Shown here one piece after another: positions 1 through 32,250 of a stretch of DNA of 32,250 nucleotides. Position 1 is the stretch's first letter; each line of letters opens with the position of its first letter. This DNA comes from Caldifarciminota bacterium (lineage in GTDB: Bacteria > Hydrothermota > Tepidihabitantia > Tepidihabitantales > Tepidihabitantaceae): assembly GCA_026397595.1 (NCBI GenBank), contig JAPLUO010000192.1, positions 1-32,250 on the forward strand, written 5' to 3'. The position numbers and the translations under genes are program-made. A model generated the notes under the pieces. It searched no databases, had not been told where the DNA came from, and worked only from the letters and a program-made list of their open reading frames with translations.

Positions 1-137
1 GGGAAGATGCGCTTGACCAGTATGTCCCGCTCCCGGAACATGTCGCGGAATGTCGAGGAGATGAACACGCGGACAACGCGCTCTTTGGCGGAGGGTTTCA
101 GGTCACCAGGTTTCAGGTTGGCAGGTTCTGGATTCAT
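1..137 (-). CDS. DUF4062 protein, N-terminal 45 residues only (cut by window edge)
   Basis: The minus strand from the ATG at 135-137 reads MNPEPANLKPGDLKPSAKER followed by the DUF4062 signature VRVFISSTFRDM..ERD, then leaves the window. It is almost the same DNA as the head of the complete DUF4062 gene starting at 6541: 4 differences in the first 103 bases. DUF4062 domains head NTPase-TPR and NTPase-WD proteins related to STAND signalling ATPases, so a large multidomain protein probably continues to the left. The residues before the signature come from a degenerate word repeat (94-131) and are probably not conserved. No convincing ribosome binding site precedes the ATG. It could instead be another truncated stump like those at 9449 and 10993; the window edge prevents a decision. 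Confidence 0.72.
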   Translation of the reverse strand, partial: MNPEPANLKPGDLKPSAKERVVRVFISSTFRDMFRERDILVKRIF

Positions 138-264
138 GCCTTGTCGTAATCAGTCTCTTGCAGATGGCGCACAAAGGAGGCGACCTGTTTGAAACGACTC
201 GTGCGGCGTCCTGACCATGGGCGCGTCCTTGTGCATCCTCCGCGACGTCTCGACCGACTCGACC

Positions 265-292
265 ATCTGTCATGCGGTGCCGGGCGTGTCAA
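265..292 (-). promoter_or_regulatory. weak promoter candidate before the left-edge DUF4062 gene
   Basis: Minus strand TTGACA (287-292), 16 bp, then ACAGAT (265-270). The -35 and the spacing match the other promoters of the window, but the -10 is poor. It lies in the 178-bp gap between the TIR-NB-ARC gene and the next DUF4062 gene, where I see nothing else. Confidence 0.25.
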
Positions 293-315
293 GTGCGCGG
301 GACGCCTAAAGTCCT

Positions 316-3108
316 TCACTGTTTCCCCGGATCCATCTTTGCCATCTCTTGCTGCATTGCCTGGAGATCCGCCGCGACCTTCTTCGTGTTCGGATGCTCC
401 GGTCCCAGAGACTTCCTCGCAATCTCTACCGCTCGCTTCAGCAACGGCTCGGCCTCGGCATATCTGCCCTGAGTGCGGAAGAGCTCGGCGAGGCTGTCCA
501 GGGAAGCCGCCACATCTGGATGTGCTGACCCGAACGCCTTCTCTCTAATGCGGAGCACCTTTTGGAACAACGGCTCGGCCTTGGCGTATCGGCCCTGCCG
601 CGTGTAGAGCGTAGCGAGGTTACTTAGAGACTCGGCTACAAAGGGGTTATCCGCCCCGAGCGCCTTTGTCCTGATCTTCAGCGCCCGCTGCAACAGCGGC
701 TCTGCCTTGGCATTCTTGCCCTGGTACATATGAACCGCGGCCAGGCTGTTCAACGCACTTCCCACATGGGGATGTTCCGGTCCGAGCGTTTTCTTCCAGA
801 CGTTCAACGACCGCTGGTACAGCTGCACGGCCTCGGCGTACCGACCTTGCCGGGTATATAGAGTTGCGAGATTGTTTATGGACGCAGCTACATCGGGATG
901 CTTCGGCCCAAACGCCTTCCTCCTGACATCGAGCGCTCGCCGGAACAGCGGCTCGGCCTTGGCATACTCGCGCTGCAGGAGATAGAACCCGCCCAGGTTG
1001 TTCAAGGTCGGGGCCAGGGCGGGATCATCCGGAGGCAGGATTCTCTCTCTTATCTCCAGTGACCGCTGCAACAGCGGCCCAGCCTCGGAACGTTTGCCCA
1101 GGGCCATGCAGACCCCGGCCAAGCTGTTCAACGCGCTCTGCGCATTGGGATCTTCGGGGCCCAACGTCTTCTCCCAGATACTCAGCGCCCGCCTGAGCAA
1201 CGGCTCGGCCTTGGCGTGCCGACCCTGAAAGGCGTAGGTAGTTCCGAGGTTGTTCAAGGACTCGGCGACATCAGGGTGCTCCGGGCCGAACATCTTCTTC
1301 CTGATTTTCAGCGAACGCTGCATCAATGCCTCGGCGCCGGGATACTGCGCCCGACCATGCAGGTACAGACCAGCCTGTCCCAACAGGCGGCCGAGCGCTC
1401 GGGACGCTGACCCGACGGCCACGGCATGGTCGGCTGCAGACAAGGCATGGGGCAGGAGACGCGAACACACGGCCCACGTGCGCACGTCCTCGCTCATGTC
1501 CGGAAATGAGCAGTTGACAACCTCTACCGCGGCTGAGGCCAGGAACCGACGCTCTCTCTCTGCCAGTCGGTCGTACGCTACGGCTTGGACCAGACGGTGG
1601 ACTGAAATGCTGCCTCCATGGAACTCGGCAAGCGAGTAGCGCTGAAGGGCTGCTATCGCCTGGTCGCATTCCACCTGGTTACCTGCCGCCTCTGCCAAGC
1701 GCGCGGGCAGGAACTTCCTGCCCTGCGTGATGAACTCCAGTCCGATGTCTTCCGGAGCCAGGAATGCACAGAGATTCAGCAATTCGGCCCCGGCGGCCGA
1801 CTTCCTTGCGAGCATCTGGAACGACACATTCCAGGTGCCGGCCACGGACTCCGGGTACTCGGCCGTATCGCTCCGCCATTTGAGCACAGCTTCGCGTTGT
1901 GTTCGAAAGACATCAAGATAGTGGGCGATTGTACACCCCGTGTCCTCAATGTAGGCGGCCGCGTGCCCCAAAGCCAGCGGCAGGCCGCCCAGCTCATTGG
2001 CGAGGTCCTTTGCCGACTTCCGGTCGTTGCTGCGGGTCCGTTTGAGCAGAAACTCAGCCGCTACCGGGCGGGGCAGGACCGGGACCGAGAGAGATTCGGC
2101 AACTCCACCCCAGTTCGGAAAACGGGAAGTGATGACTACATGGCCGAGAGTGTCGCGAGGGAGGAACGGACTGATGCTTGCAGGATCCGGGGCGTTGTCC
2201 AGTATCAGTAGCCAACCGTTGTTGGATTCCAGCCAGCGGCGCACCGCTTCAACGACAACAGCCTGGTTACGCGTGTCTTTCTCGGCAAGGCCCAGTATGT
2301 CGGCCAGAGACGCAAAGCTGCCGGCGCGTGCCACGGGGTCTTCAGCTTGGACCCAGAGCACATGCGTGTAGTCTCCAGCGTATCGATAAGCGTATTCGAC
2401 CGCCAGTTGAGTCTTGCCGATGCCGCCCAGTCCCTTGATAACCTGAGTTGCTGAGGTGGGCCTTCCTGAAGTGAGCGCCGTCCTGAGCTCGCCGATCAGC
2501 TTGTCGCGCGAGGCGAAGTGTGAGTTGCGTCGATACGGGACATTCCATACCGTGGGTAGGGTGGTCGGGTACCTTGGCTGCGATGGAACGGTGCGGTCAG
2601 CGGGGCTTGGGAATGCAGGCGCAACCTTGGGCTTGATCCGACTCCGTTTCACGCCTTTGAGCAGGGCGTTGCGGGCGGCTACCTCCCCAAGCCCGGTAAG
2701 GTCAACGTGGATGGTCGAGGTAAGCCGACCGACAAGCTGGCAATTGCGGACCACCACCGGCAGCAGCTTCCCGGGAGCTGACGACATGGCCGCAGCCCAC
2801 TCGCGCCGGGTATATACCGACGCGGGGTAGTCGGGCGATATCACGGCAATGGTCCGTTTGCACAGCCTGGCAGACTCGTCCATCGCCGCAACGAAATCAG
2901 TCCCCGGCCTGAAGTCCCAGGCTTGAAGAATCACTGCGTACTTGGCATTATCCAGCTGCCAAGCGATCCACTCGGCCCAATCTCGATCATTGTGATTATA
3001 GCTGATAAAGAAATCTCGTTCCTTCCGGCGGTGAGCGTTAACTACAGATGGGAATCCATAGACAGGGGAACGTGGTCGTCTATTGCCCACTCGTTTCGTC
3101 CTGCTCAC
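316..3108 (-). CDS. TIR - NB-ARC - TPR STAND-type protein
   Basis: 930 residues. The GTG start at 3106-3108 is chosen because GGAGG lies 6 bases upstream; the longer frame begins at a TTG without such a site. Residues about 30-155 form a TIR domain (FFISYNHNDRDWAEWIAWQL) with a glutamate at about 103 in the segment SPDYPASVYTRREW, where NAD-cleaving TIRs have their catalytic Glu. A linker leads to an NB-ARC ATPase with P-loop GLGGIGKTQ (226-234) and Walker B LLILDN (300-305). From about 590 to the end run roughly eight kinesin-light-chain-type TPRs with a 42-residue period. The family is known as STAND immune or signalling switches; FxsT-like proteins have the same order. Inference: TPRs sense, NB-ARC oligomerises, TIR is the NADase effector. 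It lies 58 bp downstream of the DUF4062-NTPase gene and is probably co-transcribed. Confidence 0.9.
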   Translation of the reverse strand: MSRTKRVGNRRPRSPVYGFPSVVNAHRRKERDFFISYNHNDRDWAEWIAWQLDNAKYAVILQAWDFRPGTDFVAAMDESARLCKRTIAVISPDYPASVYTRREWAAAMSSAPGKLLPVVVRNCQLVGRLTSTIHVDLTGLGEVAARNALLKGVKRSRIKPKVAPAFPSPADRTVPSQPRYPTTLPTVWNVPYRRNSHFASRDKLIGELRTALTSGRPTSATQVIKGLGGIGKTQLAVEYAYRYAGDYTHVLWVQAEDPVARAGSFASLADILGLAEKDTRNQAVVVEAVRRWLESNNGWLLILDNAPDPASISPFLPRDTLGHVVITSRFPNWGGVAESLSVPVLPRPVAAEFLLKRTRSNDRKSAKDLANELGGLPLALGHAAAYIEDTGCTIAHYLDVFRTQREAVLKWRSDTAEYPESVAGTWNVSFQMLARKSAAGAELLNLCAFLAPEDIGLEFITQGRKFLPARLAEAAGNQVECDQAIAALQRYSLAEFHGGSISVHRLVQAVAYDRLAERERRFLASAAVEVVNCSFPDMSEDVRTWAVCSRLLPHALSAADHAVAVGSASRALGRLLGQAGLYLHGRAQYPGAEALMQRSLKIRKKMFGPEHPDVAESLNNLGTTYAFQGRHAKAEPLLRRALSIWEKTLGPEDPNAQSALNSLAGVCMALGKRSEAGPLLQRSLEIRERILPPDDPALAPTLNNLGGFYLLQREYAKAEPLFRRALDVRRKAFGPKHPDVAASINNLATLYTRQGRYAEAVQLYQRSLNVWKKTLGPEHPHVGSALNSLAAVHMYQGKNAKAEPLLQRALKIRTKALGADNPFVAESLSNLATLYTRQGRYAKAEPLFQKVLRIREKAFGSAHPDVAASLDSLAELFRTQGRYAEAEPLLKRAVEIARKSLGPEHPNTKKVAADLQAMQQEMAKMDPGKQ
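352..1330 (-). repeat. tandem TPR-coding repeats, about 126-bp period
   Basis: About eight degenerate copies of a 42-codon unit (pattern SLNNLA.LY..QGRYA.AEPL, then a helix and LGPEHPDVA). The copies remain recognisable at DNA level, so unequal recombination could change copy number. This explains the periodic sequence; it is not a CRISPR or satellite array. Confidence 0.8.
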
Positions 3109-3109
3109 G

Positions 3110-3163
3110 TCATGCCTCCACAATCCTGATCACTTCATCAATGAGGCCGCCCAGTACTTTCAT
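3110..3163 (-). other. 17-codon linking ORF between two large genes
   Basis: The minus strand between the two STAND-like genes holds ATG-to-TGA for MKVLGGLIDEVIRIVEA. It begins 3 bases after the upstream stop, and its last codons overlap the GGAGG that serves the next GTG start. It may only couple translation across the gap, or it may be chance. Its amphipathic pattern is noted; no family can be assigned. Confidence 0.2.
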
Positions 3164-3166
3164 GCC

Positions 3167-6100
3167 TCAGGCCAGCTTCGCGCGGATGGAGTCGAGAATC
3201 CGCTTGACCTGCTGGGCCAGCGTTGCGTAGCCGTGTTCCGAGGCAAGCCGGTATGCCTCTTCTGCCAGTGGCAGGGCGTCCTTTGGGCGGTTCTGTCTGT
3301 CCGACATCAGGAGGGCCTGATTGGCAAGCGACCGCGCCAGTCCTTCGGGAAGGTCGAGTTTCCGGCACAGTCGCTCCTCTTGTTTGTGGAGGTGCATAGC
3401 TTTGCTTGGTACGCCGCGGTCTCTCCAGACAAGGGCCTGATTGCCCAGGCAACTCTGAAGCGCATCCTTGCAGCCGAGCTTGCGGCATAGTCGTTCTTCT
3501 TGCTTGTGTAGCCGTATGGCACCAACAAGGTTGCCGCGTTTCCGGAGAATCCTAGCCTGATTGCCAAGCGAGTAGCAGAGCCCCAACCTGCTCTTGAGCT
3601 TCCGACATATCCGCTCCTCCTCTTTGTGAAGCTTCATTGCTCCATCCAAGTCGCCCATGGTCTGCAGTAGTTCACCTTGGTTGCCCAAGCATCCCTGAAG
3701 TCCGTCCCAGTCTTCCAGCTCTCTGGACATACGCTCCTCCTCCTTGTGGAGCTTCATTGCCTCCTTGAGGCGGCCACGCGCGGCAAGTATGAGCGCCTGG
3801 TTGCCCAACGAGAACGCCACTCCGTGCTGATCGCCCAATTCCTTGCAGAGTTGCTCCTCTTCCCGATGAAGGCGTATCGCGTCATCCAGCTTGCCGCGGT
3901 CGGAGAGGATTACAGCTTGGTTACCCAACGAGACGGACAGTCCATCCTTGCAGCCCAGGTCTCGATAGATGCGCTCCTCTGCCTTGTGCAGTCCCATGGC
4001 CGCGTCCAAGTCGCCACGGTCATAGATGATGAGTGCTTGGTTGCCGAGAGATGTTGCCAACTCGATCTGGTCTCCCAATTCCCGGCAGATCAGTTCCTCT
4101 CTCTTGTGGAGAGTCATAGAAGCACTGAGGAATCCTTGGTCGTAGAGAATCAGGGCCTTGTCCCCCAGGGCGCTTTGAAGACCATACTTGTCGCCAGCGC
4201 GTTTGCAGATCGCCTGCTGCTCGGCCAACAGCTTCAATGCCGAGGCCAGTTTCCCTTTGTCATAGAGAATGTTGGCTAGTCTACCTAGTGCCGCTTGTGT
4301 GCCAGAAACGTCAGAAGTCCGGTGGCAGATTCGTATCTGCTCTCTGAACAGCTTGGCCGCTTCGTCGAGCCTGCCGCGACCGTGGAGGACTACGCCCAGT
4401 TCCCCAAGACGGAACGTTTTCTCTGCGATTTCCCCGGTTGAGCGGTAGTGCCCGACAAGCCCACGGAGCAACGTCGCGGCCTCCGCCCAGAAGCCCATAT
4501 CCTTGAGTAGCAGCGCGACTCTGAAAGCCGTAGACGCGCGCCGGCTTGGGGACTTGACCAAGGTGGCGTAGGCATTCTGCGGGGTCAGCCCAGGGCCTCC
4601 ACAGAGCAGCGCCCAGCACGCCTCGATGCTGAATCTGTCGCTGTCCCAAGCCGCGTCAAAGAACTGCATGTCTGCGATCAGGTCGTACAGCCGCTGCCAG
4701 GACTTGGCCCGGGCGAACTGCCACGGCAGTTCGTCGGTACGGCGCGGGCCGGCGTCCTGTCTGTCAAAGTAGCTGGCAAGACGGAGGTGGGCGGTGGCTT
4801 GCTGCTGCTCTTTGCGCAGGTAGCGGTTCCGGACCGCAGCACGCAAGTGGTCGTGGAAGAAGTTGAGGAGGCCGGCTTTGCTAGCGAGTGCCTGCTCGGC
4901 AGCAAGGAAGAGCGGGGACCAGAAGGCCCGCGGCAGCGGCTTGCCCTTCTTGCCGAGGATGTCGAGGAGTTCGGCCTCCGTCAGCCCGCGCCGCGCGGCC
5001 CAGATTGCGGTCATTGCGTCTTTGACCAGGCCGGGACGGTCGTCTTCGTAGTCCTCTTCGTATCGGGCAAGGATGAGTTCGTACAGGGACGGGATGTCCC
5101 GGGCTTGGAGATAGAGGGCGATTCGGGACTCCAGTGCTTCGTGCTTACCGAACAGCCTGAGTTCTTCAAGCAACGCCTGCAGGAAAAGCGGGTTCTCGGT
5201 CTGCTTCGCCGCCGCGATACGGGAGACGGACGCAGGGCTGAGTTCCTTCCGGTACAGCGCAAGGTAGTCCTTGATGAACCGAGCGCGTTCTGCGGCCGTG
5301 AACGGCTGAATGGTAAGCGTGGGCCAGTTGCGTTTGTTCAGGTCATCAAGCGGCCGACCGGGCAGGGTCGAAAGGACAAGCCTGACATTGGTGGGGATGA
5401 CCGGCGGCAGCCAGACCAGGTCAGGTGCGCCGTCCCGGTCTTCGAGTTGGTTCAAGGCGTCGAGAATCAGGATGACCCTGCCCTTGGCTGCGGCCATGTG
5501 CAGCCAGTTGGCAAAGGCGGCGCGTAGGGCATCGGGCTTGTCCGGTATTTCGTCCTTGAAACCGTACCTCCGCTTGAACTCGCCCAGGATTCGGCGCAGC
5601 ATCGCGGCCCAGTCTGAGCTGTATGGCGACGCGCCGATGAAGTGTAATACGAACAGGTCGTCAGGATGGTCTTTGCGGAAGCGCTGCGCCCAGTTGGCAA
5701 GCAGGGCAGACTTGCCCGAGCCGGAATTTCCGAGTATGACCAGCGGCGGGCCGTCGCCGGAGGCGTGCTCGTCGAGTTGCCTGAAGTACTCGTCCCGGCC
5801 GATGTACACTCGGGCCCGGCTGCGGGCAAAGGCGTCGTGCAGCATCGCTTCCCGGTCCAGCGGGGCCGGCTCGGACCCGGGCGGGTAGAGCTCATCGATG
5901 ACCTTGGTCAGGTCCTCAAGCACCAGGTCGCCCAGTTCCTCCGGGTCAGCGTAGTTCTCGCACACCGGCAGGCCACTTGAGCGGATGCGTGTCTTGAGCT
6001 TGGCGAGCTTTTCGGCTGCCTCGGGGCTTTCGGAGGCGAAGTCAGAGCGGTTCGCCTCTGTGGGCAGGCGGTTGAGAAAGCCCGGGTCGCGGAAGTAGAA

Positions 6101-6541
6101 GAATGAGCGGCCCGCCATCTTAAGGTCGTTCAGGACCCCGTGCCAGATTTCGAGTTCGGTCAGGGAGTGCTTGAGGTGTTCCTTGAGCCAGGGCTCGCGG
6201 TTAAGGAGGTCCTGCGGCAACTCTTCGGGCAGCGAGCCGTAGCGCTCCCCGAGGACGCCGATGAAGTAGGGCCGGCAGCGCCGGATTTCCTCAAGGCAAA
6301 TGGGCAGGACCTTGCCTTCCGCCTTCTTCTCGTCCGGCACGCCCCAGCGCAGGTCAACCTCGCCCCAGGTCACGAACCGTTCTTCGCACAGCTTGCGGAG
6401 TTGGGGGAAGATGCGCTTGACCAGTATGTCCCGTTCCCGGAACATGTCGCGGAATGTCGAGGAGATGAACACGCGGACGACGCGTTCTTTGGCAGAGGGT
6501 TTCAGGTTTCCAGGTTTCAGGTTGGCGAGTTGGTCGTTCAT
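3167..6541 (-). CDS. DUF4062 - P-loop NTPase - TPR protein (nephrocystin-3-like layout)
   Basis: 1124 residues. The start at 6539-6541 is fixed by an ATGA overlap with the upstream TIR-TPR stop; a frame open 93 codons further is inside that gene. Residues 20-130 are DUF4062 (VRVFISSTFRDM, VDLRWGV, PYFIGVLGERYG). An AAA/NACHT-type NTPase follows: P-loop GNSGSGKS (271-278) and Walker B VILILDAL (356-363). From about residue 690 to the end run about eleven TPR-like units of 40 residues built on LGNQA.IL..RG.L..AM.LHKEEER. DUF4062-NTPase-TPR/WD order is known from nephrocystin-3 and NWD-type proteins and from bacterial STAND proteins. Inference: a ligand- or invader-sensing switch. The DUF4062 output is uncharacterised; its position and fold class suggest a TIR-like role. 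Its first 45 codons are duplicated three times in this window. Confidence 0.88.
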   Translation of the reverse strand: MNDQLANLKPGNLKPSAKERVVRVFISSTFRDMFRERDILVKRIFPQLRKLCEERFVTWGEVDLRWGVPDEKKAEGKVLPICLEEIRRCRPYFIGVLGERYGSLPEELPQDLLNREPWLKEHLKHSLTELEIWHGVLNDLKMAGRSFFYFRDPGFLNRLPTEANRSDFASESPEAAEKLAKLKTRIRSSGLPVCENYADPEELGDLVLEDLTKVIDELYPPGSEPAPLDREAMLHDAFARSRARVYIGRDEYFRQLDEHASGDGPPLVILGNSGSGKSALLANWAQRFRKDHPDDLFVLHFIGASPYSSDWAAMLRRILGEFKRRYGFKDEIPDKPDALRAAFANWLHMAAAKGRVILILDALNQLEDRDGAPDLVWLPPVIPTNVRLVLSTLPGRPLDDLNKRNWPTLTIQPFTAAERARFIKDYLALYRKELSPASVSRIAAAKQTENPLFLQALLEELRLFGKHEALESRIALYLQARDIPSLYELILARYEEDYEDDRPGLVKDAMTAIWAARRGLTEAELLDILGKKGKPLPRAFWSPLFLAAEQALASKAGLLNFFHDHLRAAVRNRYLRKEQQQATAHLRLASYFDRQDAGPRRTDELPWQFARAKSWQRLYDLIADMQFFDAAWDSDRFSIEACWALLCGGPGLTPQNAYATLVKSPSRRASTAFRVALLLKDMGFWAEAATLLRGLVGHYRSTGEIAEKTFRLGELGVVLHGRGRLDEAAKLFREQIRICHRTSDVSGTQAALGRLANILYDKGKLASALKLLAEQQAICKRAGDKYGLQSALGDKALILYDQGFLSASMTLHKREELICRELGDQIELATSLGNQALIIYDRGDLDAAMGLHKAEERIYRDLGCKDGLSVSLGNQAVILSDRGKLDDAIRLHREEEQLCKELGDQHGVAFSLGNQALILAARGRLKEAMKLHKEEERMSRELEDWDGLQGCLGNQGELLQTMGDLDGAMKLHKEEERICRKLKSRLGLCYSLGNQARILRKRGNLVGAIRLHKQEERLCRKLGCKDALQSCLGNQALVWRDRGVPSKAMHLHKQEERLCRKLDLPEGLARSLANQALLMSDRQNRPKDALPLAEEAYRLASEHGYATLAQQVKRILDSIRAKLA
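3290..4310 (-). repeat. tandem TPR-coding repeats, 120-bp period
   Basis: The DUF4062 protein's C-terminal half is encoded by successive 120-bp units, each giving LGNQA-type helix pairs and the charged H-K-E-E-E-R motif. The copies are similar in DNA as well as protein, which suggests recent expansion or homogenisation. Confidence 0.8.
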
Positions 6542-8088
6542 GGCTTCCGGCAGTCGGTCTGCTGTCGCAGCAGTTCGTCGTAGTAGGTCTTGCAGAATCC
6601 GGCCGACCGCTCGTAGTCGTACCGCGCTCGATCGAGGTTGCCTAGCAGGTAGTTGGCGAAGCCATCGTAGAAGAAGTCTTCGGGCGTCGCAGGGTTCCGA
6701 AAGTGCCTGCGGTCCAGCACCCGTTCGCACACCTCGCGTAGCTTGGCCTTCCCGGCGGTGGCATACAACACCCGCGCGAATTCGATGGTGAACTGGCGCC
6801 CGCGCACGGGGTCCGGGCACAGTTTCCGTTCGTAGAGAGTCAGGGCCGCCGGTACTTTGCCCGTCTTGAGGTACAGGTCCGCCAAGTAGTGGTAGACGTT
6901 GGTGTCCTTTCGCTTCTCGGCTTCGCTTTCGAGGAGCAGGACCGCTTCGTCACAGCGCCGGGCGTCCCGTAACGCACTACAGTGATAGAGCAAGGACGTA
7001 GTATCGTAGATACCCTGTTGCCGCATCAGAGAGAAGTGCCGGGCAGCGTCAGCGAGTTTCCCCTGCCGGTATGCCACAAGCCCGCGGAGGTTCAGTACGT
7101 CGAGTTTCTCTTCTGGTGGAAGCTGCTCAGTGTCAAAGTCGGCCAGGACGCCGGGATCGAGTTCATGACCGTTCAGTTCGACCCGCGTGCTCAGGATGTT
7201 GAATCTAATCTCGAGTTCCTCCCCCTTCGGGCAGATGGCGAGGGCTTTCTCGTACGCTGCCAGGGCTTCATCATGACGCTTCTGCCGGAAATAGACGTGA
7301 CCGAGACCACCCACACCGTTCTCGTCGTGTCGTGGATGCTGTACCGCCTGGCGGAATGTTGTCTCGGCTTCGGCCAGCAGTCCGAGCTGCAGCTCACATA
7401 CGCCCTTCACTATCAACGGGTAGTAGGGCGCCGAGGAGGGCAGGCGGTAGCGACAGGCCATGACGAAGTACGTTACCAGTTCGAGAGCGGCGCGCCACCG
7501 CCCGTCGGCAAAGGCCCGGGTGAACTCTGCGACCAGGGTACCGAGGTCTCGATACTCGGCTCGGCTCAAGTCCGAGTCTCGCAGTTCGGCCCGCAAGCGT
7601 TCGGCAAACGGCAGGCGCGGATGGTCCGGAATCCATGGGACGTAGTCTAGACTCAACACACCGCACAGTCTTTGAACTAGGCCTTCCAGACTGCGCCAAT
7701 CGCGTGTATCCACGTCGAGGTGCATTGTGTCGCGCAACTCGTCATACGGACCGCCTAGCGACCCTGGTTCACGGTCGGTGAGCACGACAGGGATTATCCG
7801 GTGCTGTTGGAGCATCCCGCAGTCAATCGCATGTCTCACTTCGAGAGTAGTGAAACGACCAATGGCCGGGTCGGTGCTGTTAGCACTGAGCAAGGGCACG
7901 AAGTAGTCAGATGCGGCGATCTGCTCGCGCAGATAGGTGGGAATCGGACTACCAACAGGAATCTCTTCGCCACGCTGGGAGTAGTCCCAGACGTCAACCG
8001 GCTGGCGCATCAGGCTGTCAAACAGCTCGCGGGCAAAGGCAATGTCGCGGGATGAGAAGCTGATGAATACTCTCGGGCAGGGCGTCAT
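6538..8088 (-). CDS. TIR - TPR protein
   Basis: 516 residues, ATG at 8086-8088. Residues 5-150 are a TIR domain (RVFISFSSRDIAFARELFDSL, then DYFVPLLS) with Glu83 in FTTLEV, at the usual place of the NADase glutamate. The remainder (about 190-516) consists of irregular TPR helices, including AYEKALAICPKG. No NTPase module lies between, so this is a simpler receptor-effector or scaffold than its neighbour. Its stop overlaps the next ATG as ATGA, coupling it to the DUF4062-NTPase gene. It starts 7 bp after the exported-protein gene, with only a weak GAAGAAG ribosome site. Prokaryotic TIR domains are known to hydrolyse NAD+ or make cyclic ADP-ribose isomers; whether this one is active is inference. 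Confidence 0.87.
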   Translation of the reverse strand: MTPCPRVFISFSSRDIAFARELFDSLMRQPVDVWDYSQRGEEIPVGSPIPTYLREQIAASDYFVPLLSANSTDPAIGRFTTLEVRHAIDCGMLQQHRIIPVVLTDREPGSLGGPYDELRDTMHLDVDTRDWRSLEGLVQRLCGVLSLDYVPWIPDHPRLPFAERLRAELRDSDLSRAEYRDLGTLVAEFTRAFADGRWRAALELVTYFVMACRYRLPSSAPYYPLIVKGVCELQLGLLAEAETTFRQAVQHPRHDENGVGGLGHVYFRQKRHDEALAAYEKALAICPKGEELEIRFNILSTRVELNGHELDPGVLADFDTEQLPPEEKLDVLNLRGLVAYRQGKLADAARHFSLMRQQGIYDTTSLLYHCSALRDARRCDEAVLLLESEAEKRKDTNVYHYLADLYLKTGKVPAALTLYERKLCPDPVRGRQFTIEFARVLYATAGKAKLREVCERVLDRRHFRNPATPEDFFYDGFANYLLGNLDRARYDYERSAGFCKTYYDELLRQQTDCRKP

Positions 8089-8095
8089 GTCTTCT

Positions 8096-9439
8096 TCAGC
8101 GTTCTCTGCCCTGCTCGTCAGGATCGTACATCACCGTCGGCGTCGATACGCGCGGCAGAACCTCAAGTTGGTCAATCTGCTTCATGAACGCCTGCCATTG
8201 CTCGGGGAACTGCTGTTTGCAGTATCGGAAGAATGCCGCATAGCGCATGACATTGACCAGCGCGTCCCAGACGGCCGGGTTGATTGACCGGATGACCTCG
8301 GGGCGCTGTGACAGCCGCTCGCTGTACTCTTTCAGGTAGACGACCTGGTACGCGTCCATTCCGAGCCGGGTTTCCACGACCATCTGCTTGATCGCGGACG
8401 GATAGTAGCCGCGCAGGTGCGCCCGGCGGGCGTCATCGTCCTTGATGTCAAGCAAGTCCAGAAGCGTGCTGCCTGGCGCATAGAAATCGAACTTGCCTGC
8501 ATAGGCCTTCGCGACCTCGAGGGCTCGATCAATGCACCATTCGTTCTCGTCAAAATCCTGCGGGCTGAGCTGCCGCGCCGCCCGGCACTCATCCGTCAGT
8601 TCACGCTCGATTCGCTCTCGGACTGCATCCTTATCGTAGTCGGGCATCTCCATGCGGTAGCGCCAGCAGTAGTAGATCGGTTCGCCGGCGATGACAAGCG
8701 AGTCTCCCACACAGTGAAAGCGGACATTCTGATTGTAGTCGCATATGACGTAGGAACGGAATCCGATCTTCAGGTCATTCTCGATCCGGTTCAGGAGCGC
8801 GGCGAAGTCAAACATGCCGCACTCACTCTCATCCGTGTCGGGCGGCGTTTCCCCGGCGCCCAGAACGTACTGGCCGCCTTCCCTAGGCAGATCCGTGCAA
8901 TACTGGCGCAGGATCAGGATGTCGGCCTGGAACAGACGCAGGCCGAGCAGGGTATTGACAAGAGCCGGATGGTAGTTCAGGATATGCCCATGTCCGTCCT
9001 CGACCAGCTTTTCCTCAGTCGGGTCATCCAGCTTGCCGAAGTAGGTGAAGCAAGAGAAGTACGGGCTATCGGCAAAACGGGCGATCGGTATCAACTGCCA
9101 ATCGTAGATGGGCGCATGAACTTGCTTATCTCCGATCCTCAACCAGAGCCGCCTTCCGTCGGCGCTGTCCTTCTGGAAATTAAGAGTCAGGCTACTAACG
9201 CTCAGCCCGCTCTCGGGCACGGCCACCTGGTCGAACGCGATGCCGCCCACACCTCCGGGTCCACCCAGCGCCGCGGAGTTCGCCAGCAGGATTTCTAGAT
9301 GCAAGGGATTCATCAACATCGGGGCGGAGTTGTGATTCAGGGTGAGGCTACCAAACTGCAGCCTCGCACCAGCCAAGGTCCAACTCAACAGCAGCAAGAG
9401 CACTGCCGCAACAATCCGTCTTGTTCGTATGCTACTCAA
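8096..9439 (-). CDS. exported or membrane-anchored protein of unknown family inside the TIR cluster
   Basis: 447 residues. A TTG start (9437-9439) is supported by AAGGGG 7 bases upstream. Residues 1-25 are a signal peptide or anchor: basic RTRR, then VAAVLLLLLSWTLAGA. The mature part is rich in aromatic and acidic residues (segments HGHILNYHPALVNTLLGLRL and RSYVICDYNQNVRFHCVGD). I do not recognise the family. No catalytic motif, beta-propeller or repeat is evident. It lies between two TIR genes in the same direction with short gaps, so it is presumably co-expressed. An extracytoplasmic sensor or partner is a reasonable guess but only inference. Confidence 0.75.
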   Translation of the reverse strand: MSSIRTRRIVAAVLLLLLSWTLAGARLQFGSLTLNHNSAPMLMNPLHLEILLANSAALGGPGGVGGIAFDQVAVPESGLSVSSLTLNFQKDSADGRRLWLRIGDKQVHAPIYDWQLIPIARFADSPYFSCFTYFGKLDDPTEEKLVEDGHGHILNYHPALVNTLLGLRLFQADILILRQYCTDLPREGGQYVLGAGETPPDTDESECGMFDFAALLNRIENDLKIGFRSYVICDYNQNVRFHCVGDSLVIAGEPIYYCWRYRMEMPDYDKDAVRERIERELTDECRAARQLSPQDFDENEWCIDRALEVAKAYAGKFDFYAPGSTLLDLLDIKDDDARRAHLRGYYPSAIKQMVVETRLGMDAYQVVYLKEYSERLSQRPEVIRSINPAVWDALVNVMRYAAFFRYCKQQFPEQWQAFMKQIDQLEVLPRVSTPTVMYDPDEQGRER

Positions 9440-9448
9440 GGTTACCCC

Positions 9449-9583
9449 TTATGTTGTCCGGCTACGCTCAAACATCCTGCGCGGCTGCGGGAAGATGCGC
9501 TTGACCAGTATGTCCCGCTCCCGGAACATGTCGCGGAATGTCGAAGAGATGAACACGCGGACAACGCGGTCAGTTTGTGGCAT
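9449..9583 (-). pseudogene. DUF4062 head fragment (44 codons)
   Basis: An ATG at 9581-9583 with AGAGG upstream opens a 44-residue frame that reads VVRVFISSTFRDMFRERD, reaches IFPQP, then loses homology and stops at 9449. The block 9489-9568 matches the left-edge DUF4062 copy at 79 of 80 bases, so it was copied recently or kept alike by gene conversion. The rest of DUF4062 and any NTPase are missing. It ends 9 bp before the TTG of the exported-protein gene, so even if functionless as a protein it may provide translational coupling. Confidence 0.75.
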
Positions 9584-9630
9584 CAACTTGCCTCTTTCAC
9601 TTTGCCATTGCAGACACGAGAGGTCGTCCC

Positions 9631-10986
9631 TCAGTCCATCGCAGTCCGCGTTATCTCGTAGTTGATGATCCGTTGCTCGAAAGGCAGGGCCAGTTTGTGG
9701 AGCAGCCCAAGTAGGTCAACGTCGTCCGCGTGCCAGTGAATCTGGAAGTCGCGGAAGAAGAAAGGAAGCTGTTCAGTGCGCCCAGTCGCATCCCGGGGGG
9801 CGTAGGCAAGCAGAAACACGGGAAGCGGAGGCACGCCCTGGGTTTCCATGGCTCTCGCGATGCCAAGCGCGATTCCGGCTTCAACGCAGGTGTTTACGTT
9901 CACTGCGATTTCACCCGGGCGATCCCGACTCGGGGCCGTCAAGTTGCCAAGGAAGGCAACAGAGCTTGCGATTGAGTTGACAATCTGCTCACGCAGATGA
10001 TCCCCATGGATGTGAATTGCTAGCATACACGAAACGCCAGTCACTTCCTCAAGGAAAGCTCTGATCTGCTCCAAGCGCCGCTCCTGACCTTTGTACTCAG
10101 TCGCTAGGAAGATGTGCTTGGTTCGAGAGGGCTGTACGTACCGTCCGAGCAGTTCGTCGATGTGGCAATCCAGGTCGCCGCGGCTCCGTTCGTCGTCGGC
10201 CGAGCGGAACTCACAGTGCTCAGTCGGAAGCCCAGGCGGTAGGGGTGTTCCCGGTTCGTAGATGGCCAACTGCGGGAGCTTCAGCTTGGAGCTTATGTCG
10301 AGCTCTCGCAGGAGGTAGCGGTACTGCCTTTCGGCCGGGACCGCGTCGGACCGACGCGGAAGAATGACGATGTGCGCACCGCAGTCCTGCATGATTGTGG
10401 CAATCCGGTCCTCTGAGAAAACTGCCTGTCTGGGAGCGTCTGTAAGCAGGCGGATGCCACGTCCGTCCAGCATCGTGCATGCGTCATCAGCGAAGGTCCC
10501 TTCGCCCTCTTTCCACCCCCGGCTAACGTAACAGTCCCAGTCAAAGGCGCGCAAGGGGCCGCCCATCCTGCCGTGAAGACTGGACAGCAACTGGCGACCA
10601 GCTGCGGGATTCAGTCGTCCGTCTGGCAGGTCAATCCAGCTCAGCTTCCGCAAAGCAGGCGACACCTTGGCTAGATCACAATCGTCAATCCTGACTCCGA
10701 CTACTCGGAATCGCCGATTCCTAGCCCTCTCGTCTAGAGCTGTCTCGCATTCGTCCATGACCCAGCCTGACTGCAGCGACCTTCGCGACAGCAATAGCAG
10801 ACAACCTTCGCACTGCGGAATCACTGAAGGCAGACGGGCGGCAACTGGAGTACCAGCTGGCAGATTCTGGACGTCAATCCATACACTCAGGCCAGCCACT
10901 CGCGTCAGCCAATCATGCAGGCTCAGAGCGACTTCGGAGTCTATGTGGTTGTAGCTGAGGAAGGCGTTGTACAGCTTACTTGGCAT
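9631..10986 (-). CDS. TIR protein with two further Rossmann-like domains
   Basis: 451 residues, ATG at 10984-10986 with a weak AGG upstream. Residues 5-140 are a TIR domain (YNAFLSYNHIDSEVALSLHDW; SRRSLQSGWVMDECE with Glu79 at the catalytic position). Residues about 155-240 look like a second alpha/beta domain (DCYVSRGWKEGE, CGAHIVILPRR). Residues about 290-440 form a third: KHIFLATEYKGQE, NVNTCVEAGIALGIARA, PVFLLAYAP, LPFFFRDFQIHW. The third has the N-x-N..E-x-G-x-A pattern and 'lP fdfR' tail seen in nucleoside-deoxyribosyltransferase-like and TIR-like nucleotide-processing domains. There is no TPR or NTPase. The role is probably NAD or nucleotide cleavage or sensing; the assignment of the second and third domains is tentative. 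Confidence 0.8.
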   Translation of the reverse strand: MPSKLYNAFLSYNHIDSEVALSLHDWLTRVAGLSVWIDVQNLPAGTPVAARLPSVIPQCEGCLLLLSRRSLQSGWVMDECETALDERARNRRFRVVGVRIDDCDLAKVSPALRKLSWIDLPDGRLNPAAGRQLLSSLHGRMGGPLRAFDWDCYVSRGWKEGEGTFADDACTMLDGRGIRLLTDAPRQAVFSEDRIATIMQDCGAHIVILPRRSDAVPAERQYRYLLRELDISSKLKLPQLAIYEPGTPLPPGLPTEHCEFRSADDERSRGDLDCHIDELLGRYVQPSRTKHIFLATEYKGQERRLEQIRAFLEEVTGVSCMLAIHIHGDHLREQIVNSIASSVAFLGNLTAPSRDRPGEIAVNVNTCVEAGIALGIARAMETQGVPPLPVFLLAYAPRDATGRTEQLPFFFRDFQIHWHADDVDLLGLLHKLALPFEQRIINYEITRTAMD

Positions 10987-10992
10987 CCGGCC

Positions 10993-11220
10993 TCATCTTA
11001 CACTCGACGTGCGCGAAGCGCAACAGATGTTGAACGATGCACGCAACCTGCCGTACCGTCCGAGGAATACGACCCCGATTCGGTGGTCTCGCTCCGCCTG
11101 CATATCCCTGAACGTGCTGCTGATGAACACCCGAACCGTCCGCCAGCTTCGCACCAAGGACAGTTTCAGGTTATCAGGTTGCATGTTCGCAGGTTTCGGG
11201 TTAGCAGGCTTCGGGCTCAT
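10993..11220 (-). pseudogene. second DUF4062 head fragment (75 codons)
   Basis: From the ATG at 11218-11220 the frame gives MSPKPANPKPANMQPDNLK, then the DUF4062 start TVRVFISSTFRDMQAERDH. Homology fades after about residue 45 and the frame stops at 10993, 6 bp before the TIR gene. It is more diverged than the other copies, so it is an older remnant of a similar gene. The residues ahead of the signature come from a word repeat (11161-11220), as in the other DUF4062 heads. Confidence 0.7.
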
Positions 11221-11326
11221 GGTTTCTTGCAGCCGGCTTGTTGGTGGCAGCGGACGAAACCTGCAATCCGGCGCGAGACTGCTGTGACAGAATTGGGTGG
11301 GGCGTTGGACGTCTTTTCGCGCTGTC

Positions 11327-11617
11327 TCATCGTCGTGGCTTCACGACGTCGTACCCAAGCGCAATGATGGCCTTCAGGGTTTCCATTGCCGCTTTGCGGT
11401 CGTACTCCTTCTCGGAGTCGGGCAGGCCGGCGTAGGGGATGAGGTCCGGATGCTTCTTGGCCTTATCGTCGCGCCTCGGGCCGTACGTCCAGCCCTCGGC
11501 AATCCGCTGTTTGGCCCAGTTGTCGTGCGCGTTCTCGGCCAGCTTCTCGGTCAGCGCAGCAAGTTCTCTCGGCAATGCAACCTTCACTGTGTCGATGGGC
11601 TTTGGAGTGTAGGGCAA
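11327..11617 (-). CDS. stand-alone RyR-domain protein
   Basis: 96 residues. The TTG start at 11615-11617 is preferred because AAAGGAG lies 5 bases upstream and the resulting MPYTPKPIDT is how such RyR proteins usually begin; an ATG at 11630-11632 in frame lacks a site. Nearly the whole protein is one RyR domain: NAHDNWAKQRIAEGWTYGP, the RDD segment, HPDLIPYAGLPDSEKEYDR, then TAMETLK-type helix. RyR domains occur four times in ryanodine receptors and singly in bacteria, where their ligand is thought to be nucleotide-like (inference from gene neighbourhoods). The gene follows the RelA-SLOG-RyR fusion, whose TAG stop lies between this gene's ribosome site and start, so translation is coupled. 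Confidence 0.88.
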   Translation of the reverse strand: MPYTPKPIDTVKVALPRELAALTEKLAENAHDNWAKQRIAEGWTYGPRRDDKAKKHPDLIPYAGLPDSEKEYDRKAAMETLKAIIALGYDVVKPRR

Positions 11618-11618
11618 C

Positions 11619-14600
11619 CTAGCTCCTTTCATGGGGCTTGAGGGACTTCTGTCGGGCCGCGGGACTCGGCGGTATGGGCTCCACCTGAATCTGACAGTCC
11701 TGCAGGCGCTTTGGGAAGTCCTCCACGGCTGCGGAGTCCTTCTTTTGTTCATGCTCTGGCAGTCTGTCCCACGGAAGGAGGGTTGGGTTTGTCTTGTGCT
11801 CGAGGCTCTTGTTCTCGCCGTAGCGCCATCCTGCACGCAACCTCTCGATGACGTAGCGGGCGTGCTCGGCACGTGCTGCTTTCTCGATCTGCGTTTGGCT
11901 GAAACTTGGCAAGGCACACTCCAGATCCGCTGGGATGCTGCGCCAGGAGTACTCCGCCTCTCTGAGCGTGTCCAGCATACTGTCGATTTGCCTGCGACTG
12001 GACTCCTTGTACGCGTTGTCGAGTTGCTTCCAGTCGTATGTCGCCGGGTCGTCAGGCGGCTTGGTCCTCATCGCTTCCCGGAAGGTTTCGTGCGCGCGCC
12101 TGGCCAGCCGCTCGCGGGCCGACTCCATGCTGGGTGGCAGCCTAGCATGTTCGGTCCGGAGGTACTCCCTCAGGATGTCCTCGTCCTGGGGGAGAACAAT
12201 TAACCGTTCGGACTTGCCCCAGTTCTCATCGGGGAGTAGCCTGGCTGCCTCGCGACCACTGTCTTCGAGAACGGCGACAGTGGCGCCGAAGGCCAGCGCG
12301 ATGCGGTACTCCGCTGCCGCAATGCTCCCCCCGTTTATCCCCAGAACTCTTACGTCACAGGGGTCAATGCCATCTGCAATCATGTCCGCCCAGCACTGAA
12401 GCGGCTGGGCAACGCTGAAGTCGCTGCCTGGCATCGTCCGCAACTCCTTGTATCGGGTGTCTACCTCGACCCCCGGCGGCCGGGTCTTTGGCAGATATGC
12501 AATCGCGCGGATACGCGCCCCGCACTCCTTCTGGATCTCGCCGATGATGCCACCGATACCCGCAGTGGTACCAGCGGAGAATACGGTACCATGAAAGCGC
12601 CGGAAGGCCGCCACAATGAGCGGTCTGTGCTGGCGCACCTCTTGTTCGTACCTTGCGTCGCAGCTGCCAGCTACAATCACGACAGGCTCATGGATGGACC
12701 TGTACGGGTTGCCCGTCCTCGGCCGACGGCCGCGCAACTCCGAGGCGGGGAACGCTGCCTGTGCCTTTTCGGTCTTGGTTTCAAGGTCCTGCAGAAGGCG
12801 TCGACATCGCTTCCGCTTCTCGGTCAGCCCAACGACCTTCTCAGCTTGTTCCCGAGTGCCAGCGGCTCCGTGTGTCCGCCCCAACTCTCCGAGCACAAGC
12901 TTGGCCATGCTCAGGTCTCGCTCAACCGCCGCGAGTTCCTCTCTGGTGTCCCGTACCATTCGTCGCAGCTTGGCAACCACCGCCATCTGCAGGAAGCGCT
13001 TGACCTGCTCGCCGTGCGCCTGCAATTCGCGGTGTCCTTCGGGCTTCCGCTTGAAGCCGCGAATGAGCTTCCCAACCGCCACGAGCGCTTCGGCTATCGG
13101 TTTCTCGCTGTCGCTCACGAAGACGGCTTTGGCATAGGCGCCGATGCTTTCGGGCAGGCGGCCAAGGATAAGCTCAAACTCGCCCAGCTCGAAGAGCGCC
13201 CAAGGCATGTGCACATGGATCTCGGCTCGACTCAGGGATTTGGCCCTGGCTGCCTCGATAACCGGACGCAGAAGATTGAGTTCTCCGACCTCCGCGCCGG
13301 AGCAGAACGAGCACTCCACGTACCGTGCAACCGCATACGGTTCTGCCGGGCTCGCCTTGAAAGCTCGGGCGTAGTAATCCGCACCATCGCAGCCACGTGG
13401 TGGGCACTTCCCATTGGAGCTTGCTCGGTTACAGTAGAGGTCGCCCAGGTATCGCAGTGTTTCCACGTCATCTTCGTTCGCCTTCAGCGCGGCTTTGAGT
13501 TCAGTGACGCCGCCCTTACGCCGCCGATGCTTGGCGCGCCCCAGCGCGCGGAACACACGCGGGTCGGTGCGTTCGGGGGCCTTGCTGCTGTGCAGAAGAG
13601 GGGTAAGTGTCTTCACGACGCTCTTCCAGTCCTCGATGGCGGCAGCGAGGTCGGCGATCTTCAGAGAAATCCCGACATCCTTGCTATTGCCCAGAGCCGT
13701 CTGCCACTTGGTAATCTCTTCGCGGATTCGGTCAGGTGGCATGTATGCACCGTAGTCGAGCCGGAACTCGTCCACATCATCGATTGCCTTCGATAACTCG
13801 TCGTCCGCCGTTTCGAGCAACGCGGCCACACGGTGGATCTTTCGTTTCAGGCCCGACGGGGGCTGGAAATCACCTTTGTACAGCCGGTCGTGGCCCACCG
13901 CCGCCCAGGCGTGTTGAAGAACGGTGCACACCTGTATCTCGGCTTTGCGGTTGCCGATATTCCGGACCAGGTCGAGTTCGCTGTGGCAGCCACGCCACCT
14001 GTGCGGATTCCGCTTCAGCACCAGCTTGAGCGCTGTCCACAACAGGTCGAGTTGTTGCAACGGGTCGGCAGTGGCGGCGAGATGCGCGTTCAAGCTCTTG
14101 TACTTGGCCCGACTGACGCGCGCGAGTGCCCGGTCGAACGCCTGGTCCGCTTCCCGGGACCCAATGCGAGACGACGCTGTCCGTCCTTCAAGACTGACCC
14201 ACGGCATCTGGACGATATAGTGGATAGCCTGGTAGCCAAACTGATCCGGTTTCAGGCGCAGCCGCACGTCCTCAAACCTCTTCCAGTCAACGGTGAAGTT
14301 ATGCTTGATGAACTCCTCGACACGGGTCGCATCGCGCTGGCGGTAGGTGATGACGCGTGCGCCGCAGAGGTCGGTCATCTGGTGGATTGCGTCAGGGTAC
14401 TCACGGTGCTTGCGGATCACCTTCTCGGCGAAACTCGTCTTTGCCTTCGCACGGGCCTGGACGGCGGCCTCGATCTTCAGTTCGGCGCAAGCCGCACGAA
14501 GCTGTGCCTTGAGGAGTTCGGCGTACATCTCGTAGCGGTGTTGCTGCTGCTCATAAGTCCTGACCTGCCTCTGGTGTTCCTTGTGAGATATGTTCATCTC

Positions 14601-14651
14601 AGCCTCCATGTGAATGCCTGTTTGCGGGGCGGCGGAGATCCCCGCCGTCAT
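11619..14651 (-). CDS. RelA/SpoT-like - TPR - SLOG - tandem RyR fusion protein
   Basis: 1010 residues from an ATG overlapping the Nudix stop as ATGA; an internal ATG at 14597 preceded by GGAGG could also be used. Residues 45-300: RelA/SpoT synthetase-like domain with ARAKAKTSFAEKVIRK, DLCGARVI, FGYQAIHY and EIQVCTVLQHAWA. About 310-560: TPR-like helices (RALGRAKHR.., ETLRYLGDLY). About 560-640: coiled coil. About 655-830: SLOG/LSDAT-type Rossmann domain (VVIVAGSCDARYE, FSAGTTAGIGGIIGEI, GINGGSIAAAEYRIALAFGA). About 843-905 an RyR-related half (ARRAHETFREA..YKESSRRQ) and 918-992 a clear RyR (EHARYVIERLRAGWRYGE, NPTLLPWDRLPEHEQKKD). Known: RelA domains make (p)ppGpp-type alarmones; SLOG domains bind nucleotides, including in TRPM channels. 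Inference: a protein that makes and senses nucleotide signals. Typical QIRT is QVCT here. Confidence 0.87.
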   Translation of the reverse strand: MTAGISAAPQTGIHMEAEMNISHKEHQRQVRTYEQQQHRYEMYAELLKAQLRAACAELKIEAAVQARAKAKTSFAEKVIRKHREYPDAIHQMTDLCGARVITYRQRDATRVEEFIKHNFTVDWKRFEDVRLRLKPDQFGYQAIHYIVQMPWVSLEGRTASSRIGSREADQAFDRALARVSRAKYKSLNAHLAATADPLQQLDLLWTALKLVLKRNPHRWRGCHSELDLVRNIGNRKAEIQVCTVLQHAWAAVGHDRLYKGDFQPPSGLKRKIHRVAALLETADDELSKAIDDVDEFRLDYGAYMPPDRIREEITKWQTALGNSKDVGISLKIADLAAAIEDWKSVVKTLTPLLHSSKAPERTDPRVFRALGRAKHRRRKGGVTELKAALKANEDDVETLRYLGDLYCNRASSNGKCPPRGCDGADYYARAFKASPAEPYAVARYVECSFCSGAEVGELNLLRPVIEAARAKSLSRAEIHVHMPWALFELGEFELILGRLPESIGAYAKAVFVSDSEKPIAEALVAVGKLIRGFKRKPEGHRELQAHGEQVKRFLQMAVVAKLRRMVRDTREELAAVERDLSMAKLVLGELGRTHGAAGTREQAEKVVGLTEKRKRCRRLLQDLETKTEKAQAAFPASELRGRRPRTGNPYRSIHEPVVIVAGSCDARYEQEVRQHRPLIVAAFRRFHGTVFSAGTTAGIGGIIGEIQKECGARIRAIAYLPKTRPPGVEVDTRYKELRTMPGSDFSVAQPLQCWADMIADGIDPCDVRVLGINGGSIAAAEYRIALAFGATVAVLEDSGREAARLLPDENWGKSERLIVLPQDEDILREYLRTEHARLPPSMESARERLARRAHETFREAMRTKPPDDPATYDWKQLDNAYKESSRRQIDSMLDTLREAEYSWRSIPADLECALPSFSQTQIEKAARAEHARYVIERLRAGWRYGENKSLEHKTNPTLLPWDRLPEHEQKKDSAAVEDFPKRLQDCQIQVEPIPPSPAARQKSLKPHERS

Positions 14652-15091
14652 CCGGTACGCACGCTCGCATAATACTCAATGAACGGTCTAAATGCGTCGA
14701 GGATATTCTGCTTCGTCAGATCTTTGGTCGGCTCCCAGGCGGAATCGTCGTGCTCCTCGCTGAGCCGCACCGCGCCCGAGACGAGTTGCGCTTCCATGAT
14801 CAGGTGCACGACGTGGATATTCGGCAGGTCGGTTTGGACTGCGCCGACCGCACGGGTGGGGATGACGTCGAGCCCGCACTCTTCTTTGACCTCGCGGACG
14901 AGCGCATCGGCGAAGTTCTCGCCCGGTTCGGTCTTGCCGCCGGGGAACTCCCAGACGCCGGCGTTGGATCTGCTGGTCTTGGAACGCCTGAGCAGCAGGA
15001 CTCGACCCTCTTTGTCCTTGATAATCGCCCTGACTGCCAAGACGAAGGGTTTCTGCTCGGACTTCATGTCGGAGCCCGGTCGTGCGGTCAT
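14648..15091 (-). CDS. Nudix hydrolase (intact catalytic box)
   Basis: 147 residues. The start at 15089-15091 is set by an ATGA overlap with the preceding Nudix gene. The Nudix box spans residues 52-74 and is complete: Gly52, Glu58, Arg66-Glu67, Glu70-Glu71, Gly73 (segment LVREVKEECGL). The fold is MutT/ADP-ribose-pyrophosphatase size and hydrolyses a nucleoside diphosphate linked to another group; the substrate is not readable from sequence. Its stop overlaps the start of the RelA-SLOG-RyR gene. In this operon an NAD-derived product such as ADP-ribose, or an alarmone, is an attractive substrate (inference). It is a tandem paralogue of the next gene upstream. Confidence 0.9.
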   Translation of the reverse strand: MTARPGSDMKSEQKPFVLAVRAIIKDKEGRVLLLRRSKTSRSNAGVWEFPGGKTEPGENFADALVREVKEECGLDVIPTRAVGAVQTDLPNIHVVHLIMEAQLVSGAVRLSEEHDDSAWEPTKDLTKQNILDAFRPFIEYYASVRTG

Positions 15092-15546
15092 GGTACCCAC
15101 GACCTCCAGACAATACTCCACGATTCCTCCCGGCCGCGGGCTTTCTTCTCTAGCTGCCGGCAGCCCGGGCAGGGCAGGTCCAGGTCAGCGATCGGGATCC
15201 ACTGGTAGCAGTCGTGTTCGGTGCTGAGTTCGACCGCACCGGACAAGACCTTGACTTCCATCAGTAGTCGGACGACGTGGAGCTCAGGCATCTCGGTCTG
15301 CAGGACCGCGACGGCGCGGGTTGGAGTGACATCGAGCCCGCACTCCGCTTTGACTCTGCGGACCAGCGCGTCAGCGAAGCTCTCGCCCGGGGCCACTTTG
15401 CCGCCGGGGAGTTCCCAAACCGCGCGCCCAGTGCGGTTGGCCCTGGAACGCCGCAGCACCAAGCATCGATCCTTGCCGTCTTTGATGATCGCCTTGACGG
15501 CAAGCCCGAAGGGTAGACCCTCACTCGTTTTTCGGGAATCAGCCAT
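15088..15546 (-). CDS. Nudix-fold protein with degenerate catalytic box
   Basis: 152 residues; ATG at 15544-15546 with a strong AGGAGG 6 bases upstream and a 3-bp gap after the TrkA-N gene. Similar throughout to its downstream neighbour, so a tandem duplication. The Nudix box (residues 49-71) keeps Gly49, Glu55, Arg63 and Glu68, but the key glutamate after Arg63 is Arg64 and the first of the EE pair is Ala67 (LVRRVKAECGL). These positions bind catalytic metal in MutT-type enzymes, so hydrolysis is probably lost or strongly altered. A binding or sensing role is likelier. The C-terminus has a CPGC pair and a basic tail. TRPM2's NUDT9-H domain is a known precedent for a Nudix fold kept as a ligand sensor. 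Confidence 0.87.
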   Translation of the reverse strand: MADSRKTSEGLPFGLAVKAIIKDGKDRCLVLRRSRANRTGRAVWELPGGKVAPGESFADALVRRVKAECGLDVTPTRAVAVLQTEMPELHVVRLLMEVKVLSGAVELSTEHDCYQWIPIADLDLPCPGCRQLEKKARGREESWSIVWRSWVP

Positions 15547-15549
15547 TCT

Positions 15550-16893
15550 CTACCTCCTTCCGAGCACCAACTCCGGCGTGCATGTGTGCTGGAGCAGGGG
15601 AAATGCCTTTACACACTCGGGCTTGCAGACCGGTTCCCCGATTCCCGGTAGCAGCGCGGCAAGCCCGCCGTGGGTACTCGTTCGCAGCACGATTGGCACC
15701 TGTCGGCCCTTGGCTTTGAGGCGGTCATCGACGGTCAGCGCAGCAGTCAATCCGAGCGAATCGTCGTCGAAACAAACGTAGGCTCTCGTGAGACTGAGAT
15801 ACCGTTCGTGCTCGTACAGCGGGCTGCCGGCCTGGAATGCAGGGGACTTCACCTCGATTCCGACTGGGTCCAAGTCCCAGACGCCGGCCAGTTGAGGGTA
15901 CTCTGAAAGCAGGAAGTCCCGTTTCTCGGGAGCTGACCGGTCTCCCATAGTCACCCGGAGTTTCGCGGCTCCGTCACCGCGCTTCAGCTTCCATAGCTCG
16001 GCGAGTTTGACGAGCAGGGCCTCTCCCATTCGACCGACACCAAGCACCAGGATGTGTGGAGCGGCCGCCGGGCCGGCGTCAAACGGTGGGTCCAGATTCA
16101 AGAGGACTTCGGCGCCGTCCTCGTAGATGTTGAAGAACTTCAACTGTTCTCGGTCCCATGCACCAGCTTCCTGCTGGTGTCGGTCGAGGAGTTGCCGCAG
16201 GCGAGAGGAGAAGACGTGGCAGGCACATCTCAGTATTCGATTGCATCCGTGGGCCAATTCGAGAGCCCGGATGCAGACTTCCGCATTCAGACCGTCGTCG
16301 CGCGAAACCGCTACAACGTGCCGGGCTCGACACACCGCGGCCTGCCGTAGCATGTACGGTTCTGTGGCGTCCCCAATCAGTACGGCCGCGCCGACATTCC
16401 TCGCGGCTCCGATAAGAGTGTTCTCAGCATTCTGCTCTATCACGACGACTCGGTCACCACGTTCGCGCAGCCTTCTGGTCAGTTGCAGACCTTTCCGTCC
16501 CAGCCCGCAGATGACGATGTGGTCGCGGGCGAAGAACTGCACGAACAGAATCCGCACCTGCCCGTAGTACAGTGCAGCCAGAGCTCGGATGCTTGCATAG
16601 ACCGCCAGTGCCGGGAGAATCAGCCGGGCGAACTGAAGGGTCCAGTGCAGGGGCTTGTCAAACCATGTGAAGTTGAGAGCCAAGAGTTGGAGGGTCCGGT
16701 AGAGGATTTCCCAAGGATGGAGGTTCCAGATCGGCGCGCGTCCGAAATGGATTGAGAAGCCTATGTAGCCCAGCACCAGGCCGGTGACTGCGAGAAACCC
16801 CACGACCGGCCATTCCCATGTACGCCACAGGAGCCAGATCGTCCGGCGCGCGCTGCGCCAGGGCGAGTGCGAGTGGTCGGTCGGATTGGTCAT
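15550..16893 (-). CDS. membrane TrkA-N (RCK-type) channel-like protein lacking its usual RyR tail
   Basis: 447 residues; ATG at 16891-16893 with GGAAGGGA upstream (the TTG just before is less likely). Hydrophobic segments at about 28-50 (VVGFLAVTGLVLGYIGF), a re-entrant-like stretch at 65-80, and about 90-115. A TrkA-N NAD-binding domain follows (IVICGLGRKGLQLTRRL, VVVIEQNAENTLI, AVLIGDATEP), then a second Rossmann-like half (ILVLGVGRMGEALLVKLAEL). There is no TVGYG selectivity filter. In the family as I know it the same order continues into an RyR domain. Here the protein stops just after TCTPELVLGRR, about where RyR would begin, and RyR domains are encoded separately downstream. Role: ligand-gated ion flux or membrane NAD(H)/nucleotide sensing (inference). 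First gene of the operon. Confidence 0.82.
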   Translation of the reverse strand: MTNPTDHSHSPWRSARRTIWLLWRTWEWPVVGFLAVTGLVLGYIGFSIHFGRAPIWNLHPWEILYRTLQLLALNFTWFDKPLHWTLQFARLILPALAVYASIRALAALYYGQVRILFVQFFARDHIVICGLGRKGLQLTRRLRERGDRVVVIEQNAENTLIGAARNVGAAVLIGDATEPYMLRQAAVCRARHVVAVSRDDGLNAEVCIRALELAHGCNRILRCACHVFSSRLRQLLDRHQQEAGAWDREQLKFFNIYEDGAEVLLNLDPPFDAGPAAAPHILVLGVGRMGEALLVKLAELWKLKRGDGAAKLRVTMGDRSAPEKRDFLLSEYPQLAGVWDLDPVGIEVKSPAFQAGSPLYEHERYLSLTRAYVCFDDDSLGLTAALTVDDRLKAKGRQVPIVLRTSTHGGLAALLPGIGEPVCKPECVKAFPLLQHTCTPELVLGRR

Positions 16894-16920
16894 CAAAGGT
16901 CCCTTCCGTAGCGTGGTTAT

Positions 16921-16967
16921 ACTCCGCTAGGTTAACGAAAACCGCCCCCGTGTCAACTCCGCTAGGT
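16921..16967. repeat. 12-bp direct repeat flanking the island promoter
   Basis: ACTCCGCTAGGT occurs exactly at 16921-16932 and 16956-16967, 35 bp apart. The first copy covers part of the -10 and the second abuts the -35 of the minus-strand promoter. This is the arrangement of a two-site operator; the binding protein is unknown. Confidence 0.45.
16929..16956 (-). promoter_or_regulatory. promoter of the TrkA-N/Nudix/RelA-SLOG-RyR operon
   Basis: Minus strand TTGACA (16951-16956), 16 bp, TAACCT (16929-16934), 35 bases before the first ATG. It is back to back with the thiL promoter. An exact 12-bp direct repeat touches both core elements. Confidence 0.65.
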
Positions 16968-16994
16968 CTGGGGCAAGCCGTGCGCGAGGCGAGG

Positions 16995-17022
16995 TTGACT
17001 TGGGACGCCTGCGGCGTAAGCT
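16995..17022 (+). promoter_or_regulatory. thiL promoter (leaderless layout)
   Basis: TTGACT (16995-17000), 16 bp, TAAGCT (17017-17022); the thiL ATG follows after 3 bases, so the transcript would start at or beside the start codon. Confidence 0.55.
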
Positions 17023-17025
17023 GAA

Positions 17026-18144
17026 ATGAGGTTTGACGTGACCCAGCACATGCTATCCGAAGACGAGCTTATTCGAGTCATCCAGCGTACGGTGAAGAGC
17101 CGCGGCAGGGTGCGGCTCGGCATCGGTGATGATGCGGCAGTGCTGAAGGATGGTACGGTCATTACCACGGACGCGTATGCCGAGGGCGTGCACTTTGACC
17201 TTTCGTACATGAGTCTGCGTCAGGTGGGAGAGCGGTGCGCGTGCGCGGCGATATCGGACGTGGTGGCGATGGCGGCGGAGCCGGAGGCAGTCTTGGTAGC
17301 GCTGGCGCTGCCAAGAGTTGGTAGTGAGCAGCTAGCAGTTAGCAGTTTCCCCTCACCCCAACCCTCTCCCGCAAGGGGAGAGGGAGTCGCGGACGCCGTT
17401 CGCGAGTTGTACAAAGGCATTGAGAGCGTGTGCACGGAAATGAAGTGCGAGGTGGCGGGCGGGGATATCATCGTCGCGGACCAGTTGATGCTGGCGTTGA
17501 CCGTGACCGGCAAGACGAAGACGCCGAAGCTCAGGAGCGGGGCGAGGCCGGGAGATCATTTGTACGTCACAGGATACCTGGGGAGCGCGGAGGCGGGTAG
17601 GCTCCTGCTGGTGGAGCAAGTCAAAAGTCAAAAGGTAAAGGTCAAAGGTCAAAACGGTGAATGGCGAATGGCGGAGAAGATTCTTCGCTTCGCTCAGAAT
17701 GACAGAATCGCTCGGCCGCTCGTGCGGCGGCACCTGCGGCCCGTACCAAGGCTGGCGGTGATGAGGAAGGTTAAGTCTTGCATCCACGGGCTGATAGATA
17801 CGTCGGATGGGCTTTCGACCGATGCGAGGCATCTGTGCGAGATGAGCGGGGTGAGAATCGTGCTGGACGCCGAGGCGCTGCCGGTGCTGCCGGGTGTGAG
17901 CAGATTCTGTTCTGCAAGGGGGCTGGACCTCATTGATTTCGTGCTGGGGGCGGGGGAGGACTATGAGCTGCTTTTCACCAGCAGGCGTCTGCTGTCTGCT
18001 ACGATACGTGATGTCAAGGTTACGAGAATCGGAAGTGTCGAGAAAGGCAGTGGGTTGCGTATCCGGCGTGAAGGGTCGGCCCTGCCCGTAACGGTGACGG
18101 GTTACGACCATTTCGGGGTTGACGAGCACCAGACGGGTTGTTAA
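17026..18144 (+). CDS. thiL: thiamine-monophosphate kinase
   Basis: 372 residues. Phosphorylates thiamine monophosphate to the active cofactor thiamine pyrophosphate. Family motifs: GIGDDAAVL (32-40), TTDAYAEGVHFD (47-58), AISDVVAMAAEP (75-86), AGGDIIVADQLMLALTVTGK, GLIDTSDGLSTDA and GAGEDYELLF. The protein is about 45 residues longer than usual ThiL. The excess is two repeat-derived inserts: residues about 97-121 (17321-17385, hairpin type) and about 199-228 (17619-17712, word repeat plus KILRFAQNDR). Both keep the frame and fall between conserved motifs, so the enzyme may still fold. The ATG lies 3 bases after a -10 box; an in-frame ATG at 17050 is a possible alternative start. It is divergent from the signalling island. 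Confidence 0.9.
   Translation: MRFDVTQHMLSEDELIRVIQRTVKSRGRVRLGIGDDAAVLKDGTVITTDAYAEGVHFDLSYMSLRQVGERCACAAISDVVAMAAEPEAVLVALALPRVGSEQLAVSSFPSPQPSPARGEGVADAVRELYKGIESVCTEMKCEVAGGDIIVADQLMLALTVTGKTKTPKLRSGARPGDHLYVTGYLGSAEAGRLLLVEQVKSQKVKVKGQNGEWRMAEKILRFAQNDRIARPLVRRHLRPVPRLAVMRKVKSCIHGLIDTSDGLSTDARHLCEMSGVRIVLDAEALPVLPGVSRFCSARGLDLIDFVLGAGEDYELLFTSRRLLSATIRDVKVTRIGSVEKGSGLRIRREGSALPVTVTGYDHFGVDEHQTGC
17321..17385 (+). repeat. in-frame repeat insert 1 in thiL, with hairpin
   Basis: A word run (AGCAGCTAGCAGTTAGCAG) is followed by CCCCTCACCCCAACCCTCTC and a perfect 9-bp hairpin CCCTCTCCC/GGGAGAGGG (17362-17384). It encodes the low-complexity FPSPQPSPARGEG. This type of sequence is normally an intergenic dispersed repeat. 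Confidence 0.7.
17619..17712 (+). repeat. in-frame repeat insert 2 in thiL
   Basis: Degenerate repeats of GTCAAAAG/GTAAAG/GTCAAAG, then GAATGGCGAATGGCGG, then a segment encoding EKILRFAQNDR, a peptide familiar as a translated intergenic repeat. No stop is introduced. Confidence 0.7.
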
Positions 18145-18149
18145 CAATA

Positions 18150-18170
18150 TGTGGATAACCAGGTGGATAA
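18150..18170 (-). promoter_or_regulatory. two DnaA-box-like sites upstream of nrdR
   Basis: TGTGGATAA (18150-18158) is the exact complement of the DnaA box TTATCCACA. GGTGGATAA (18162-18170) is one base off, 12 bp further in the same orientation. They lie in an AT-rich 218-bp gap between thiL and nrdR. DnaA is a known regulator of ribonucleotide reductase genes in some bacteria; binding here is inference. Confidence 0.45.
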
Positions 18171-18318
18171 GCAATGGAGTGGTAGTCTTGACTGACATTC
18201 AAAGCGGGTGATAACGTGGGCAGTTATTCAGGCAAGATTGGGGTATCATTGGGCTTTGCGGTTGTAAGTCACGCATTGGCAATCAATTACCGAATCGTGG
18301 GGATGGTATTATTCAGTA

Positions 18319-18346
18319 TTGACTACCAGCAATTGTATGTTAAGAT
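18319..18346 (+). promoter_or_regulatory. nrdR promoter
   Basis: TTGACT (18319-18324), 16 bp, TAAGAT (18341-18346), 16 bases before the nrdR ATG. A second possible start, TTGACT (18188-18193) with GATAAC after 16 bp, lies upstream. The rest of the 18145-18362 gap shows only AT-rich sequence and the DnaA-like boxes. Confidence 0.6.
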
Positions 18347-18362
18347 GCTATGAAGCTACTAT

Positions 18363-18812
18363 ATGAAGTGTCCATTCTGCGGAAACGACGACGACCGGGT
18401 TCTCGACTCACGGCCCGCGCGTGACGGGGCCGCGGTCAGGCGGAGGCGCGAGTGCGCCAAGTGCAGCAGCCGGTTCACGACCTACGAGTACGTGGAGCGG
18501 ACGCCGCTGATGGTTATCAAGCGGAATGGGACACGGGAGCCTTATGACCGCGGGAAGTTGCTGGCCGGGGTCGTGCTGGCGTGCCGCAAGCGGCCGATCA
18601 GTCGAGACGATATGGAGAAGCTGGTAGATTCAGTTGACGTCAAGCTGGGCGAGGATTCTCGTCTGGAGGTACCGTCACAAGAGTTGGGCGAACTGGTGCT
18701 TGAGCGCTTGTCCGCGCTCGACCCGGTTGCCTACGTGCGCTTCGCCTCGGTGTATCGTCAGTTTGACAGTCCGGAGCATTTTGTAGACGAATTGAAGAAT
18801 CTGAAGAAATGA
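18363..18812 (+). CDS. nrdR: transcriptional repressor NrdR
   Basis: 149 residues, the normal length. An N-terminal zinc ribbon has Cys3/Cys6 and Cys31/Cys34 (MKCPFCGNDDD, ECAKCSSRF), then an ATP-cone (about 46-136; VIKRNGTREPYDRGKLLAGV). NrdR binds ATP/dATP and represses ribonucleotide reductase genes through paired NrdR boxes. It lies 132 bp before nrdD, so it probably controls that gene and itself, though I found no convincing NrdR box. The ATG has a short leader and no strong ribosome site. Confidence 0.96.
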   Translation: MKCPFCGNDDDRVLDSRPARDGAAVRRRRECAKCSSRFTTYEYVERTPLMVIKRNGTREPYDRGKLLAGVVLACRKRPISRDDMEKLVDSVDVKLGEDSRLEVPSQELGELVLERLSALDPVAYVRFASVYRQFDSPEHFVDELKNLKK

Positions 18813-18944
18813 AGCACAGGGACGCGAATTCAGTCAAGGTCGGGGTTGGTGATGCTGTGGCAGGCGTTCTATCCTCTCGGGTACGGAATCTCGTGTCTTT
18901 GTGCATTGGCGGAGAGAATCACAGCAGGACCTAGAGGAGGAAGA

Positions 18945-21407
18945 GTGCCGGAAGTGGAAACCAAGGTAGACCAGTTGCAGGACGCCGGGAACAAAGCGGA
19001 GCCGGCAGTGGACTACTTTCGCCACGTCGAGAAGCGGAGCGGCGAAAGGGTCGAGTTCGACGTCAGCAAGATAAGGAACGCTATCTTCCAGGCCGCCCAT
19101 TCGGTCGGCGGGGAAGACCGGGACCGGGCCGAGGAGCTCGCGCACAAGGTCTGTCGGTACCTGCTCGAGTTGCGCGGGGACCACGTGCCCAAGGTCGAGG
19201 AGATACAGGACGCGGTCGAGAAGATACTGATTAAGAACGGCCACGCGCGGACCGCGAAGGCGTTTATTCTCTACCGGGAGAAGCGGGCAAGACAGCGCCG
19301 CGGGACCAACCGCGAAGGCATCAAGAAGGCGCTGGCCGGCAAGAAGGAAGCGACCGACCTCGCGCTGTTCGTGCAGACGACCGGCGAGACGATTGCCGGT
19401 TGGGACCGGACCCGGATTTCGCGGGCGCTGGTGCGCGAGACGAACCTCGACGCGGCCGAGGCCGACAAGATTGCGCTCGAGGTCGAGGGAGTGGTCATCA
19501 ATTCCGGAGTGAAAGAGGTCACGTCGTCGCTGGTTCGGGAGCTGGTGAACTCGAAGCTGATTGAGCGCGGCCTGATCGAGCACTACAAGCGCCACGCGCG
19601 CCTGGGCGTACCGGCGTACGACGTCGAGCGGATGTTGCTGTTTAAGAACCGCGAGAACGCGAACGTGCCGCACAACCCCGAAGCGACGAACATGACCATC
19701 GCCGAGTGGACGCTCAAGCAGTTCGCGCTCTCGATGGTTTTCGACCAGGACGTGGCCGACGCGCACACCCGGGGCGACATCCACCTGCACGACCTCGGGT
19801 TCATCAACCGGCCGTACTGCTCGGGCCAGTCGCTCGAGTACGTGAAGAAGTTCGGGCTGTCGCTGCCCAACGCGCTTTCGATGGCCAGCCCGGCCAAGCA
19901 CCCGGAAACCCTGCTCGCGCACATGGTGAAGTTCTCGGCCGCGTTGCAGGGCCATTTCGCGGGCGCGATCGGCTGGGACGCCGTCAACCTCTTCTTCGCG
20001 CCGTTCACCGAAGGGATGAACGACCACGACCTGCACCAGCTCGCCCAGATGCTGATATTCGAGTACTCGCAGCAGAACGTGGCCCGGGGCGGACAAGCGA
20101 TTTTCTCTGACATCAACCTGTACTGGGAAGTGCCGGCGCACTTTGAAGGCGTCGAGGCCATCGGCCCGGGCGGCGAGTATACCGGCCGGAAGTACGGCGT
20201 CTATATGAATGAGGCGCAGCGCTTCGTCTGGGCGATATTCGACGTGTACAAGGAAGGCGACGCCAAGGGCCGGCCGTTCTTTTTCCCGAAGCCGCTGGTG
20301 CACATAACCGACCGGTTCTTCAACACACCGGGCTGGCAGGACTTCCTGGAGCACATTTCGGACGTGGCCGCGGAGAAGGGGAACACCTACTTCGTATTCG
20401 ACCGGGGCAACACCGCGAAAATCAGCGAGTGCTGCCGCCTGTCGTTCAAGCTCGAAAAGTCGGACCTCTGCGACGCGATGACCCCGTGGAAGATGCGCTA
20501 CTGCGCCCTGCAAAACGTCACCCTCAACCTGCCGCGCGCGGCATACGTCGCGAACCACAACGACACCAAGCTGTTCGAGCGGCTGCGCCGCGACCTCGAA
20601 CTCGCGGTCAAGGCGCACATTCAGAAGAAGGTGTTCATCGACAAGCTGCTCGCGCTCAAGGAAGAGGGGCCGCTTGCGCTCCTGACCATGAAACAGGATG
20701 GTGAAGAGTACCTGCGCATGCACCGGGTGACGTACCTGGTCGGCGTGTTGGGCTTGAACGAACTCGTGCAATACCACCTGGGCCATGAGCTTCACGAGGA
20801 TGAGGCGGCGTTCCGGTTCGGCTTAAAGGTGATGGCATTCCTGAACCTGGAGTGCCGCCGGCTGTCGCAGCAGTACGACATGCGGTTCGTCCTCGAACAG
20901 ACCCCGGCCGAGTCAACCGCGTACCGGCTGGCCAAGCTCGACCTCGGTCACTACCGGGACAGCGCCCTGCAGGTGGTCAAGGGTAACATCGAGGACGGCT
21001 CGGCCTACTACACGAACTCAACCTACCTGAACGTCGGCCACCCGATTGACCCGATTGACCGGGTGTACCGCGAGGGCAAGTTCCACGACATGATTGAAGC
21101 CGGGGCCTTGACCCACGTCTGGCTGGCCGACGCGCGGCCGCCCAAAGAGGCGATTGCCAACTTCGTGCTCAAGACTTTCCACCACACGCGCAACGCCCAG
21201 GTCGCGTTCTCGCCCGAGTTCACGACCTGCAAGACCTGCCAGCGGACCAGCCGGGGCTTGAACGACGTCTGCCCGTTCTGCGGCAAGACGGACGTTGACT
21301 TCATCACGCGCGTGACCGGGTACTTCTCAAGGGTCTCAAGCTGGAACGTCGGCAAGCGGGCCGAACTGCTCGACCGGTACAAGGACGGGTTCAAACCGGT
21401 TGGATAG
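18945..21407 (+). CDS. nrdD: anaerobic (class III) ribonucleoside-triphosphate reductase
   Basis: 820 residues. A GTG at 18945 is chosen because AGAGGAGG ends 4 bases before it; the frame is open upstream to a TTG at 18846 without such a site. Reduces ribonucleoside triphosphates to dNTPs using a glycyl radical. From the N-terminus: ATP-cone (RHVEKRSGERVEFDVSKIRN onward, to about 105), a second ATP-cone-like stretch (about 130-200), then the barrel with HDLGFINRPYCSGQS and ISECCRLSF containing candidate catalytic cysteines. The C-terminus has a zinc site (CKTC..CPFC) and the radical loop RVTGYF with Gly792. All key parts are present. The activase gene nrdG is not adjacent; it must lie elsewhere. 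It is probably controlled by nrdR just upstream. Confidence 0.95.
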   Translation: MPEVETKVDQLQDAGNKAEPAVDYFRHVEKRSGERVEFDVSKIRNAIFQAAHSVGGEDRDRAEELAHKVCRYLLELRGDHVPKVEEIQDAVEKILIKNGHARTAKAFILYREKRARQRRGTNREGIKKALAGKKEATDLALFVQTTGETIAGWDRTRISRALVRETNLDAAEADKIALEVEGVVINSGVKEVTSSLVRELVNSKLIERGLIEHYKRHARLGVPAYDVERMLLFKNRENANVPHNPEATNMTIAEWTLKQFALSMVFDQDVADAHTRGDIHLHDLGFINRPYCSGQSLEYVKKFGLSLPNALSMASPAKHPETLLAHMVKFSAALQGHFAGAIGWDAVNLFFAPFTEGMNDHDLHQLAQMLIFEYSQQNVARGGQAIFSDINLYWEVPAHFEGVEAIGPGGEYTGRKYGVYMNEAQRFVWAIFDVYKEGDAKGRPFFFPKPLVHITDRFFNTPGWQDFLEHISDVAAEKGNTYFVFDRGNTAKISECCRLSFKLEKSDLCDAMTPWKMRYCALQNVTLNLPRAAYVANHNDTKLFERLRRDLELAVKAHIQKKVFIDKLLALKEEGPLALLTMKQDGEEYLRMHRVTYLVGVLGLNELVQYHLGHELHEDEAAFRFGLKVMAFLNLECRRLSQQYDMRFVLEQTPAESTAYRLAKLDLGHYRDSALQVVKGNIEDGSAYYTNSTYLNVGHPIDPIDRVYREGKFHDMIEAGALTHVWLADARPPKEAIANFVLKTFHHTRNAQVAFSPEFTTCKTCQRTSRGLNDVCPFCGKTDVDFITRVTGYFSRVSSWNVGKRAELLDRYKDGFKPVG

Positions 21408-21500
21408 TGGTCAAGCCGGATGGTGGTCGAGTGGTCAAGTGAGGGAAGCGGAATTCCGACACTGGATCACTTGGCCACATGACCACTTGGCCACTTCCTG
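21408..21500. repeat. word tract with imperfect inverted copies after nrdD
   Basis: The whole nrdD-yggU gap is made of variants of GTGGTCAAG (AGTGGTCAAGTG at 21430-21441) and their complements (CACTTGGCCAC at 21468-21478; GACCACTTGGCCACTT at 21481-21496). A folded RNA is possible, but there is no T-run for a standard terminator. Confidence 0.6.
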
Positions 21501-21758
21501 ATGCGTCTCCGCGTCAGAGTCAAACCGGGCGCGCACGAAGAGAAAGTGAGCAGGGAGCCTGACGGCTCCCTGCTCGTTTCGGTGCGGGCAAGGGCTCAGG
21601 AAGGCAAGGCGAACGAGGCGGTCATGAAGGCCGTGGCGAAGTTCCTGCGCGTGCCGAAGTCTCGGGTGAGCATCGTCAGCGGGCCATCGAGTCGCACCAA
21701 GATACTGGAAGTCCCGGGCTCGGAAAGCTCGGGACTTCCTTTTCTTATCGGCTGGTAG
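21501..21758 (+). CDS. DUF167 / UPF0235 (YggU) family protein
   Basis: 85 residues. Family signature: LRVRVKPGAHEEKV, then EGKANEAVMKAVAKFLRVPKSRVSIVSGPSSRTKIL. These are small soluble proteins of unknown function found in most bacteria and many eukaryotes. The conserved domain ends at about residue 71. The last dozen residues (GSESSGLPFLIGW) are encoded by a terminator hairpin, so the natural end is probably just a run-through to the next stop. A perfect 12-bp hairpin also lies inside the gene (21548-21575). Converges with RNase G, stops adjacent. Confidence 0.88.
   Translation: MRLRVRVKPGAHEEKVSREPDGSLLVSVRARAQEGKANEAVMKAVAKFLRVPKSRVSIVSGPSSRTKILEVPGSESSGLPFLIGW
21548..21575 (+). other. 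perfect 12-bp hairpin inside the YggU gene
   Basis: GAGCAGGGAGCC, loop TGAC, GGCTCCCTGCTC, followed by GTTTC. It begins 48 bases into the gene and encodes ordinary family residues (EPDGSLLV), so it may be chance or an attenuator-like structure. Confidence 0.5.
21707..21746 (+). terminator. rho-independent terminator inside the end of the YggU gene
   Basis: GGAAGTCCCG (21707-21716) pairs with CGGGACTTCC (21730-21739), extended by an inner GCT/AGC, then TTTTCTT (21740-21746). It ends transcription coming from nrdD/yggU and separates it from the convergent RNase G operon. Confidence 0.8.
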
Positions 21759-23243
21759 TTACAGCGCTTCGGTCAGGAGCTTGAAGTCGGTCGGCTGGAG
21801 CTGGTAGTCAATCTTCACGTCAATCGCCAGTTCGTAGCGCTTGGCGAATTCGCTCAGGCGGTCGTACCAGTCGGTGGTCAGGAAGTCGGTCAGCGCCGGG
21901 GCCGCGACTATCCGGAGCTTGCGGCCGCGTAGCTTGGGCAGCTTGGAGACTATCGCCCGCTCAATCTTCATGGCAATCTCGGAACGGGACCGGACCCGGC
22001 CTGAGCCTTTGCAGGTCGGGCAGGTCTCCTGCATCGAGTACATCATGCCCGGCCGCGTGCGCTCGCGCGTCATTTCGAGCAGGCCGAACCGGCTCATCTT
22101 CGAGTAGTCGGCCTTGGCCCGGTCGTTCGAGAGCTGGAGTTTGAGCTCGGCTATGACCTTCTCGATGTTCTTCGGGTCTTCCATGTCGATGAAGTCAAGG
22201 ACCAGCAGGCCGGCGAGGTCGCGCAGCCTTATCTGGCGGGCGATTTCCGCGGCGGCTTCGAGGTTGGTGGAGAGAATCAGGCGTTCGGGGTCGTCTTCCT
22301 TGGACGAGCGGCCGGTGTTCACGTCAATCGCGACCATCGCCTCGGTCTGGTCAACGGTGATGAACCCGCCGGACTTGAGCCATATGCGCTTCTGGAAGAT
22401 GCGTTCGAGTTCGGCCTCGACCCCGGTCTGTTCGAGCAGCGGTACTTCGCCGTGGTAGAGTTCGACCTTCTTCTTCAAGTGCGGGGCGATGCGGGTCATG
22501 TAGTCGGTGATTTCCCGATACCGGTCCTCGGAGTCGACAATCATCTTCTCAACGTTCGGGCCCAGCAGGTCACGCACGAGCTTGACCCCGATTTGCGGTT
22601 CCTCGTAGAGTAGGGAAGGAGTCCGGGCGGATTCGGCCTTGCTGCGGACGTCATCCCAGGTCGACTCAAGCGCCCGGTACTCGGTTGCCAGTTCCTCGTT
22701 GCTCGCCTCCCCGGCCGCGGTGCGGAGGATGAGCCCGGCATGGGGCGACTTGAACCGGCGTGCGGCTTCGCGCAACCGGTTGCGGTCGCGTCGTTCGCCG
22801 ATGCGGCGCGAGATGCCGACGCGCTGGGCGTTGGGGAAATAGACCAGGTTTCGGCCGGGGATAGAAACGAACGAGGTCAGGCGCGCGCCCTTCTCGGCAA
22901 ACGCGTCTTTGACAATCTGCACGAGGATGTCCTCGTTGTCGCGCAGGGTGATGGTACGCGGTTCGGGTTTGGCACCCTTGCCTTCGCCCTCGTCGTCGCC
23001 GAGTTCGTCGAACTCAGGGATTTCCACCAGCGGCAGGAAGCCGTTCTTTCTCATGCCGATGTTGACGAACGCCCCGCGCAGGCCTTTGACCACGTTCTCA
23101 ACCCGGCCCTTGTAGATGCGTCCGACCAGGGCCTGGCTTTCGGCCCGCTCGATATAGAACTCGACCAACTGGTCGTTTTCAAGAATCGCGACCCGCGTCT
23201 CCCATTCATTGCCGGTCAGGACAATCTTGGTTTTTACCTTCAT
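21759..23243 (-). CDS. rng: ribonuclease E/G family endoribonuclease
   Basis: 494 residues. The ATG at 23241-23243 overlaps the radical-SAM stop as TGATG, with GGAGG 4 bases before. Cuts single-stranded RNA, in rRNA maturation and mRNA decay. N-terminal S1-like region (VGRIYKGRVENVVKGLRGAFVN, 40-60), then the RNase E/G catalytic domain with metal-binding Asp307 (VAIDVNTG) and Asp350 (LLVLDFIDM), and the zinc-link CPTC (408-411). An acidic insert DDEGEGKG lies inside the S1 part. There is no long C-terminal scaffold, so it is RNase G-like in size. Forms an operon with the radical-SAM gene, a pairing common in many phyla. Confidence 0.94.
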   Translation of the reverse strand: MKVKTKIVLTGNEWETRVAILENDQLVEFYIERAESQALVGRIYKGRVENVVKGLRGAFVNIGMRKNGFLPLVEIPEFDELGDDEGEGKGAKPEPRTITLRDNEDILVQIVKDAFAEKGARLTSFVSIPGRNLVYFPNAQRVGISRRIGERRDRNRLREAARRFKSPHAGLILRTAAGEASNEELATEYRALESTWDDVRSKAESARTPSLLYEEPQIGVKLVRDLLGPNVEKMIVDSEDRYREITDYMTRIAPHLKKKVELYHGEVPLLEQTGVEAELERIFQKRIWLKSGGFITVDQTEAMVAIDVNTGRSSKEDDPERLILSTNLEAAAEIARQIRLRDLAGLLVLDFIDMEDPKNIEKVIAELKLQLSNDRAKADYSKMSRFGLLEMTRERTRPGMMYSMQETCPTCKGSGRVRSRSEIAMKIERAIVSKLPKLRGRKLRIVAAPALTDFLTTDWYDRLSEFAKRYELAIDVKIDYQLQPTDFKLLTEAL

Positions 23244-25735
23244 CAATCCTCCAGCGGTGTCCGGATGCGGCCATTCTGCGCAACCAGACAGTCCCGGCGC
23301 CGTATCGACAGGCACCGGGCTTCACTGTCACTTATCTCAAATATCCCGGCCAGAGCGTCAAAGAGCTTGATGCCGGCTTCAATCCCGAGGTCAAGGACGA
23401 CCGTCCTCGGACTTGGGGACAGTCCCCCTGCGGGGACAGTCCCCTGCAGGTCTTTTACTCCGGTCAGGCCTTTTGCGCGTTCAACCAGGGCGGCGAAGTC
23501 GCCGTTGAACGCCTTGGGCAAAGTCACGTCGTAGCGGGCCAGATTGATAATCCGGCCCAGGGAAGGGTTTTCCCGGGCAATCGGTCGTGCCGCGGTGATG
23601 CGCAGTCCATGGGGCAGAAACGTGCCCAGGTCGCGGACGATGTTGCCGGTGTAGTGGTAGGCGGTGTATACGTCCAGGTATTCGCCGCTTGAGACCAGCC
23701 CGACCGGCAGCGGCGGGCCGAACGACAGCATCGGCTTGGGAGCAAATCCCTTCGTATAGGCAATCGGCAGTTCGCTGCGCCGGAGCGAACGATAGAACGC
23801 GCGGACCCGGTCGAGGTGCGCGGCGAACTGGTACTGCTCCTCGACCGTGTACTTGATGCGGAACCGGGTGCGAAGTTCCTGGAAGCTCTGGAGAGGGCGT
23901 GGCCGGCGTCCGTAGTCCGGCCCGGTCTTTTCCTCTCCGCCACTTCTAGCTTCTAGCATCTGACATCTAGATTCTGATTTCGCCCGCCTGTCTGCGTCCG
24001 TCTGCATGTCCGGGCACGCCCCGCAGTTGGTGCACTCGCCGGTCGCGCAGTCCGGAGTCAGTTCGCCGGCCTTCGCCTTCTCGTATTCCCGGGCAAGGAA
24101 CTCCGGGCTGACCCCGACGTTGATGAAGTCCCAGGGCAGGCGGTCTCCGGGCGTGCGTTCCGCAAGATACGTCTTCGGGTCAACCCCGAGCGCGGCGCAG
24201 CTTTCGAGCCAGAGCGGGAAGCGGAAGAACTCGGTCCATTCCTGGAATACGCCGCCCTCGCGATAGACCTTCTCGATGACCGGCCCCAGCTTCTCGTCCC
24301 CGCGCGCGAGCATGGCCTGGATATACGAGCATTCCGGGTTCTCCCACTTGGCCTTGACGTTCCGGCGCGTTATCGCGGCCCGCACCCGGTCAATCTTCCT
24401 CTGGGTCTCGGCCAAGTCCCCGAACCCGGCCCATTGCAGCGGGGTATGGGGCTTGGGCACGAACGGGCTTAGGTTGAAGCGGACCGGCCGTCCCTTGCAG
24501 AGCCGGCCGACCTCAGTAACGAACCTGCCGATTTCATCAATGTCAGAGTCGGTCTCGCCCGGCAGGCCGACCATGAAGTAGAGTTTCACCCCGTTCCAGC
24601 CGGCGTCGAGCGCGTTGCGCACCGATTCGAGGATGCGCAACTCCGAGATGTTCTTGTTCATGAACCCGCGCAGCTTCTCGGAAGCGGTTTCCGGGGCAAA
24701 GGTCAGGCCTGCCTTCTTTACCTCCTGCAGGCTCAGGGCCAGTTCGCTTGAGAAGTCCTCGCCCCGGGTCGAAGGCAGGGAAATCGAGACCCGGCGTTCC
24801 TTCAGGCGCGAGTTGAGCTTCGTAATCAGGCCGGGCAGGTCCGGGTAGTCAAGCGCCGAGAGCGAAAGCAGCGAAACCTCATCCCAGCCCGAAGCCCGGA
24901 TACCGCGCTCGGCCAGCCGTACGACCGATTCCTGCGGGCGAACCCGCACCGGCCGATTCATCATCCCGGCCTGGCAGAACCGGCAGCCGCGGGTGCAGCC
25001 GCGCGCGACCTCGACGGTCAGGCGGTCGTGGGTAATCTCGCATATCGGCACGACCGGAGGGAACGGGAAATCCTCTTCCTTCAGTTCGGCCATGACGCGA
25101 CGCTTCACAATCGCGTCCTTCGGTGTGAAGCCGGGCACGTACAGGCCTTCGAGCCGGCTCAATTGTGTCAGCAGCGCGTCCCGGTCTTGGCCGTCCCAGC
25201 CCGCGACGACGCCGGTTATCTCTCGTACCGGGTCCTCGCCGTCGCCGATGACGAAGACGTCAATAAAGTCGGCCATAGGCATGGGATTCACCGTGCACGG
25301 CCCGCCGGCGACTATCAGCGGATGAGACTGGTTCCGCCCGTCCCGGCGCAGGGGGATGCGGCAGAGGTCGAGCAGATAGAGGACGTTCGTGTACGAAAGC
25401 TCGCTCTGCAGCGAAATGCCGAGCACGTTGAACTCGGACACGGGCCGCTGCGACTCAAGCGCGTACAGAGGCAGGCCGCGTTCGCTCAGCGCCTTGCCGA
25501 AATCGGGCCACGGCGCGTAGCAGCGCTCGCATGCCGCGTTGTCCAGCCGGTTGATTATCGAATAGAGGATGCGGAGCCCGTAGTTGGACATGCCCAGCTC
25601 ATAGGCCTCGGGCATGGCCAGAACCCAGCTTACCCGGGCCGGGTCAGGGTCACGCAGCAGGGCATTATACTCGCCGCCCGTATAGCGTATCGGCTTGGTG
25701 ACGAGGGGTAGAACCTCGCGGATTCGTTCATCCAT
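23243..25735 (-). CDS. TIGR03960-type radical SAM protein fused to TIGR03936 domain
   Basis: 830 residues. N-terminal half: B12-binding-like region, then a radical SAM core with the cluster motif Cys247-x3-Cys251-x2-Cys254 (CTRGCRFC) and motifs VSISLPSTRGEDF, FAPETASEKLR and KLYFMVGLPGE. C-terminal part (about 605-830) is the 'radical SAM-linked' domain (RIKYTVEEQYQFAAHLD, FAPKPMLSFGPPLPVG). Its substrate is not established; the constant link with RNase E/G suggests RNA modification or processing. Two in-frame repeat-like segments occur: 23943-23981, at the junction of the two domains, and 23411-23446, near the C-terminus. A 695-bp stretch covering its promoter and first 215 codons is duplicated at 26453-27147. 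Confidence 0.93.
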   Translation of the reverse strand: MDERIREVLPLVTKPIRYTGGEYNALLRDPDPARVSWVLAMPEAYELGMSNYGLRILYSIINRLDNAACERCYAPWPDFGKALSERGLPLYALESQRPVSEFNVLGISLQSELSYTNVLYLLDLCRIPLRRDGRNQSHPLIVAGGPCTVNPMPMADFIDVFVIGDGEDPVREITGVVAGWDGQDRDALLTQLSRLEGLYVPGFTPKDAIVKRRVMAELKEEDFPFPPVVPICEITHDRLTVEVARGCTRGCRFCQAGMMNRPVRVRPQESVVRLAERGIRASGWDEVSLLSLSALDYPDLPGLITKLNSRLKERRVSISLPSTRGEDFSSELALSLQEVKKAGLTFAPETASEKLRGFMNKNISELRILESVRNALDAGWNGVKLYFMVGLPGETDSDIDEIGRFVTEVGRLCKGRPVRFNLSPFVPKPHTPLQWAGFGDLAETQRKIDRVRAAITRRNVKAKWENPECSYIQAMLARGDEKLGPVIEKVYREGGVFQEWTEFFRFPLWLESCAALGVDPKTYLAERTPGDRLPWDFINVGVSPEFLAREYEKAKAGELTPDCATGECTNCGACPDMQTDADRRAKSESRCQMLEARSGGEEKTGPDYGRRPRPLQSFQELRTRFRIKYTVEEQYQFAAHLDRVRAFYRSLRRSELPIAYTKGFAPKPMLSFGPPLPVGLVSSGEYLDVYTAYHYTGNIVRDLGTFLPHGLRITAARPIARENPSLGRIINLARYDVTLPKAFNGDFAALVERAKGLTGVKDLQGTVPAGGLSPSPRTVVLDLGIEAGIKLFDALAGIFEISDSEARCLSIRRRDCLVAQNGRIRTPLED
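23411..23446. repeat. GGGGACAGTCCCC repeat inside the radical-SAM gene
   Basis: Two copies of the palindrome GGGGACAGTCCCC separated by a few bases, encoding GTVPAGGLSPS. The sequence looks like an intergenic palindromic repeat carried in frame. Confidence 0.6.
23943..23981. repeat. word tract at the domain junction of the radical-SAM gene
   Basis: Variants of TTCTAGC/ATCTGAC/ATCTAGATTC run together, read in frame as part of KSESRCQMLEARSGG. It sits between the radical SAM half and the linked domain, followed by GTCTGCGTCCGTCTGC, another short word pair. Confidence 0.6.
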
Positions 25736-25751
25736 TCAGTTTTGCTTGTTT

Positions 25752-25779
25752 ATGTTAGCCTGAGACCAAGCGAAGTCAA
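25752..25779 (-). promoter_or_regulatory. promoter of the radical-SAM/rng operon
   Basis: Minus strand TTGACT (25774-25779), 16 bp, TAACAT (25752-25757), 16 bases before the ATG. The same promoter is copied at 27114-27141. Confidence 0.65.
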
Positions 25780-25821
25780 GGAAACAGGGCGCGGACAGGC
25801 AGTCTCAAGCTGCAAGTGGCC

Positions 25822-25860
25822 TGGCAATCAGCAATCGGAAATCGTCAATCGGAAATAGCG
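25822..25860. repeat. word tract (AATCGGAAAT type)
   Basis: Runs of CAATCAGCAATCGGAAATCG variants in the gap between the radical-SAM promoter and the DUF4258 promoter; the same word family recurs at 29287-29319. Confidence 0.6.
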
Positions 25861-25874
25861 TGCGCCCGCGCGCC

Positions 25875-25904
25875 TTGACTGTTTCGCTGGTAGAGGGATA
25901 CTTA
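25875..25904 (+). promoter_or_regulatory. promoter of the DUF4258/DUF2283 pair
   Basis: TTGACT (25875-25880), then TACTTA (25899-25904) after 18 bp, or ATACTT after 17. The ATG follows 5 bases later, again a near-leaderless layout. Confidence 0.5.
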
Positions 25905-25909
25905 GAGTG

Positions 25910-26155
25910 ATGTTGCTCGCCTACACCGTGCACGCAAGGGACATGCTCACTGAGCGCGGAATACCAGAGGACTGGATCGTCCGCGCGGTGGAATCTCCGT
26001 TGCGTACTGAGCACCATGACGACGGCACAACTCACTACTTGAGCAATGTGCCCGAGCGTGGTGGCCGCGTCCTGCGGGTGGTGGTGAACGCGAAGGTCAG
26101 TCCGGCTGTCGTGGTCACGGTCTTCTTCGACCGTCGTATGAGGAGATTATCATGA
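25910..26155 (+). CDS. DUF4258 protein (toxin-like half of a pair)
   Basis: 81 residues from ATG at 25910 (a GTG lies just before). Pattern YTVHARDMLTERGIPEDWIV, then a beta-rich tail with DGTTHYLSNVPERGGRVLRVV and VVVTVFFDRRMRR, typical of DUF4258, a small family with a RelE/BrnT-like look. The gene overlaps the DUF2283 gene as ATGA. Such DUF4258-DUF2283 pairs are common and resemble toxin-antitoxin modules, though activity is unproven. It lies between the two copies of the duplicated radical-SAM head. Confidence 0.85.
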   Translation: MLLAYTVHARDMLTERGIPEDWIVRAVESPLRTEHHDDGTTHYLSNVPERGGRVLRVVVNAKVSPAVVVTVFFDRRMRRLS

Positions 26156-26352
26156 GATTGAAAGTGGACAAAGAGAGTGATGCCCTGTACTTGAGGCTCG
26201 ACGAGACCGCAGTGGTCGAGTCCGAGGAAGTCCAGCCAGGAGTGGTGCTGGACTACGACGCGGCCGGCAACATGGTTGGCGTTGAAATCCTCAACCTGAG
26301 CAAGCGCGTCGCTCCGGAACGCCTCCGCGTCCTGCAACTCGAAACCGTCTAG
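26152..26352 (+). CDS. DUF2283 protein (antitoxin-like half of the pair)
   Basis: 66 residues, start overlapping the DUF4258 stop (ATGA). The sequence begins MRLKVDKESDALYLRLDE and contains EVQPGVVLDYDAAGNMVGVEIL, the DUF2283 signature. It is usually encoded with DUF4258. Full length. Its 3' end is followed by GC-rich inverted sequence and then the 20-bp motif at 26421. Confidence 0.87.
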   Translation: MRLKVDKESDALYLRLDETAVVESEEVQPGVVLDYDAAGNMVGVEILNLSKRVAPERLRVLQLETV

Positions 26353-26420
26353 CTCGCGCCCGCGAGCCGGGTTCGTCTGTCGTAACCCGAGACTCCTGCG
26401 GGAGAGCGGCGACTAATCTT

Positions 26421-26440
26421 TTATTGCGTCCCCGGAATTC
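26421..26440 (+). repeat. 20-bp motif at the radical-SAM duplicate's broken end
   Basis: TTATTGCGTCCCCGGAATTC matches 18 of 20 bases of the motif in opposite orientation at 29175-29194. It lies 12 bp from the point where homology of the duplicated gene stops, so it marks a rearrangement boundary, possibly the end of a lost mobile element. Confidence 0.6.
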
Positions 26441-26452
26441 CGGAATTACGGA

Positions 26453-27097
26453 CATGACCCGACGGCGGACGGTCGCGCCGGCCGGCGTGAAACCGGGCAC
26501 GTACAGGCCTTCGAGCCGGCTCAACTGCGTGAGGAGCGCGCCCCGGTCCTTGCCGTCCCAGCCTGCGACAACGCCGGTTATCTCGCGCACCGGGTCCTCG
26601 CCGTCGCCGATGACGAACACGTCAATGAAGTCGGCCATCGGCATCGGATTGACCGTGCACGGCCCGCCCGCGACCACCAGCGGGTGTGAGTGATTCCGTT
26701 CGACCCTGCGCAACGGGATGCGGCAGAGGTCGAGCAGGTAGAGCACGTTCGTGTACGAAAGCTCGCTCTGCAGCGACACGCCGAGGACGTTGAACTCGGA
26801 CACCGGCCGCTGCGATTCGAGCGCATACAGGGGCAGGCCGCGTTCGCTCAGCGCCTTGCCGAAGTCGGGCCACGGCGCGTAGCAGCGCTCGCAGACCGCG
26901 TTGTCCAGCCGGTTGATTATCGAATAGAGGATGCGTAGCCCGTAATTGGACATGCCCAGCTCATAGGCCTCGGGCGTGGCCAGAACCCAGCTTACCCGGG
27001 CCGGGTCAGGGTCACGCAGCAGGGCATTGTACTCGCCGCCCGTGTAGCGTATCGGCTTGGTGACGAGGGGTAGAACCTCGCGGATTCGTTCATCCAT
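26453..27097 (-). pseudogene. truncated duplicate of the radical-SAM gene head
   Basis: Codons 1-215 of the radical-SAM gene at 23243-25735, colinear without gaps at a constant offset of 1362 bp and with few changes (for example Met41 to Thr). Homology ends at 26453; the frame then reads unrelated sequence to 26291. The fragment stops before Cys247, so the iron-sulfur cluster motif is absent and it cannot be a radical SAM enzyme. Its promoter copy is intact, so it may still be expressed as a B12-binding-like fragment. Confidence 0.88.
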
Positions 27098-27113
27098 TCA
27101 GTTTTGCTTGTTT

Positions 27114-27141
27114 ATGTTAGCCTGAGACCAAGCGAAGTCAA
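27114..27141 (-). promoter_or_regulatory. duplicated radical-SAM promoter
   Basis: Identical TTGACT-16 bp-TAACAT copied with the gene head; homology with the original region extends to 27147. The next 103 bases, up to 27250, show nothing recognisable. Confidence 0.6.
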
Positions 27142-27250
27142 GGAAACTGGGTAGTTGTCAGGCGTCTGGCGAAGCTGCGAAGGGAAACGGACTATGGCTT
27201 GCGGCCTACGGAGCAGTGTCCCGGATTCCCGCGGAATCCTCGGCTATGTA

Positions 27251-29134
27251 CTATCTTAGTAGCGTCAGCTTTCTCGTCAGAATGCCCTGGTCAGTCTCGA
27301 GCCTGCAGAGGTAGATGCCGGCAGGAACTTCTGTGCCTCTCATGTCTGTGCCGGTCCAGCGGAGGCGGTGGGCGCCTTGTCTACACTTTTCGTCAGCCAG
27401 AGTCTTCACCAACTGACCGCCCACGTCGTAGATTTGGAGCGCTACGTGCCCCTCCTTTGAGAGACAATACTCGATGTTCGTCGTAGCATTGCAGGGGTCA
27501 GGATGAGCGGCAAGGGTCGTGGAATCGTACCTCGGGTTGAATTGTGACACCCCACGTTCAATCGAGCCCGGCCCGAATGCGCCGATGGCGAACACCGTGG
27601 CTAGAGCCGTGATCGGGGCCGAGACGGTATTCGCAACCGTATCCACGGCAGTGGCAAGCGGGTGCCAACTGCTGTCGCATGACGCGATTGTGAGTACATT
27701 CTCGGTCAATCCGGCCTCGCGGACTTCTTCGTCGGTGTAGCTGAATGTGATCGTGGCTGAGAACGAATCATCAGGCATATCCGTAGTGATGTCGCAGTAG
27801 TGTGCCAGCGTGGTGCAAGCTTCTACCGGCAGTGCGGAATTGAACCGGTACGCTGAGACATCGCCGCCCGGTCCGGTAGAGAAGTCAACCGTAACGCCCG
27901 TGTTGTCGAACGTCACCGGCTGCGTGTTCCCCGGCTCGATGTGCTTGTGGGATGTTTCATCTGCAGGATAGACCGTCAGGAGCAGGGTCTTTGCTTGCCG
28001 GGGGATGATCGTGACGGGGTAGTCGATCACGGGCGTGTACCCACCGGCAGGATAGACGCGGATCGTGTACGAGCCTGCATCGGCACCCGTCCCGTAGTAC
28101 CTTCCGCTCTGGAGATTGACGCCCCAGCCAAGGAACCAGCCCCAAGGCCATCCCCAGTAGAGGGTCGGATTGGGACGCCACCAGACCCTGGGGAGCCCGG
28201 TAAATGGAATAGTCCCTACCCTGACGCGATTGCCGTTCGGGTCGCGCAAGCCGATTGTCAGCATTCCTTCTGTTAGTCCAGCGACGCTACCTTCGTTCGA
28301 TGGGGGAATCGTGCCCGACAGGAATGGTTTCAGCGCTCTGAACGAGTAGTGACTTGTATCCCGGATATTGGCTATCCCCCCCGTGCCGCTATGAGGGCAC
28401 GGGACGAAACACACAGGAACGCCCAAGTCAGCCAGGCTTGCACTGGGTAGCAGCACAACGCCATCGTGGGGTTTGGTGTAGTTGTCCTCCGCGCCTACGA
28501 CACAGAGTATATCGGTGCCTGTCCCGAGGTCCCAGAGAAAGTCGCTGCCGAACTGCATCTCAATGCCTTGCGTAGCACCGGGCAGCAGGTTAGACCAAAC
28601 GGCGCCGGCCGCGCCGTGACTTGGTGTTCCCAGAGTGACTAGCTTCCTCACCTTGTCCGCGAACTCAAACTCCAGGGGATGAGACACGTAGTACCGGGCT
28701 ATCAGTCCGCCCATGCTGTGGCCTACGATATCAACTCCAACGTCAGCCACGGGCAAGCTTTCACGCTCGCTCCAAGCCTGGAGACTGTCGTCAAGCCGAT
28801 GCGCCAGATTCTCGATCGACACTTGCCAGTCACCGAGCCAGGCAGATGGGTAGGAGAAGTACTTGACTGTACGGCCTTCAGCCTCCAGGAGCGACTTCAG
28901 ATTCGGCGCGGTGGACCCTCCGAATGAAGCGCTGGAACCCATGATGCCGTGGATGAGCACGACGGGGACGGCCTCGCTGGTGTACATGATGACCCGGCAG
29001 CCTACCCCGCTGCCCTCACCAAGGTAGTATGCCAGATGGAGCGAACCGTCAGGTCCTGCTGCAATGCCAGGGGATCCGATGTCAGTGCCGCTGATCCTCC
29101 ACCCCAAGCTGTCTATCACCGCAATTGCTTGCAC
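27251..29134 (-). CDS. exported lipase-like alpha/beta hydrolase, 5' end missing
   Basis: At least 627 residues from an internal GTG; the frame stays open upstream to 29174, where it meets a rearrangement motif, so the true N-terminus and signal peptide are probably lost. Residues 1-50 resemble the last unit of a repeat (GSPGIAAGPDGSLHLAYY). The hydrolase follows: oxyanion strand VPVVLIHGIMGSS (56-68) and nucleophile elbow GHSMGG with Ser140, as in PGAP1/LipA-like lipases. Central part is Gly/Trp/Tyr-rich beta sandwich. The last 85 residues are a FlgD/Por-type sorting domain (NIEYCLSKEGHVALQIYDVG, WTGTDMRG, PAGIYLCRLE, ending RKLTLLR), known as a secretion signal in T9SS-like systems. Without its signal peptide it is probably non-functional. 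Confidence 0.8.
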   Translation of the reverse strand: MQAIAVIDSLGWRISGTDIGSPGIAAGPDGSLHLAYYLGEGSGVGCRVIMYTSEAVPVVLIHGIMGSSASFGGSTAPNLKSLLEAEGRTVKYFSYPSAWLGDWQVSIENLAHRLDDSLQAWSERESLPVADVGVDIVGHSMGGLIARYYVSHPLEFEFADKVRKLVTLGTPSHGAAGAVWSNLLPGATQGIEMQFGSDFLWDLGTGTDILCVVGAEDNYTKPHDGVVLLPSASLADLGVPVCFVPCPHSGTGGIANIRDTSHYSFRALKPFLSGTIPPSNEGSVAGLTEGMLTIGLRDPNGNRVRVGTIPFTGLPRVWWRPNPTLYWGWPWGWFLGWGVNLQSGRYYGTGADAGSYTIRVYPAGGYTPVIDYPVTIIPRQAKTLLLTVYPADETSHKHIEPGNTQPVTFDNTGVTVDFSTGPGGDVSAYRFNSALPVEACTTLAHYCDITTDMPDDSFSATITFSYTDEEVREAGLTENVLTIASCDSSWHPLATAVDTVANTVSAPITALATVFAIGAFGPGSIERGVSQFNPRYDSTTLAAHPDPCNATTNIEYCLSKEGHVALQIYDVGGQLVKTLADEKCRQGAHRLRWTGTDMRGTEVPAGIYLCRLETDQGILTRKLTLLR

Positions 29135-29174
29135 GGCGACCTCTTCCGAACTCCGTCCGATGACCTTAACGGCA

Positions 29175-29194
29175 GAATTCCGGGGACATAATAA
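29175..29194 (-). repeat. 20-bp motif at the lipase's broken 5' end
   Basis: Minus strand TTATTATGTCCCCGGAATTC, 18 of 20 identical to 26421-26440 and in opposite orientation. The lipase reading frame becomes non-native just here. A stretch GATGATGAACCCCAAACCCC beyond it (about 29222-29241) resembles one at 29702-29722, so more of the element may be scattered nearby. Confidence 0.6.
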
Positions 29195-29250
29195 TCAATT
29201 CCATACCCGTCAAGGCCCGGCGGGGTTTGGGGTTCATCATCAGGGAATCG

Positions 29251-29320
29251 GCTGACAGCTTACCGCTCACAGCTAACGGCCAACACATTTCCGATTTCCG
29301 ATTGCCGATTTCCGATTGAC
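29251..29320. repeat. word tract invading the antitoxin gene's 3' end
   Basis: CTGACAGCTTACCGCTCAC and CAGCTAACGG words, then ATTTCCGATTTCCGATTGCC and further copies. The run supplies the last codons (NRKSAIGNRK) of the minus-strand antitoxin. Confidence 0.65.
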
Positions 29321-29515
29321 CTCGGCGTAAGGGACGCTGTCCGCCCGGCCCGCACGGTAGGCCTGCCATCTTGCCCGGGCTTCGTCTGCCCAGACCCGGT
29401 CAATCTCTGGGTCAGGTCGGTCCAGTTCGACCAGGATGCGATCCACGACCGCCAGTTTCTCGGTATCGGGCAGCGCCTTGATCCTCTCGACAACATCCTG
29501 CGCCCGTTTCGTCAT
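29273..29515 (-). CDS. addiction-module antitoxin-like protein, orphan, altered C-terminus
   Basis: 80 residues; ATG at 29513-29515 with AAAGGAG 6 bases upstream. The sequence VVERIKALPDTEKLAVVDRI, then DPEIDRVWADEARARWQAYRAG, is the pattern of the small 'addiction module component' antitoxins (PF09720 type) that neutralise RelE-like toxins. The usual C-terminal helix after VPYAEV is replaced by NRKSAIGNRKCVGR, encoded by a word tract. No RelE gene follows, so the pair is broken. Transcribed from a probable promoter about 100 bp upstream. Confidence 0.75.
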   Translation of the reverse strand: MTKRAQDVVERIKALPDTEKLAVVDRILVELDRPDPEIDRVWADEARARWQAYRAGRADSVPYAEVNRKSAIGNRKCVGR

Positions 29516-29618
29516 GTCATACTCCTTTCGCAGGCATCCTGCTCAATTCCCACCACGGTCGATCCGGCTGCGCTTCCGTGAGGGTTGCGCGGTAGATGGT
29601 CGGTCTAGCCACGACGTA

Positions 29619-29646
29619 GTTCTACCCGAATCAGGCCTCGTGTCAA
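29619..29646 (-). promoter_or_regulatory. antitoxin promoter candidate
   Basis: Minus strand TTGACA (29641-29646), 16 bp, TAGAAC (29619-29624), about 100 bases before the antitoxin ATG. Confidence 0.4.
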
Positions 29647-29726
29647 GCGTGGGACTGTTGGGGACGATGACCATTTTGTCTGCATCCTTCAAGGACGGGC
29701 GGGGTTCGGGGTTCACCATCAGGCGA

Positions 29727-29754
29727 AGCGTACCAATTCGGGCTGGGATGTCAA
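29727..29754 (-). promoter_or_regulatory. orphan promoter candidate
   Basis: Minus strand TTGACA (29749-29754), 16 bp, TACGCT (29727-29732). An ATG follows 7 bases after the -10, but its 58-codon frame looks non-coding. The 29516-29819 gap holds no gene I can support, only these promoters and repeat words. Confidence 0.35.
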
Positions 29755-29780
29755 GCGGACGGGACGAGAGGGCTGGAGCA

Positions 29781-29808
29781 AACAGCATTCAGTAGTCAGC
29801 ATTCAGGG
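29781..29808. repeat. word tract (CATTCAGTAGTCAG type), copy 1
   Basis: AACAGCATTCAGTAGTCAGC then ATTCAGGGG; nearly identical to the copy at 30575-30602, with similar flanks (GAGCAAACAG on one side, GGGG on the other). Confidence 0.7.
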
Positions 29809-29816
29809 GCGGGTTT

Positions 29817-29877
29817 GGCTCACGGCTTTCGAGTGCGGCGGCGGGGCGGCTTCGTTGCCGGTTTGTCGCGGGCAACC
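29817..29877 (-). repeat. 60-bp repeat forming the C-terminal tail, copy 1
   Basis: From the word GGCTCACGGC to TGTCGCGGGCAAC this matches 31448-31507. It encodes the tail PVARDKPATKPPRRRTRKP of the 73-residue protein and supplies its stop region. Confidence 0.65.
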
Positions 29878-30041
29878 GGCGTCTGCTCGTGCTCGGGTAG
29901 GCCCGCCAGCACTGCTTGAGCGTGCGCTGAGACGCGGCGCAGCCATTCCGCTCCGCTGATGCCCTCGCGCATCCGCTTTTCTTCTTCCTTGGCCCGCATG
30001 TTGTGCAGCCAGTCCATCCATTCCATGCCGTCAATCTTCAT
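29820..30041 (-). CDS. small protein paired with the PIN gene (antitoxin candidate)
   Basis: 73 residues. The ATG at 30039-30041 overlaps the PIN gene's end by 11 bases and has GGAGGTGG about 6 bases upstream. The sequence MEWMDWLHNMRAKEEEKRMR, then AEWLRRVSAHAQAVL, is helical and charged. Position after a PIN toxin suggests a partner or antitoxin; no family recognised. Its basic tail PVARDKPATKPPRRRTRKP is shared with the DUF2442 protein at 31451 through a DNA repeat, so the tail was probably acquired rather than ancestral. Confidence 0.65.
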   Translation of the reverse strand: MKIDGMEWMDWLHNMRAKEEEKRMREGISGAEWLRRVSAHAQAVLAGLPEHEQTPVARDKPATKPPRRRTRKP

Positions 30042-30513
30042 AGCGCACCACCTCCTCGGGCGTCTTGATTCTGACCGGCGGGTAGCCCTCGCGCGTGTTG
30101 ACAGCATTCAGCCTGCGTTCGGTCAGTTCGTTTGCCAGGTGCTTCAGGTTCAATGTCACCAGCACTTCAGCGCCCGCTACCGCCGCGATAGCCGCGTGCC
30201 GGGCATCGGCCGCGGCGGAACGCGGAACAATCCCTTCTGCCATGTAGTATTCCGTCAGTCTATCGGCCTCGTCGGAATCGACGACCAGTCTTTCAAGCCG
30301 TTCTACCAAGCTGAGCAGGCCCGTCCTGACGGGCTCACGCGCCCCCGCCAGTTCTTCAACTGTCAGCAGGGAGACTGCCGCGTGAAGCACTCCGAGGTCA
30401 ATCTGGTCGAAGAGCGTTCGCACGGCCTCACGACGCAGGGCATTGCGGGGCTCCTCGTCGTAGTAGAAGCCAAAGACCGAAGTCTCAAGGTAGAGCAGTG
30501 GCCGGTGCTTCAT
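30031..30513 (-). CDS. PIN-domain protein (VapC-like ribonuclease candidate)
   Basis: 160 residues. N-terminal YLETSVFGFYYDEE with the first acidic residue of a PIN site, central VEELAGAREP, then AADARHAAIAAVAGAEVLVTLNLKHLAN with the later acidic residue and the typical W/N-K-H end. PIN toxins cleave tRNA or rRNA. The ATG lies 6 bases after a -10 box. It overlaps a small downstream gene that could be its partner; many PIN-only genes of this subtype have the partner upstream, so the pairing is inference. Confidence 0.82.
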   Translation of the reverse strand: MKHRPLLYLETSVFGFYYDEEPRNALRREAVRTLFDQIDLGVLHAAVSLLTVEELAGAREPVRTGLLSLVERLERLVVDSDEADRLTEYYMAEGIVPRSAAADARHAAIAAVAGAEVLVTLNLKHLANELTERRLNAVNTREGYPPVRIKTPEEVVRYED

Positions 30514-30519
30514 TGAGTC

Positions 30520-30547
30520 AGCATAGCAGGCTCTGGATAGTTGTCAA
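30520..30547 (-). promoter_or_regulatory. PIN gene promoter (leaderless layout)
   Basis: Minus strand TTGACA (30542-30547), 16 bp, TATGCT (30520-30525); the ATG starts after 6 bases, at the expected transcription start. Confidence 0.6.
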
Positions 30548-30574
30548 TCAGCGGCCGAGCCGGGCGCGAGAGCA

Positions 30575-30602
30575 AACAGTATTCAGTAGTCAGCATTCAG
30601 GG
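30575..30602. repeat. word tract (CATTCAGTAGTCAG type), copy 2
   Basis: AACAGTATTCAGTAGTCAGC then ATTCAGGG. The stop codon of the NYN gene (30597-30599) lies inside it. Confidence 0.7.
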
Positions 30603-31259
30603 GTGGAGGGATTCCTTGACTTCACTCGACCGGGATGGTTTCATCCGGTAGTCGCGCTGGTCGAGGCATGCGTCGTATGTGGCGCGGTCAATCCGAATCC
30701 AATCGGTCTGCTCGACACCTCGCCGGTTACGGCTGGTCGGGCTGGATGGAAACGCACACGCGACCTTGATCCACCGGGCTTGTTCCGCGGCTATCGCCCG
30801 AATCTCCACGGCCGCCTCAGAGAGGTCCTGGTCTTGGCTGAATACTACTGCTACGTCACACTCGGCGTGGTGAGCCATGCGGATGATGTCGAGAGCGATA
30901 CGGACGTCAATGCCCTTCTCTTCTCCGGCGAGGAATGTATGAGTCGCGCCGTCCGGCAACTTCACGACACGATTCCGATACCGGAGCGGACGGCTGAAGA
31001 CGTGCACCCCGCGCCAGCTCATCACTCGCAGCTTCGCTGTCCAGAAATGGTGCCAGAAGGTATCATCGGCAGCGTCCGGTATGCCCGTGTAGAATCGCAC
31101 CTGCATCAGACTCCAGCCGTGCATGCGGCAGACGTGCTCGGCCAGCAATGAGACGTCGTAGTTCGGGTAGGTGTAGCCGAAGGCCTCGCGGGCAGAGTGG
31201 AATAGGTTCTGGCCGTCGATGAAGACCACGGCCCGTTTGATGTCAGGTTCGACGAGCAT
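30597..31259 (-). CDS. NYN-domain (LabA/DUF88-like) putative ribonuclease
   Basis: 220 residues; ATG at 31257-31259 with GGGAGG 8 bases upstream. The NYN pattern is clear: RAVVFIDGQNLFHSAREAFG (Asp15), then KGIDVRIALDIIRMA, then CDVAVVFSQDQDLSEAAVEI with the acidic metal ligands. NYN domains are PIN-like RNases involved in RNA processing or silencing. Its stop falls in a word tract, so the last residues may not be native. It is flanked by toxin-antitoxin genes but has its own promoter; I see no partner. Confidence 0.9.
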   Translation of the reverse strand: MLVEPDIKRAVVFIDGQNLFHSAREAFGYTYPNYDVSLLAEHVCRMHGWSLMQVRFYTGIPDAADDTFWHHFWTAKLRVMSWRGVHVFSRPLRYRNRVVKLPDGATHTFLAGEEKGIDVRIALDIIRMAHHAECDVAVVFSQDQDLSEAAVEIRAIAAEQARWIKVACAFPSSPTSRNRRGVEQTDWIRIDRATYDACLDQRDYRMKPSRSSEVKESLHP

Positions 31260-31330
31260 CGCGACTGCCTCCCTAATGATAACCCCGCCCGGGCCTTTCG
31301 GCGTGTCGAGCGGGGAGCAAGTATTAAGTT

Positions 31331-31358
31331 ACTTTACCCACTGTCGGTCAGAAGTCAA
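31331..31358 (-). promoter_or_regulatory. NYN gene promoter
   Basis: Minus strand TTGACT (31353-31358), 16 bp, TAAAGT (31331-31336), about 70 bases before the ATG. A GC-rich palindrome (31380-31396, CGCGCCTC/GAGGCGCG) lies behind it. Confidence 0.5.
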
Positions 31359-31433
31359 GCGCAATCTTCGCACCGCGATCGCGCCTCGGAGGCGCGAGTC
31401 TCCGGTGACCAGTTTGCAGGTTGCAGGGCGGAC

Positions 31434-31463
31434 GGTTCACGGCTTACGGCTCACGGCTTGCGG
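31434..31463. repeat. word tract (CACGGCTTACGG type)
   Basis: TTCACGGCTTACGGCTCACG followed by GCTTGCGG; it forms the start of the 60-bp repeat shared with 29817-29877. Confidence 0.65.
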
Positions 31464-31507
31464 TGCCGAGGGCGGGGCGGCTTCGAGGCAGGCTTGTCGC
31501 GGGCGAC
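31448..31507 (-). repeat. 60-bp repeat forming the C-terminal tail, copy 2
   Basis: Matches 29817-29877 over its length; encodes PVARDKPASKPPRPRHRKP at the end of the DUF2442 protein. Confidence 0.65.
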
Positions 31508-31768
31508 GGGCGCGTGCGCGCTTTCGGCTGCTTCGACTTTCTCGTAGAGAGTCTCGGGGGCGATGTCGGCCCCATTGGGCCACGCGATTGTTCCGCCTTC
31601 AATTCGAGCCTGACGAAAGAACGAGATGTCACGCAGTGGGAAGAACACCGGCCCAAGGTCGAGGCAATCGGAGAAGTCCACATCGCCCGCTGCGCCGTCG
31701 TCGAAGGTCACACGGAAGACGTACCCGCTACGGTATTCAATCGCCGTCACTCTGCTGAGATTCCACAT
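31451..31768 (-). CDS. DUF2442 protein with an added basic tail
   Basis: 105 residues; ATG at 31766-31768 with AGGA upstream (a GTG just before is possible). The first 80 residues have the DUF2442 pattern: VTAIEYRSGYVFRVTFDDGA, DFSDCLDLGPVFFPLRD, then IAWPNGADIAPETLYE. It lies 8 bp after the DUF4160 gene; DUF4160-DUF2442 pairs are widespread and toxin-antitoxin-like. The last 20 residues (PVARDKPASKPPR..) are not part of the family and come from a DNA repeat also found at the end of the 73-residue protein at 29820. Confidence 0.87.
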   Translation of the reverse strand: MWNLSRVTAIEYRSGYVFRVTFDDGAAGDVDFSDCLDLGPVFFPLRDISFFRQARIEGGTIAWPNGADIAPETLYEKVEAAESAHAPVARDKPASKPPRPRHRKP

Positions 31769-31776
31769 CACGTGTC

Positions 31777-32037
31777 CTAGTTGAGCGGCTCTATCTTCTC
31801 AAGCTCCTGCCCGGCACGCACCAGCGACCAGTCATGTTCCAGTTCCGCGACGTGGAGGTCTATCCATTCCCGAATCAATCGGAGCGCCGTGCGCGACTTC
31901 AGTCCTCCACGCAGCAGGTTGCCTTGAAAGTCGAGCAGAGCCTTGTCGTCCTGGTACTCGACGTGTATGTGGGGCGGGTTGTGGTCATCGTAGTGCATGC
32001 GCACGACTATCCCGAAGAATCTCGACAACTCAGGCAC
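31777..32037 (-). CDS. DUF4160 protein
   Basis: 86 residues from a GTG at 32035-32037. Family pattern MPELSRFFGIVVRMHYDDHN, then PPHIHVEYQDDKALLDFQGN. Usually encoded just before DUF2442, as here, and thought to be the toxin-like half, though the activity is unproven. No clear ribosome site. The 213 bases between it and the right edge show no gene or promoter I can support. Confidence 0.9.
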   Translation of the reverse strand: MPELSRFFGIVVRMHYDDHNPPHIHVEYQDDKALLDFQGNLLRGGLKSRTALRLIREWIDLHVAELEHDWSLVRAGQELEKIEPLN

Positions 32038-32250
32038 GGATGGGGGATTATCGGGGAGTGCGCCGAGATAAGCTGATGTGTGACCAGTCTGTGAAAGTCA
32101 GACCTGAGGAAAGGCATAGCTGCCACCTCAGAACTGAACTCTGCACCTGGTGGAGCAATCCGCCATCGTGAAGCCAGAGGAATGAGATACCGGGCCACAA
32201 CGCAAGTGAAGGTATTGAGCCCCGAAATATCCGTCGTCCCAGTCGCCGAG

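What the first reader, a model, noticed from the sequence alone, without database searches (positions are those of the whole stretch)
11619..14651. RelA/SpoT-like domain fused to TPR, SLOG and tandem RyR domains in one 1010-residue protein
Alarmone-synthetase motifs (ARAKAKTSFAEK, FGYQAIHY, EIQVCT) and two ligand-binding domain types are on one chain. Such a protein could make a nucleotide signal and sense one. The change of QIRT to QVCT and the altered G-loop suggest a product other than classical ppGpp.
Basis: partly seen in the sequence, partly recalled or inferred. Interest (0 to 1): 0.8.

Follow-up and report, generated by a model that had tools for sequence, protein, structure and literature searches.

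The report
Alarmone synthetase fused to ligand-sensing domains
A bacterial enzyme of the kind that makes starvation-alarm nucleotides is built into one protein with two domains that in other proteins bind NAD-derived signals, and it sits beside immune-type genes, so it may be a switch that turns one nucleotide signal into another during infection; nothing has been tested at the bench.

Summary
It encodes, in order, a RelA/SpoT-type synthetase domain, helical TPR-like repeats, a TRPM-type SLOG domain and two RyR domains (the first divergent). The AlphaFold model of residues 11-301 matches small alarmone synthetases (SAS1, TM 0.80), and all eleven ATP-donor and G-loop residues described for FaRel2 are kept. 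It is one of 11 proteins of the same order found here in two phyla. A Nudix hydrolase gene lies beside 10 of the 11, a two-helix TrkA_N (RCK-like) membrane protein gene beside 6, and TIR genes near at least 5. In the window's family no genome encodes a canonical Rel/SpoT or its HD hydrolase, so this is not a stringent-response enzyme there. QVCT does not imply a new product: that position is R, K or C across the family, and the guanosine-type syn3 histidine is kept. Best reading: a pyrophosphokinase gated by an NAD-derived (ADPR-type) ligand, in a TIR-linked defence cassette, reset by Nudix. Substrate, ligand and defence role are inferred. No paper I could search describes the fusion; the key 2015 survey was not held. 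New variant of a known kind.

The parts
11619..14651 (-). RSH-TPR-SLOG-RyR-RyR protein, 1010 aa (probable start Met19 at 14597, 992 aa)
13752..14585 (-). synthetase domain (residues 23-300): R67 K69 S73 K77 R80 D94 G97 R99 Y140 H144 E238 Q240
   Evidence: AlphaFold pLDDT 80, best PDB match SAS1 5dec TM 0.80; residues in 11 homologues
13947..14201 (-). insert of about 70-95 residues (151-235) between G-loop strand and the ExQ strand, only in this protein and the G008 orthologue
   Evidence: low confidence in the model
12972..13700 (-). helical TPR-like region (residues 318-560)
   Evidence: TPR models in 8 of 11 homologues; profile matches consensus TPR structures; weak TPR-S hit in the window copy
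12189..12686 (-). SLOG domain of TRPM/LSDAT_prok type (residues 656-821), with AGTTAGIG and GINGGxxxxxE motifs
11952..12119 (-). divergent first RyR repeat (residues 845-900)
11679..11921 (-). second RyR repeat (residues 911-991): H930, Y933, N955, D972 at the RyDEP spacing
   Evidence: PMC13232231
11327..11632 (-). stand-alone small RyR protein (up to 101 aa; start ATG 11632 inside the RSH gene or TTG 11614), all four RyDEP ligand residues at exact spacing; 80% identical to the G008 copy
14648..15121 (-). Nudix hydrolase, intact Nudix box, overlaps the RSH gene start by 4 bases
15088..15546 (-). second Nudix copy (60% identical), Nudix box degenerate (RR..AE for RE..EE)
15550..16896 (-). two-helix TrkA_N (RCK-like) membrane protein; no recognisable K+ selectivity filter
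9631..10986 (-). TIR-domain protein, 451 aa
8096..9439 (-). exported protein of unknown function; orthologue in the G008 locus and two copies in the G403 locus; in the phylum found only in the two genomes with the fusion
6538..8088 (-). TIR-TPR protein, paired with the exported protein in window, G008 and G403

Best explanation
The protein is a conditional pyrophosphokinase of a TIR-linked defence cassette. The C-terminal SLOG-RyR-RyR part binds an NAD-derived nucleotide (ADPR or cADPR type) made by a neighbouring TIR protein when infection is sensed. Binding, relayed by the TPR-like region, releases the N-terminal synthetase domain, which moves pyrophosphate from ATP to an acceptor, most likely a guanosine nucleotide (giving a (p)ppGpp-like alarmone). 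This arrests growth and, where the TrkA_N membrane protein is present, may also gate it. The adjacent Nudix hydrolase removes the product (or the inducer) and resets the system; the small RyR protein buffers or destroys the inducing ligand. Shown here by computation: domain order, synthetase fold, retained donor-site and ligand residues, conservation of the fusion in two phyla, and the conserved gene neighbours. Inferred: ligand, acceptor, direction of control, defence role.
For: Fold and catalytic residues kept in 11 homologues. FaRel2 donor-site residues map one to one (PMC11782079). RyR domains bind or cleave 2'/3'cADPR, with H75, W78, H100, D117 (PMC13232231); the small RyR here has all four at exact spacing, the fused RyR keeps H and D. 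The tandem RyR module is also fused to TrkA_N proteins (46% identity, G008 fusion versus G245), to a PfkB-like/AAA protein and to a TIR protein, as expected for a shared sensor. Nudix next to 10 of 11 fusions, in at least G398 and G402 with neither TrkA_N nor TIR genes recognised nearby. The window Nudix is closest to NudG/MutT models, and NudG, MutT, Ndx8 and NahA hydrolyse (p)ppGpp (PMC7584652). TIR genes near at least 5 of 11. Exported gene, fusion and TIR-TPR lie together in the only 2 of 147 genomes that have the exported gene. No HD_4 hydrolase in 18 genomes of the family and no canonical Rel there. Synthetase domain matches PADLOC phage-defence candidate PDC-S33, both Nudix match PDC-S07.
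Against: No activity, ligand or phage phenotype is known. The fused RyR has lost the phosphate-binding His (N/S in 9 of 11). TIR genes are not seen near several members of the second phylum, so the inducer may come from elsewhere or be something else. Those hosts mostly have a normal Rel with HD domain (79 of 82 genomes), which could itself clear (p)ppGpp, so a dedicated Nudix might act on something else. Nudix and TrkA_N also occur with a PfkB-like/AAA-RyR protein and no synthetase (G455). SLOG-RyR could not be modelled (pLDDT 38).
Confidence: 0.45

Rival explanations
1. The synthetase domain is the signal generator, not the output: its alarmone-like product gates the TrkA_N membrane protein (and binds RyR/SLOG as feedback), and Nudix limits the signal.
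For: TrkA_N beside 6 of 11 fusions; the same TrkA_N+Nudix set occurs with a PfkB-like/AAA-RyR protein in place of the synthetase, as if two ATP-using enzymes feed one effector. RCK/TrkA_N domains bind nucleotides (established knowledge).
Against: 5 of 11 fusions have no TrkA_N gene nearby, and the TrkA_N protein shows no K+ filter motif. SLOG-RyR on the synthetase itself would then be feedback only.
Confidence: 0.22
2. [quoted passage not shown]
For: Same donor-site residues; CapRel is a single-chain synthetase with a C-terminal sensor that blocks ATP binding (PMC9712102); CapRel 7ztb is among the structural matches; N-terminal helical extension as in FaRel2.
Against: No pseudo-ZFD or YXXY antitoxin element was recognised; closest structures by score are (p)ppGpp-making SAS1/SAS2; a Nudix partner is not a known toxSAS antidote; tRNA-recognition residues not testable by sequence.
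Confidence: 0.2
3. The synthetase domain is a catalytically idle scaffold that only binds nucleotide and assembles the other parts.
For: Sequence drift at C242 and A142 in the window copy; long insert beside the active site.
Against: All donor, Mg and G-loop residues invariant or nearly so in 11 members at 27-49% typical identity; drift at such sites would be expected if catalysis were lost.
Confidence: 0.06
4. It is a stringent-response (p)ppGpp synthetase for nutrient stress with unusual regulatory domains.
For: RelA_SpoT domain; the only PF04607 match in its genome.
Against: Only 2 of the 18 genomes of the window's family have this protein; no TGS/ACT/HD domains; in the second phylum it is an accessory in 9 of 82 genomes, most of which have a normal Rel; its neighbours are TIR, NACHT and Nudix genes.
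Confidence: 0.04

Closest known systems
Small alarmone synthetases SAS1/RelQ and SAS2/RelP
   Same: Synthetase fold (5dec TM 0.80), ATP-donor residues, G-loop Tyr, syn3 His
   Different: Fused to TPR-SLOG-RyR2; 70-95 residue insert; not a housekeeping gene
toxSAS, above all CapRel (single-chain synthetase with C-terminal sensor)
   Same: N-terminal synthetase under a C-terminal sensor; defence-type setting
   Different: Sensor is SLOG-RyR (nucleotide-type) instead of pseudo-ZFD (phage protein); Nudix neighbour
PADLOC candidate PDC-S33
   Same: Synthetase part matches its profile (5.8e-11)
   Different: PDC-S33 model is 349 aa; only its first half is matched; no SLOG/RyR
Thoeris (TIR makes cADPR isomers, SLOG of ThsA senses them)
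   Same: TIR genes near; enzyme with a C-terminal SLOG
   Different: Effector is a synthetase, not SIR2/macro/TM; SLOG is of TRPM type; RyR domains and Nudix added
RyDEP / RyR (PF02026) proteins of phages
   Same: Small RyR keeps H, W, H, D at exact spacing
   Different: Here bacterial, in a cassette with the presumed signal users; fused RyR keeps H and D only
Animal TRPM2 (SLOG + channel + Nudix on one chain)
   Same: Similar part list: TRPM-type SLOG, channel-like membrane protein, Nudix
   Different: Separate genes, different membrane protein, plus a synthetase; comparison from own knowledge, not tested

Membership tests
Small alarmone synthetase fold (RSH synthetase domain) | RelA_SpoT domain with synthetase fold | tested here: met
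   Pfam 1.6e-14; model pLDDT 80, 5dec TMt 0.80, prob 1.0
Small alarmone synthetase fold (RSH synthetase domain) | ATP-donor residues, Mg Asp, G-loop Tyr, catalytic Glu | tested here: met
   R67 K69 S73 K77 R80 D94 G97 R99 Y140 E238 Q240 align with FaRel2 residues; kept in 11 homologues except one S->G (PMC11782079)
Small alarmone synthetase fold (RSH synthetase domain) | (p)ppGpp synthesis | not testable with these tools
   needs biochemistry; syn3 S/A/D-x-H kept
Long RSH (RelA/SpoT/Rel) | HD hydrolase, TGS and ACT domains | tested here: not met
   no such Pfam hits in P0001 or 11 homologues
toxSAS | growth inhibition by tRNA pyrophosphorylation or (p)ppApp | not testable with these tools
   (p)ppApp-type syn motifs (RYT, GxN, YH) absent, but this does not settle the product
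toxSAS | antitoxin: pZFD/YXXY, Panacea, or HD hydrolase partner | tested here: inconclusive
   none recognised by Pfam in the operon or the protein; Nudix neighbour instead
Thoeris | TIR gene plus SLOG-bearing ThsA-type effector | tested here: not met
   TIR genes present but no SIR2/TM-SLOG ThsA; PADLOC and NCBIfam give only weak ThsB-like TIR hits
SLOG (LSDAT_prok) | profile match and glycine-rich motifs | tested here: met
   9 of 11 members (best 7.6e-10), window copy 2 bits under the cut-off; motifs aligned
RyR (PF02026) | profile match | tested here: met
   11 of 11
RyDEP-type cADPR glycosidase/sponge | H-x2-W-x21-H-x16-D ligand residues | tested here: inconclusive
   small RyR: all four; fused RyR: H930 and D972 kept, W->Y, H->N. 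Most RyDEP relatives tested in PMC13232231 bind without cleaving
PDC-S33 (PADLOC candidate) | match over the whole 349-position model | tested here: not met
   positions 25-149 only

The most novel reading that the evidence does not exclude
A two-messenger immune relay: a TIR-made cADPR-type signal is read by SLOG-RyR and converted, on the same protein, into an alarmone (or tRNA pyrophosphorylation), with Nudix as reset and a TrkA_N membrane protein as optional second output. It would be a new defence system that brings together, in one bacterial operon, the kinds of parts known from TRPM2 and ryanodine receptors.
Probability: 0.3. Interest if true: 0.9.

Novelty: new variant of a known kind. 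Interest (0 to 1): 0.7.

Why it matters
It would join two nucleotide languages that are studied apart: alarmones (stringent response, toxSAS) and NAD-derived immune signals (Thoeris, TIR). RyR domains have just been tied to cADPR recognition and SLOG domains of Thoeris sense cADPR isomers; here both kinds sit on an alarmone-type enzyme. The minimal unit (synthetase-SLOG-RyR plus Nudix) is two genes, so it can be tested directly in a laboratory strain. It also shows an alarmone-type synthetase in hosts that lack Rel, SpoT and any HD hydrolase, where it probably serves something other than the stringent response.

Tried and rejected
QVCT as a specificity mark: rejected, position varies C/K/R in the family. 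Stringent-response role: disfavoured. Genome-contig scans with the single protein and with a two-row alignment found nothing; the family was found instead with the genome search. Viral contigs hold stand-alone relatives of the synthetase domain (54 loci) but no fusion; plasmids and phages hold no full-length relative. Structure of SLOG-RyR from a single sequence failed. The paper most likely to discuss such systems (Burroughs et al. 2015, doi 10.1093/nar/gkv1267) is not held, so prior description of the operon type cannot be excluded; ten text searches found no paper describing this fusion. Promoter and terminator scans were no better than shuffles. FTHFS and DBD_HTH Pfam hits in the window copy are below cut-off, in one member only, and taken as chance.

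Full report
WHAT IS THERE. The open frame at 11619-14651 is on the minus strand and encodes 1010 residues. A GGAGG site before Met19 (14597), and homologues that begin there, make 992 residues more likely. Pfam finds RelA_SpoT (67-148), LSDAT_prok SLOG (656-818) and RyR (911-991). TPR repeats are not called above cut-off in this copy but a TPR model matches 8 of 11 homologues, and the family profile matches consensus TPR structures and the tandem RyR structure.

IS THE SYNTHETASE REAL. An AlphaFold model of residues 20-310 (window 13722-14594), built with 27 relatives from viral contigs, has mean pLDDT 80 (above 90 in the core) and matches B. subtilis SAS1 (5dec) with TM 0.80 by target length; SAS2/RelP, Rel and CapRel follow. 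The donor-site residues described for FaRel2 (PMC11782079: R64, K66, S70, K74, R77, D90, G93, R95, E145, Q147; G-loop Y128) correspond, at identical spacing within each motif, to R67, K69, S73, K77, R80, D94, G97, R99, E238, Q240 and Y140. All are kept in 11 homologues but for one S->G. A 70-95 residue insert between the G-loop strand and the ExQ strand is seen here and in the G008 orthologue but not in G191; the shorter length of the other members fits its absence.

WHAT THE VARIANT MOTIFS SAY. In the family that residue is R (8), K (2) or C (1); a stand-alone relative also has C. The syn3 motif is S-x-H in most members (A-x-H here; the His is invariant), which is the guanosine-type signature; the (p)ppApp enzymes have G-x-N (PMC12226406). 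That paper also shows that swapping these motifs did not change specificity, so product cannot be read from them.

RELATIVES. The full architecture occurs in G008 (same family, other genus, 41% identity), and in nine of 82 genomes of a second phylum (G191, G434, G435, G437, G398, G422, G402, G403, G433). No full-length relative was found in phages, plasmids or viral contigs, though stand-alone synthetase relatives, mostly 320-375 aa, are common in viral contigs.

NEIGHBOURHOOD. In the window the minus-strand order is TrkA_N membrane protein, Nudix, Nudix, synthetase fusion, small RyR, TIR, exported protein, TIR-TPR, then NACHT and NB-ARC TPR proteins. In G008 the order is exported protein, TIR-TPR, TrkA_N, Nudix, fusion, small RyR, TIR. 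Pairwise identities: exported 43%, TIR-TPR 47%, TrkA_N 52%, Nudix 61%, small RyR 80%. In the 147 genomes of the phylum the exported protein occurs only in these two genomes, as does the fusion; by my arithmetic the chance that two genes each in 2 of 147 genomes share both is about 1 in 10,700, ignoring relatedness. In the second phylum a Nudix gene lies beside 8 of 9 fusions (G191 with one gene between), TrkA_N beside 4 (G434, G435, G437 twice, G433), and the exported/TIR-TPR pair flanks the fusion in G403. In total Nudix 10 of 11, TrkA_N 6 of 11. TIR genes lie near at least 5 (window, G008, G403, G434, G422). A PfkB-like/AAA protein ending in tandem RyR lies near the fusion in G191 and G422, and such a protein stands next to TrkA_N without the synthetase in G439 and G455 (with Nudix); in G003 a contig-end fragment of it follows TrkA_N and a small RyR. 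The PfkB-like naming of its N-terminus is mine; Pfam calls only AAA and RyR. The tandem RyR is also fused to TrkA_N in G245, G208 and G437 and to TIR in G003. The RyR pair thus travels among different enzymes and membrane proteins, which suggests a common ligand.

WHAT THE RyR AND SLOG MAY BIND. Phage RyR proteins bind and in one case cleave 2'/3'cADPR through H75, W78, H100 and D117 (PMC13232231). The small RyR of the window has all four at exact spacing. The RyR of the fusion keeps H930 and D972 but has Y933 and N955; in the family the third residue is S, N or H. The link to NAD-derived ligands is therefore good for the small RyR and suggestive for the fusion.

HOST CONTEXT. None of 18 genomes of the window's family has an HD_4 hydrolase, and canonical long Rel is confined to 6 of 147 genomes of the phylum, in two other families. 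The 18 genomes include incomplete ones, but the control genomes ring as expected. In the second phylum 79 of 82 genomes carry an HD_4 match, mostly in frames of Rel length, and the fusion is an accessory gene. A stringent-response role is unlikely in either.

MECHANISM. My best reading is given in its field. Shown by computation: parts, fold, residues, neighbours, distribution. Inferred: that the ligand is NAD-derived, that it activates rather than inhibits, that the acceptor is a guanosine nucleotide, that Nudix acts on the product, that the whole is anti-phage. The Nudix of the window is nearest NudG/MutT models, enzymes that hydrolyse (p)ppGpp (PMC7584652); but Nudix also accompanies the PfkB-like variant (G455), so it may act on the shared inducer. 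The second Nudix copy has lost catalytic residues and may be a binding protein, a reminder of the ADPR-binding Nudix-like domain of TRPM2 (own knowledge).

KNOWN OR NEW. Synthetase part: PADLOC candidate PDC-S33 by profile (first half only). Nudix: PDC-S07. I found no paper in the searchable library that describes the fusion; the 2015 survey of nucleotide-centred conflict systems is not held, and I recall that it treats TRPM-type SLOG and RyR domains, so some of this may have been noted there. I rate it a new variant of a known kind.

LIMITS. One contig of a draft genome (94% complete, 6.6% contamination); the G008 locus argues against a binning error. SLOG-RyR has no usable model. TrkA_N proteins have about two predicted helices and no K+ filter motif, so 'channel' is an inference. 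Neighbours in the second phylum were named mostly by BLAST against the window, G008 and G191 genes, so a gene unlike those could be missed.

Noticed in passing
window 15088-15546: Upstream Nudix copy has a degenerate Nudix box (RRVKAECG instead of REVKEECG) while its 60% identical neighbour is intact: a duplicate possibly turned binding protein.
   Followed up: partly
window 10987-11300, minus strand: Broken remnant of a DUF4062 start (RTVRVFISSTFRDMQAERDH) between small RyR and TIR genes; an intact DUF4062-NACHT-TPR gene lies at 3167-6820.
   Followed up: partly
window 23243-25735 and 26291-27097: Radical SAM (DUF2344-type) gene with a truncated tandem copy; 92.5% identical over 669 bases.
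   Followed up: partly
phylum of the window (147 genomes): Canonical Rel/SpoT is absent from nearly the whole phylum (present in 6 of 147 genomes, two families), which looks like a phylum-wide lack of the stringent-response enzyme.
   Followed up: partly
L158:9230-11440: TIR domain fused to a phosphofructokinase (PFK) domain, divergently next to the G434 fusion.
   Followed up: no
L074:7897-10500, L166:8247-10790, L168:860-3529, L162:4541-7123, L169:5981-8914, L013:2016-3827: Uncharacterised family: PfkB-like N-terminus, AAA ATPase, mostly with tandem RyR C-terminus, beside TrkA_N and Nudix genes in some genomes; PADLOC gives no confident name for the two members scanned.
   Followed up: partly
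window 8096-9439; L164:13522-14886 and 4402-6567: Exported protein family without Pfam match over its common part, paired with a TIR-TPR gene wherever seen; the 722-aa copy ends in FlgD_ig / Por_Secre_tail sorting domains.
   Followed up: partly
PQ189320.1 6709-7206 (8 kb Vibrio phage record): Small phage record carrying a stand-alone relative of the synthetase domain (41% identity).
   Followed up: no
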